NCBI GenBank assembly: GCA_947175495.1
Contig: CAMWNB010000015.1
Span: forward strand, 1-45,334
Length of the DNA stretch: 45,334 nucleotides
DNA from: an uncultured Porphyromonadaceae bacterium
GTDB taxonomy: Bacteria > Bacteroidota > Bacteroidia > Bacteroidales > Muribaculaceae
Direction of reading: 5' to 3'
Numbering within the stretch: position 1 is the stretch's first letter; every line of letters begins with the position of its first letter. Positions 1-45,334 of the stretch are shown here, piece by piece. The position numbers were made by a program, and so were the translations under genes. The notes beneath the pieces are model-generated. The model did not search any database. It was given only the letters and a program-made list of their open reading frames with translations, and was not told the origin of the DNA.

Positions 1-90
1 CGTGGCGGGTCACTTTGGGTGGGGGTTTGGTGCAGTATCAGGGGGTTATCAACAACTTTCTGGCCATTGTGAAGGGGCCCCCTCTCGGCA
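1..90. other. Left-edge sequence that does not continue miaB
   Basis: The miaB reading frame is recognisable back to base 91 (GRERSRP). Further left, the conserved tyrosine-threonine-arginine and radical-SAM cysteines are absent, and the frame meets TGA at 70-72. Bases 1-81 are G-rich on this strand and encode nothing I recognise. The join coincides with a perfect palindrome. The segment may be the edge of a mobile element, a rearrangement or an assembly chimera; the sequence alone cannot decide. Confidence 0.6.
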
Positions 91-119
91 GGGCGCGAGC
101 GCTCGCGCCCTGCCGAGAG
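82..119. repeat. 38-bp perfect palindrome at the miaB breakpoint
   Basis: Bases 82-100 are the exact reverse complement of 101-119, with no loop. The central 20 bp (91-110) are natural miaB coding for GRERSRP. The outer left arm copies the right arm in reverse and does not fit miaB. This is the pattern expected of a fold-back joint. Confidence 0.85.
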
Positions 120-912
120 CATCCTGCGCGAGGTGGCCGACCTGCGCTCGCGAGGCTTCAAGGAAGTGACGCTGCTGGGCCAGAACGTCAACAGCTACAG
201 CTACGCGCCCGACGAAGGAGGCGAAACCATCGGCTTCGACCGCCTGCTGGCCATGGTAGCCGAAAGCGCGCCCGACATGCGCGTGCGCTTCACCACCTCC
301 CACCCCAAGGACATGAGCGACGCCACGATAGCCGCCATGGCCTCCCACCCCAACATCTGCCGCCATGTGCACCTGCCCGTGCAGAGCGGCAGCGACGCCG
401 TGCTGAAGGCCATGAACCGCAAGTACACCCGCGAATGGTATCTCGGACGCATAGCCGCCATCCGCGAGGCCATGCCCGACTGCTCCATCACCACCGACCT
501 CTTCACAGGCTTCCACGGCGAGACGGAGGACGACTTCGAACAGACGCTCGAACTGATGCGCACCGTCGGCTTCGACTCGGCGTTCATGTTCAAATATTCC
601 GAGCGCCCCGGCACCCTGGCCGCGCGCACGATGCCCGACAATGTGCCGGAAGAGGTGAAAATCGACCGCCTCAACCGCATGATAGCGCTCCAGAACGAGC
701 TCAGCGCAGCGAGCAACCGCCGCGACGTGGGCAAGGAGTTCGACGTGCTGGTGGAGGGTGCGAGCAAGCGCAGCGCCGAGATGCGCGTGGGCCGCACAGG
801 CCAGAACAAGACATGCGTTTTTCCGCGCGGGGCGTTCCGCAATGGCGACACCGTAAGGGTGCGCGTCACCGACGCCACCTCCGCGACCCTCATATGCGAA
901 CTATGCGAATAG
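91..912 (+). CDS. miaB: MiaB, tRNA 2-methylthio-N6-isopentenyladenosine synthase, 3' part only
   Basis: About 273 C-terminal residues of MiaB are present, against a usual 440-460. MiaB is the radical-SAM methylthiotransferase that adds a methylthio group to position 37 of tRNAs reading UNN codons. The visible part starts at GRERSRP, which normally follows the CxxxCxxC cluster by a few residues. It continues through the LLGQNVNSY motif, the HLPVQSGSD motif and the DLFTGFHGETEDDF region, and ends with a TRAM-like RNA-binding tail (about 780-870, VGRTGQNK). The N-terminal UPF0004 domain and the SAM cysteines are missing because the sequence breaks off at base 90. An internal GTG at 133 could be mistaken for a start. 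The stop overlaps the start of the next gene, so the two are probably translated together. Confidence 0.93.
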   Translation, partial: GRERSRPAESILREVADLRSRGFKEVTLLGQNVNSYSYAPDEGGETIGFDRLLAMVAESAPDMRVRFTTSHPKDMSDATIAAMASHPNICRHVHLPVQSGSDAVLKAMNRKYTREWYLGRIAAIREAMPDCSITTDLFTGFHGETEDDFEQTLELMRTVGFDSAFMFKYSERPGTLAARTMPDNVPEEVKIDRLNRMIALQNELSAASNRRDVGKEFDVLVEGASKRSAEMRVGRTGQNKTCVFPRGAFRNGDTVRVRVTDATSATLICELCE

Positions 913-1904
913 GCAACCTCGACCTTGGCGAACGCCCCGTGGCCCTGGCGCCGATGGAGGACGTGACGGACGCTTCGTTCCGGCTGATATGCAAGGAACT
1001 GGGCGCCGACATGACCTACTCTGAATTCGTGTCGGCCGACGCGCTCATCCGCAACATCGCCGCCACCACGCGCAAGCTGGAGATACACCCCGAGGAGCGG
1101 CCCACGGCCATACAGATCTACGGCCGCGACGTCGACTCGATGGTGGAGGCCGCGAAGATTGTGGAACAGGCCCGTCCCGACATCATCGACATCAACTTCG
1201 GCTGCCCCGTGAAAAAGGTGGCCGGCAAGGGAGCCGGCGCAGGCATGCTGCGCGACATCCCCAAAATGCTTGAAATCACACGCGCCGTTGTGCGCGCCGT
1301 CAGCCTGCCCGTAACGTTGAAGACGCGTCTGGGTTGGGACCACGACCACCGCATCATCGTCGAACTGGCCGAGCAGCTGCAGGACTGCGGCATCGCAGCC
1401 CTGACCGTGCACGGGCGCACGCGCTCGCAGATGTACACCGGCACTGCCGACTGGGAGATGATAGCACGCGTGAAAGAGAACCCGAGACTGCACATTCCGC
1501 TGATAGGCAACGGCGACATCTGCACGGGCGACGACGCCGTGCGCGCCTTCCGCCACTACGGCGTGGACGGCATCATGGTGGGACGCGCGTCGATAGGCGC
1601 GCCATGGGTGTTCCGCGACATCCGCCGCGCGCTGGCCGCCGACGCCGGCGACACCGTGCCACCGGAACTGACGGTGGCCGAGAAGATGGCCTGTCTGCGG
1701 CGCCAGATAGCCGAAAGCATCGACCGCATCGACGAGTACCGCGGCATCCTGCACATACGCCGCCACCTGGCAGCGTCGCACCTGTTCAAAGGCATCCCCG
1801 ACTTCCGGGCCACGCGCATAGCCATGCTCCAGGCTCCCACGCCCGCCGAGCTCGACGACGTGCTGCGCCGCGCCGAAGAAATGGTAAGAAACGCAAAACT
1901 ATAA
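903..1904 (+). CDS. dusB: tRNA-dihydrouridine synthase, DusB type
   Basis: This 333-residue flavoenzyme reduces specific uridines in the tRNA D-loop to dihydrouridine. It has the TIM-barrel Dus signature: APMEDVTD near residue 16, the catalytic cysteine in FGCPVKK (Cys101), LKTRLGW, the HGRTRSQMY motif that binds tRNA and FMN, GNGDI, and the C-terminal VGRASIGAPW. Length fits DusB. The ATG at 903 gives the typical beginning MRIGNLDLG. An ATG at 894 would add three residues and is possible. Either start overlaps the end of miaB by 10-19 bases, so two tRNA-modification genes appear coupled. Subfamily assignment rests on overall similarity, so other Dus classes cannot be fully excluded. Confidence 0.93.
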   Translation: MRIGNLDLGERPVALAPMEDVTDASFRLICKELGADMTYSEFVSADALIRNIAATTRKLEIHPEERPTAIQIYGRDVDSMVEAAKIVEQARPDIIDINFGCPVKKVAGKGAGAGMLRDIPKMLEITRAVVRAVSLPVTLKTRLGWDHDHRIIVELAEQLQDCGIAALTVHGRTRSQMYTGTADWEMIARVKENPRLHIPLIGNGDICTGDDAVRAFRHYGVDGIMVGRASIGAPWVFRDIRRALAADAGDTVPPELTVAEKMACLRRQIAESIDRIDEYRGILHIRRHLAASHLFKGIPDFRATRIAMLQAPTPAELDDVLRRAEEMVRNAKL

Positions 1905-1912
1905 ATAAACAT

Positions 1913-2707
1913 ATGAAACTCAAAAACATCTCTCTTCTGATGGTTGCGCTCGCGGCCGCCGTGGTGGCATGCTCGAGCACAGAAAGTACCCTCTCGAGCC
2001 GCCACATGAGCGCCGGACAGTTCTCGACGGTAGTGGTCAGCGGCTCGCTCCCCGTGGAGCTGCGCCAGGTGCCCGACTCGGCAGGGCAAGTCGTTGTGAC
2101 TGCCAGCGACCGGGCCATGGCCGACGTGCGCGTGGTCAACTCCGGCGGCACACTCGCCATAAGCTATGAATCGAAGCCCGGAATGCAGGGCTACAGCCGC
2201 GAGGTAAAGCGCGTGGTGGCCTACTGCGGCCGCGAAATCGGACAGCTGCGCCTCACCGGCAGCGGAATGCTCAGCGCCAAGAGCCTGCGCACGGCGTCGG
2301 ACCTAACCGTGGTGCTGACAGGCAGCGGCATGATAAACCTCAACGACGCCGTGTGCGCCAACTTCGCCGGCAGCCTCACCGGCAGCGGAATGCTCAACAT
2401 CAATGGGCTTAAAGCCCGCAACGTGAGCGTCTCCGGCACCGGCAGCGGAATGCTCAACGCCAAGGACGTGGACGCCTCCTCCTTCAACTGCACCGAAAGC
2501 GGCAGCGGCATGATCAACACGAGCGGCACTGCCACAAAAGCCTCGCTGGCTCTGCGCGGCAGCGGCATGGTCAACGCCAAAGAACTGCGCACGCAGAGTG
2601 TGAGCGTGTCGTGCAGCGGCAGCGGCATGGTCAACTACGACCCCTCGGCCACCGGCGTGAAAGTGGTTTCCGGCCGCCCGAACGGCAAAGGCACAGTAAC
2701 CCGATAA
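1913..2707 (+). CDS. DUF2807 (GIN domain) lipoprotein with GSGM repeats
   Basis: This 264-residue protein starts 8 bp after dusB. A hydrophobic signal ends in a lipobox-like VVACSS with Cys22, so it is probably lipidated and surface- or periplasm-facing. The rest matches the auto-transporter-adhesin 'head GIN' family (DUF2807), a right-handed beta-helix of unknown function common in Bacteroidetes. From base 2258 the motif GSGM (GSGML, GSGMI or GSGMV) recurs seven times, almost exactly every 20 residues, where relatives commonly carry GSGD or GSGN. Each copy probably forms one turn of the helix. The next gene belongs to the same family and probably acts with it. The role is unknown; adhesion or envelope sensing are guesses. 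Confidence 0.85.
   Translation: MKLKNISLLMVALAAAVVACSSTESTLSSRHMSAGQFSTVVVSGSLPVELRQVPDSAGQVVVTASDRAMADVRVVNSGGTLAISYESKPGMQGYSREVKRVVAYCGREIGQLRLTGSGMLSAKSLRTASDLTVVLTGSGMINLNDAVCANFAGSLTGSGMLNINGLKARNVSVSGTGSGMLNAKDVDASSFNCTESGSGMINTSGTATKASLALRGSGMVNAKELRTQSVSVSCSGSGMVNYDPSATGVKVVSGRPNGKGTVTR
2258..2629 (+). repeat. Seven in-frame GSGM repeats, period about 60 bp
   Basis: GGCAGCGG(A/C)ATG begins at 2258, 2321, 2381, 2441, 2501, 2558 and 2618. Spacings are 63, 60, 60, 60, 57 and 60 bp, always whole codons. The glycine-serine-glycine-methionine core is invariant while the intervening ~16 residues vary. This indicates structural rungs rather than a recent tandem duplication. Confidence 0.9.
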
Positions 2708-2719
2708 CAGAACATCTTT

Positions 2720-3439
2720 ATGAAAAAAATATTCATGGCGGCCATCGCCGCCGCATGCACTCTGGCCGCCGCGGCGCAGACCAAAGACTACACGCTCCGG
2801 CTCGAGGATTTCGACGAGCTGCGCGTGGTCGACGGCATCAACGTGGAGGTGAGCTGCTCGGAGGATTCGGCAGGCATGGTCACGTTCACATGCGCACCCG
2901 CGCTGGCCGACGTGCTGATGTTTGAAAGCGGCAAAGGACGGCTGAAGGTGCAGGTGGCCATCGGAGAGGACGGCCCGCGCACAGGACTGCCCACCGTGCA
3001 TGCCTACTGCTCGACGCTCACCCGCGTGGAAAACTCCGGCGACAGCATCGTGGCCGTAAGCCTGACGGGCCCGCAGACGCAGTTCAAGGCTCGGGTCATC
3101 GGCAACGGCACCATCGTCGCCGACGGCATTTACACCAACGCCGCCGAAGGACGCATCAGCACCGGCCACGGCCACATCGTGATGCGCGGCAAAGCCGCGC
3201 GGGTGAAGCTCAGCAACATCGGCACCGGACCCATCGAGGCCGGCGCACTGACGGCCAAAGAGGTGAAATGCTGGGTGCTCGGCACCGGCGACATCGACTG
3301 CAACGCATCCGAGAGCCTCAACATAGTGGGCGCCGGAAGCGGCACCGTCTACTACACAGGCTCCCCCAAGACACTCACCAACCGCTCCATCGGCGTAAAG
3401 GCCGTGCAAGTGGGCGAACCGACCGATACCGAAGAATAG
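2720..3439 (+). CDS. Secreted DUF2807 (GIN domain) protein
   Basis: This 239-residue protein has a typical signal peptide (MKK, hydrophobic stretch, cleavage near AAAQT) and no lipobox cysteine. The body matches DUF2807. It has the early phenylalanine-aspartate-valine-type strand, a VVDGINVEVS segment, and the classical family ending with GTGDIDC, GAGSGTVYYTGSPK and a short acidic tail. It lies 12 bp after the GSGM lipoprotein and 4 bp before the flippase, so all three probably share a transcript. Unlike its neighbour it lacks the repeated GSGM motif. The pair may form a surface complex with one member anchored in the membrane; no enzymatic residues are evident. Confidence 0.85.
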   Translation: MKKIFMAAIAAACTLAAAAQTKDYTLRLEDFDELRVVDGINVEVSCSEDSAGMVTFTCAPALADVLMFESGKGRLKVQVAIGEDGPRTGLPTVHAYCSTLTRVENSGDSIVAVSLTGPQTQFKARVIGNGTIVADGIYTNAAEGRISTGHGHIVMRGKAARVKLSNIGTGPIEAGALTAKEVKCWVLGTGDIDCNASESLNIVGAGSGTVYYTGSPKTLTNRSIGVKAVQVGEPTDTEE

Positions 3440-3443
3440 GCAT

Positions 3444-4922
3444 TTGGAAAAGTCGCTGAAACACCGCACGGCCGGCACGCTGAAATGGAACACCGTCGAC
3501 CGCCTGGCCACGCAGCTGCTCTACGCCGTGACGGGCGTAGTGCTGGCGCGCGTGCTCTCGCAGGAGGACTTCGGCCTGGTGGGTGCCGTGCTCGTGTTCC
3601 AGGCATTCGCCTCGCTGCTCGTCGACAGCGGCTTCTTCTCGGCTCTGGTGCAGCGCAAACACCCGACACAGCTCGACTATAGCTCGGTGCTGTGGTTCAA
3701 CATAGCCATGGGCGTAGTCCTGTACGCCGTTGCGTGGGCGTGCGCGCCGCTGATAGCCGACTGCTTCGGCGGCGACGGGCGCCTGGTGCCGCTGACACGC
3801 GTGATGTTCCTGTCGGTGCCGCTCAACGCCACGGCCACGGTGCAGTGCTGCCGTCTGGTCAAGCGCATGGACGTGAAAATGGTGGCCGTAGCCAACTCGC
3901 TCGGTCTTATCGCAGGAGCCGTAGCCGGCATATCGCTGGCGCTCGCAGGCGCCGGAGCCTGGGCCATCGTGTGGCAGACGCTCACCCTTGCAGCCGTCAA
4001 GAGCGCCACACTGTGGACCACGGAGCGCTGGCGCCCGTCGATGGCATTCTCGATGCGCGCCCTGCGCAGCTACATGGGCGTGGGCACGCGCGTGCTGCTG
4101 ACATCGTTTCTCAACACCGTGTTTCAGAACATCTACTCCTTCTTCGTGGGCAACCGCGTGGGACTGGCCTCGCTCGGCTACTACACGCAGGGCGACAAAT
4201 GGAGCAAGATGGGCGTGCTCAGTATCAGCCAGGTGCTGACATCGTCGTTTCTGCCCACGCTGTCGGAAGTGCAGGACGACCCCGAACGCTTCCGCCGGCT
4301 GGTGGCACGCATCAACCGCTTCACAGCCTACATGCTGTTTCCGGGCACGCTGGGCCTTGCCGCCATGGCCACGCCGATATTCCACACGCTGTTCGGCACC
4401 AAGTGGGACGCGTCGATAGTGCTGTTCCAGATGCTGCTCGTGCGCGGCGTGTTCACCGTGCTCAACGCACAGTACAGCAACTATGTGCTGTCGCTGGGCC
4501 ATGCCCGCGACGTGGTGTGGCTCGAGGTGCTGCGCGACGGCACGGCGCTCGTGGCGCTCGCCGCCACGCTGCCCGTGATAGCGCTATCCACGCCGGCCGA
4601 CCCCGTGCTCGGACTGCGCTACATGCTGTGGGGTCAGATCGGAGCCACGGCGCTGACGTGGGTGGTCTCGGCTGCGGTGGCCGCGCGGCGCGTGGGCGCC
4701 ACGATGTGGAGCTTCGTCACCGACCTCGCACCCTACGCGGCACTCACGCTGCTCATCGTGCCGGTGATGCTGCTGTGCGGCAGCCTCACCGACTCTCCCC
4801 TGGCCGCATGCGTCGTGGAAGGCGCCGTAGGCGTGGGCCTTTACATGGGCGCCAACCGCGTGGCCGGATCTAAGATTCAAGAGGAAATGATTGGCTATTT
4901 CACAGGAAAAAACAAACTCTGA
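3444..4922 (+). CDS. Polysaccharide flippase / lipopolysaccharide exporter, Wzx-like
   Basis: This 492-residue polytopic membrane protein has about 12-14 hydrophobic segments. The family beginning (SLKHRTAGTLKWNTVDRLATQ) and the motif VLARVLSQEDFGLVGA mark the MOP-superfamily polysaccharide exporters (RfbX/Wzx/TuaB-like), which flip lipid-linked glycans across the inner membrane. The start is a TTG at 3444, only four bases after the previous stop. No ATG lies in this frame before conserved sequence, so TTG is the best start. No glycosyltransferases are adjacent on this strand, so its substrate is unknown. It sits between cell-surface GIN proteins and fmt, probably in one transcript. Confidence 0.85.
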   Translation: MEKSLKHRTAGTLKWNTVDRLATQLLYAVTGVVLARVLSQEDFGLVGAVLVFQAFASLLVDSGFFSALVQRKHPTQLDYSSVLWFNIAMGVVLYAVAWACAPLIADCFGGDGRLVPLTRVMFLSVPLNATATVQCCRLVKRMDVKMVAVANSLGLIAGAVAGISLALAGAGAWAIVWQTLTLAAVKSATLWTTERWRPSMAFSMRALRSYMGVGTRVLLTSFLNTVFQNIYSFFVGNRVGLASLGYYTQGDKWSKMGVLSISQVLTSSFLPTLSEVQDDPERFRRLVARINRFTAYMLFPGTLGLAAMATPIFHTLFGTKWDASIVLFQMLLVRGVFTVLNAQYSNYVLSLGHARDVVWLEVLRDGTALVALAATLPVIALSTPADPVLGLRYMLWGQIGATALTWVVSAAVAARRVGATMWSFVTDLAPYAALTLLIVPVMLLCGSLTDSPLAACVVEGAVGVGLYMGANRVAGSKIQEEMIGYFTGKNKL

Positions 4923-4925
4923 ATT

Positions 4926-5918
4926 ATGAAGAAAGAAGATTTAAGAATAGTGTTTCTGGGCACGCCGGAATTCGCCGTCGAAAGCCTCGACCGCATCGTG
5001 CGCGAGGGCTACAACGTGGTGGGCGTCGTCACTATGCCCGACAAGATAGCCGGCCGCGGCCACAAGATGATACAGTCGGCCGTCAAACAGTATGCCGTCG
5101 ACCACGGCCTGCACCTCATGCAGCCCGAAAAGCTTAAAGCACCCGAATTTGTCGACGAGCTGCGCGGCCTCAACGCCAACCTCTTCGTGGTCATCGCCTT
5201 CCGCATGCTGCCCGAAGTGGTGTGGGCCATGCCCGAGCTGGGCACATTCAACCTGCACGCCTCGCTGCTGCCCCGCTACCGCGGCGCCGCGCCCATCAAC
5301 CGAGCCGTGATGAACGGCGACACCGAGACCGGCGTCACCACCTTCTTCCTCAAGCGCGACATCGACACAGGCGACGTGCTGCGCCAGGAGCGCATCGACA
5401 TCGGCCCCGACGAGAACGCCGGCAGCGTGCACGACCGCCTCATGGCCCTGGGCGCCGAAGTGACGCTCGACACCATTGCCCACATCGTGGCCGGCGACCT
5501 CAAGCCCGTGCCCCAGGACCAGCTCCTGCAGGGCGAGGAACCCACAGCCGCTCCCAAGATATTCAAGGAAACGTGCCTGATGGACTGGACCCGCACCGCC
5601 GCCGAGCTGCACAACCATGTGCGCGGCCTGTCGCCCTACCCCGCGGCATGGACCGTGCTGCGCCCCGCCGATGGCGGCGACGACACGGAACTGATGGTGT
5701 TTGAGACACGACTCACCGACGAGACCACGCAGCTGCCCGCAGGCACGCTCCTGCCCGACACCCGGCGCATGGCAGCAGCCACCGCCGACGGCCGCGTGCT
5801 GGAACTCGTGAGCGTGCGGGCCGCAGGACGCAAGCGCATGAGCGGCGCCGACTTCCTGCGCGGCGCGCGCCTCTCCCCCGGAGCGTCATTCATCGCGCCT
5901 GCCCCCGCCGAAGCATAA
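4926..5918 (+). CDS. fmt: Methionyl-tRNA formyltransferase
   Basis: The product, 330 residues, is the normal family size. It transfers a formyl group from 10-formyl-tetrahydrofolate to initiator Met-tRNA in the cytoplasm. Visible features are the FLGTPEFAV beginning, the catalytic Asn109 and His111 in FNLHASLLP, the SLLPRYRGAAP signature (113-123), Asp147 in DIDTGD as the third catalytic residue, and a C-terminal tRNA-binding domain with LSPYPAAWT. It starts 4 bp after the flippase stop and is the last gene of the packed plus-strand group that begins with miaB. Confidence 0.97.
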   Translation: MKKEDLRIVFLGTPEFAVESLDRIVREGYNVVGVVTMPDKIAGRGHKMIQSAVKQYAVDHGLHLMQPEKLKAPEFVDELRGLNANLFVVIAFRMLPEVVWAMPELGTFNLHASLLPRYRGAAPINRAVMNGDTETGVTTFFLKRDIDTGDVLRQERIDIGPDENAGSVHDRLMALGAEVTLDTIAHIVAGDLKPVPQDQLLQGEEPTAAPKIFKETCLMDWTRTAAELHNHVRGLSPYPAAWTVLRPADGGDDTELMVFETRLTDETTQLPAGTLLPDTRRMAAATADGRVLELVSVRAAGRKRMSGADFLRGARLSPGASFIAPAPAEA

Positions 5919-6121
5919 GCCCCCTGCACAGACTGCCGCATACGCGCTAAAAATTATTAAAAAGGGGCGCGGCGAGGGATTTTTGGCAGCCCGGGCGCGG
6001 AAATGTCGCGCATTATAGCTAACTTTACGCCACGATGCGCGCCCGCCGCACCGTGGCGAACTTTATACCTCATTGATATGTTTAAACATAAATCGTTTTA
6101 AACTATCAAACCCTTAGAGCT
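5919..6121. other. Intergenic region with hairpin and promoter-like AACTTTA repeats
   Basis: No gene is seen in these 203 bases. An imperfect-loop hairpin has arms CGCCACG (6028-6034) and CGTGGCG (6052-6058). It is flanked on both sides by the same heptamer AACTTTA (6021-6027 and 6059-6065), and the left copy, TAACTTTA, is one base from the TAnnTTTG box. The region probably holds the promoter of the following genes, but the exact box is uncertain. Confidence 0.4.
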
Positions 6122-6391
6122 ATGAACGAATACGACTATAACAATAAGCCCGCAGAAGAACACGACTCGCGCCGCGAAACCTCCGGCACAGGCACTCCGG
6201 CAGTGATGCGCAACATCTTCGGCATCATCATGATCATCGTCTATGTGGGCATGGGTGTGCTCCTGCTCATCAACTACTTCCGCTGGGAAGGCGACTGGGC
6301 CTGGACCCGCTATGTCGTCGGCATCATGCTGATCATCTACGGCGTATGGCGCGCCTACCGCCAGGTAAAAGGAATCGACTCCTCGCTCTGA
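6122..6391 (+). CDS. Small two-helix membrane protein
   Basis: This 89-residue protein has a charged N-terminus (about 1-28) and two clear hydrophobic helices: NIFGIIMIIVYVGMGVLLLI (about 31-50) and YVVGIMLIIYGVWRAY (about 64-80). A short WEGDW turn lies between them and a basic tail follows. I do not recognise a named family. Similar small membrane proteins precede the phosphate-binding-like lipoprotein in other Bacteroidetes, where they accompany TonB/ExbD-type genes, but no such genes are here. It is separated by 2 bp from the next gene and is almost surely co-translated with it. Confidence 0.8.
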   Translation: MNEYDYNNKPAEEHDSRRETSGTGTPAVMRNIFGIIMIIVYVGMGVLLLINYFRWEGDWAWTRYVVGIMLIIYGVWRAYRQVKGIDSSL

Positions 6392-6393
6392 AC

Positions 6394-7389
6394 ATGAAAA
6401 AGACACTCCGCACCATTCTTCCGGCCGTCTGCGCCCTCTTGCTGAGCGCAGGCGCAACCTCGTGTCTCAAATACGAGAAAAAAGCCAACTCCTCGACCAC
6501 AGGCACAACCACGATGGTGTGCGACGCATCGTTCCAAAACATCATGCAGCAGGAAGTGGACGTGTTCGAATACCAGTATCCCGACGCACACATCCTGACA
6601 CGCTACGAACCGCAGAGCGTGGCTCTCGACTCTCTGATGAGCCTCAACACCAAGACCATCGTCATAGCACGCGACCTCACCGACCAGGAAAAGCGCGTGC
6701 TCCGCAGCAAGAAGAAATCAGTGAAGTCGGCCAAGATAGCCGTCGACGCCGTAGCCCTCATCGTCAATAAAGACAACCCCATCGAAATGCTCACCGTGGG
6801 CGAAGTGGCCGATATCCTCAGCGGCAGTTCCCGCCGGTGGAACGACCTCGAACCCAGCAAACTCGGCGAGATAGCCGTCATCTTCGACGACAAAGGCTCC
6901 AGCCTCGTGAGCTACATGCGCGACTCGCTGCTCAACGGCGGCGAACTCGGCCCCAACGTCTACGCCCAGGGCAGCGTGCCAAAAGTGTTCGACGCCGTAA
7001 AGCAGAACCGCAACGCCATCGGCGTGCTCGGCGTCAGCTGGATCACCAGCGACATGAGCGGCGCCGACATCGACCCCGACTCGCTGGCCGTAGAGATGCT
7101 CAGCGACTCCCCCGTCATAGGAGCCACACTCACCGACGACATCAAGGTGCTGAAAATACGCCGCAACGACGAGGTGACGGCCTACAAACCTTACCAACAG
7201 AACATATTCGACGGCACATATCCGCTGTTCCGCCAGATATACATGATCACAACCGGAGTCAGCGGAAGCCTCGCAAGCGGATTCTACAGCTTCGTCACCG
7301 GAGAGACCGGTCAGAAAATCATCATGAAGACGGGCATCCTGCCCGCACGCACGCGCATCCAGGTGGTGCAGCTCGGCGAAGACGAGTAA
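6394..7389 (+). CDS. PstS-like periplasmic-binding lipoprotein
   Basis: This 331-residue protein has a lipoprotein signal (basic start, hydrophobic core, GATSCLKYE with lipid-accepting Cys27 or nearby). The body matches the PBP-like family that includes phosphate-binding PstS: AVDAVALIVNKDNP (about 126-139), LTVGEVADILSG, DDKGSSLVSYMRDSLL, a late QNRNAIGVLGVSWIT segment, and YPLFRQIYMIT. The SGSS-type phosphate loop of true PstS is not evident. No Pst permease or ATPase gene is nearby, so a role outside classical phosphate import is likely. The ATG at 6394 is the first that gives a proper signal peptide. Confidence 0.8.
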   Translation: MKKTLRTILPAVCALLLSAGATSCLKYEKKANSSTTGTTTMVCDASFQNIMQQEVDVFEYQYPDAHILTRYEPQSVALDSLMSLNTKTIVIARDLTDQEKRVLRSKKKSVKSAKIAVDAVALIVNKDNPIEMLTVGEVADILSGSSRRWNDLEPSKLGEIAVIFDDKGSSLVSYMRDSLLNGGELGPNVYAQGSVPKVFDAVKQNRNAIGVLGVSWITSDMSGADIDPDSLAVEMLSDSPVIGATLTDDIKVLKIRRNDEVTAYKPYQQNIFDGTYPLFRQIYMITTGVSGSLASGFYSFVTGETGQKIIMKTGILPARTRIQVVQLGEDE

Positions 7390-7438
7390 GTGCACGAGTG
7401 CAAATATAGTAACAAATCAAATAAACCATCACCGAAAG

Positions 7439-9049
7439 ATGAAAATCAAACTTATCCTTTCCATGCTGTTGGCCGGCACGCTGGCCGCAGGCGCACAGAG
7501 TCAGGGCTACAAGGACGGCATCGAATACTACAAGGCCGGCCAATACGACAACGCCAAAGAGATTCTGGAACGCACTCTCAACGACAGCCCCACCGACAAG
7601 GCGCTCGCATGCTACTACCTGGGCCAGACACGCCTGGCGCAGGGCGACAAGGCCGAAGCCAAGAAATACTTCGACAACGGCGTGGCAGCCGACGCTGAGA
7701 ACCCCTACAACTATGTAGGCCTCGGCGCCGTGGCTCTGCTCGAGGGCAACGCCGACGCTGCAAAGGACCTCTTCAAGCAGGCACAGAAACTCGGCAAGAA
7801 GAACAGCGAGATCACCATCGACATCGCACGCGCCTACTACAACGCCAACCCCGTCACCTACGCCAAGGAAATCGAAACCTACATCGCAAAGGCACACAAG
7901 GACTCCAAGAACCAGGAACCCTCCATCTACATCCTCGAAGGCGACATGGCGGCCGCACAGCAGGACTGGGGCGGCGCAGCCGGCAAATACGAGATGGCCA
8001 TCACATTCGACCAGAGCAACCCCGAAGGCTATGTGAAGTACGCCAACGCCTACTTCAACGTAAACCCCGCATTCTCCATCCAGAAGCTTGAGGAACTGCT
8101 GCAGCAGACCCCCAACTCGGCCCTCGCACAGCGCGAACTCGCCGAGAAATACTACCAGAGCAACCACTGGAAGAAAGCGTCCGACCTCTACGGCGAATAC
8201 ATCAAGAACCCCAACCACTTCCCCCAGGACAAGGCACGCTACTCCGTGCTCCTCTACTGGGGCGAGGACTACGCCAAGTCTCTGCAGGTGGCCAACGAGG
8301 TGCTCGCCACCGAGCCCGGCAACTTCCAGGCACAGCGCCTGCGCTTCATCGACGAAATCAAGCTGAAGAACTACGAGGACGGCGTCAAGAGCGCCGAGCA
8401 ATTCTTCGCCAACAACGCCGGCAACCCCCTCATCAACGCCAACGACTATGTGATGTACGCCGAAGCCCTCTCCGGTCTCGGACAGGACTCCCTCGCCGTG
8501 CTCCAGTATGAGGCTGCCGTGAAGAAATTCCCCGAAAACAGCGACCTCATCAAGGAACTCAGCTCCGTATACACCGCCAACAAGAACTATGTGAAAGCCG
8601 CCGAAGCATTCGACGCCTACATCCAGACCCTCGAAGAGCCCTCGCTCAACGACTACTTCGCAGCATCCGGCCGCTACCTCAACGCAGCAGCCACCGCCGG
8701 CGACAACGCCGAGCAGCGCACCAAGAGCGCCGAGCGCGGTCTCGAGTACGTCAACAAAGCCATCGCAGGCGCCGAGCCCCAGGCCCCGCTCTTCCAGCGC
8801 CAGGCACGCCTCTACATCGCCCGCAACGGCAACCAGATCGACGAAAACGGCGTCGAGTCCTACAAGAAGATGCTCGAAATCCTCGACCGGGACCCCGCCA
8901 ACATGGAAGCCGCCAACGGTCAGCTCGGCCTCTACAAGGAAGCCTACACCTTCCTCTATGTGTTCTACGGCAACGTGGCCAAGGACAAGGACCTCGCCAC
9001 AGAGTACGCCGACAAGATGAACGCCGTCAAGGCCCTGCTCGGCGAATAA
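7439..9049 (+). CDS. Secreted tetratricopeptide-repeat protein
   Basis: This 536-residue protein has a signal peptide ending at about GAQSQG. Many TPR-like helical pairs follow, such as IEYYKAGQYDNAKEILERTL, YYLGQTRLAQGDKAEAKKYF, and later EDYAKSLQVANEVL and YVKAAEAFDAYIQ. TPR arrays are protein-interaction scaffolds, and in Bacteroidetes proteins of this shape are often encoded after PstS-like lipoproteins and are thought to be periplasmic. It starts 49 bp after the lipoprotein. A strong hairpin follows its stop, so this is the end of that transcript. No catalytic domain is visible and the exact role is unknown. Confidence 0.85.
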   Translation: MKIKLILSMLLAGTLAAGAQSQGYKDGIEYYKAGQYDNAKEILERTLNDSPTDKALACYYLGQTRLAQGDKAEAKKYFDNGVAADAENPYNYVGLGAVALLEGNADAAKDLFKQAQKLGKKNSEITIDIARAYYNANPVTYAKEIETYIAKAHKDSKNQEPSIYILEGDMAAAQQDWGGAAGKYEMAITFDQSNPEGYVKYANAYFNVNPAFSIQKLEELLQQTPNSALAQRELAEKYYQSNHWKKASDLYGEYIKNPNHFPQDKARYSVLLYWGEDYAKSLQVANEVLATEPGNFQAQRLRFIDEIKLKNYEDGVKSAEQFFANNAGNPLINANDYVMYAEALSGLGQDSLAVLQYEAAVKKFPENSDLIKELSSVYTANKNYVKAAEAFDAYIQTLEEPSLNDYFAASGRYLNAAATAGDNAEQRTKSAERGLEYVNKAIAGAEPQAPLFQRQARLYIARNGNQIDENGVESYKKMLEILDRDPANMEAANGQLGLYKEAYTFLYVFYGNVAKDKDLATEYADKMNAVKALLGE

Positions 9050-9072
9050 GCCGACATCCACAGCAATACAAG

Positions 9073-9102
9073 AATATGGCCGCGGCACCCCGCGGCCATA
9101 TT
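9073..9102 (+). terminator. Hairpin after the TPR gene
   Basis: A perfect 13-bp stem (9073-9085 AATATGGCCGCGG with 9090-9102) closes a CACC loop, 23 bases after the stop. The T-run is weak (TTCAT), so it may be a stabilising 3' hairpin rather than a classic terminator. Confidence 0.7.
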
Positions 9103-9174
9103 CATCTAACCACCCACACCGCTGTTCTTTCTCCACCCTATTCATAATTCACAACATTAAATTTCCGAAGGAAG

Positions 9175-10458
9175 ATGAGCCTCGCACCTCTGGCCGAACG
9201 TATGCGGCCGCAGACACTCGACGATTACATTGGCCAGACCCACCTCGTGGGCCCGGGCGGCGTGCTGCGCCGCATGATAGAATCGGGCCGCGTGGCCTCA
9301 TTCATCCTGTGGGGGCCTCCCGGAGTAGGAAAGACCACGCTGGCGCGCATCATCGCACGCGGCACGCAGTGCTCGTTCCACACGCTGTCGGCAGTCACAT
9401 CCGGAGTCAAGGAAGTGCGCGACGTCATCGAACAATGCCGCCGCGACGCGCAGAGCATGTTCTCCAAAGGACGCCCCATCCTCTTCATCGACGAAATCCA
9501 CCGCTTCAGCAAAAACCAGCAGGACAGCCTGCTCGGAGCCGTCGAGCAGGGCATCGTCACCCTCATAGGAGCCACCACGGAAAATCCGTCGTTCGAGGTC
9601 ATACGCCCGCTGCTGTCGCGCGCACAGGTCTACACCCTCCGCCCCCTCGACGAAAAAGAGCTGCAGCAGCTGCTCGACCACACCATTGCCCGCGACGAGA
9701 TACTCGCCGACCGCGGCGTCGACGTGCGCGAGACCACAGCACTATTCCGCTACTCCGGCGGCGACGCCCGCAAGCTGCTCAACATCCTCGAGCTGCTCGA
9801 GCAGTCGACGCCCGGCGGAAAACCAGTCGTCATCGACGACAAAAGCGTCACCGACAACCTGCAGCAGAACCCGCAGGCCTACGACAAAGGCGGCGAGATG
9901 CACTACGACATCATCTCGGCCTTCATCAAAAGCGTGCGCGGTTCCGACCCCGACGCGGCCCTCTACTGGCTGGCACGCATGATAGCCGGAGGCGAGGACC
10001 CCGAGTTCATAGCCCGACGCCTCGTCATCCTGGCAGCCGAGGACATAGGCCTCGCCAACCCCAACGCCCTGCTGCTGGCCAACGCCACCTTCGACGCCCT
10101 GCAGAAAATAGGCATGCCCGAAGGGCGCATACCGCTGGCCGAGTGCACCGTCTATCTGGCCACAAGCGCAAAAAGCAACTCCGCCTACATGGGCATAGCC
10201 GCCGCACTCGAAGCCGTTGAGCGCACCGGCAACCTCCCCGTGCCGCTGCACCTGCGCAACGCGCCCACCGCCCTCATGAAAAAGCTCGGCTACGGAGCCA
10301 ACTACCTCTACTCCCACGACTACCCCGGCAACTTCGTGCGCCAGCAGTTCCTGCCCGACGCCCTCCGCGGCACACGCCTGTGGACTCCCTGCGACAACCC
10401 CGCCGAGCAGACCCTCGCCCAACGCCAGGCCGCCCGATGGGGCGACCCGCAGCAATAA
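9175..10458 (+). CDS. rarA: Replication-associated recombination protein A (AAA+ ATPase)
   Basis: The 427-residue protein matches RarA/MgsA, related to clamp-loader subunits, which acts at stalled replication forks. Features in order: MRPQTLDDYIGQTHLVG beginning, Walker A GPPGVGKT (47-54), Walker B LFIDEIHRF with DEIH at 106-109, sensor-1 motif ATTENPSFEV, the RFC-like lid (SGGDARKLLNILE), and the MgsA C-terminal tetramerisation domain (AFIKSVRGSDPDAALYWLARM and DIGLANP). Length is normal. It stands alone on this strand. A TAAATTT box about 20 bases upstream may serve as promoter, and a strong two-way terminator follows. Confidence 0.96.
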   Translation: MSLAPLAERMRPQTLDDYIGQTHLVGPGGVLRRMIESGRVASFILWGPPGVGKTTLARIIARGTQCSFHTLSAVTSGVKEVRDVIEQCRRDAQSMFSKGRPILFIDEIHRFSKNQQDSLLGAVEQGIVTLIGATTENPSFEVIRPLLSRAQVYTLRPLDEKELQQLLDHTIARDEILADRGVDVRETTALFRYSGGDARKLLNILELLEQSTPGGKPVVIDDKSVTDNLQQNPQAYDKGGEMHYDIISAFIKSVRGSDPDAALYWLARMIAGGEDPEFIARRLVILAAEDIGLANPNALLLANATFDALQKIGMPEGRIPLAECTVYLATSAKSNSAYMGIAAALEAVERTGNLPVPLHLRNAPTALMKKLGYGANYLYSHDYPGNFVRQQFLPDALRGTRLWTPCDNPAEQTLAQRQAARWGDPQQ

Positions 10459-10475
10459 TCCCCTCCGCTCCTGCC

Positions 10476-10525
10476 AAAAAGCGTGCAAGGCGCCCGACAT
10501 ATCGCCGGGCGCCTTGCACGTTTTT
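10476..10525. terminator. Bidirectional terminator between rarA and the minus-strand operon
   Basis: A perfect 15-bp stem (10482-10496 CGTGCAAGGCGCCCG with 10506-10520) is flanked by AAAAA at 10476-10480 and TTTTT at 10521-10525. It lies 17 bases past the rarA stop. The A-run makes it work for the convergent SGNH-hydrolase gene too. Confidence 0.93.
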
Positions 10526-10575
10526 GCAACAGGCATGGCCGCAACGCGCCGCCCACCTGTTTGTCGCTTATTTCT

Positions 10576-11250
10576 TCACTCGTCTACATAGGGACGCAGC
10601 GCGTCGCGCCAGATAAGGTAGCCGGGTGCGAGCAGGTGCAGACCGTCGTTGGTGAGGTCGGCGCGCAGATTGCCGTCGGCATCGGCAAACAGGCTGTGGA
10701 TGTCGATCCAGGTCGCGCCCGCCTTTTCCACAATGGGCCGCAGCAGGCTGTTTACGTCGCGCACGGTCTGCTCCTTGCCGAAGATGGCCTTGTAGCGGCC
10801 GAACGAGTTGTTGATGGGCAGCAGCGACTGCACGTAAAGACGCGTGCGCGGCGATTGCTCACGAATCTCGCCGATGAGCTCGCCGAGCGCCGTGGCTATG
10901 GAGTCAGCCGAGAGGTCATGGCTGATGTCGTTGACGCCGCACAGCAGGAATATCTTGGCAGGCCGGCCCTTTGTGACGGCCGGCAGACGGTCGCGCAACC
11001 CCTGCACGATGTCGCCGTTGATGCCGCGGTTGACCACGTGCGGGTTGCCCAGCAGCTCGTGCCATTCGCAGCCATGCGTAAGGCTGTTGCCAAAGAAAAC
11101 TATAGAGGTGGAGTCGGTGCCGAGCATCTCGAAGAGCGATGCGCGCTGACCCCACAGTTCGTTGTAGCGCGCGTCGGCCTCGCAGCCGCACCCGCAGCAG
11201 TTGAGCAGGGTCATGACAGCGGTAGCCGCTATTGCGGTGAGTTTATTCAT
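10576..11250 (-). CDS. SGNH/GDSL-family hydrolase, possible peptidoglycan O-acetyl esterase
   Basis: This 224-residue exported protein begins with a signal sequence rich in cysteines (LLNCCGCGC), so it may be a lipoprotein. It carries all SGNH blocks: block I FFGNSLTHG with nucleophile Ser56, block II VNRGINGD, block III CGVND with Asn107, and block V DGLHL with Asp202 and His205. The family removes acyl groups from carbohydrates and lipids; Ape/PatB enzymes that deacetylate O-acetylated MurNAc share this fold. It is the last gene of the peptidoglycan-salvage operon and overlaps the upstream cupin gene by 8 bp. O-deacetylation of MurNAc would fit, but that substrate is inferred from context only. 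Confidence 0.88.
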   Translation of the reverse strand: MNKLTAIAATAVMTLLNCCGCGCEADARYNELWGQRASLFEMLGTDSTSIVFFGNSLTHGCEWHELLGNPHVVNRGINGDIVQGLRDRLPAVTKGRPAKIFLLCGVNDISHDLSADSIATALGELIGEIREQSPRTRLYVQSLLPINNSFGRYKAIFGKEQTVRDVNSLLRPIVEKAGATWIDIHSLFADADGNLRADLTNDGLHLLAPGYLIWRDALRPYVDE

Positions 11251-11653
11251 TTTCCTTTCTGTACTCTAAGAAGTCTTGATAATCACGGATGTAGTCGCCC
11301 TCGTCGAAATAGCCCGACGACAGCACCATCACCACGGCGCCCGACGAGAAATCGTGCAGATGATCCCAGACGCCCGGACGCACCAGCAACCCCACATAGG
11401 GACGGTTGAGAAACACCTCGCGGCGGCGGGTGCCGTCGTCAAGAGTGACACTGAAGCTGCCCGACGCGGCCACAATCACTTCGTTGAGAGTGCGGTGGGC
11501 ATGCTCGCCGCGGCTTTCGCCGCCCGGCACATCGTAGATGTAGTACACACGCTTGATGTCGAAAGGCAGCGGTTCCGCCACCGTCAGATTACCCCTGCGG
11601 GCGCTGTGGTGGCGCGGAAGGTCTATGAGGATGCAGTCGTCAATCGTGTTCAT
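11243..11653 (-). CDS. FdtA/WxcM-like sugar 3,4-ketoisomerase (cupin), copy 1
   Basis: This 136-residue single-domain cupin matches the FdtA/QdtA/WxcM family, which isomerises dTDP-4-keto-6-deoxyglucose at carbons 3 and 4. It has the YYIYDVPGG motif, the conserved active-site histidines in RGEHAHR, the glycine-rich SGSFSVTLDDG strand, and VWDHLHDFSSGAVVMVL. The start used is the ATG at 11653, which gives MNTIDDC; a longer open frame upstream has no homology. It overlaps the preceding cupin gene by 14 bp and the SGNH gene by 8 bp. No dTDP-sugar synthesis genes are nearby, so its presence in a MurNAc operon is unexpected and its substrate may differ. Confidence 0.87.
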   Translation of the reverse strand: MNTIDDCILIDLPRHHSARRGNLTVAEPLPFDIKRVYYIYDVPGGESRGEHAHRTLNEVIVAASGSFSVTLDDGTRRREVFLNRPYVGLLVRPGVWDHLHDFSSGAVVMVLSSGYFDEGDYIRDYQDFLEYRKENE

Positions 11654-12008
11654 AGATGTAGTCGTCTTCGTCGTACGGCTCCGATGCGAGCACCAGCGCG
11701 AACGAGTTGGTGGAGAAATTGGTGAGCTGGCGCCATGTGCCCGCGGGCACATACAGGCCGTAGTAGGAGCGGTTGAGCGAGAACGTGCGTCCGTCGCCCA
11801 GCACCACGTCGAACGAGCCCGACAGAGCCACGATGAGCTCGCGGTTGCGCCGGTAGGCATGGCCGTCGCGGGCGTCACCGCCCGGCACGTCGTACACCCA
11901 GTAGGCGCGCGCGATCTCGAAGGGGATGTGGTGCGTGCCCTCGATGAACGACAGATTCCCGCGGTCGTCGAGAATCTTCGGCAGCTGTATTATCCTCGCG
12001 TCGCTCAT
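11640..12008 (-). CDS. FdtA/WxcM-like cupin, copy 2, with HAY in place of HAH
   Basis: This 122-residue paralogue of the next gene downstream shares RGNLSFIEG, YWVYDVPGGDARDGHAYR, LSGSFDVVLGDG, RSYYGLYVPAGTWRQLTNFS and a DEDDYI ending. The second histidine of the family HAH motif is tyrosine here, so activity or specificity may differ. The two copies probably arose by tandem duplication and could form a heteromer. Its start overlaps the murQ stop by 4 bp (ATGA type), showing strong translational coupling to MurNAc catabolism. Confidence 0.87.
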   Translation of the reverse strand: MSDARIIQLPKILDDRGNLSFIEGTHHIPFEIARAYWVYDVPGGDARDGHAYRRNRELIVALSGSFDVVLGDGRTFSLNRSYYGLYVPAGTWRQLTNFSTNSFALVLASEPYDEDDYIYEHD

Positions 12009-12829
12009 GCCTCGTGGCCTTCGCGATAGGTGTCGACAGCCTTTTTCACCGAGCCGTGCATCAGCAGCAGGCGCTTGGCCTCATCGTAGGGCAGGCCCAG
12101 CTCCTCCACGACCATGCGCGTGCCGCGGTCCACGAGCTTGGCGTTGCTCAGTTGCATGTTCACCATCTTGTTGCCCTTCACGCGGCCCATCTGGATCATC
12201 ACGGACGTTGTGATCATGTTGCAGATCATCTTCTGGCCGGTGCCGCTCTTCATGCGCGACGAGCCGGTGACGTACTCCGGACCCACCACCATCTCTATGG
12301 CGATGTCGGCGGCGGCGCTGACAGGGGCGTCGGGGTTGGAAGTGATGGCAGCGGTGAGGATGCCGTGGCGGCGGCACTCCTCAAGGGCGCCTATGACATA
12401 AGGCGTAGTGCCCGACGCGGCGATGCCGATCACGGTGTCGCGGTCGTTGATTCCGAACTCCTGGAGGTCGCGCCAGCCCTGCAGCGTGTCGTCCTCGGCG
12501 TTCTCGATGGGGCAGCGCAGAGCCTTGTCGCCGCCGGCTATGATGCCGATCACCCACGACGGGTCCATGCCGAAAGTGGGGGGAATCTCGCTGGCGTCGA
12601 GCACGCCCAGGCGGCCCGATGTGCCCGCGCCCATGTAGAAGATACGGCCGCCGCGCTTCATGCGCGACACTATGCCCGTGACGAGTTTCTCAATCTGCGG
12701 GAGGGCCTTCTCGACGGCAAGGGCCACTTTCTTGTCTTCATTGTTGATATCGCGCAGGAGCTCGCCTACCGATTTCTTTTCAAGATCGTTGTAGAGAGAG
12801 GGTTGTTCGGAGATTTTTTCGAATGCCAT
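12005..12829 (-). CDS. murQ: N-acetylmuramic acid 6-phosphate etherase
   Basis: This 274-residue SIS-domain enzyme cleaves the D-lactyl ether of MurNAc-6-phosphate, giving GlcNAc-6-phosphate and D-lactate in the cytoplasm. The signature GAGTSGRLGVLDASE (67-81) contains the conserved Glu81. A second conserved acid lies in ENAEDD (Glu112), matching the catalytic pair known in E. coli MurQ. The late VTGSSRMKSGTGQK motif is also typical. It is close to the usual size. Upstream are a BadF-type amino-sugar kinase and genes for MurNAc release and uptake; one product, D-lactate, matches the dehydrogenase-like gene in the same operon. Confidence 0.97.
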   Translation of the reverse strand: MAFEKISEQPSLYNDLEKKSVGELLRDINNEDKKVALAVEKALPQIEKLVTGIVSRMKRGGRIFYMGAGTSGRLGVLDASEIPPTFGMDPSWVIGIIAGGDKALRCPIENAEDDTLQGWRDLQEFGINDRDTVIGIAASGTTPYVIGALEECRRHGILTAAITSNPDAPVSAAADIAIEMVVGPEYVTGSSRMKSGTGQKMICNMITTSVMIQMGRVKGNKMVNMQLSNAKLVDRGTRMVVEELGLPYDEAKRLLLMHGSVKKAVDTYREGHEA

Positions 12830-12850
12830 GACTATGTGTCTGTGTGATGG

Positions 12851-13696
12851 TTAGCTGTGGAAACGGATGAGACCCTCCATGGGGCTCTTGAGAATGGTGC
12901 CGATGCTGAAGCCGGCCTTGGCGGCGGCTTCGGCCAGGGGTTCGCGATAGTAGTGGGCAATAGAGCCTATGAAGTTGGCCACGGGCGCGCACATGCCGGC
13001 GTAGTGGGCCACGTTGCGGCGGAAGAACGCGGTGAACGAACCCACCACGAGGTCGCGCACCTGAGGCACGTCGATGTGCTCGAGCAGGAAAGGTGTGAGC
13101 GACGCCAGGAAGCGGTTGCCCTGCGGCTCCTTGTACACGCGCCGTATGATGTCGAGCAGCGTGAGGTCGTAGCGGCGCAGGAACTCCTCGCACAGCTCGG
13201 CGGGCAGCTGACCCTTGAGCACATCGCCCACAAGCAGCTTGCCGAGCACGGCGCCCGAACCTTCGTCGCCGAGGATATAGCCCAGGGGCGACACATTGTC
13301 GACTATGCGCTCGCCGTCGTAGTAGCACGAATTCGAACCCGTGCCCAGGATGCAGGCGATACCGGCGTCGCGGCCGCAGAGAGCACGCGCGGCGGCAAGC
13401 AGGTCGGTGTGCACCTCCACGGTGGAGGCGGCAGGGATATTGGCGCGGATGGCGCGCTCCACGTTCGCACACACGGCGGGAGAGATGCACCCTGCGCCGT
13501 AGAAGTAGACGGACTCTATCTCGGCCACCGTCGCCCCGAGCTCCGGCACGAGTTCGGCGGCGATGCGCTCGCGCATCTCGTCCTCGGTGAGCATGACGGC
13601 ATTCATGCCGCATGTGAACACTTGTTTTTCAACCTTTCCGGCGCGGACCACACACCAGTCGATTTTTGTGCTTCCGCAGTCAGCTATCAGTATCAT
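12851..13696 (-). CDS. murK: BadF/BadG-type N-acetylmuramate/N-acetylglucosamine kinase, MurK-like
   Basis: This 281-residue ATPase has the ASKHA fold: phosphate-1 motif ADCGSTKIDW (about 5-14), GAGCISPAV, ILGTGSNSCYYDG (about 136-148), and GDEGSGAVLGK. It belongs to the family of GlcNAc kinases; in Tannerella forsythia the MurK kinase, encoded beside MurT and MurQ, phosphorylates MurNAc at position 6. The position here, 21 bp before murQ and downstream of a permease and an exo-muramidase, supports the same role: trapping imported MurNAc and GlcNAc. The symbol is given by context; a pure GlcNAc kinase cannot be ruled out. The start overlaps the NagX-like stop by 4 bp. Confidence 0.88.
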   Translation of the reverse strand: MILIADCGSTKIDWCVVRAGKVEKQVFTCGMNAVMLTEDEMRERIAAELVPELGATVAEIESVYFYGAGCISPAVCANVERAIRANIPAASTVEVHTDLLAAARALCGRDAGIACILGTGSNSCYYDGERIVDNVSPLGYILGDEGSGAVLGKLLVGDVLKGQLPAELCEEFLRRYDLTLLDIIRRVYKEPQGNRFLASLTPFLLEHIDVPQVRDLVVGSFTAFFRRNVAHYAGMCAPVANFIGSIAHYYREPLAEAAAKAGFSIGTILKSPMEGLIRFHS

Positions 13697-14871
13697 ATCT
13701 TAATGTAAATTTTCTTTTTGTACAGAATGTAGCCCACACACCAGTTGAGGAGCACGAAGGCCACGGCGAAGATAAACGACGCAAGAGTGGCGTCGCCGGC
13801 GGCCGCAGGCATGCACACAGCCTTGTAAAGCCAGCCCTTGAGAGAGATGACGCCGGCCTCGGCCGCGGCATAAGGCACGCGGATGAAGCTCATGACGATG
13901 GAGAGGACGGCGCCCAGGCAGTACATGAACAGAGGGTTCACGCCGAACGCCTCGAAGAAGCGGCACCAGCGGCGATGGCCGCGGATGTCGATTATCCAGA
14001 TAAGAAGGGCCAGGAACGAAGAGGCCAGGCCGCAGGTGGTCAGCACGAACGTGGGCGACCATATTTTCTTGTTTATGGGCATCCCGTAGTCCAGCAGAAA
14101 GCCGGCGAACGACAGGATGGTGCCGACGATGAACAGGCGCAGGATGCGCTCGCGGTTGTCGGCGGTCTGCATCAGCAGCGAGCCGCACAGGAAGCCGATG
14201 AGCATGTGGGCGATGCTCGGCAAGGTGCTGAGCAGCCCTTCGGGGTCGAACTTCAAAGTGACGCCGTCGATGGTGTCGCTGTACATGTGGTCCGTGCCGA
14301 GCACTGCACGATCCACGATGGCAATGATGTTGTCGGCCGAGAACACAAGGCCGTTGCCCAGAAGAAGCACGGCGCCGTACACGGCGAGCAGACACGCCAC
14401 GAACCACGCAAGCGCTCGCCGGCTCATGCTCAGCGCCAGCAGCGAGCCTGCGCCGTAGCACAGCGCCAGACGCGGCATCACGCCCAGCATGCGTATGTGG
14501 TCGAAATTAAGCATCGCCTCCACCACCGGTTTGCCGCCGGCGATACGGCGCAGGGTGAGGCTGAACCACGCTATGCCTATACCTATCAGAAATATGACCA
14601 CCGTGCGGCGCAGAATCTTCCACGCGGCCGATGCCGACAGGCGGAAGTCGTACTTGCGCAGCGACATGTAGGTGCTCACGCCCATGATAAACATGAAGAA
14701 CGGGAACACCAGGTCGGTGGGCGTAAGGCCGTTCCACTGCGCATGCGCCAGCGGGCCGTAGATGTGTCCCCATGAGCCGGGATTGTTCACCAGTATCATG
14801 CCGGCGATGGTGATGCCGCGCAGGATGTCGAGCGCGAGCAGGCGCTTGGGCCGCTGTCGTGTGTCAGTCAT
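13693..14871 (-). CDS. NagX-like (DUF5009/HGSNAT-type) integral membrane protein
   Basis: This 392-residue protein has about ten to eleven hydrophobic helices. The beginning LLALDILRGITIAGMILVNN and the TPTDLVFPFFMFIMG segment are hallmarks of the COG4299 family, which includes heparan-alpha-glucosaminide N-acetyltransferase and bacterial NagX. Members occur in GlcNAc-utilisation clusters and may acetylate amino sugars across the membrane or aid uptake; the bacterial function is unproven. The ATG at 14871 is chosen because it gives MTDTRQRPKRLLALDILRG and overlaps the preceding gene by 8 bp; an ATG 36 bases upstream is less likely. The C-terminus is lysine-rich. Confidence 0.87.
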   Translation of the reverse strand: MTDTRQRPKRLLALDILRGITIAGMILVNNPGSWGHIYGPLAHAQWNGLTPTDLVFPFFMFIMGVSTYMSLRKYDFRLSASAAWKILRRTVVIFLIGIGIAWFSLTLRRIAGGKPVVEAMLNFDHIRMLGVMPRLALCYGAGSLLALSMSRRALAWFVACLLAVYGAVLLLGNGLVFSADNIIAIVDRAVLGTDHMYSDTIDGVTLKFDPEGLLSTLPSIAHMLIGFLCGSLLMQTADNRERILRLFIVGTILSFAGFLLDYGMPINKKIWSPTFVLTTCGLASSFLALLIWIIDIRGHRRWCRFFEAFGVNPLFMYCLGAVLSIVMSFIRVPYAAAEAGVISLKGWLYKAVCMPAAAGDATLASFIFAVAFVLLNWCVGYILYKKKIYIKI

Positions 14872-17698
14872 GCGATGGTAGTTTTGGAGTGGTACATTCG
14901 AGCACAAGATAAGCTATCGACTTGTATGGCACGCCGCTGTTGTCGGTCAGGCCTATCTCGCAGGTGCGGGAGTTGGAGTAGCCTTCGGTGGCGCCGGCGG
15001 CTGCGATGGCGGGGCGCAGCTTGCGCAGGCCCCACGCATTGAGTTCGGGATGAGTGAAACCCTTGTCGCCGGCAAAGCCGCAGCAACCCACCTCGGCAGG
15101 CACAGTGACACGGCGGCAGCACTTGCGCGCAAGAGCGATGATTTTGTCGGCCAGGCCCATGCGGCGCGTCGAGCAAGTGACGTGCACGGCCACGCTGCGG
15201 TCCACAGGGTGGAACTCCAGGTAGGGCGACAGCACATCGTGAATAAACTCTGCGGGCTCGTACAGGTGCATGCCCTTTATGTGCTCGCGCATGCGGTGCA
15301 GACACGGGCTCTGGTCGCACAACACCGGGTAGCGGCCGCCTTCCGAGGCCTTCAGCAGCGCTGCTTCCAGCTCGGCTGTCTTCGCATCGGCCACTTCGGG
15401 CATGCCCTTGCTTTCCCATATCATGCCGCAGCACAGGCGGTCCATGCCTTCGGGAAAAATCACCTCAAAACCGGCGCGCCCGCACAGCTGCACCACCACC
15501 TCGATGAGCTCGGGCAGCTTGCGGCCATGCTCGGGAGTGGCGCCCATGGCACGGTTGAGACACGAGGGAAAATAGACCACGCGGCGACGCTGGCCCGTGT
15601 GGGGAGCGGCGGCAACCGCACGGCCGGGATGCGAGGGACCGGGGAGCGCGGGAGTCCACAGAGGCACGCCCACGCTGTGGAGCGCGCGGCCCACGGCCGC
15701 CGTGGCCGACGGACCAAGCACGTCGGCAGCCACTCGTGCGGTGGCCAGAGTGGCGCGCAGGCCCGTGCTGATGCCGGCCAGATGGCGCGCGGCCCAGTCG
15801 CCCGCGCGGTAGCCGGCCGAGCCGGGCGGAAGCCTGCGCTCGCGGAAGCGGTGCACGAGGTCGGCCGTGTTGATGCGCATCGGACACGACGTGCTGCACA
15901 GGCCGTCGCCGGCGCAAGTGTCCACGCCGTAGTAGCGGAACGCGCGGTCCAGCGCGTCGGCCTCGCGCAGGGCGCCGAGAGTGGCCTCGGCGCGCAGGCG
16001 CGCCATCTCGCGCGCCACCACGATGCGCTGGCGCGCCGAAAGCGTCAGTCCGCAGCTCACGCAGTTCACCTCGCAGAAGCCGCACTCTATGCAGCGGTCC
16101 ACCGCGGCGTCGACGCGCGGCAGCGGCTTTATGTTGTGGATGAAACACTCGGGATCGTCGTTGAACACCACGCCGGGGTTTAGTATGCCCTGTGGGTCGA
16201 AGGTTGCCTTGAGGCGCTTCATCATCGTGTAGGCTTTCGTGCCCCACTCTTTCTCCACGAACGGCGCCATGTTGCGGCCCGTGCCGTGCTCGGCCTTGAG
16301 CGAGCCGTCGAAGCGGTCCACCACAAGTTCCTTCACTCCGAGCATGAGGCGACGGTAGCGCTCCACCTCCTCGGGAGTGTCGAAACTCTGGGAGATGACG
16401 AAGTGGAAGTTGCCCTCCATGGCGTGGCCGTAGATGCAGGCGTCGTCGTAGCCGCAGTCACGGATCAGCTCCACCAGGGCCACGGTGGCGTCGGGCAGGT
16501 CGTCGATATGGAAAGCCACGTCCTCTATGAGCACCGTAGTGCCCACGGGACGCGTGCCGCCGACGGCGGGAAACACGCCGCTGCGCATGCTCCACCAGGC
16601 GCCCGTCTCGGCGGGGTCGGTGGAGAAGTGGGCCTCGCGCACAAGGCGGAAAGGCGCCACCACGGCCATGATGGCGTCGATATTGGCCTGCAGGGCCTCG
16701 GGAGTGGCTGCCTTCGTGTCGAGCAGCAGGGCGGTGAGGCCGTCGGACACGCCTTCCGTGCCCACGCTCGCCAGCGATTTGGCGTCGAGCAGCTCGCAGC
16801 TGTCGATGGGCGCGTCCTTGCGCATCGCAACCACAGCCTCGGCAGCCTCGCGCATGCTCCCGAAATAGAGCATGGCGCTCGCTGCGCAGGGCAGGATGGC
16901 CGATGTGGCCATCGTCACCGAACTCAGGAAGGCGAGCGTGCCTTCGCTGCCCACCATGCAGTGGGCCATGATGTCGAAAGGATCGTCGAACTCTACGAAC
17001 GGACGCAGGTTCAGACCGGTCACGTTCTTGATGCTGTATTTGTAGCGGATGCGCGCCGTCAGCTCCTCGTCGGCGCGGATGTCGTCGCGGATGCTTTCTA
17101 TTTCGGCAAGCATCGCGGCGTGCGTGGCGCCGAAAGAGGCGCGGCTGGCGGCATCTGCCGTGTCGAGCACGGTGCCGTCGGCCAGCACTATGCGCGCCGA
17201 GCGCATGATGCTGTCGCTGTTGGCATGCGTGCCGCAGTTCATGCCGGATGCGTTGTTGGCCACGATGCCGCCCACCATCGCCGAACGCTTCGACGCGGGG
17301 TCGGGGTCAAACTTGCGGCCGTACGGACGCAGGATTTCATTCACTCGCTCGCCGATGATGCCCGGCTGCAGAGTGATGGTGGCCGCATCGGGGCCTATCG
17401 TGTAGCCCTCCCAGCTCTTTCCGGCCACGAGCAGCACCGAGTCGGTGACAGCCTGACCGCTGAGGCTCGTGCCTGCGGCGCGGAAAGTAACGGCCACGCC
17501 GTGGCGCGAGGCCAGACGCATGATTTCGCTCACCTGCTCCTCCGTGGCCGGCGAAAGCACGGCCTGCGGAAGCAGACGGTAGAAACCGGCGTCCGTGCCC
17601 CAGGCGAGGCGGCGCAGACGGTCGGTGAACATCACCGGCGCGGGGCGCAGTGCCCCCACGTCGGCAAGAAAATCCTGTATCCTTGAATTATCCGGCAT
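14864..17698 (-). CDS. FAD/Fe-S D-2-hydroxyacid (D-lactate) dehydrogenase-like protein
   Basis: This 944-residue fusion begins with an FAD-binding-4 domain (about 38-180: LLPQAVLSPATEEQV, FRAAGTSLSGQ, GGIVANNASGMNCGT). An FAD-oxidase C domain follows (about 225-510, ending HGTGRNMAPFVEKEWG and DPQGILNPG). Next is a ferredoxin-like module with cysteines at 536, 539, 542 and 546 and a second set at 595, 601 and 605. Two CCG motifs follow (RLCCGMIW and VGCCGFAGDKG). This layout is that of the YdiJ/Dld-type enzymes that pass electrons from D-lactate or other D-2-hydroxyacids to the respiratory chain. In an operon with murQ, D-lactate is the obvious substrate, but this is inferred. A cytoplasmic membrane-associated location is expected. 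Confidence 0.9.
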   Translation of the reverse strand: MPDNSRIQDFLADVGALRPAPVMFTDRLRRLAWGTDAGFYRLLPQAVLSPATEEQVSEIMRLASRHGVAVTFRAAGTSLSGQAVTDSVLLVAGKSWEGYTIGPDAATITLQPGIIGERVNEILRPYGRKFDPDPASKRSAMVGGIVANNASGMNCGTHANSDSIMRSARIVLADGTVLDTADAASRASFGATHAAMLAEIESIRDDIRADEELTARIRYKYSIKNVTGLNLRPFVEFDDPFDIMAHCMVGSEGTLAFLSSVTMATSAILPCAASAMLYFGSMREAAEAVVAMRKDAPIDSCELLDAKSLASVGTEGVSDGLTALLLDTKAATPEALQANIDAIMAVVAPFRLVREAHFSTDPAETGAWWSMRSGVFPAVGGTRPVGTTVLIEDVAFHIDDLPDATVALVELIRDCGYDDACIYGHAMEGNFHFVISQSFDTPEEVERYRRLMLGVKELVVDRFDGSLKAEHGTGRNMAPFVEKEWGTKAYTMMKRLKATFDPQGILNPGVVFNDDPECFIHNIKPLPRVDAAVDRCIECGFCEVNCVSCGLTLSARQRIVVAREMARLRAEATLGALREADALDRAFRYYGVDTCAGDGLCSTSCPMRINTADLVHRFRERRLPPGSAGYRAGDWAARHLAGISTGLRATLATARVAADVLGPSATAAVGRALHSVGVPLWTPALPGPSHPGRAVAAAPHTGQRRRVVYFPSCLNRAMGATPEHGRKLPELIEVVVQLCGRAGFEVIFPEGMDRLCCGMIWESKGMPEVADAKTAELEAALLKASEGGRYPVLCDQSPCLHRMREHIKGMHLYEPAEFIHDVLSPYLEFHPVDRSVAVHVTCSTRRMGLADKIIALARKCCRRVTVPAEVGCCGFAGDKGFTHPELNAWGLRKLRPAIAAAGATEGYSNSRTCEIGLTDNSGVPYKSIAYLVLECTTPKLPSHD

Positions 17699-17737
17699 AA
17701 TTTACAAAATTATGGTTTTTTCCGCTATCCGCCAAAA

Positions 17738-18970
17738 CTACTTGTAAAGATGATACTTCGAGGAGGCGGCGCGGAACGGCTCCACGTCCTTGTTCCAGTA
17801 GTCGAGCATGTCGGCCACGCGGTGGCGCGGAGTGAACAGACGGCGGATCTGCTTGCTGCCCACCACCTTGTCGAACATTCCGAAACGTTTCGAAGCCTCG
17901 GGCATGTCCATAACGCGGCGGTCGGGGTACATAGCGGCCAGCTCCTGCATGATGTAGAACTGTATCAGCGTCAACGGCGCGGCCTGCGCGTCGGTCACGT
18001 ATATCTCCACGCCCTGCAGGTCCTCGCCCTTGCCGGTGCTGTAGAACGGCTTGATGTGGATTGGGCGGAAAAGCACGCCGGGGATTTCAAGAGCGGTCAG
18101 ACGGCGGTTCAGCTCGGCGGCGTCAATCCAGTCGGCGGCCACAAGCTTGAAAGGAAGCGTGTAGCCGACACCGATGCTCACATAGTAGAGCTCGCCCAGA
18201 ATGCCTGTGGCGGGATAGTACAGAGCCGACTCGGCATTGGGCTGGTGGGGCGAAGGCAGCACCCAGGGCATGCCGGTGTCGCCGAAAGTCATGCGGCGTT
18301 CATAGCCCTCTATCGGCACCACGGTCAGCTTCGTCTTGGCGCCGCCGGGCACCAGGCCCTCGCCGTTCAGGTAGAGGGCGAGCTCGCCGGGAGTGAGACC
18401 GTAGAGATACGGAATCGGGAACTGGCTCACGAACGAGAAGCAACTGTCCTCCACCACGCATCCCTCGATTTTGTCGGCGCCGGCAGGATTCGGACGGTCA
18501 AGCACCACGAATTCCTTGCCCAGCTCGGCACACGTCTGCATGGCCAGGCCCATTGTGGAGATGAAAGTGAACGAGCGGCAGCCGTTGTCCTGGATGTCGT
18601 AGACGAGCACGTCCACGCTGTCGAGCATCTCGGCCGTCGGTTTGCGGTACTTGCCGTATATGCTGTAGACAGGCACTCCGGTGGCGGCATCCGTGCTGTT
18701 GCCCACATGGTCGCCGGCATGCACATCGCCGCGCACGCCGTGCTCGGGGCCGTAGAGCGCCGTGAGGCGCACGCCGGGAGCTTCATTGAGAATGTCTATG
18801 GTGCTGCGCAGCTTGTTGTCCACGCCGGAGGGATTGGTGATAAGTCCCACGCGCTTGCCCTGCAGGATGTCGAAATTGCGGTCGCGCAACACCTCGATGC
18901 CGGGCTTCACCTGTGCCACGGCCGCGATGGCGGCTGCGGCGGCTATGATAGTAATGGCTATACGTTTCAT
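17738..18970 (-). CDS. namZ: NamZ-family exo-beta-N-acetylmuramidase (DUF1343)
   Basis: This 410-residue exported protein has a signal peptide ending near AAVAQ. DUF1343 includes Bacillus subtilis NamZ, which removes MurNAc from the non-reducing end of peptidoglycan fragments. Family marks seen are GLITNPSGV (about 42-50), LYGPEHGVRGD with Glu76, YDIQDNGCRSFTF, VLDRPNPAG, GLTPGELA, and the C-terminal GVEIYVTD. Length is normal. It overlaps the transporter stop by 4 bp upstream and lies 39 bp ahead of the dehydrogenase, so release, import and breakdown of MurNAc are in one transcript. The catalytic assignment follows the family, not a direct test. Confidence 0.92.
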   Translation of the reverse strand: MKRIAITIIAAAAAIAAVAQVKPGIEVLRDRNFDILQGKRVGLITNPSGVDNKLRSTIDILNEAPGVRLTALYGPEHGVRGDVHAGDHVGNSTDAATGVPVYSIYGKYRKPTAEMLDSVDVLVYDIQDNGCRSFTFISTMGLAMQTCAELGKEFVVLDRPNPAGADKIEGCVVEDSCFSFVSQFPIPYLYGLTPGELALYLNGEGLVPGGAKTKLTVVPIEGYERRMTFGDTGMPWVLPSPHQPNAESALYYPATGILGELYYVSIGVGYTLPFKLVAADWIDAAELNRRLTALEIPGVLFRPIHIKPFYSTGKGEDLQGVEIYVTDAQAAPLTLIQFYIMQELAAMYPDRRVMDMPEASKRFGMFDKVVGSKQIRRLFTPRHRVADMLDYWNKDVEPFRAASSKYHLYK

Positions 18971-20859
18971 TCTTTTTCGATTTTACGTCCGAAATTGGGG
19001 TCGATTTTGAGGAAAGCGCACACACCGATGGTGGCTGCGCAGCATATCATGGTCCACACGAAGAAGTGGCGGTAGCCGATGGTCTCCTGCAGCCAGCCGG
19101 CAGCCATGCCGGGAAGCATCATGCCCAGAGCCATGAAGCCTGTGCAGATGGCATAGTGGGCCGTTTTGTGCTCGCCCTCGCTGAAGTAGATAAGGTAGAG
19201 CATATAGGCTGTGAAACCGAAACCGTAGCCGAACTGCTCGATGAACACACATGCGTTGATGGTCAGAAGCGAGTGGGTGGGCCAGTAGCTGAGATAGACG
19301 AAAGTCAGACACGTCAGCGACATGCTCCACGCCATAGGCCACAGCCATTTCTTCAGACCGCCGCGCGCAGCCACGATGCCGCCCACGATGCCGCCGATGG
19401 TCAGGCCGATGATGCCTACGGTGCCGTAGACAAAGCCCACCTCGCCGGTGCTCAAGCCAAGGCCGCCCTTGTCAATGGGGTCGAGCAGGAAGGGATTGAT
19501 GAGCTTGACGAGCTGCGCCTCGGGCAGGCGGTAGAGCAGCATGAAGGCCACAGCCACCCATATCTGCTTCTTTGCGAAGAAACTGCGGAATGTCTCGAAG
19601 AACTCGCGGAAAATGTCGGCAGAGCTGCGCTTCGCGCCATGCTCGCGGCTGTCCGATGCGGGGCGAGGCAGCGCCCAGCTGTGGTAGGCGGCCACGGCGA
19701 GGAAGAACGCCGACAGCACGGCGAACACCACGAGCCATGCCATCGGGATATTGCCGCTGGCGCCGTCGAAGCCGGCCGTTGTGGGCTGTTTGATTTTATG
19801 GTCGATGTCGTAGTAGAGCCATGCCGTGCGGTCCCAGTTGTTCTCGTCGAACACAAGGCGGTCGCCCTCCACGAGCTTTATGCCTGCGTCGCCGGCCGTG
19901 TGCGTCACGTTCAGCACCACGCTCTCGCCTGGCGCCGGACGCTTGGTCAGACGCACGCCGCGGATTGCAAACGTGTTGCTGGCGGCCTCGCCGGCAGCTT
20001 CGCGCTTCTCGCCGAAAGTCTCGGCCACCCAGCGGGTGAACGCGCCGGGGCCTTCGTCGGCCTTTACGGTCTCGGCGGTGGTTGCGGCAGGAGCCGCGGC
20101 GGCCACAAAGCCGTTGCGCTCATTGCTGCGGCGCACGCTGTCGCGCATCATGGCGGCATAGGTGCCGAAAGTCATCGGCTCGCCGTCCACCTCGATGATG
20201 GCAGGTGCCTTGACGGCCGTCACGGCGGCATTGTCGCCGGTGAAGAAACTCATCTCGGCGGGTTCGGCGGGGTCCTGCAGGGCCAGATCGGCCATCACCG
20301 GCGCCTCCCAGGCCACATAGGGGTCCACCTCTACGCCCACGCGCACTGCGTCCAGGCCCGTGCCGGTCTCGATAGCGCCGGCAAGCACCACGAGCAGGCC
20401 CTGGCCCACCACGGTGCTGACACGGTAGAACGTGCTGCGGATGCCCACGTACAGCGACTGCTCATGCTCCGTCAGCGCCAGCATGTAGAAGCCGTCGGCG
20501 GCGATGTCGTGCGTGGCCGAAGTGAAGCCCACTATCCAGAAGATAGCCAGCGTCAGCTGGAAAAACAGAGGGGTAGGAATGGTGAACGCGATGCCGGCCA
20601 GCGCGAAAGCGATGATCCACTGCATCGTCAGCGTCCACCAGCGCTTGGTGCGGATGATGTCGACAAAGGGGCTCCAGAAAGGCTTGATCACCCACGGCAG
20701 ATAGAGCCAGCCGGTGTAGAGCGCGATGTCGGTGTTGGAGATGCCGAGGCGCTTGTACATGATCACCGAGATGGTCATCACCGCCACATATGGCAGTCCC
20801 TGCGCGAAGTACAGCGTCGGTATCCACGCCCAGGGCGAGCGTTTTGTGCTTGATTTCAT
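18967..20859 (-). CDS. AmpG/MurT-like MFS transporter with a ~200-residue insertion
   Basis: This 630-residue protein is longer than ordinary AmpG-like permeases (about 420-490). The first half (1-163) has the family beginning WIPTLYFAQGLPYV, a YTGWLYLPWVIKPFWSPFVD loop and ATHDIAADG. Residues about 164-372 are hydrophilic, with a low-complexity Ala/Glu stretch and beta-rich segments (GVRLTKRPAPGESVVLNV). The remaining membrane helices follow (373 onward). The insertion falls between two helices and is probably a folded extracytoplasmic domain. AmpG imports muropeptides, and T. forsythia MurT imports MurNAc; the neighbourhood favours MurNAc or anhydro-sugars here. The gene lies 18 bp after spoIID. 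Confidence 0.88.
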   Translation of the reverse strand: MKSSTKRSPWAWIPTLYFAQGLPYVAVMTISVIMYKRLGISNTDIALYTGWLYLPWVIKPFWSPFVDIIRTKRWWTLTMQWIIAFALAGIAFTIPTPLFFQLTLAIFWIVGFTSATHDIAADGFYMLALTEHEQSLYVGIRSTFYRVSTVVGQGLLVVLAGAIETGTGLDAVRVGVEVDPYVAWEAPVMADLALQDPAEPAEMSFFTGDNAAVTAVKAPAIIEVDGEPMTFGTYAAMMRDSVRRSNERNGFVAAAAPAATTAETVKADEGPGAFTRWVAETFGEKREAAGEAASNTFAIRGVRLTKRPAPGESVVLNVTHTAGDAGIKLVEGDRLVFDENNWDRTAWLYYDIDHKIKQPTTAGFDGASGNIPMAWLVVFAVLSAFFLAVAAYHSWALPRPASDSREHGAKRSSADIFREFFETFRSFFAKKQIWVAVAFMLLYRLPEAQLVKLINPFLLDPIDKGGLGLSTGEVGFVYGTVGIIGLTIGGIVGGIVAARGGLKKWLWPMAWSMSLTCLTFVYLSYWPTHSLLTINACVFIEQFGYGFGFTAYMLYLIYFSEGEHKTAHYAICTGFMALGMMLPGMAAGWLQETIGYRHFFVWTMICCAATIGVCAFLKIDPNFGRKIEKE

Positions 20860-20877
20860 GATTACAGGTTGAATATG

Positions 20878-22158
20878 TCAATATTTCTTGATAAGTTCGG
20901 CGCCGGGGAAATAGTGGCCCAGGATGTCCTGCCACTTGTAGCCCTTCTCGGCCATCACGGCAGCGCCTATCTGGCACAGGCCCACACCGTGGCCCCAGCC
21001 GGCGCCGCGCAGCACGAAGTCGTCGCCGTCGCGGTCCACCACGAAGGCCGACGATTTCAGATGGCTCGTGCTCAGCGCATGGCGGATTTCAAGCTCCTTG
21101 CCGATAATCATGGAGCGGCGGGTGCCGGTGATGCGCAGGCGCACTATACGGCCCGACGTGCCGCGTTCCACGGCCTCCAGGTCGGTGATGGTGCCGAAAT
21201 CGATGCCTGTGCGCTCGCGCACGAGGTCGGAAAGCTCCTGCTGGGTGTAGCGCACGGTCCAGCGGAAGAAGTCGGCCGTCTCCTGGTCATAGTTGTTGAG
21301 CACCTGCGACAGCACGCGGCTGTCGGACGTGTTGCAGAACGCCTCGGGCGACGCCTCGATCCACGCGCGGGCACGCGGCTCGTACCGGAGATCGGGATAT
21401 ATCAGGCTGTCGGGCGCATCGCTGCGCACCGTCAGATAGCTGTGATGCACGGGCTCCCAGCAGTTCTCGAACAGCTCGAACACACCGCCGCAGCACTTGC
21501 TGAAGCGCGCGTCGGCCAGGCGGCCGGTCTCGGGGTCGGTGAGCACGACGCCGGCGGTGGCGTCGATGGCCTCGGCCACGGCGGCCGTGGTCTGGCGCGT
21601 CACACCCTGGTAGCGCTGGCAATGGTCGTCGGCACACACGTCAAACTCCGTGTGGTCCTCGCGGTCCTGCCAGCGCACGATTTCGCCGGGCGTCACCGTG
21701 CACGCATTGTACTCCGTGCCGGCCACAGCCTCGCGCTTGCTCATCTGCGCCAGCAGCCAGCTGCGCGAGATCACCGCATGCGCGCGAAGCAGCTCGGGCG
21801 ACGACGTGGCGCTCATCTCCGACGAAATCACGCTGCGCAGATACGATTCCACGCCCAGGCGGTTGATCACGATGATGCCGCCAGGGGCGGGACGCAGCGT
21901 CAGCGCGCCCGCAAACTGCTGGTTCTCGCGGCGCTCCCAGTGGAAGTCCACGCCTATCACAACATCCTTCACCTCAAACACGGCATCGGCCGTCTCGGGC
22001 TCGAACGTCATCTCCTCGGTCAGACCCTCGAAGCGCACGGGGCCGCTCACAACCTCGCCGTCGCTGCGGCGATAGCTGCCGCGGAAGTCAATCTCTACGG
22101 CCGGGGCCGTGAGTATGCCCACGGCCACGCGGGGCTCATTTGTATTGTTAACGCACAT
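20878..22158 (-). CDS. SpoIID/LytB-domain peptidoglycan-processing protein
   Basis: This 426-residue protein carries a SpoIID domain, known in spore formers as a lytic transglycosylase that cuts glycan strands already stripped of stem peptides. The core includes VINRLGVESYLRSVISSEM with the candidate catalytic Glu114, SPELLRAHAVISRSWLL, possible zinc ligands His169, Cys175 and Cys180, and the C-terminal GAGWGHGVGLCQIGA signature. No signal peptide is seen: the protein begins MCVNNTNEPRVAVG, and a TAG two codons upstream of the ATG blocks a longer start. It may stay in the cytoplasm or be exported differently. Its start overlaps the DUF4922 stop by 11 bp. Confidence 0.9.
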   Translation of the reverse strand: MCVNNTNEPRVAVGILTAPAVEIDFRGSYRRSDGEVVSGPVRFEGLTEEMTFEPETADAVFEVKDVVIGVDFHWERRENQQFAGALTLRPAPGGIIVINRLGVESYLRSVISSEMSATSSPELLRAHAVISRSWLLAQMSKREAVAGTEYNACTVTPGEIVRWQDREDHTEFDVCADDHCQRYQGVTRQTTAAVAEAIDATAGVVLTDPETGRLADARFSKCCGGVFELFENCWEPVHHSYLTVRSDAPDSLIYPDLRYEPRARAWIEASPEAFCNTSDSRVLSQVLNNYDQETADFFRWTVRYTQQELSDLVRERTGIDFGTITDLEAVERGTSGRIVRLRITGTRRSMIIGKELEIRHALSTSHLKSSAFVVDRDGDDFVLRGAGWGHGVGLCQIGAAVMAEKGYKWQDILGHYFPGAELIKKY

Positions 22159-23086
22159 TTTCTGCTATGGATGATATTTCTTCATTGTCAAGACAAAGCT
22201 CGCCGAACACGCGCTCAAGCAGCGCGGCGTCCACGCGCTCGAAGTCCTCGCGGCGCGGGGTGATGAAAGCGCCGCCCATGTCCACGCTCGCCGGGCTCAG
22301 CAGCATGCAGCCATCGCCCTCGGTGCCGTAGAAGCTCGGACGGTGGCGCTTGCGAGGCACCACCACCAGCCGCAGCGACGCAGGCGTGCCGTAGGCCAGG
22401 ATGTTGAGCATCGGCTCTTCCTCGCCCTCGGGCACAGGCATCGCGGCATAAAGACGGTCGAACAGGCGCTCGCCGGCTTCTGCCGTAGGCGCGTCTATCA
22501 CAAACACGTTCAGCGCAAGCGCCGTGCACAACGCCAGCACACCGCCCTCGGCATCCTCGGCCACAGTCTGCAGCTCGGCGCCCTCAAGCGCGCCGGCTAT
22601 CGTCAGAAAATCGCTGTTGCCGGCCTGGAAATGCATGTGGTCCGGAGCCGAAGCGCCGCAGCGCGGGCCGTTGTAGAACACGGTGTAGCCCTCCAGCTCG
22701 CCGGCAAGGCGAAGCATGTCGGCCACGCGTCCCTTTATGCGCTGGGGCGTATGCTCCGTGGCGGGGATGGTAAGATGGCGCGGGAAAATCGGGAAAGGAT
22801 TCACGAGCACCGTGTAGCGCCCGTCGCCCCACTCCAGACCGCGCTGCTCGGCGGGGCGGTTGGCCTCGCAGAGGAAGCACGGACGCTCGGCCAGCGAGCG
22901 CGCGTCCACCTTGGCGCCGCTCGACACTATGCGAGCGGGGTTGAACTGCACCTTCAGCGTCCAGCCGGGCAGCTCCACATGGCTCACCTCCACGCCCTCG
23001 AGTGCGCCGAAATTGCGCCCCGCAAGGGGCCATTCGGCACACTGCTCGCGCAGAAAATCCTCTATAATGGCGGCGTTCAGACTCAT
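22148..23086 (-). CDS. DUF4922 protein, GalT/HIT-like nucleotidyltransferase or phosphorylase fold
   Basis: This 312-residue protein matches DUF4922. Two features point to the galactose-1-phosphate uridylyltransferase / Ap4A-phosphorylase branch of the HIT superfamily. One is a zinc-type pair RPCFLCE (Cys70, Cys73) before NPFPIFPRHLTI; the other is ASAPDHMHFQAG with His150, His152 and Gln154, matching the catalytic HxHxQ. Such enzymes move nucleotidyl groups between phosphates or split NDP-sugars. It overlaps the glycosyltransferase by 4 bp, so the two may supply and use the same nucleotide sugar. No substrate is known. The ATG at 23086 is favoured; the long upstream open frame is a shadow of the glycosyltransferase. 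Confidence 0.85.
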   Translation of the reverse strand: MSLNAAIIEDFLREQCAEWPLAGRNFGALEGVEVSHVELPGWTLKVQFNPARIVSSGAKVDARSLAERPCFLCEANRPAEQRGLEWGDGRYTVLVNPFPIFPRHLTIPATEHTPQRIKGRVADMLRLAGELEGYTVFYNGPRCGASAPDHMHFQAGNSDFLTIAGALEGAELQTVAEDAEGGVLALCTALALNVFVIDAPTAEAGERLFDRLYAAMPVPEGEEEPMLNILAYGTPASLRLVVVPRKRHRPSFYGTEGDGCMLLSPASVDMGGAFITPRREDFERVDAALLERVFGELCLDNEEISSIAENVR

Positions 23087-24549
23087 TTCTTCAGCGCTTT
23101 GCGGGCCTGCAGCTCCCAGGTGCGGATGCGGTCCTTGTAGAGATTGTTGGCGTTCATCTTGTTGATGTCGAGAGCGGCATCGCTGTTGTCCTCCCAGCGG
23201 CGGCAGTAGTAGAGCACGTCGTAGATGCGGCCTATCTGGTTGTGGCGCGAGAAGGCCAGGCCCAGCGCATAATCCTCGCCGTAGCTCGTGTTGGGCACCT
23301 TGATGGCGCGCAGCATCGGCGTATAGAAGGCGCGCGGAGCGCCTAAGCCGTTGATGCGGAGAGCGTTGTTGCGGCCGTTCTCGGGCGTCCACTCCTTGTG
23401 GTCGATCACGCCGGGCGGGATAGTGTTCATGTCGATGTCGGTCAGGCAGTAGGTGCCCACGACCATGCCGCAGTTCTGCTCGTAGAACGCGCGCACGATT
23501 TTAGCCAGCGTGTCCTTGCCGCTGTACACGTCGTCGCTGTCGAGCTGCACGGCAAACTTGCCGCACTCTGCCGAGTCCACGGCCATGTTCCAGCAGCCGC
23601 CGATGCCCAGGTCGTCGCGTTCGGGCACGATGTGCACCACGCGCGGGTTGTCGGCAAATTCGTCGATGGCTTCGGTCGTGCCGTCGGTGCTGTGGTTGTC
23701 CACGACGATGAGATTGAACGCGAAGTCGGTCTCCTGGGAGAGCACGCTGCGGATGGCATCGCGGATGGTGCGTACGCGGTTACGCACGGGAATCACCACC
23801 GATGCCTCCACCGGAAACTCCTCCTCGCCGAACTTTATCGTGTCGAACTTGGGCTCAAGATAGGCGCCCACGGCCTTGAGGTGGGCAGTGCAGGCCTGCT
23901 CCATCTCTATCTGCACGCCGCGGTTCTTCGGGTCGACATAGTCGAAGATTTTCTCTCCGCTGCGGCGGTTGTCAAGCTCCACATCGGTGTAGAGATACTC
24001 GTTGATGTGCACGATAGGGGCTATGCGGCTCAGACGCAGGCGCAGGTCGTAAAGGCCGGCGGCCTTGTAGTCGGCGTCGATGCCGGCTGCGGCCTCCTTG
24101 AAAGCGGCCGTGCGGAACAGCAGCAGCGAGCCGAAGTTGAAGTCGTCGCGCAGCGAGCCTTCCTGATAGTCTATCACGGGCGCGTTCGTGCGCTTGCCGT
24201 CGGCAGCCACGGCATAGCTGTCGGCATAGAGCATGCCCGCGCCGCAGTCGGCGGCGATGTGGAGCATGCGTTCCAGCGCATGGTAGCCGGGCACGAGTTT
24301 GTTGTGCTTGGTGTACAGCAGGATGAACTCCGTGTCGGCAGCGGCGGCGATGGCACGCATCGTGGCCGACGAGTTCAGACCCTCGGCGGCACTCACCACC
24401 GTGCATCCCGCAGGCGCGCCCGCCGTGTCGGCGTCGGCGCCCGCGAGCAGGCAGATGCGCTCAACGGCAGGTTCGGCCTTGAGGGCTTCGATGGTGGGCA
24501 GCGCCTGTGCGGCGTCGATGTAGGGGAGGAAGCAGGTTATGGCTTTCAT
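23083..24549 (-). CDS. Family-2 glycosyltransferase with two tandem GT-A-like domains
   Basis: This 488-residue protein has a divergent first GT-A-like half (about 1-235), with a TKHNKLVPGYHALE segment but no clear DxD. A canonical GT2 domain follows (about 255-400): VEASVVIPVRNRVRTIRDAI, NLIVVDNHSTDGT, GIGGCWNMAVDSAECGKFAVQLDSDD with the metal-binding DSD, and a C-terminal GEDYALGLAFSRHNQIGRI acceptor segment. No membrane helix or signal peptide is apparent, so it is cytoplasmic. In this operon it could modify a recovered amino sugar or act on an envelope glycan; neither is shown. It lies 24 bp after the amidase gene and shares 4 bp with DUF4922. Confidence 0.9.
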   Translation of the reverse strand: MKAITCFLPYIDAAQALPTIEALKAEPAVERICLLAGADADTAGAPAGCTVVSAAEGLNSSATMRAIAAAADTEFILLYTKHNKLVPGYHALERMLHIAADCGAGMLYADSYAVAADGKRTNAPVIDYQEGSLRDDFNFGSLLLFRTAAFKEAAAGIDADYKAAGLYDLRLRLSRIAPIVHINEYLYTDVELDNRRSGEKIFDYVDPKNRGVQIEMEQACTAHLKAVGAYLEPKFDTIKFGEEEFPVEASVVIPVRNRVRTIRDAIRSVLSQETDFAFNLIVVDNHSTDGTTEAIDEFADNPRVVHIVPERDDLGIGGCWNMAVDSAECGKFAVQLDSDDVYSGKDTLAKIVRAFYEQNCGMVVGTYCLTDIDMNTIPPGVIDHKEWTPENGRNNALRINGLGAPRAFYTPMLRAIKVPNTSYGEDYALGLAFSRHNQIGRIYDVLYYCRRWEDNSDAALDINKMNANNLYKDRIRTWELQARKALKK

Positions 24550-24573
24550 GTCTTACTTATGATGAGTATATTT

Positions 24574-27513
24574 TTATTTGTTGCTGAAGAAATTGAGCAC
24601 CTGGCGCATCAGGCTCGTACGGGCGTCGGCGCTTTCGATGGTCTCGAAGGGGAAGCCGAGCACCACCGTGCGGTACGGGCCGGGAGCATAGGCGATGCCG
24701 GCCACCAGATTGTTCTCGCTGTAGCGCATCAGCGTGCAGCCCTTGTTCTTGTCGGCGGCATAGAACGAGTCGGGCGACTCCACGGCATACATGTTGCCGT
24801 TCAGCTTCTGCTCGAAGCTGTAGTTGCCGCCGGTGAAAGCCGGGAAGCGCGTGGCCACCTCATAGGCGCCGCCTTCCACCGTGGCCTGTCCCACGCGCCA
24901 GTTGTAGCCCAGCACCTCGCGGGCAAAAGCCTTGTCGGCGGCCGCCGTCTCTTCCGAGCTGTAGGGATTGTCCCAGATGTCGGTGGCAACGTACGAGCCG
25001 CTCACCAGCACACAGCCGCCGCCCGTCGTCACCTCGCGCAGCTTCGCCTGCAGCGACTCGGGGAACGCCTTGTAGCGGGTGCCGTACACGCCGCGGCCCT
25101 TGGCGCATTCTTTCTGCTTGCCGAGGATGAGGTCGACACTCTGGCCCGCCACCGCCGGAGCCGAGCAGAAGGCCTCGAGGCTCTGGCTGATGAAGCCGCG
25201 GCCGGCTGCCACGATAGCCTCGCCGTGCAGAGCCGTGTAGTCAAACGTATTGCCGGCCACCACCTTGTCCTCGTAGTCGGCGCGCGACGCGCCGAAGCCG
25301 GCGGCGTCATCGTCCATCCACGGGATGTCGCGGCGGAACTCAAACTGGCTGCCGATAAACGAAATATCCTCCACATAAGGCACGCCATGGTCGCGCATGT
25401 CGTAGAAGCCGGCTATCTCGCCGCTGTCAAACCAGTCCGGAGCGCTCAGACGCGTGAAGCCGTTCACCACACACACCGGCGTGCCCTCGCGGTGGCTCAG
25501 AGCCAGCACCTCCGAGGGGAAGCTCACACCGCCGTCGTTGCCGGCCACGATGCGGAAACTGTGGATGGCGTCGTCTGTGGCCGTGTACACATATTCGGGC
25601 TGCTCCGTGCGTGCTATCGTGCGGAAAGCGTTGCCCGTGGCTCCCGCGCGTTCCTGCACGAGATAGTAGGTTGGCATAGCCGTAGCCTCCAGCGTGTCGG
25701 GCGTGGCCTGCCACGTCAGACGGTATTCGTTGCCGCCGGCGCTGCTGATGCCGAACGCACGCACGGCAAGCGGCTGCACCGTGTAGTCGCGGCCGTCGCG
25801 GCGCGCCAGGAACTGAAGCATACCTTTATATATGGCGCGCGACACCGTAAAGCGGAACTCCGGGTCAAGGCCGTATTTCATGTCAGCAAAGTTCTGGTGC
25901 GACAGCAGCTCGAGCAGCATCGCGGGCACCTCGGGCACGCGGGCCTCGAAGTAGCTCTTGTCCCACATGCCGCGGCGGGTCCACTTCGGCTCGAACTGAG
26001 CACGCACGTCCTCCGTTATGTTCGTAAGCACCAGGTCGGTGAAGTCGCGCGACGCCATGCGCGTCGAGCCGTTGCCCAGCACATCGCCCGCCGTGCAGTA
26101 GATGCCCAGCGTGCCTATGATACTGTCGTTACGCGTCGTGCCGGCGTCGGAGTGGAAAGCGAAGCTGAGGTCCACGGGGATGCCCAGGCCCTCTCTCTTG
26201 GGCAGCATCGACGAGCCGCCGGCGAGCCAGTTCACCCACAGGCCGCGGCTGCGGTAGTCGTCGGCATAGTCGTTCACGCCGCCCGACGGAGTGTACACGC
26301 TGTCAGGCGCGCCGGCCCACTGCAGGAAATAGCGCGCACCCTCCACGAAGCGAGGATAGCCCGAGCCCACATACTGGTAGTCGATGCTGTCCAGAGGCTC
26401 CTTCACCTTGCGCTCCACATTGCCCATGCCGCCGCCTATCTTCACGGCGTCGGCGCTCACCGAGCGTCCGGCCTTGGTGCCGAGCGTCGACAGCTCCACC
26501 ACCTGCTGCTTGCCGGCAGCCAGAGGGAAATGCCCCAGATACACCCATGTGCCGGCGCCCATGCGCTGGTTCACGGTGAAGTCATGGTCGCCGTCGGCGG
26601 CGTGCACCGTGTAGCGCGCGTCTTCAGTGGCGTCAGGCAGCGACACATAGCTCACGTACACAGCGTAGTCGTCGGCCGCGGGGATGTCGGCGCTCCACGT
26701 CGCTTTCGTAGGCTCCGACGCCTTGCGCACCGTGCGTGCCATGCGCGCCTTGCCGGCACGGAAGGGGTTTTCAGTGTCGCGCAGCTTCGCATGCTTGTAG
26801 GCGAAACCCGCCACGGGAGCGTCGCTCCACTTGCCGGCCTCGTCGGCATAGCCGGCGTAGGCCTGGCCGCCGTCGGCGTCCACAATTATTTCCGTAAGGT
26901 TGGTGTCGCGCTCGCGCGGGCTCATCACATAAGCTCCCGCATTGCGCAGCATCGGCATCAGGAACGGCATCACATAACTCTGCGTGTACAGGTCCTCCAC
27001 AGTCTGGAAGATACGCGCGCGCTGCCATTCCCAGCGGTTCAGTTTCGGTTCGAAGTACCAGCCGTGGCTCTGCCACAGCGCTATGTTTGCACCGTCCATG
27101 CCGCCGGGAGCGGGCTGCGCCTGCTCGTCCGTCACAAAGCGCGCCTTCTCGCGCGGACCGCGCGGAGCCTTCGACGCAAAGCGTGCCAGTTCGTCCAGCG
27201 AATGACCGGCCGTGCGCACATCCACTTTGTAGCCGGCGCAGTCCGCGCCGAGCGCCGAAGCCACGTCGGCCTTAAGGGCCTTCACTCCCGCAGCGTCAAG
27301 CGACAGATACGACGCCGCGTCGTTGCAGAACACCGTAGCCGCCTTCCGGCGGGCATCTACTTTGATACTGTCGACGCGGATAGTGCCGAAACCCGTCGTG
27401 CCGGGGCGGTATGCGTCGATTGCCGCCTTCACGGCAGCTTTGTCTGGCTCGGCGGCGTTCATTGATGCCATTGCCGAGGCGATTGCGAGCAATGCTATGA
27501 CTGATGCTTTCAT
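24574..27513 (-). CDS. Secreted N-acetylmuramoyl-L-alanine amidase-like protein with golvesin/xanthan-lyase-type domain
   Basis: This 979-residue exported protein has a signal peptide to about residue 21. The amidase-3 fold is split. Its first part (about 140-200) holds GANIALWQSHGWYF with His150 and VEDLYTQ with Glu173. A beta-sandwich of the golvesin/xanthan-lyase C type (about 250-360) is inserted. The second part supplies His454 in LSFAFHSDAG and Glu535 in EVPAMLLELLSHQN. All four ligand or catalytic positions of zinc amidases are therefore present. A fibronectin-III-like segment (about 580-680) and a Rossmann-like C-terminal region follow. The role is probably to cut stem peptides off MurNAc outside the inner membrane. 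It is the first gene of the salvage operon; a promoter box lies 53-60 bases upstream of its start codon. Confidence 0.85.
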   Translation of the reverse strand: MKASVIALLAIASAMASMNAAEPDKAAVKAAIDAYRPGTTGFGTIRVDSIKVDARRKAATVFCNDAASYLSLDAAGVKALKADVASALGADCAGYKVDVRTAGHSLDELARFASKAPRGPREKARFVTDEQAQPAPGGMDGANIALWQSHGWYFEPKLNRWEWQRARIFQTVEDLYTQSYVMPFLMPMLRNAGAYVMSPRERDTNLTEIIVDADGGQAYAGYADEAGKWSDAPVAGFAYKHAKLRDTENPFRAGKARMARTVRKASEPTKATWSADIPAADDYAVYVSYVSLPDATEDARYTVHAADGDHDFTVNQRMGAGTWVYLGHFPLAAGKQQVVELSTLGTKAGRSVSADAVKIGGGMGNVERKVKEPLDSIDYQYVGSGYPRFVEGARYFLQWAGAPDSVYTPSGGVNDYADDYRSRGLWVNWLAGGSSMLPKREGLGIPVDLSFAFHSDAGTTRNDSIIGTLGIYCTAGDVLGNGSTRMASRDFTDLVLTNITEDVRAQFEPKWTRRGMWDKSYFEARVPEVPAMLLELLSHQNFADMKYGLDPEFRFTVSRAIYKGMLQFLARRDGRDYTVQPLAVRAFGISSAGGNEYRLTWQATPDTLEATAMPTYYLVQERAGATGNAFRTIARTEQPEYVYTATDDAIHSFRIVAGNDGGVSFPSEVLALSHREGTPVCVVNGFTRLSAPDWFDSGEIAGFYDMRDHGVPYVEDISFIGSQFEFRRDIPWMDDDAAGFGASRADYEDKVVAGNTFDYTALHGEAIVAAGRGFISQSLEAFCSAPAVAGQSVDLILGKQKECAKGRGVYGTRYKAFPESLQAKLREVTTGGGCVLVSGSYVATDIWDNPYSSEETAAADKAFAREVLGYNWRVGQATVEGGAYEVATRFPAFTGGNYSFEQKLNGNMYAVESPDSFYAADKNKGCTLMRYSENNLVAGIAYAPGPYRTVVLGFPFETIESADARTSLMRQVLNFFSNK

Positions 27514-27565
27514 GGGAAGTTAAGTTTATCGGGGCGACAGCGCGCAGTGCGCCTTTCCACCCCTA

Positions 27566-27573
27566 CAAAGTTA
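27566..27573 (-). promoter_or_regulatory. Bacteroidetes -7 box for the peptidoglycan-salvage operon
   Basis: On the minus strand this reads TAACTTTG, a perfect match to the Bacteroidetes TAnnTTTG consensus. It lies 53 bases upstream of the amidase ATG. No clear TTTG -33 element is present at the usual 19-21 bp distance, so the promoter may be weak or activator-dependent. Confidence 0.6.
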
Positions 27574-27677
27574 CAGCAAACCTCCCGATTAACACTAAAA
27601 AAACGCCGAAAAATGCCCCTCAACCCTCATTTTTAATATTCTTATACGATTTTTTAATCTATTTCACGCGCTCGGGC

Positions 27678-27715
27678 AAAAAAAATGGAGCGGCTACCAC
27701 CACGTCGCCGCTCCA
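27678..27715 (-). terminator. Terminator of the metallophosphoesterase gene
   Basis: A 9-bp stem TGGAGCGGC (27686-27694) pairs with 27707-27715. On the minus strand it is followed by eight T's (27685-27678). It lies 8 bases past the stop codon. Confidence 0.85.
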
Positions 27716-27722
27716 CATCAGC

Positions 27723-29300
27723 TCAGAACAATGCCGTTGTAAGCGCCGCCGGCCGGTGCAACACTTTGCTGTACACGCGGCCCTCGCGGTCCGTCACGCG
27801 GATAGTCACATCCGTATCCGGGCCCGAAGCCTTGGCCTTGAAAGCATGCATAGTGAACACCGGGCGCACCGTGCCGATCAGCTCACGGCCCTGTTCCACA
27901 TAGGGAATCGGACACGACAGCAGAAACAGCGGGTCCTTCGTGCGCACGCGCTCCACCGCCAGAGGCTTCTCTCCCTCGAGCATCTCCACAGTCCAGCCGG
28001 GACCATAGCCCCACACGTTCACGAGCACCTCGTCCGTCTTCTCGCGGCCGGGCAGAAACTCCGCCGCCACCTGCTCGTTGTCAAGCTCGACCATATTGAG
28101 GTCGTAGGCGCGGAACTGCGCTTCGCGCGGCATGCCTGTGCCCTTGTAATAGTCCGAGAATCCGTCGGCGGTGCGGCGCCACACAGCGTAGCCCGACGGC
28201 GTGCCGTCGCGGCATATGTTGTTGTCGTTGCCCAGATCCACGCGGGCGTTAAGCCACCACGAACCGCACACCGCGCCATAGTTGTTCTCATAAATCCGGC
28301 CGTCTTCCGTCTGCCCTGCGTAGCTCACATGTGTGTGACCCGAAATCACCCGCACATCCTCGAAGCCCTCAAGAGCGTCGATCAGCTCCTGCGCGTTCTC
28401 TATATAATAGGTGCGCGCGCCGCCCGGAAAGTAAAACAGCGGAGCGTGCATCGCCACCACCAGCGTCGCCGTCTTGTCCTGCACGAGCGCCAGGTCGCGG
28501 CGCAGCCAGTCAAGCTGATAGTCCGTCAGACGGTTCTTGTACACACACTCCCCGTCCGAGCTCAGCTGAGGGCTTCCGTCCACGATCTCGATATTGTCGA
28601 GCACCACGAAGTGCACACCGCCCTTGTTGAAACTGTAGTAGTTCGGCCCCACATGGCGGCGCCATTCCCCCGCGGCGTCGAAGTCGTTCTGCGCAGTGTT
28701 GTCATTGTCGTGGTTGCCCATCACGCTGTACAGCGGTGCACGCAGCTTGCGCAGGTCCGAGTAGGCCTCCGGCAGCCCGTAGCGGTTGGCCTTCCAGTAG
28801 CAGTCGTGCGCCTGGTCGCCGAGAGCTATCAGAAAAGGCTCGTACCCCTCGGCGCGCAACGAGTCCAGCGACGCGTTTATATCCGGCACCGTCGTCGTGT
28901 TGAAACAGTTCACCTCGCCATGGCGGTTGCTTATCTGATTGTCCGCGAACGCCACGAAAGCAAAGCGCCCGTCGTCCACCGGCCGCAGCACAAAGTCTGC
29001 CGTCTCGTCCTCGTCCGCCGGACAAGTCACCAGATGCCAGAACTGCGGGATATTCACATTGCTCGTCGCAGGCTCATAGCCCGACGGCGTCGACACATAC
29101 ACCAGACCCGCCGCCTTGTCCGTCGACATGGCATAGCGGCCCTGCGCGTCAGTCACCACGATTTCAAAGCCGTCACTCACAGGCACTCCCGCAATCGGGC
29201 GCCCCGCCGTATCTTTCACCGTGCCGCTCACCACGGCACCCCATGCAGCGCCCGCAGCCATTGCCGCAGCAGCCGCCAAAACAATTCTTCTGTTTTTCAT
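27723..29300 (-). CDS. Secreted calcineurin-like metallophosphoesterase
   Basis: This 525-residue protein has a signal peptide (about 1-22, ending GAAWGA). An N-terminal carboxypeptidase-regulatory-like beta domain (about 22-100) has GTVKDTAGRPIAGVPVSDG. The phosphoesterase core follows, with metal-binding motifs AFADNQ, ALGDQAHD, VMGNHDND, AMHAPLF and SGHTHVSYAG. A C-terminal domain typical of MetallophosN/C proteins (about 360-520) completes it. The first motif is D-N-Q rather than DxH, a variation seen in this subfamily. The start ATG at 29300 gives the signal peptide; an ATG at 29306 is also possible. It follows the left SusC/SusD pair but is separated by a terminator. The substrate is unknown. 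Confidence 0.9.
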   Translation of the reverse strand: MKNRRIVLAAAAAMAAGAAWGAVVSGTVKDTAGRPIAGVPVSDGFEIVVTDAQGRYAMSTDKAAGLVYVSTPSGYEPATSNVNIPQFWHLVTCPADEDETADFVLRPVDDGRFAFVAFADNQISNRHGEVNCFNTTTVPDINASLDSLRAEGYEPFLIALGDQAHDCYWKANRYGLPEAYSDLRKLRAPLYSVMGNHDNDNTAQNDFDAAGEWRRHVGPNYYSFNKGGVHFVVLDNIEIVDGSPQLSSDGECVYKNRLTDYQLDWLRRDLALVQDKTATLVVAMHAPLFYFPGGARTYYIENAQELIDALEGFEDVRVISGHTHVSYAGQTEDGRIYENNYGAVCGSWWLNARVDLGNDNNICRDGTPSGYAVWRRTADGFSDYYKGTGMPREAQFRAYDLNMVELDNEQVAAEFLPGREKTDEVLVNVWGYGPGWTVEMLEGEKPLAVERVRTKDPLFLLSCPIPYVEQGRELIGTVRPVFTMHAFKAKASGPDTDVTIRVTDREGRVYSKVLHRPAALTTALF

Positions 29301-29306
29301 GACCAT

Positions 29307-29338
29307 CAAAATTACAAAAAATCCCCCACCCTCGCAAA
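29307..29338 (-). promoter_or_regulatory. Possible promoter of the metallophosphoesterase
   Basis: On the minus strand, TTTG (29338-29335) and TAATTTTG (29314-29307) are separated by 20 bp, the Bacteroidetes arrangement. The box lies only 6 bases before the ATG, so the message would be nearly leaderless. This makes the call doubtful. Confidence 0.35.
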
Positions 29339-29362
29339 CAAAAAATCCCACCCCTTGCCATC

Positions 29363-29401
29363 AAAAAAAGTCCGCAGCCCCCGATGCGGGAACTGCGGAC
29401 T
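29363..29401 (-). terminator. Terminator of the left SusC/SusD operon
   Basis: A 9-bp stem AGTCCGCAG (29369-29377) pairs with 29393-29401, with further GC pairs inside the loop. On the minus strand it is followed by seven T's. It lies 25 bases past the SusD stop. Confidence 0.85.
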
Positions 29402-29426
29402 CTCTTATGGAATTAGCGGACGATAT

Positions 29427-31130
29427 TTATTTTGTCCAATAGGGGTTCTGCGTCAGTTCGTTGTTCAGACCAATCTGTCCCGAAGGAACGGGGAAGAGAT
29501 ATTCACGCTCGGAGAACGTGCGGGTCTGACCACCGGATGCATCGATGTAGCCGTCCACATTGGCAGGACGCTTATCGGCAGGAACGTTGCTCACGTTGGC
29601 GCCGATTGCGATGTCGGGATTCTTGTTGCTGTCGAGCTTGTCGAGCTGATGCCAGCGCACGAGGTCCCAGTAGCGCAGGTCCTTGTCGTAGATAAGCTCG
29701 CAGCGGCGGCAGCGGCGGATTTCCCACAGCAGGTTGCTCACGCCCATGTCGTTGTCGGGGTCAGTCATGCTGCTCATTCCGGCAACGGTGGTTGCAGGCA
29801 GACCGGCACGGGCAAACATCTTGTTGATGGTCTTGTCCACATCGGCATCGCTGAGCTCGTTCAGCTCGGCTCTGGCCTCCGCATAGTCCAGACCCACCAG
29901 AGCGCCCCAGTAAAGAGGTGCGCAGGTATAGTTCCAGATAGTCGTCGTGTAGGTGTAGTCCATTTCCGGATTCACAAATTTCTTCACGCCGTAGCCCGTC
30001 ACGGATGTCATCGGCATCGAGTTGGGACGCTTGTAGTCGTTGCCGGTGTAATAAACCATATCGTCGATGGTCTCGGCCAGACGGCCGTCGCGCACAGCCA
30101 GCAGAGCGGCAATCGAAACCTTGCCGTCGGCGTCGACAGTGCCGGCGTCGTTCGTGTCTTCCGAGGTCAGAGCCTTAGGCTTGCCGTCCTTGAAAAGATA
30201 GGAGTCGAAAGCATCCTTGGTGATGCCGCTGATAGGAGTGGAAGAGCTGGTGTAGTCCACCGTGGGATGCATGAACACATCTTTCTCGTACTCCTTCATG
30301 AAGATGATTTCGGGATTGGCGCTCAGAGCGGCGCGGAACGAGTTGTAAGTCGCCTGGTAGCTGTCGCCGATAGGATAGGCGTCAACCAGCGGACCGGCGC
30401 AGTTCACCACTTCCGCAAAGTACTTCTTGGCGCGGGCATCGTCGTTCTGGTGATAGCGGGCAAAAGAACCCTCGTAGAGACATGCCTCCGACTTCATCGC
30501 GGCGGCAAGATCGCGGCTGTAGGCATTCTTGCTGCTCTTGGCTGCAATGTGCTCCGTAGCATATGTAAGGTCCTCCAGAGCATAGTCCATCACGGTGTTG
30601 CGCGGCGTGCGCGGGCCGAACAGCTCGTCGCGGTCGCTCGGTTCAAGAGCCTTCGTCACCAGAGGCACATCGCCGTAGCAGCGCACCAGCTGATAGTACT
30701 GGTAGCCGCGGATCAGGCGGGCGATAGCCGTGAAGTTCTCTTTCTCCGTATCCGCCAGATTGCTGCCTTCCACACCCTCGATGATGAGGTTGGCGCGGCG
30801 GATGTAGATGTACGGATTGTCCCAGCTCGTCGACGAGGCGGGCACGTTGATGTTCTTCCAGTTGGCAAGCTGGTTGCCGCCCGTGGCCGAAGTCTGGTTG
30901 TCGTTGAGACCGGGGAAGTAGAACTCGCCGCCGCCCGAGCCGTTGCCGTAGCCCGAGAAAGTCTCGTAGAAATAATTGCACTGACCCTGCACGTTGCTCG
31001 GATTGCTCCAGTACTCCACGTTGGAAGTCTGCACCGACTGCGGGTAACGGTTGTCGTTCAGCAGGTCGTCGCAGCTCGAAAGCGTGGCGGCGACTACAGC
31101 GGCAACACTTAATATAATAGCTTTTTTCAT
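29427..31130 (-). CDS. SusD/RagB-family outer-membrane lipoprotein (left pair)
   Basis: This 567-residue surface lipoprotein has the lipobox LSSCDD with Cys20. SusD proteins cap the SusC barrel and bind the glycan or other ligand. Family features are the early NDNRYPQSVQT, the TPR-like IARLIRGYQYYQLVRCYGDVPLV motif, RTPRNTVMDYALEDL, and the C-terminal EIRRCRRCELIYDKDLRYWDLVRWHQLDKLD followed by EREYLFPVPSGQI. It starts 24 bp after its SusC partner. Because that SusC is now promoter-less, this gene is probably also silent in the present orientation. The ligand cannot be told from sequence. Confidence 0.95.
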   Translation of the reverse strand: MKKAIILSVAAVVAATLSSCDDLLNDNRYPQSVQTSNVEYWSNPSNVQGQCNYFYETFSGYGNGSGGGEFYFPGLNDNQTSATGGNQLANWKNINVPASSTSWDNPYIYIRRANLIIEGVEGSNLADTEKENFTAIARLIRGYQYYQLVRCYGDVPLVTKALEPSDRDELFGPRTPRNTVMDYALEDLTYATEHIAAKSSKNAYSRDLAAAMKSEACLYEGSFARYHQNDDARAKKYFAEVVNCAGPLVDAYPIGDSYQATYNSFRAALSANPEIIFMKEYEKDVFMHPTVDYTSSSTPISGITKDAFDSYLFKDGKPKALTSEDTNDAGTVDADGKVSIAALLAVRDGRLAETIDDMVYYTGNDYKRPNSMPMTSVTGYGVKKFVNPEMDYTYTTTIWNYTCAPLYWGALVGLDYAEARAELNELSDADVDKTINKMFARAGLPATTVAGMSSMTDPDNDMGVSNLLWEIRRCRRCELIYDKDLRYWDLVRWHQLDKLDSNKNPDIAIGANVSNVPADKRPANVDGYIDASGGQTRTFSEREYLFPVPSGQIGLNNELTQNPYWTK

Positions 31131-31154
31131 TGTTTCCTGTTTAGATGTTGAGGT

Positions 31155-34100
31155 TTAGAATGTCACCTGGAGACCGAACGAATAGGTGCGCATCATGGGC
31201 ACCGTGCGGCCGAAGCCGCCATTGCCGTCGTTAGCCACACCGCTGTAGCTCTGGGTGATTTCAGGGTCCATGCGATACTTCTTCACGCCGTTGTAGAGGT
31301 CGGCCAGATTGTCGGCCGAGAAGTATATGCGGGCGCGCTGGATAAGAGCCTTCTTGGTGATGTCGGCAGGCAGAGTGTAGCCGAATGTCAGCGACTTCAG
31401 GCGCAGGTAGGCCAGGTTCATCAGATAGCGGCTCTGAGGATAGAAGTTGGCGGTGCCTCGGCCGATGTTGCTGATAGTGCCGCTCACGGCGCCGGAGCCG
31501 TTGACCATGTTCGGATACATGTTGCTCTGGTCCACTTCGTAGCCCTTCACCGTGTAGGTGTGCGTGGTCTCGTCCACGTCCACGATGTAGCGGTTGTAGC
31601 TCTGCTGGTGTTCGAAGGTGCCGAGGTTCGAGGCAGCCATAGGAATCATCAGCGAGCCGGTAGCCCAGTAGTTGCGCTTGCCCACGCCCTGGAAGAACAG
31701 GTCGAGGTCGAAACCCTTCCAGGCGCCGCCCAGACGGAAGCTGTACTCATAGCGGGGAAGAGCGTTACCGATCACCTTGAGGTCGCCGTGGTCGTCGATC
31801 GTGCCCTTGCCGCCGTCAATGCTGCCGCTGTTGTCGAGGTCCTTGTACTTCACGTCGCCGGGGCCGTAGTGGAAGCCGTTCAGGTTCTCAAGACCGCTCT
31901 GGTCGGCAACGCCGGGAGCATAGTTCCACGAGCCGTCGGCATTCTGGCCGGTGAAATCGCTTTCCTCAAAATAGCGGTCGGTTTCGAAGCCCCAGATGTC
32001 GCCGTAGTACTGGCCTGCGGTGTAGCTGCTCGATTCGGGTGTGAACGTGTAGAGCAGGTTGTTGGGGTTGTTCCAGGCGGTCACCTTAGTGCGGGCGTCC
32101 GACAGGTTGAAGTTGGCATACACGTCAGCGTCGCCGAAGCTGTGGTTCCAGCCGATGCTCAGTTCCCAGCCGCGGGTGCGCAGGCTGCCTGCGTTGGTGT
32201 AGGGAGCGCTGGTGCCGAGCACGGAGGGCAGCACCTCGCCGGGAGCGAGCATGTCCTTCGTGTCGCGCTGATACCAGTCAAAGCCCACGGTCAGTGCGTT
32301 GTTGAAGAAGCCGAGGTCTACGCCCACGTCGGTCGTGATCACGCGCTCCCAGGTAAGGCTGCTGCTCACCAGAGTAGGCATGCCGGCCTCGCTCACCTTG
32401 TTGCCGCCCTGCAGCCAGTGCACGTTGGCAGCGGTGATGGGAGTGATGGTCGAGATGAACATATTGTTGCCCACAGCCTCGTTGCCGATGTGACCGTAGC
32501 TCGCACGGATCTTACCGTTGCTCCACCACGAAGTCAGAGGCTTGAAGAAATTCTCTTCCGAGAAACGCCAGCCTGCCGACACAGAGGGGAAGAACGCCCA
32601 CTGGTCAGCCGCAGGGAAGCGGCTCGAGCCGTCGAAGCGGCCGTTCACCTCCAGCAGGTAGCGGCCCTTGTAGTCGTAGTTCACACGGCCGAAGAAACCT
32701 GCCGTAGCGCGGTTGGTCTTATCAGCACTCGTGCTGTAGGTCGTGCCGTCAGTAAGGTTGAGGCTGGGCAGCGAATTGTCGAGCAGGCCCGAACGGCGCA
32801 CATAGAACATGTCGTAGCGCTCGCGCTCGGCCGTGCCGCCCACCATCACCTTCAGATTGTGGTCCTGTGCGAAAGTCTTGTCGTAGGTGGCAAACACGTT
32901 GATCGTGTACAGGTCGTTGCGGTAGCTCTGGCGGGTCGACGTAGTGGCCGACTGCGAGGGAGCCGTGTACAGCAGCCAGGGCGAAGTCGTCCAGTTGTTC
33001 CACACAGTGGCGGGAGTGTAAGCCGAGTAATAGCTCATGTTGCGCACGGCATAGGTGAAATCGGCCTGCAGCGTGAGACCCTTGATGATTTCAGCCTGCA
33101 GCCAGCCCTGCAGACGGGTCTGGTTCACGCGCGTTTCATCCTGGTGAGCGCCGTCGCGCAGACCCATTTCATTGCGGAAATAGTAAGGCAGGCCGTCATC
33201 GGCGGTCTTGTAGCCGTAGGTCTCGAAGAACGACGGGAAGCGCCACATGTACTGATAAGAGTTGCGCGTTCCGTTAGGCTCCTTGTACGAGCGGTTGAAA
33301 TAGCCCAGACGGCCGCCGGCCTTCAGCCACGGGAAAATCTGAGTCTGCACCGATGCGTTCACCATGTGGCGGCTCAGCTTCTCGGGATTGTAGCGCATCA
33401 GACCCTCCTTAGTGTCATAGCCGTAGCTGATGCGGTAGGCCGTCTTGCCGCTTGTGCCCTCGAGGCTGATGTTGTGCTTCTGCGAGGGAGCGGTCTGGAA
33501 CATAGTCTTGCCCGTGTTCCAGTCGGCGTAGCGCACCCACTGGCCGTTGTCCAGGATGGCATAGTCGCCCACATTGTCCCAGCTCTCGAAAGGCTGCAGC
33601 TCAACGGCGCTCGTGTACTGCTTGCCGCCATGCTGCTGCTGCCATGCCTTGGCATAGGGGATCACATCCCAGTAGTTCATGCCGAACACCTCGTACGACG
33701 GGCTGTTCGCACCGCGCGCAAAAGCCTGGAGCGCAGTCTCAAGGTCAGTCACCGTGTTGGCGAAGTTGGGATAGTACGAAGCGTTGCTCCATGCAAAGTT
33801 GTTCACGTATTTCACACTCACGTGGTCCTTGCTCTCGCCGCCCTTCGTCGTGATGAGAATCACACCGAACGCTGCGCGCGTACCGTAAACGGCTGCCGAT
33901 GCGGCATCCTTCAGCACGCTGATGTCGGCGATATCTTCCGGGTTAAGGTTCGACAGGTCGTCCACAGGCACTCCGTCCACCACGATCAGAGGATTCGAAG
34001 TCTGGTTGTTCGACAGCGTGCCCGTGCCGCGGATTTTGATAGAAGGAGTAGAGTTGAAGTCACCGTTCGTAGTGGTGATGGTCAGACCGGGCACAGCGCC

Positions 34101-34415
34101 CTGCAGCGCACGCGTCACATCCTGCACGGGACGGCTGTCCATCACGCGGGCCACGTCCACCGTGGCCACGGCGCCCGTAAGGTTCGCCTTTTTCTGTGTG
34201 CCGTAGCCCACGACCACGAGCTGGTCGAGCTGCTCCGTAGTCGGCTGGAGATACACGGTCATGCCGTTGGCAGCCGCCATTTCCTCCGACTTATAGCCCA
34301 CATAGCTGATTACAAGCTTAGTTCCGGGGGCAACTTTGATCACGAAGTTGCCGTCGAAGTTGGTAGTCACTGCATTGGACTTGACGCCCTTTTGCATTAC
34401 ACTTGCTCCTATCAC
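31155..34415 (-). CDS. SusC/RagA TonB-dependent receptor, 5'-truncated (silent copy of the switch)
   Basis: The open frame from GTG 34415 gives 1086 residues. Homology to the right-hand SusC continues upstream through VTILDENNDP to base 34442 and then stops dead; the frame ends at a TAG at 34497-34499. The start codon, signal peptide and about 40 further residues are missing. The rest is intact: carboxypeptidase-like domain (IGASVMQKGVKSNAVTTNFDG), VVVGYGTQKK, plug (NPLIVVDGVPV, ISVLKDAASAAVYGTRAAFG) and a complete beta-barrel ending in FGLQVTF. The breakpoint is the recombination core shared with the leader cassettes. Joining a cassette there restores the frame to 1136 residues. It is therefore a reserve gene rather than a decayed one. 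Confidence 0.93.
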   Translation of the reverse strand: MIGASVMQKGVKSNAVTTNFDGNFVIKVAPGTKLVISYVGYKSEEMAAANGMTVYLQPTTEQLDQLVVVGYGTQKKANLTGAVATVDVARVMDSRPVQDVTRALQGAVPGLTITTTNGDFNSTPSIKIRGTGTLSNNQTSNPLIVVDGVPVDDLSNLNPEDIADISVLKDAASAAVYGTRAAFGVILITTKGGESKDHVSVKYVNNFAWSNASYYPNFANTVTDLETALQAFARGANSPSYEVFGMNYWDVIPYAKAWQQQHGGKQYTSAVELQPFESWDNVGDYAILDNGQWVRYADWNTGKTMFQTAPSQKHNISLEGTSGKTAYRISYGYDTKEGLMRYNPEKLSRHMVNASVQTQIFPWLKAGGRLGYFNRSYKEPNGTRNSYQYMWRFPSFFETYGYKTADDGLPYYFRNEMGLRDGAHQDETRVNQTRLQGWLQAEIIKGLTLQADFTYAVRNMSYYSAYTPATVWNNWTTSPWLLYTAPSQSATTSTRQSYRNDLYTINVFATYDKTFAQDHNLKVMVGGTAERERYDMFYVRRSGLLDNSLPSLNLTDGTTYSTSADKTNRATAGFFGRVNYDYKGRYLLEVNGRFDGSSRFPAADQWAFFPSVSAGWRFSEENFFKPLTSWWSNGKIRASYGHIGNEAVGNNMFISTITPITAANVHWLQGGNKVSEAGMPTLVSSSLTWERVITTDVGVDLGFFNNALTVGFDWYQRDTKDMLAPGEVLPSVLGTSAPYTNAGSLRTRGWELSIGWNHSFGDADVYANFNLSDARTKVTAWNNPNNLLYTFTPESSSYTAGQYYGDIWGFETDRYFEESDFTGQNADGSWNYAPGVADQSGLENLNGFHYGPGDVKYKDLDNSGSIDGGKGTIDDHGDLKVIGNALPRYEYSFRLGGAWKGFDLDLFFQGVGKRNYWATGSLMIPMAASNLGTFEHQQSYNRYIVDVDETTHTYTVKGYEVDQSNMYPNMVNGSGAVSGTISNIGRGTANFYPQSRYLMNLAYLRLKSLTFGYTLPADITKKALIQRARIYFSADNLADLYNGVKKYRMDPEITQSYSGVANDGNGGFGRTVPMMRTYSFGLQVTF

Positions 34416-34425
34416 CGGGTCATTG

Positions 34426-34442
34426 TTCTCGTCGAGAATCGT
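34426..34442 (-). repeat. Recombination core at the silent SusC
   Basis: Read on the minus strand, this is ACGATTCTCGACGAGAA. The same 17 bp lie on the plus strand at 36495-36511, and the first 14 (15 with the preceding C) at the right SusC. It contains the near-palindrome TTCTCG-A-CGAGAA. Homology between the two SusC genes begins at this point. Confidence 0.85.
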
Positions 34443-34482
34443 GACCTTCTGTTGTAATATATTATATGTGTGGAAAAGCGCC

Positions 34483-34532
34483 CGGCGCGTCCGCTTCTAT
34501 GTGTCTGATTATGAAGGGCTGCGGACGCGCCG
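34483..34532 (-). terminator. Hairpin between recombinase and silent SusC
   Basis: A perfect 12-bp stem CGGCGCGTCCGC (34483-34494) pairs with 34521-34532 around a 26-base loop. On the minus strand it lies just past the recombinase stop and is followed by a short TTTT. It would limit read-through from the recombinase gene into the leaderless SusC. Because it is inside the invertible segment, it would always sit next to whichever SusC is off. Confidence 0.55.
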
Positions 34533-34566
34533 TGGCGCGGGGCGGCGTGGCGGGCCGGGTGTGGGG

Positions 34567-35814
34567 TCAGATGGTGTGTGTCTGCGGGAATGTCTGCATG
34601 ATGAGGTCGGCTTTGAGGCTGTCGTCGATGTTGCGGTAGCGGGCGAAGGATTTGCTGCCGTCCTTGTGGCCGGACATTGAGCTGATGAGGCTGGGGTCCT
34701 TGGCGGTGCGGTAGAGGTTGCCGATGAATGTGCGGCGTGCCATGTGGCTGGAGGCTACGTCGCATATGCGGCGGTGTCGCTCGGATAGTGTGACGGGGTC
34801 GAGCACGGTGACTATGCGTGTGATGCCGCAGCGTTCGAGGGCTGCCCGGATGTAGCGGTTGTAGCGTGCGGGGGTGAGGCATGGAAGAAGGCGTCCGCGG
34901 GGGTCGCGCCCGGCGAGGCTGCGGACGATTGCGAGCGCGAGCGGATGCAATGGCACGCGCACTGCCTCGGGGCGTGCGTTGCGTGTCTTCTGGGCGACGT
35001 ATTCGAGTGTGCCTTCGTGCACGCAGTGGGGGCGCAGGCGCTGCAGGTCGGAGAGGCGCACGCCGGTGAGGCACTGGAACACGAACACATGGCGCTGCTC
35101 GGAGAGGCGGGGAGCGGCCGACATGTCGGCATCGGAGAGGGCGCGCAGTTCGGCGGCGGAGAGGAAGAACGGGGTGCCGTAGAGCTCGCCCTGCGATGCG
35201 ATGGGCCGCGGTTCGAAGCCGAGGCTTGCCGCGGCATAGCGCAGGACGGTGCGGAGGCGGGACACGATGGAGCATAGGGTGTTGTGGCCTCGCGGGCGGG
35301 TGCCGTTGCCGGTAGTGTGTTCTTCGGAAAGAAACCTCACGAAGCGGTCGACCATGGCAGCGTTCCAGCATTCGGGCTGGGCGGGGTGGCCGCAGCTGCG
35401 CTCGAAGCGTGCAAGCATGCGTGCGAGTGTGGCGTACTGGCGCGAGCGCGATTCCGAGAGGCTCCGGGTGGAGGCGTAGGCCTCGGCATAGGCGGAGAGC
35501 CCGCGGCCGAGGCATGAGGCGGAGAGTCCGCAGCGTTCGCGCACATATGCGGCTGTGAGCATTTCCCGCGGGGTGGCTGCGCACAGTTCGTAGATTTTTG
35601 TCTCGAGGGCTGCGAGCCGTCCGGCTGCCCGCGAGCATGCGAGCGTGTCGTGGCCTGCTGCCGAGATTGTGCCGTCGGCGTGCCACCATGAGTCGGGCAC
35701 ATGGATGCCGGACTTGAGCCGGTGTTGCCTGTAGTGGTCGATTGTGAGCCGCAGCATCACTTGCCGGCGTCCGGCATAGTCGCGTTTCCTGGATAGCGAT
35801 CGGGTGATTTTCAT
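34567..35814 (-). CDS. Tyrosine site-specific recombinase (putative DNA invertase)
   Basis: This 415-residue phage-integrase-type recombinase has an Arm-DNA-binding-like N-terminus (about 1-95), a SAM-like core-binding domain (about 105-200) and the catalytic domain (about 215-410). The full catalytic set is visible: Arg253 in TGVRLSDL, Lys276 in AQKTRN, His357 and Arg360 in SSHMARRTF, His383 in MSGHKDGSK, and nucleophile Tyr393 in FARYRNID. It resembles Bacteroides integrases that flip phase-variable loci. It lies inside the segment bounded by the inverted cores, so inversion would reverse its own orientation. No other phage or transposon genes are nearby, favouring a dedicated invertase. 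It probably acts on the 17-bp core. Confidence 0.93.
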   Translation of the reverse strand: MKITRSLSRKRDYAGRRQVMLRLTIDHYRQHRLKSGIHVPDSWWHADGTISAAGHDTLACSRAAGRLAALETKIYELCAATPREMLTAAYVRERCGLSASCLGRGLSAYAEAYASTRSLSESRSRQYATLARMLARFERSCGHPAQPECWNAAMVDRFVRFLSEEHTTGNGTRPRGHNTLCSIVSRLRTVLRYAAASLGFEPRPIASQGELYGTPFFLSAAELRALSDADMSAAPRLSEQRHVFVFQCLTGVRLSDLQRLRPHCVHEGTLEYVAQKTRNARPEAVRVPLHPLALAIVRSLAGRDPRGRLLPCLTPARYNRYIRAALERCGITRIVTVLDPVTLSERHRRICDVASSHMARRTFIGNLYRTAKDPSLISSMSGHKDGSKSFARYRNIDDSLKADLIMQTFPQTHTI

Positions 35815-35865
35815 AAGTCGGAGATGAATTGGTTTATTTTGTGTGTGCCGTGTGCGGCGGCCTCT

Positions 35866-35898
35866 GTCTGCAAAATGTCTGCAAGATATTTTTGCAGA
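35866..35898. repeat. Three TCTGCAA motifs, two direct and one inverted
   Basis: GTCTGCAA occurs at 35866-35873 and 35877-35884, and the inverted form TTGCAGA at 35892-35898. TCTGCAAAA (35867-35875) is the exact inverse of 35890-35898. The cluster is about 52 bases upstream of the recombinase start. It may be its operator or an accessory binding site for recombination. Confidence 0.6.
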
Positions 35899-35946
35899 TT
35901 TAAGTCATTTTTTCTTTCAAAATGTGAATATATCCGAAATTATTGT

Positions 35947-35954
35947 TAACTTTG
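35947..35954 (+). promoter_or_regulatory. Promoter-like box 0, TAACTTTG
   Basis: This is a perfect match to TAnnTTTG, preceded by an AT-rich tract with TTTCAAAA like those before the two SusC promoters. It may be the remnant of a third cassette promoter. No gene directly follows. Confidence 0.4.
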
Positions 35955-36160
35955 CAATTGCTAAACCTAATATTCGCTTATTTTTCACCTTCTTATGCAA
36001 TCTGATTTCAGCTTAAACGCCTGTGTGGCTGCGACGCATGTTGCGGCATATGGGTCGTGCCGGCGCCCTGTTTTGTCCGGAACGGGTGTTTTTGCAATGA
36101 GCCCGGTGTTTAGTATAGTTAAAATACTTAAAATTATTTTTTCATTTCAAAATATTATTT

Positions 36161-36168
36161 TAAATTTG
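36161..36168 (+). promoter_or_regulatory. Promoter -7 box of leader cassette 1, TAAATTTG
   Basis: This matches TAnnTTTG within an AT-rich stretch (36115-36168) that aligns with the cassette 2 promoter, including GTTAAAATAC and TTTCAAAA. The ATG lies about 200 bases downstream, implying a long 5' leader. Confidence 0.65.
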
Positions 36169-36290
36169 GGTCGTGTTACTCCGCACAATTGCGGCGTGAC
36201 CAACGAGCCATATACTGATGCTCTGAGAAAGGACGCATTAATCAAGTTACTAATACCATACACAAAGACAAAACAGACACTCATCCTATT

Positions 36291-36511
36291 CCTTAAATCT
36301 TAGACCCGAAGAGCCGGAGGCCCTCCGGTTCTGACCAACCAAAAACGACAAAACCACCAATAACTATTAATATGAGAAAACATCTGTTTGTGACCCTGCT
36401 TCTGACGTGCGGCCTGCCGTTCGGCTACAGCTTCTCAGCCTACGCCGAGCCCGTTCCGCAGACTCAGAACCAGAACGTCGCCACAATCACCGGTACGATT
36501 CTCGACGAGAA
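36291..36511 (+). repeat. Leader cassette 1 (direct repeat copy 1)
   Basis: This 221-bp stretch carries a leader hairpin (36311-36331, stem GAGCCGGAG), the ATG at 36372, the SusC signal peptide and the recombination core at its right end. It is nearly identical to 36761-36978, displaced by exactly 470 bp, with only a few mismatches. Similarity continues more weakly upstream to the promoter. Confidence 0.93.
36495..36511 (+). repeat. Recombination core in cassette 1
   Basis: ACGATTCTCGACGAGAA is identical over 17 bp, in inverted orientation, to 34426-34442. Family-like coding ends here. It includes the exact TTCTCG-A-CGAGAA near-palindrome. Confidence 0.85.
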
Positions 36512-36627
36512 AAGCAACATCCCCGACACCGGCGAAACAGCGACTTTCAGCTGCACGGCAAGCGGACCGGCAGCGCAAACAGTTGTTAAAATACCTGAAA
36601 AAGTTTTTCCATTTCAAAAATATATTT

Positions 36628-36635
36628 TAACTTTG
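36628..36635 (+). promoter_or_regulatory. Promoter -7 box of leader cassette 2, TAACTTTG (active SusC)
   Basis: This is a perfect TAnnTTTG box, with a T-rich element (GTTTTT, 36603-36608) about 20 bp upstream in the -33 position. The SusC ATG is about 200 bases downstream. It lies to the right of the cassette 1 core, so inversion at core 1 would leave it in place. Confidence 0.7.
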
Positions 36636-36760
36636 AATCGCACAACTCACACTAAGAGCGGTGCGAACATCAAGCCAAGCCAAAAGGCGCTGAAAAACAG
36701 ACATTTAATTAAATCATCAATACCATTCGCAAAACAAAAACAACAGACATTCATCTCACA

Positions 36761-36978
36761 CCTTAAATCTTAGACCCGAAGAGCCGGAGGCCCTCCGGTT
36801 CTGACCAACCAAAAACGACAAAACCACCAATAACTATTAATATGAGAAAACATCTGTTTGTGACCCTGCTTCTGACGTGCGGCCTGCCGTTCGGCTACAG
36901 CTTCTCAGCCTACGCCGAGCCCGTTCCGCAGACTCAGAGCCAGAACGTCGCCACAATCACCGGCACGATTCTCGACGA
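36761..36978 (+). repeat. Leader cassette 2 (direct repeat copy 2)
   Basis: This repeats cassette 1 with a 470-bp offset and contains the same leader hairpin at 36781-36801. It carries the start of the complete SusC. The core here (36964-36978) reads CACGATTCTCGACGA and differs from cassette 1 just after this point. Confidence 0.93.
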
Positions 36979-39900
36979 AAACAACGAGCCAGTGATAGGT
37001 GCAAGTGTAATGCAAAAAGGCGTAAAAGCCAACGCAGTGACCACCAATTTCGATGGCAACTTCGTCATCAAAGTAGCCCCGGGCACCAAGCTCGTAATCA
37101 GTTATGTAGGCTATAAATCCGAAGAGATGGCCGCCGCCAACGGCATGACCGTCTACCTCCAGCCCACCACCGAGCAGCTCGACCAGCTCGTAGTCGTAGG
37201 CTACGGCACACAGAAAAAAGCCAACCTCACAGGCGCCGTCGCCACCGTCGACGTTGCCCGCGTAATGGACAGCCGTCCCGTACAGGACGTCACCAAAGCC
37301 CTTCAGGGCGCCGTACCCGGCCTCACCATCACAACAGGCAACGGCGGCATCAACTCCGACGCCACAATCCGAATCCGCGGCGTCGGAACACTCACCAACG
37401 GACAAGCATCCGACCCCCTCATCGTCGTTGACGGTGTGCCCGTCGACAACCTCAACTTCGTCGACCCCGACGACATCGCCGACATCTCAGTCCTCAAAGA
37501 CGCAGCTTCCAGCGCCGTTTACGGCGCACGCGCAGCATTCGGCGTCGTCCTCATCACCACCAAGGGAGCCAACAAAAAAGACAAAGTCAGCGTCTCCTAC
37601 AGCAACAACTTCGCATGGAGCGCACCCACGACAATGCCCGACTTCGCCTACGCAGCCGACGACGTCCTCGGATCTCTGCAGGCCTACTACCGCAACTCCG
37701 GCACCAACAAGACCGTCGTAGGCGACATGTACTATGCCGACATCCTCCCCTACCTCGAAACATGGCAGCAGCAGCACGGAGGCAAACGCTACGACAGCTA
37801 CGTGCAGCTCCAGCCATACCAGGATGAAAACAACATCGGCGATTACCGCGTATTCGACGACGGCTCATGGTTCCGCTACGCCGACTGGGACATCAACAAG
37901 ACCCTCTACAACAGCGCAGCACCCTCACAGAAGCACAACATCAGCCTCGAAGGCACAAGCGGCAAAACACAATACCGCCTCTCCTTCGGCTACGACAGCA
38001 AGCAGAGCCTCATGCGCTACAACCCCGAGAAGATGCACCGCTACATGGCCAACGCAAATATCTCCACCGAGATCACAAGCTGGCTCAAGGCAGGCACACG
38101 ACTCAGCTTCACTCAGCGCGAGTACACCGAACCCAACACCCCCAGCAACTTCCTCCAGTACGCATGGCGATGGGCTCCGTTCGTGTCTGCATGGGGCTAC
38201 ATTCCCGACCCCACAACAGGCGAGGAAGTGCCCTTCCGCAACACACTTAGCGAGCGACTCCTCGCTCCCACCGACAAGACCGTAAGCCGCCAGTCGCGCC
38301 TCCAGGCATGGGCACAGGCCGAAATCATCAAAGGACTCACCCTCCAGGCCGACTTCACATACGACTTCCGCACCGTCGACACCCACGCATCATGGCTCAC
38401 ACAGACCACATGGGACTGGGGCGGCCAGGCATGGGCCACATACACATGGCCCTCTGCAGGACAGAGCCGCACACGTGCCTACCAGACCAAGAACGACATG
38501 GACCGCTGGACAACCAACGTCTTCGCAACTTACGCCAAGACTTTCGCCCAGGACCACAACCTCAAGGTAATGGCCGGCTTCTCCGCCGAACAGATGCGCT
38601 ACGACAACCTCTCCGCAGGCCGCTACGGCCTCGTTGACTTCAACCTCCCCGAAATCAACCTCACCAACGGCAGCGAAGCATCCGACTACATCGTCACCGG
38701 CGGCTCCGGCCACCGCGCAACCGCAGGCTTCTTCGGACGCGTCAACTACGACTACAAAGGACGCTACCTCTTCGAAGCAAACGGACGCTACGACGGCTCC
38801 ACACGATTCCCCGCACACAAGCAATGGGCATTCTTCCCCTCATTCTCCGCAGGATGGCGCTTCTCCGAAGAAGACTTCTTCAAGCCCGTCACCAACTGGT
38901 GGAGCAACGGTAAACTCCGCGCAAGCTACGGCCACCTCGGCAACGAAAACCTCGCCGACAACCAGTTCATCTCCACCATCACACTCGGCAACAAGAACGT
39001 AAACTGGCTCAACGCCAGCGGAACACCCATCAACGGCGCATCCATGCCCACACTCGTAAGCTCCACGCTCACTTGGGAACGCGTCATCACAACCGACGTC
39101 GGCATCGATCTCGGATTCTTCAACAACAGCCTCAACGTCACATTCGACTGGTACCAGCGCGACACCAAAGACATGCTCGCCCCGGGCATGCCCCTGCCCT
39201 CGACCCTCGGCGCATCATCGCCCCTCGAGAACGCAGGCAACATGCGCACCAACGGCTGGGAACTCGCCGTCAGCTACAACAAGAGCTTCGGCGACTGGGA
39301 CATCTGGGCCACAGCAACCATCGGCGACGCACGAAGCAAAGTCACCAAATGGGCCAGCAACGAACACAAGACCCTATACTCATGGTACTACGGCGCCACA
39401 GGCTACCGCTTCTACGAAGGACAGACCTTCGGCGACATCTGGGGCTTCGAGTACGACCGCTACTTCGAAGAATCCGACTTCTCCGGCAAAGTCCTCGACC
39501 CCGAAACCGGCGAATGGACCGGCGCATGGAACTACGCCAACGGCGTAGCCAACCAGGACGCCCTCGACTTCGGCAACTTCCACTTCGGCCCCGGCGACGT
39601 CAAGTTCAAAGACCTCAACGGCGACGGAGTCATCAACAACGGCGACCCCGACATGGTCGACGAAAACGGCAACAAGATTCCCGTCGGAACAATGCGCAAC
39701 CACGGCGACCTCAAAGTCATCGGCAACGCACTTCCACGATATGAGTACGGACTCCGCATCGGCGCCGCTTGGAAAGGATTCGACATCGACCTCTTCTTCC
39801 AGGGCATCGGCAAGCGTAACATGTGGCAGGTATCCAACTTCGTGATGCCCTTCGCACAGGCCAACTCCGGACTCTTCACCCACCAGCTCAGCTACAACTC

Positions 39901-40312
39901 CTACATCGTCGACGACAACAACCAGATCATCGGCTACAACGTAGACCAGAGCAACGCATACCCCAACCTCACATCCGGCGACTTCGCTTACCACTCAACC
40001 ATGCGAAACACCTGCAACCAGGGCATCAACAACTGGACCATCAACGACCGTTACCTCGTAAACATGGCCTACCTCCGCATGAAAAACATCACCGTCGGAT
40101 ACACAATCCCCGCATCCATCACCACCAAAGCCTACATCCAGAAGGCACGCGTCTACTTCAGCACCGAGAACCCCTTCTTCATCTACAACGGCGCAGGCAA
40201 ATACGGAATCGATCCCGAGATGGAAGGCGGCGTAAGCGAAGGCTACGCAGGATTCGGACGCAACAACGCCATGATGAAGAGCTACTCCTTCGGTCTTCAG
40301 GTAACTTTCTAA
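36842..40312 (+). CDS. SusC/RagA TonB-dependent receptor, complete and expressed copy
   Basis: This 1156-residue outer-membrane importer has a signal peptide (about 1-25, ending AYAEP). A carboxypeptidase-like domain follows (TITGTILDENNEPVIGASVMQKG), then VVVGYGTQKK, the plug with DPLIVVDGVPV and ISVLKDAASSAVYGARAAFG, and the beta-barrel to the terminal SFGLQVTF. SusC proteins take up oligomers held by SusD, powered by TonB. Residues 51 to about 160 are almost identical in protein to the silent left SusC although many codons differ; the plug end and barrel diverge, so the two should import different ligands. Expression is from cassette 2, inside whose coding part a recombination core lies at residues 41-46. 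Confidence 0.97.
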   Translation: MRKHLFVTLLLTCGLPFGYSFSAYAEPVPQTQSQNVATITGTILDENNEPVIGASVMQKGVKANAVTTNFDGNFVIKVAPGTKLVISYVGYKSEEMAAANGMTVYLQPTTEQLDQLVVVGYGTQKKANLTGAVATVDVARVMDSRPVQDVTKALQGAVPGLTITTGNGGINSDATIRIRGVGTLTNGQASDPLIVVDGVPVDNLNFVDPDDIADISVLKDAASSAVYGARAAFGVVLITTKGANKKDKVSVSYSNNFAWSAPTTMPDFAYAADDVLGSLQAYYRNSGTNKTVVGDMYYADILPYLETWQQQHGGKRYDSYVQLQPYQDENNIGDYRVFDDGSWFRYADWDINKTLYNSAAPSQKHNISLEGTSGKTQYRLSFGYDSKQSLMRYNPEKMHRYMANANISTEITSWLKAGTRLSFTQREYTEPNTPSNFLQYAWRWAPFVSAWGYIPDPTTGEEVPFRNTLSERLLAPTDKTVSRQSRLQAWAQAEIIKGLTLQADFTYDFRTVDTHASWLTQTTWDWGGQAWATYTWPSAGQSRTRAYQTKNDMDRWTTNVFATYAKTFAQDHNLKVMAGFSAEQMRYDNLSAGRYGLVDFNLPEINLTNGSEASDYIVTGGSGHRATAGFFGRVNYDYKGRYLFEANGRYDGSTRFPAHKQWAFFPSFSAGWRFSEEDFFKPVTNWWSNGKLRASYGHLGNENLADNQFISTITLGNKNVNWLNASGTPINGASMPTLVSSTLTWERVITTDVGIDLGFFNNSLNVTFDWYQRDTKDMLAPGMPLPSTLGASSPLENAGNMRTNGWELAVSYNKSFGDWDIWATATIGDARSKVTKWASNEHKTLYSWYYGATGYRFYEGQTFGDIWGFEYDRYFEESDFSGKVLDPETGEWTGAWNYANGVANQDALDFGNFHFGPGDVKFKDLNGDGVINNGDPDMVDENGNKIPVGTMRNHGDLKVIGNALPRYEYGLRIGAAWKGFDIDLFFQGIGKRNMWQVSNFVMPFAQANSGLFTHQLSYNSYIVDDNNQIIGYNVDQSNAYPNLTSGDFAYHSTMRNTCNQGINNWTINDRYLVNMAYLRMKNITVGYTIPASITTKAYIQKARVYFSTENPFFIYNGAGKYGIDPEMEGGVSEGYAGFGRNNAMMKSYSFGLQVTF
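36964..36978 (+). repeat. Recombination core in the complete SusC
   Basis: CACGATTCTCGACGA is shared, in inverted orientation, with 34429-34443 at the silent SusC. Beyond it, homology between the two SusC genes continues, with GTGATAGG and GCAAGTGTAATGCAAAA conserved. Confidence 0.8.
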
Positions 40313-40331
40313 AACACAACACGACATCAAT

Positions 40332-42116
40332 ATGAAAAAACATATAATCCTCGGTCTTATCGCAGGCTCCGCTGTAGCACTATCCAGCTGCAACGACTTC
40401 CTCGACGACAACCGCTATCCCCTGGACAAGCAGACCGACAACCCCGCCTACTGGACAAGCAGCCAGAACGTACAGGCACAAATCAACACCCTCTACGGCA
40501 ACTTCACCGGCTACGGCAACGGAGCATCATGGGTCAACGACTTCTACTACCAGTCACTCTCCGACGACCAGTGCTCACACATCTACTCCGGCGAAGGAAC
40601 AGTCTTCGCACGCTGGACTTACGAAGCAGTCCCCAACTCCAACAGCGTTTGGGACGCAAGCTACATCGAAGTTCGCCGTTGCAACTACATCATCAACAAC
40701 TGCAACATCGACAACGAAGCCCAGAACGCACACTACATCGCACAGGCACGACTCATCCGAGCCATGCAGTACTACGAACTCGTTCGCGCACTCGGCGACG
40801 TGCCCCTCGTCACCGAAGTCCTCGACCCGAACTCACCCGAGCTCTACGGCGAGCGCACTCCACGCAACACCGTCATGGACTTCGTCCTCGAAGACCTCAA
40901 CTTCGCAGTCGACAACCTCCTCACAAAGAGCAACAAACTCGAAATCAGCGTCGACATGGCAAACGCCATGAAATCCGAAATCTGTCTCTTTGAGGCCGCA
41001 TACGCCAAATACCACCAGAACGACACCGAACGTGCCAAAAAGTTCTACACCGAGGTAATCAACGCATGCAAATCAATCATGGACAGCAACTACTCCATCT
41101 GCGACGACTACCAGTCAATCTACAACTCCGTATTCACCGCCGACACATCCATCGGAACCGTCAGCCTCCTCGACAACCCCGAAATCATCTTCATGAAGGG
41201 CTATCAGACAGGCTCCCTCTGCCACTCCGCAGCAGCGTTCCTCAGCGCCGAGACACCCATCGCAGGCATGACGAAGGACGCATTCGACGCATACCTCTTC
41301 AAAGACGCCAAGCCCCTCGCAACCACTTCCCTCGACAAGAGCGACCTCCCCGAGCCGATCCTCGACCCCGAAGGAAATGTCACAGGCTTCGACATCTCCA
41401 ACGCACTCGAAGTACGCGACGGACGCCTCGCAAAGACCATCGACCCCAAGCTCGCCTTCGGTTCCAAAGTCAGCTTCCAGCGTCCCAACTCCTACAGCAT
41501 CACTTCCACAACAGGCTACACCATCTGCAAATATGTTAACCCCAAAATCAACACACAGCAGACCGTAACAGCCAACAACAACTACACCTGCGCCCCCATC
41601 TACTGGCTCGCATACACCTACTGCGACTACCTTGAGGCACGCGCCGAACTCGACCAGATCGACAACGCCGACATCGCCATGTGCGTCAAGCCCCTCTGGG
41701 AACGTGCCGGAATCGACACATCCAATCTCAGCAAGGCCTACCTCGAAAACATGGCCGACCCCGCCAACAACATGGGCGTCAGCAGTCTCATCTGGGAAAT
41801 CCGCCGTCTCCGCCGCTGCGAACTCATGTTCGACCGCAACCACCGCTACTGGGACCTCGTACGCTGGCACAAGCTCGACCTCCTCGACACCAACCAGCAC
41901 CCCAACATCGCACTCGGCGCAAACATCAGCAACGCACCCGCCGACCTCGTCGTAGGCGTATTCACATCCAACGGCTACATCAACGGAGCAGCCAGCACCG
42001 CCGGCACATCCGTCCGCACCTTCACCGAACGTGAATACCTCCAGCCCCTCGGCTCGACAATCATCAACCTCTACAACGACAAGGGCCTCGAACTCCCGCA
42101 GAACCCCCACTGGTAA
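40332..42116 (+). CDS. SusD/RagB-family outer-membrane lipoprotein (right pair)
   Basis: This 594-residue surface lipoprotein has the lipobox ALSSCND with Cys20. It is a paralogue of the left SusD, sharing DNRYPLDKQT, the IAQARLIRAMQYYELVRALGDVPLV motif, ERTPRNTVMDFVLEDL, and EIRRLRRCELMFDRNHRYWDLVRWHKLDLLD. The ligand-facing middle differs and is longer, with extra residues around 270-300. It follows its SusC by 19 bp and is expected to be expressed with it in the present orientation. The ligand is unknown. Confidence 0.95.
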   Translation: MKKHIILGLIAGSAVALSSCNDFLDDNRYPLDKQTDNPAYWTSSQNVQAQINTLYGNFTGYGNGASWVNDFYYQSLSDDQCSHIYSGEGTVFARWTYEAVPNSNSVWDASYIEVRRCNYIINNCNIDNEAQNAHYIAQARLIRAMQYYELVRALGDVPLVTEVLDPNSPELYGERTPRNTVMDFVLEDLNFAVDNLLTKSNKLEISVDMANAMKSEICLFEAAYAKYHQNDTERAKKFYTEVINACKSIMDSNYSICDDYQSIYNSVFTADTSIGTVSLLDNPEIIFMKGYQTGSLCHSAAAFLSAETPIAGMTKDAFDAYLFKDAKPLATTSLDKSDLPEPILDPEGNVTGFDISNALEVRDGRLAKTIDPKLAFGSKVSFQRPNSYSITSTTGYTICKYVNPKINTQQTVTANNNYTCAPIYWLAYTYCDYLEARAELDQIDNADIAMCVKPLWERAGIDTSNLSKAYLENMADPANNMGVSSLIWEIRRLRRCELMFDRNHRYWDLVRWHKLDLLDTNQHPNIALGANISNAPADLVVGVFTSNGYINGAASTAGTSVRTFTEREYLQPLGSTIINLYNDKGLELPQNPHW

Positions 42117-42160
42117 ACCGACGTAGCGACGCACACCGTGCGTCCGCCCCATCCACTCAA

Positions 42161-42193
42161 AAGGCCGCGACCCCCGCCCGGGGCCGCGGCCTT
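42161..42193 (+). terminator. Hairpin after the right SusC/SusD operon
   Basis: AAGGCCGCG (42161-42169) pairs with 42185-42193, with extra C/G pairing inside. It lies 44 bases past the SusD stop. No T-run follows directly; a run TTTTTT occurs about 33 bases later (42226-42231). Confidence 0.6.
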
Positions 42194-42264
42194 CGCTATC
42201 ACCACCCCGAAAGCCGCTCCGGGTCTTTTTTAGTCACGGACTTGCCGATTCAATATTTTATATC

Positions 42265-42272
42265 TAAATTTG
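42265..42272 (+). promoter_or_regulatory. Promoter -7 box of the ATPase/partner operon
   Basis: TAAATTTG is a perfect TAnnTTTG, 17 bases before the ATPase ATG. A CTTG near 42241-42244 sits 20 bp upstream as a partial -33 element. The message would have a very short leader. Confidence 0.65.
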
Positions 42273-42289
42273 CAACAAATCGGAAAGTC

Positions 42290-43432
42290 ATGACTGAAAG
42301 CATCATAATAAAGGACGCCGGGCCATTGCGCCATGTAGCCATCGACCGCATCAGCCCCGTCACCCTGCTCATAGGCGAATCCGGCAGCGGAAAAAGCGTA
42401 TTCATGAAAGCATTGCTTCTCATGCGCTACATATATAAAATGCTAAATATAAGAGCCACGCTCAAGAACGCCGGACTAAAATCACCGTTCAAGCTCAACC
42501 TAAGCAGCCTGCTGAAAGACGACCTCGCCCTCTACTTCGGTCCCGGAAAAAGCGGAGAAATACAATACAGCACCCACGACGGACGATACACCCTGCGCAT
42601 AGCCAACGGCAAGCTCATCACCAAAGAAGCCGAAAACATCTCTGCGCCCGACCTTGTGTTCCTCAAAGAATCATGGATAACGGAGATGCGCAGCGCCATT
42701 CCCATGTGGCTCGCACGCCCGGGAGCGTTCAAAGAAGCCGGATTCTATTTCAAAGAAACCGCCGACGACTTCGACAAAGCACTCGACGCCGTCACCGACC
42801 TCGCCATGCCACACATCGGCATGCACATGCGCGTAAAGCGCGTCAACGACAAACGACGCGTCATGCTCGCGCCAGACAACGCCACCTACGACGCCCTTGA
42901 ACTGCGCAATGCCTCATCAGGCATGCAATCATCAGCTCCCGTCGTCGCACTCACCCGATATTTCGCCCGCGAGTTTTCTTTCAAAGACGCCCTCAAACGC
43001 TCAATCGTAGACTACCTCTTCCAGCAAGACCGGCTCACACACTACCGCCCCGACATTGAGCCGGCCGACATTCCGCGCATCGTACACATGCACATCGAAG
43101 AGCCCGAGCTGAGCCTCTATCCATCCGCACAGTGCGCAATGATGGAAGACATCGTGAAAACAGCGCTCAACCCCGCGGCCGACCGCAGCCTCAGCATCAT
43201 AATGGCCACACACAGCCCCTACATCGTCAACTACATGAACATCCTGCTGAGCCTTCCCCACACCGACCCCGCCGCACTTTCCGGAGAAAACCTCGGCATA
43301 TACCGCATAGCCGACGGGCAACTGCAGAACCTCATGGCCCGCACCCCCGCCGGACGATGGATTGTCGACAGCACTGCCTTCACCGAGCCAATGACCGACA
43401 TCCTCTCCCGCTACCGCTCGCTCAACTCCTGA
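42290..43432 (+). CDS. ABC/OLD-like AAA ATPase
   Basis: This 380-residue P-loop ATPase has Walker A GESGSGKS (29-36), an ABC-signature-like NASSGMQSSAPV (207-218), Walker B HMHIEEPELSLYP (266-278) and a switch histidine in IMATHSPYIVN (305-315). A compact helical insertion lies between. This is the AAA_21/AAA_15 type seen in OLD nucleases and in several phage-defence systems, but no Toprim nuclease domain is fused. The ATG at 42290 is chosen because it follows the promoter box; an ATG-like frame extension upstream lies in the promoter. The next gene starts 4 bp later and is surely its partner. Function is otherwise unknown. Confidence 0.85.
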   Translation: MTESIIIKDAGPLRHVAIDRISPVTLLIGESGSGKSVFMKALLLMRYIYKMLNIRATLKNAGLKSPFKLNLSSLLKDDLALYFGPGKSGEIQYSTHDGRYTLRIANGKLITKEAENISAPDLVFLKESWITEMRSAIPMWLARPGAFKEAGFYFKETADDFDKALDAVTDLAMPHIGMHMRVKRVNDKRRVMLAPDNATYDALELRNASSGMQSSAPVVALTRYFAREFSFKDALKRSIVDYLFQQDRLTHYRPDIEPADIPRIVHMHIEEPELSLYPSAQCAMMEDIVKTALNPAADRSLSIIMATHSPYIVNYMNILLSLPHTDPAALSGENLGIYRIADGQLQNLMARTPAGRWIVDSTAFTEPMTDILSRYRSLNS

Positions 43433-43436
43433 AAAA

Positions 43437-44099
43437 ATGTCCATCCGCCATTTCCTTCAGCATCGCCTGCCCCCCGCCCGCAAATTCCCTCCCGGCCGGC
43501 CCGTCGTCTACCACGAGCAGATTTTCACAGGCACTTTTGCGTTGAACGACGCGCACGCATGTGGCGCCTGCCGCAACAATACAGTCTGCAACAACGAGAA
43601 TCTCATAATCGTAGCAGGAGACACAACAGTTCACGCCGTCGATCTCGAAGAATACCTCGACCAGTTCCGGGGCACCGCTGCCGAATTTCATGGAGCCCGC
43701 TGCGATTTCCTCCTGTACGACGACTGCCTCTCCGGCCCACCCGGAAAGATAGCATTCTGCGACCTCACATGCTCCGACAGCAGCTACATCGGGCCAAACA
43801 ACGGCAAATACCCGCAAGGGAAACGCATCCACGCATTCAACCAGATGCGCACCTCCATGACAGCCCTCATCCAATCCGAGGTCATGCTCGGCCTGGCCAT
43901 CCTCTCCCGAAGCAGACGGCAGCTGATATTCGCATGGCGCGACCCCGGCAGGCCACACGCCGACAATGCCGAACGCAACATGATGCTCTTCTCCACCACA
44001 CCCGCCACCGACGAGCCCATACTGCAGTCATTGCAATCATCAGCAGGCTACGGCTTTGAATTCGTTCAGATTAAATACGACCGACCCTACCTCTGGTAA
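43437..44099 (+). CDS. Partner protein of the ATPase, possible PD-(D/E)xK-like core
   Basis: I do not recognise a named family for this 220-residue protein. It has a cysteine cluster ACGACRNNTVC (41-51). A segment CDFLLYDD (89-96) is followed by KIAFCDLTCSDS (104-115) and a helix KRIHAFNQMRTSMTAL (129-144). That order (Asp, strand with acid, helix with Gln) resembles the PD-(D/E)xK nuclease fold, but the expected lysine after the second acid is replaced, so it may be inactive or a variant. No signal peptide or membrane helix is seen. Co-translation with the ATPase suggests a two-component complex, conceivably in defence or DNA transactions. Confidence 0.75.
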   Translation: MSIRHFLQHRLPPARKFPPGRPVVYHEQIFTGTFALNDAHACGACRNNTVCNNENLIIVAGDTTVHAVDLEEYLDQFRGTAAEFHGARCDFLLYDDCLSGPPGKIAFCDLTCSDSSYIGPNNGKYPQGKRIHAFNQMRTSMTALIQSEVMLGLAILSRSRRQLIFAWRDPGRPHADNAERNMMLFSTTPATDEPILQSLQSSAGYGFEFVQIKYDRPYLW

Positions 44100-44109
44100 A
44101 CTCCCGCAT

Positions 44110-44817
44110 ATGAAAAAAAACCTCTTCGCCATACTGACCCTCCTCATCCTCGCAGCAGCAGCCACCTGCGCCGAAGCCCAAGGCTTCGCCATCGCCCCCC
44201 GCCCCCACACCGAAGTCAGCGGCTCCGTCTCAGGCGCCACCAAAGCAGAGCTCCTCAGCCGCGCCAGGCGATGGGTAGCACTCACCTTCGACCGCTCCGA
44301 CGTCATCGACCTCCTCGACCCCGACGCCGGCACCATAGTCCTCAAGTGGAGCGTACCCGTCTCCCAGCCCTCCGAATGGCTCACCCCCACCCTCGGCGAG
44401 ACATGCGTCATCGACATCCGCGACGACGGCACATGGCGCCTCCGCGTCTACTACCCGCGCATCGCATGGGCACCCTCCGAAGCCGCCGTCGCCTTCGACG
44501 AGCTCGGCGCCACCAACTACGAAGCCCGCGAAGACACCCGCTTCATCTCCGACATCGCCAAAGCATCCTTCTCCGGCAGCATGGAATGGCCCGTCGGCGA
44601 GCAGCTCGACAGCGTAGCCGCCACCCACCTCCGGCAACTCGCCGCCGTCCAGCAGTTCCGCAGCGACCGCGACAAAGAGCGAGGCCGCGCCACCGCCGAC
44701 TACCGCGCCGCCGAGCGCCGCTGGCACATCATCAACGAACCCCGCCGCGCCGCCGCCACCTACCACGCCACCCTCGCCCAGTCCCTCGCCGCCGCCCTCG
44801 CCTCCTCCTCCTTTTAA
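44110..44817 (+). CDS. Secreted DUF4468-like protein
   Basis: This 235-residue protein has a signal peptide (about 1-23, ending AEAQGF). The mature part has features of the DUF4468 family of Bacteroidetes envelope proteins, which have a TBP-like fold: KAELLSRARRWVALTF, a DAGTIVLKWSV strand and IDIRDDGTWRLRVYY. The C-terminal half is helical and very rich in alanine and arginine. The start ATG at 44110 gives the signal peptide; the open frame extends upstream only as a shadow of the previous gene. It begins 10 bp after that gene. Function unknown. Confidence 0.75.
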   Translation: MKKNLFAILTLLILAAAATCAEAQGFAIAPRPHTEVSGSVSGATKAELLSRARRWVALTFDRSDVIDLLDPDAGTIVLKWSVPVSQPSEWLTPTLGETCVIDIRDDGTWRLRVYYPRIAWAPSEAAVAFDELGATNYEAREDTRFISDIAKASFSGSMEWPVGEQLDSVAATHLRQLAAVQQFRSDRDKERGRATADYRAAERRWHIINEPRRAAATYHATLAQSLAAALASSSF

Positions 44818-44868
44818 GCCGCCAGGAGGCCGACCGCCCCATATTTTGCATATGACCTTCCGATTCAA

Positions 44869-45334
44869 ATGCCCCACACAATAAAAAATATACTTGTCCT
44901 TTTTGTCTTTCTGCCCCTCTGCTTCCGTTCAGGCGCCGCAGACATCCACCCCCGCGACACCATCATAAGCTACATCGTCTGCGACGCCGGCGCCGACATC
45001 TACCAGCTCGAAGGACACGCCGCACTACGCGTGCAGACACCCGACGCCGACATCGCCGTCAACTACGGCCTCTTCGACTTCTCGGCCCCGGGCTTCGTCT
45101 GGCGCTTCGCCCTCGGCCGCACCGACTACATGTGCGGCGCGGCCCCCTGGCCATGGTTCCTCGACACCTACCGCCGCGAAGGCCGCCGCGTCACCCAGCA
45201 CCGCCTCGACCTCACCCCGTCCGAAAAAGCCGCCGTCATCAGCGCCCTCAGCCGCAACCTCACACCCGAACACCGCGTCTACCGCTACAACTACGTCAAA
45301 GACAACTGCGCCACACGCCCCCTCGCCATCGTCG
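44869..45334 (+). CDS. DUF4105-family periplasmic protein, 5' part, cut by window end
   Basis: The first 155 codons run off the right edge. After a signal peptide (about 1-24, ending SGAAD) the sequence matches the N-terminal domain of DUF4105/Lnb-type proteins: ISYIVCDAGADIYQLEGHAALRVQT, NYGLFDFSAPGFVWRFALGRTDYM, YRREGRRVTQHRLDLTPSEK, and YNYVKDNCATRPLAI with the conserved Asp-Asn-Cys. In Bifidobacterium this family name is tied to lacto-N-biosidase, but the N-terminal domain occurs alone widely in Bacteroidetes and its role is unclear. The start is the ATG at 44869; an ATG at 44852 is out of frame and soon stops. Confidence 0.85.
   Translation, partial: MPHTIKNILVLFVFLPLCFRSGAADIHPRDTIISYIVCDAGADIYQLEGHAALRVQTPDADIAVNYGLFDFSAPGFVWRFALGRTDYMCGAAPWPWFLDTYRREGRRVTQHRLDLTPSEKAAVISALSRNLTPEHRVYRYNYVKDNCATRPLAIV

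Follow-up and report, generated by a model that had tools for sequence, protein, structure and literature searches.

A locus in the 45,334-nt window (the whole stretch of DNA that was analyzed) is very probably a site-specific DNA-inversion switch for SusC leaders. Two divergent SusC/SusD operons flank an intact tyrosine recombinase, and one of the two receptors is headless, beginning at a 17-bp core which recurs in inverted orientation at the end of a spare leader and, with one mismatch, inside the other receptor.

Core sites and the headless receptor

The left operon, on the minus strand, consists of a SusC body without a signal peptide (SusC_L, 31155..34442; TIGR04056, E 5e-237) and its partner lipoprotein SusD_L (29427..31130; PF07980/PF14322). 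SusC_L begins at the core; a start further upstream was ruled out because no ATG, GTG or TTG is present in the short stretch of open frame that separates this core from the preceding stop. The body is nevertheless intact over 1095 codons. SusC pairs that include a headless gene gave dN/dS values of 0.11-0.13 (4 pairs), compared with 0.08-0.20 for other SusC pairs (6 pairs), and by this measure SusC_L is without sign of relaxed selection. Leader-bearing SusC_L orthologs are present in two relatives (G006 and G014).

Core L, the putative recombination site at the headless gene (34426..34442, minus strand), and core R1, at which leader 1 is parked (36495..36511, plus strand), match at 17 of 17 positions in inverted orientation. 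The earlier note had stated that the left SusC is cut exactly at this repeat, and the homology boundaries agree: similarity between SusC_L and SusC_R (81% over 436 nt, inverted) begins at the core, and similarity between leaders 1 and 2 (97% over 240 nt, direct) stops there. The partial third copy of 14-15 bp that it placed at 36964-36978 is likewise present as 15 contiguous bases in common with the left site, and amounts to 16/17 when counted over 36965..36981 (core R2, plus strand, inside SusC_R). The cores do lie inside coding sequence, at codons 42-46 of the precursor, where they encode Thr-Ile-Leu-Asp-Glu at the start of the SusC N-terminal domain; a recombined join is therefore in frame. 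When the inversion is computed, SusC_L becomes an in-frame protein of 1136 aa with either leader (L x R1 or L x R2).

With up to 2 mismatches allowed, the core occurs at six places in its own genome (G000), three at the locus and three elsewhere with 2 mismatches each. It is not merely a conserved SusC motif. Among 22 SusC-model matches in this genome, 3 of which could not be aligned at the core motif, the locus pair scored 17/17 and 16/17 and the remaining 17 SusCs scored 5-13/17, which rules that explanation out.

Tandem leaders

A tandem duplication (97%, spacing 470) covers the 5'UTR and signal peptide, with one copy spare and the other fused to SusC_R; at E <= 0.001 nothing else in the genome matches them. 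This whole-leader duplication is absent from the earlier note. Copy 1 (36272..36511, plus strand) comprises a 5'UTR and spare leader 1 (36372..36511), which runs from a start codon through the signal peptide and the first 46 codons to its end at core R1. Copy 2 (36742..36981, plus strand) comprises a 5'UTR and leader 2, with which SusC_R is complete (36842..40312, plus strand; TIGR04056, E 1.4e-248); SusD_R is encoded at 40332..42116 (plus strand; PF07980/PF14322). The leader 1 promoter has a TAnnTTTG-like box at 36161..36168 and the leader 2 promoter a TAnnTTTG box at 36628..36635, both on the plus strand; we take TAnnTTTG to be the -7 promoter consensus. Rfam returned two sub-threshold matches and nothing more, and a tRNA scan of the window returned none.

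The recombinase and its flanking repeats

The recombinase (REC, 34567..35814, minus strand) lies inside the invertible segment and points at the headless gene. The claim that a complete tyrosine recombinase separates the two operons holds: REC is an intact 415-aa protein with a Pfam Phage_integrase domain (PF00589). It contains R253, K276, H357, R360, H383 and Y393, presumably the tyrosine recombinase catalytic set; in 28 sequences all are invariant except H357, which is nearly so. Judged by this domain and the R-K-H-R-H-Y set, REC is assigned to the tyrosine recombinases. Its AlphaFold model (mean pLDDT 87.5) predicts an N-terminus of three strands (2-11, 17-26 and 29-39) and a helix (57-80) ahead of the rest of the protein, and Foldseek matches of the model include full-length lambda Int (1z1b) and Tn1549 Int. 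The Pfam domain Arm-DNA-bind_5 is absent in REC and weak in a relative from another genus, G093 (E 0.02, below cut-off). A PDB sequence search gave no match, a scan of viral contigs gave 4 pattern matches, none of them a relative, and Pfam found no mobile-element gene among the neighbors of the locus submitted to it. REC is far more diverged between G000 and G040 than SusC_R is (53% and 86%, respectively).

Two arm-like pairs flank the recombinase on the minus strand. One (GCAGACA-N5-GCAGACA, 34579..34597) falls in the 3'-terminal part of REC at a distance of 136 nt upstream of core L and has a spacing of 12 bp rather than 11; the other (GCAGACA-N4-GCAGACA, 35865..35882) lies upstream of the REC start. 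Such pairs are found on both sides of REC in all three species with REC at a locus of this kind, and 34-136 nt upstream of the core at all five headless genes that the genus yielded (one each in G000, G040 and G039 and two in G008, the second G008 pair with one mismatch), drawn from 49 genus genomes through a non-systematic screen. Within G000 the pattern occurs at the two locus sites and as one overlapping pair on contig C11, with none for the reversed-pattern control. The motif also occurs near a tRNA-Leu in G028. On their sequence, the pairs near the cores qualify as putative arm-type repeats.

A direct-repeat test on either side of the recombinase scored 114 of 122 loci, among which some places are counted twice. 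The pair in G000 reached 11, a value equaled or bettered in 1 of 60 shuffles, and other repeats scored at least as high in relatives without such a SusC (L107, 16; L062 and L134, 13 each). GCAGACA was the best repeat only in G000, G040 and G008, so flanking repeats of this type are ruled out as a general feature of the recombinase family. The family as a whole is not tied to SusC switches either: in the best 80 of 266 recombinase relatives from named genomes, some of whose loci end at contig ends, any SusC match lay beside the recombinase at 6 and a headless SusC at only two (L047 and L048, identical with G040 and G008). At L067, the recombinase is flanked by two SusCs, each of which retains its own leader.

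Related loci

G040 and G008 repeat the layout of G000, with the SusC headless at the same codons. The earlier note had held that a truncation at an unrelated point in relatives would speak against a switch; the four other headless SusCs found within the genus break off at these same codons, while in G093, where a related recombinase is followed by a headless SusC and a different 11-bp-spaced repeat pair is present, the cut lies ~13 codons further in. The leader core equals the core of the headless gene adjoining the recombinase in three genomes, at 17/17 in G000, as ACGATTCTCGACGAGAAC twice in G040 and as TTCTCGATGAAAACA twice in G008, and the shared core differs between the three. G008 also has a spare leader matching its adjoining headless gene, and its second headless gene has a core one base off TTCTCGATGAAAACA, at a putative docking site ~17 kb from the spare leader (C29). 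G040 has one leader, one leader-bearing SusC and one headless SusC. In G006, G003 and G028, which have no recombinase match, two related leader-bearing SusCs share a contig and their cores differ by 1-2 bases, a modest contrast in sequence to the identity near the recombinase.

G039 holds leader-bearing SusCs and a headless SusC with an arm pair but no recombinase beside it (C44), and its assembly contains no recombinase match. The first base of one of its contigs (C112) is the first base of the core, and another (C156) begins 55 nt ahead of the position at which the two SusC bodies can first be told apart. Across 134 ends of 67 readable contigs, 17 ends share at least 25 nt with other sequence; the maximum, reached by 4 ends, is 55 nt, which fits a k=55 assembly graph. 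A contig start at the core is what a sample containing both junctions would be expected to give; no contig of the G039 assembly carries the other half of the leader junction.

Proposed mechanism and alternatives

In the proposed switch, the segment from core L to core R1 would hold leader 1 (promoter, 5'UTR and signal peptide), arm sites, the recombinase and further arm sites. REC would be an arm-binding-type integrase in chromosomal use, carrying out strand exchange within the core. The assembled state would have SusC_R ON via leader 2, SusC_L headless and OFF, and leader 1 parked at R1. Inversion between L and R1 (34426-36511), presumably the dominant mode in the source species, would deliver leader 1 to SusC_L while SusC_R keeps leader 2, so that both are ON and the locus would switch SusC_L alone ON and OFF. 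With L x R2 inversion, SusC_L would turn ON and SusC_R OFF, and after R1 x R2 deletion a single leader would remain, as many as G040 has. Sites of this kind may, in relatives, serve more, and more distant, headless SusC genes. The earlier proposal of an invertible leader switch with an on-board recombinase and an intragenic core gains comparative support, but it lacked the second leader; its corollary that inversion moves the leader from one receptor to the other fails for L x R1 and applies, in the computed inversions, only to L x R2.

Whether the two receptors instead alternate bears on the role of leader 1. If L x R2 were the working reaction, a single leader would be swapped between receptors and leader 1 would be a by-product of past recombination. 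The gene content of G040 and the in-frame SusC_L that L x R2 likewise yields fit such a toggle, but the perfect core match in G000 is between L and R1, R2 being 16/17, and G008 too keeps a matching spare leader; we consider this reading rather unlikely. We are far more skeptical of a static scar. On that view the recombinase entered either as a mobile element or together with one, disrupting SusC_L a single time; the spare leader would be a defunct copy and no inversion would take place. REC is an integrase-type protein, its relatives mostly lack an adjacent SusC (74 of the best 80 of 266 loci), phage relatives exist, and the single G000 assembly shows no flipped form; yet such a scar, which is very improbable, would have to accommodate an unbroken SusC_L body with dN/dS of 0.12-0.13, truncation at identical codons in five headless genes from four species, leader cores that track the adjoining headless gene and yet vary between genomes, and the G039 contig that starts at the core. 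Homologous recombination between repeated SusC N-termini, with the recombinase as a bystander, is scarcely credible: SusC_L and SusC_R are 81% alike along 436 nt, but the spare leader and the headless gene match over just 17 bp, which is too short for efficient RecA exchange, and the recombinase is retained at the site in three species. REC might also be chiefly a small mobile integrase gene using SusC N-termini as attachment sites and the arm pairs as its ends, with inversion as a side effect. The arm pairs are indeed direct repeats at both REC ends, the motif lies near a tRNA-Leu in G028, and arm-binding domains are described in PMC8138268 as typical of mobile-element recombinases; however, arm pairs also stand at headless SusCs with no adjoining recombinase (G039 C44 and the second G008 site on C29), and inverted cores would produce inversion, not excision. 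We regard this as improbable.

The leader-inversion switch may itself be part of something broader, a possibility that we raise tentatively and consider somewhat less than even. A mobile-element-type integrase with arm sites could move a promoter-signal-peptide cassette among several, partly distant, headless SusCs that bear arm-plus-core docking sites, the spare leader adding a second receptor while the first is kept. This reading comes from evidence beyond the window, namely the second docking site of G008, the G039 docking site without a recombinase and the recombinase-headless SusC arrangement of G093.

Comparison with known systems

SusC/SusD receptors set which nutrients gut Bacteroidales cells import, and a switch with silent receptor bodies sharing one exported N-terminus would let a clone vary diet and surface cheaply. 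An arm pair and core upstream of a headless SusC may serve as a predictor of silent receptors that annotation may call pseudogenes, and the locus is a candidate case of an arm-site integrase acting as a chromosomal invertase. SusC/SusD (ragA/ragB) shufflons of Bacteroides fragilis, with the invertase Tsr0667, were reportedly described by Nakayama-Imaohji in 2009. As published passages describe them, inversion at inverted repeats at the susC 5' end, mediated by Tsr0667, sets which SusC/SusD pair is expressed (PMC4747536, PMC11852207, PMC5729914); the repeats overlap the start codon and follow an invertible promoter in region EE (PMC5729914), and a single master invertase acts on three clusters as well as nine other regions (PMC4747536). 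Here too, two SusC/SusD pairs are linked by inverted repeats near the susC 5' end. In contrast to the B. fragilis repeats, the core lies 41 codons inside the gene and not over the start codon, and therefore the signal peptide would move as well; set against those published descriptions, the recombinase inside the segment, the spare leader and the arm-like pairs are further differences.

The predicted N-terminal three-stranded sheet and helix of REC may correspond to those of the IntCTnDOT subgroup and lambda Int, and the paired arm-like direct repeats near the core suggest a likeness to lambda Int-type arm-binding recombinases. Unlike arm-binding recombinases of mobile elements, REC stands at a chromosomal inversion locus with inverted cores. 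In B. fragilis hsdS shufflons, passages of PMC3090145 and PMC5729914 describe a tyrosine integrase gene directly adjoining the shuffled genes or lying between them, with inverted repeats in coding sequence; therefore neither a local recombinase nor intragenic sites are novel on their own. Those shufflons are described as exchanging target-recognition domains, whereas the present locus would exchange a promoter and a receptor signal peptide. Bacteroides invertible promoters, as at capsule loci and the BT1927 S-layer, use short inverted repeats for ON/OFF control of surface molecules, according to passages of PMC12548429; unlike such a simple promoter, the segment here carries signal-peptide coding sequence and a recombinase. 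Gut surveys report invertible regions in and around SusC/SusD genes of gut bacteria, and their passages on this point (PMC10939037, PMC11892184) describe no leader, arm and recombinase anatomy of the present kind. A switch of this kind is known in Bacteroides, and the present arrangement looks like a novel variation on it.

Two leaders and three cores around a tyrosine recombinase

The assembly behind the window spans 2.34 Mb in 90 contigs, the window being contig C15. A 415-aa tyrosine recombinase (REC) is flanked here by two divergent SusC/SusD pairs, and the left SusC (SusC_L) is headless, i.e. it has no start or signal peptide and begins at a 17-bp core, ACGATTCTCGACGAGAA (core L, 34426-34442, - strand). 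The core recurs on the + strand, inverted relative to core L, at 36495-36511 (R1, 17/17) and at 36965-36981 inside the complete right SusC, SusC_R (R2, 16/17), confirming the earlier note's observation of a left SusC starting at the core, inverted recurrences and a recombinase between. R1 and R2 end two copies of a leader repeat (36272-36511 and 36742-36981), the first a spare leader and the second fused to SusC_R; they are 97% identical, are the only leader DNA matches in the genome and lose homology at the core, which is also where homology between SusC_L and SusC_R starts. The genome has 22 SusC-model matches, of which 3 are unalignable at the motif and 2 are the locus itself; the 17 others share 5-13 of the core's 17 bases. 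A separate AT-rich stretch with a box of the TAnnTTTG promoter consensus precedes each leader as its promoter region.

A strong GC hairpin lies in the 5'UTR of both leaders (36310-36332 and 36780-36802, identical copies); the fold of the spare leader's UTR is better than 200/200 shuffles (z -3.9), and Rfam returns only a sub-threshold match resembling group II intron D5. Between REC and SusC_L, a perfect 12-bp inverted repeat (34483-34532, arms 26 nt apart) is followed six bases beyond by TTTT on the - strand and may limit read-through from REC into the headless gene; it is absent from the listing of a terminator scan. The genes that follow SusD_L in its own orientation (24574-29351) encode a calcineurin-like phosphoesterase and a protein of 979 aa bearing a Golvesin C-terminal domain; they may be part of the switched operon.

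When 34426-36511 is inverted by script, the spare leader is placed in frame on SusC_L (1136 aa), SusC_R stays at 1156 aa and REC points right; when 34426-36981 is inverted, SusC_L is again 1136 aa and SusC_R becomes headless. Given these computed products, recombination between the two perfect cores, L and R1, would turn SusC_L on or off while SusC_R stays on, and the third core, R2, would permit an either/or swap between the receptors. The earlier note's invertible SusC leader switch holds in kind, with its anatomy amended: there are two leaders, L x R1 inversion would leave SusC_R on, and transfer from one receptor to the other would need the third core.

Recombinase fold and arm-like repeats

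The AlphaFold model of REC (28 sequences; mean pLDDT 87.5, pTM 0.66) has a predicted N-terminal three-stranded sheet plus helix, and the structures matched by its fold include the Tn1549 integrase and, at a query TM of 0.50, the integrase of lambda in full length. Mobile-element recombinases are described as marked by an acquired arm-binding domain (PMC8138268); Pfam calls no such domain in REC. Direct GCAGACA pairs, spaced at 11 bp except for one at 12, flank the recombinase on either side in this genome and in two of the same genus, G040 and G008, and each of the five headless genes found in the genus has a pair 34-136 nt upstream of the core (one with a mismatch). In the window's genome the pattern GCAGACA-N3-6-GCAGACA occurs at the two locus sites and once more, as an overlapping pair, on contig C11, and the reversed pattern gives 0 matches there. 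Across the genus it is found in 12/49 genomes; in the 8 beyond the four switch genomes, the fetched loci contain no SusC or REC match. A general test of recombinase-side repeats is less striking than this specific pattern: shuffles were as good in 1/60 for the window's pair and in 0 for those of G040 and G008, and other repeats of equal strength occur in a few relatives that lack such a SusC. GTAGTC pairs, also with 11-bp spacing, occur on either side of the recombinase in G093 and G128, of another genus.

On contig C23 of G028, GCAGACA-N4-GCAGACA (L285:5958-5975) lies ~50 nt from a tRNA-Leu (L285:6029-6114), with no SusC or REC match in the 16 kb fetched around it, and is possibly the attachment site of a related integrase.

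Relatives and constraint on headless genes

The best two REC relatives among 49 genus genomes are in G040 (54%) and G008 (49%), and both share the window's layout: the leader(s) come first, the recombinase follows, and the SusC after it is headless, cut at the same codons. G040 has a single leader, joined to its SusC_R ortholog (86%); G008 has one spare leader, a second leader cut by a contig end and, on the same contig ~17 kb from the spare leader, a second headless SusC with GCAGACG-N4-GCAGACA (L284:12545-12562) 50 nt before its core. In G039, a headless SusC has the paired repeat and core, with a glycoside hydrolase 97 gene where the recombinase would be. A search of 397 family genomes added 25 loci; at one of them, in G093, a headless SusC comes after the recombinase, cut about 13 codons deeper into the gene. 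In G006, which has no recombinase match, both receptors have orthologs (81% and about 71%); these are divergent and each has a leader. G014 has a leader-bearing SusC_L ortholog. The leader core is identical to that of the headless gene adjoining the recombinase in the window's genome, G040 and G008, whereas G006, G003 and G028 have two leader-bearing SusCs on one contig that differ by 1-2 bases at the core; the contrast is only modest, because R2 is also off by one base, as is the core of the second headless gene in G008.

Several other loci were observed. In G093 (L160:3180-7425) the related recombinase precedes headless SusC/SusD, and the G128 contig (L161) ends soon after the recombinase; neither has a leader match beside it. 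In Candidatus Sodaliphilus limicaballi (L067:195-9047) a REC-family recombinase lies between two SusCs, each with its own, unlike leader. Several SusC genes of G017 (L204, L205, L206) start or stop at contig ends within the leader/N-terminal region, which suggests that N-termini are repeated in this genome and that a further shuffling system may exist there; its best recombinase match reaches only E 4.5e-4. A lone C-terminal recombinase fragment (58% identical, in a 103-aa open frame) lies on G011 contig C25 (L046:8085-8312), with no SusC match in the 18 kb fetched.

Nei-Gojobori dN/dS values from our own script, rough figures because several dS values exceed 1, are, for SusC_L, 0.13 against G006 and 0.12 against G014; the others are 0.11 for the G008 headless gene against G039 C112, 0.13 for the G039 headless gene against G017 C2, 0.08-0.20 for six other SusC pairs and 0.37 for REC between the window's genome and G040. 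Relaxed selection on the headless genes is not visible by this measure, which very recent loss would escape.

Assembly junctions and the preferred reading

Contig C112 of G039, 94% identical to the G008 headless SusC, starts with the first core base, and on C156, a leader-bearing SusC, base 56 is the first to tell its body from that of C112. Among 134 ends of 67 G039 contigs (74 short contigs less 9 reading N, plus C44 and C156), 17 share at least 25 nt elsewhere; no shared stretch exceeds 55 nt and 4 ends reach exactly that length, as expected of a k=55 assembly graph. Given such a graph, the C112 start indirectly suggests that two different upstream sequences join at the core, and the C156 start that a leader continues in more than one way. 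The other halves of these junctions are not in the G039 assembly, and its contig ends may have other causes; a spare leader in its parked position might account for the end of C156 but not for that of C112. An invertible SusC leader switch is the best explanation of the window's locus and very probably the right one; on this reading the segment would flip in this species.

Comparison with known systems

The principle of SusC/SusD inversion is already known from Bacteroides fragilis, where three clusters of SusC/SusD genes are described as undergoing shufflon-type inversion by Tsr0667 (PMC4747536; PMC11852207), from gut surveys reporting SusC/SusD-linked inversions (PMC10939037; PMC11892184) and from reviews treating these as established (PMC12632263; PMC11868660). 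A tyrosine integrase gene is likewise reported alongside hsdS shufflons (PMC3090145; PMC5729914), so the presence of a recombinase at the locus is not by itself a novelty. No description of the present arrangement was found among open-licence papers. At the B. fragilis SusC/SusD loci, an invertible promoter is described as preceding inverted repeats that span the start codon (PMC5729914). The locus in the window differs from these systems in its intragenic core, so that the signal peptide would move as well, and in having the recombinase inside the segment, a spare leader and arm-like sites.
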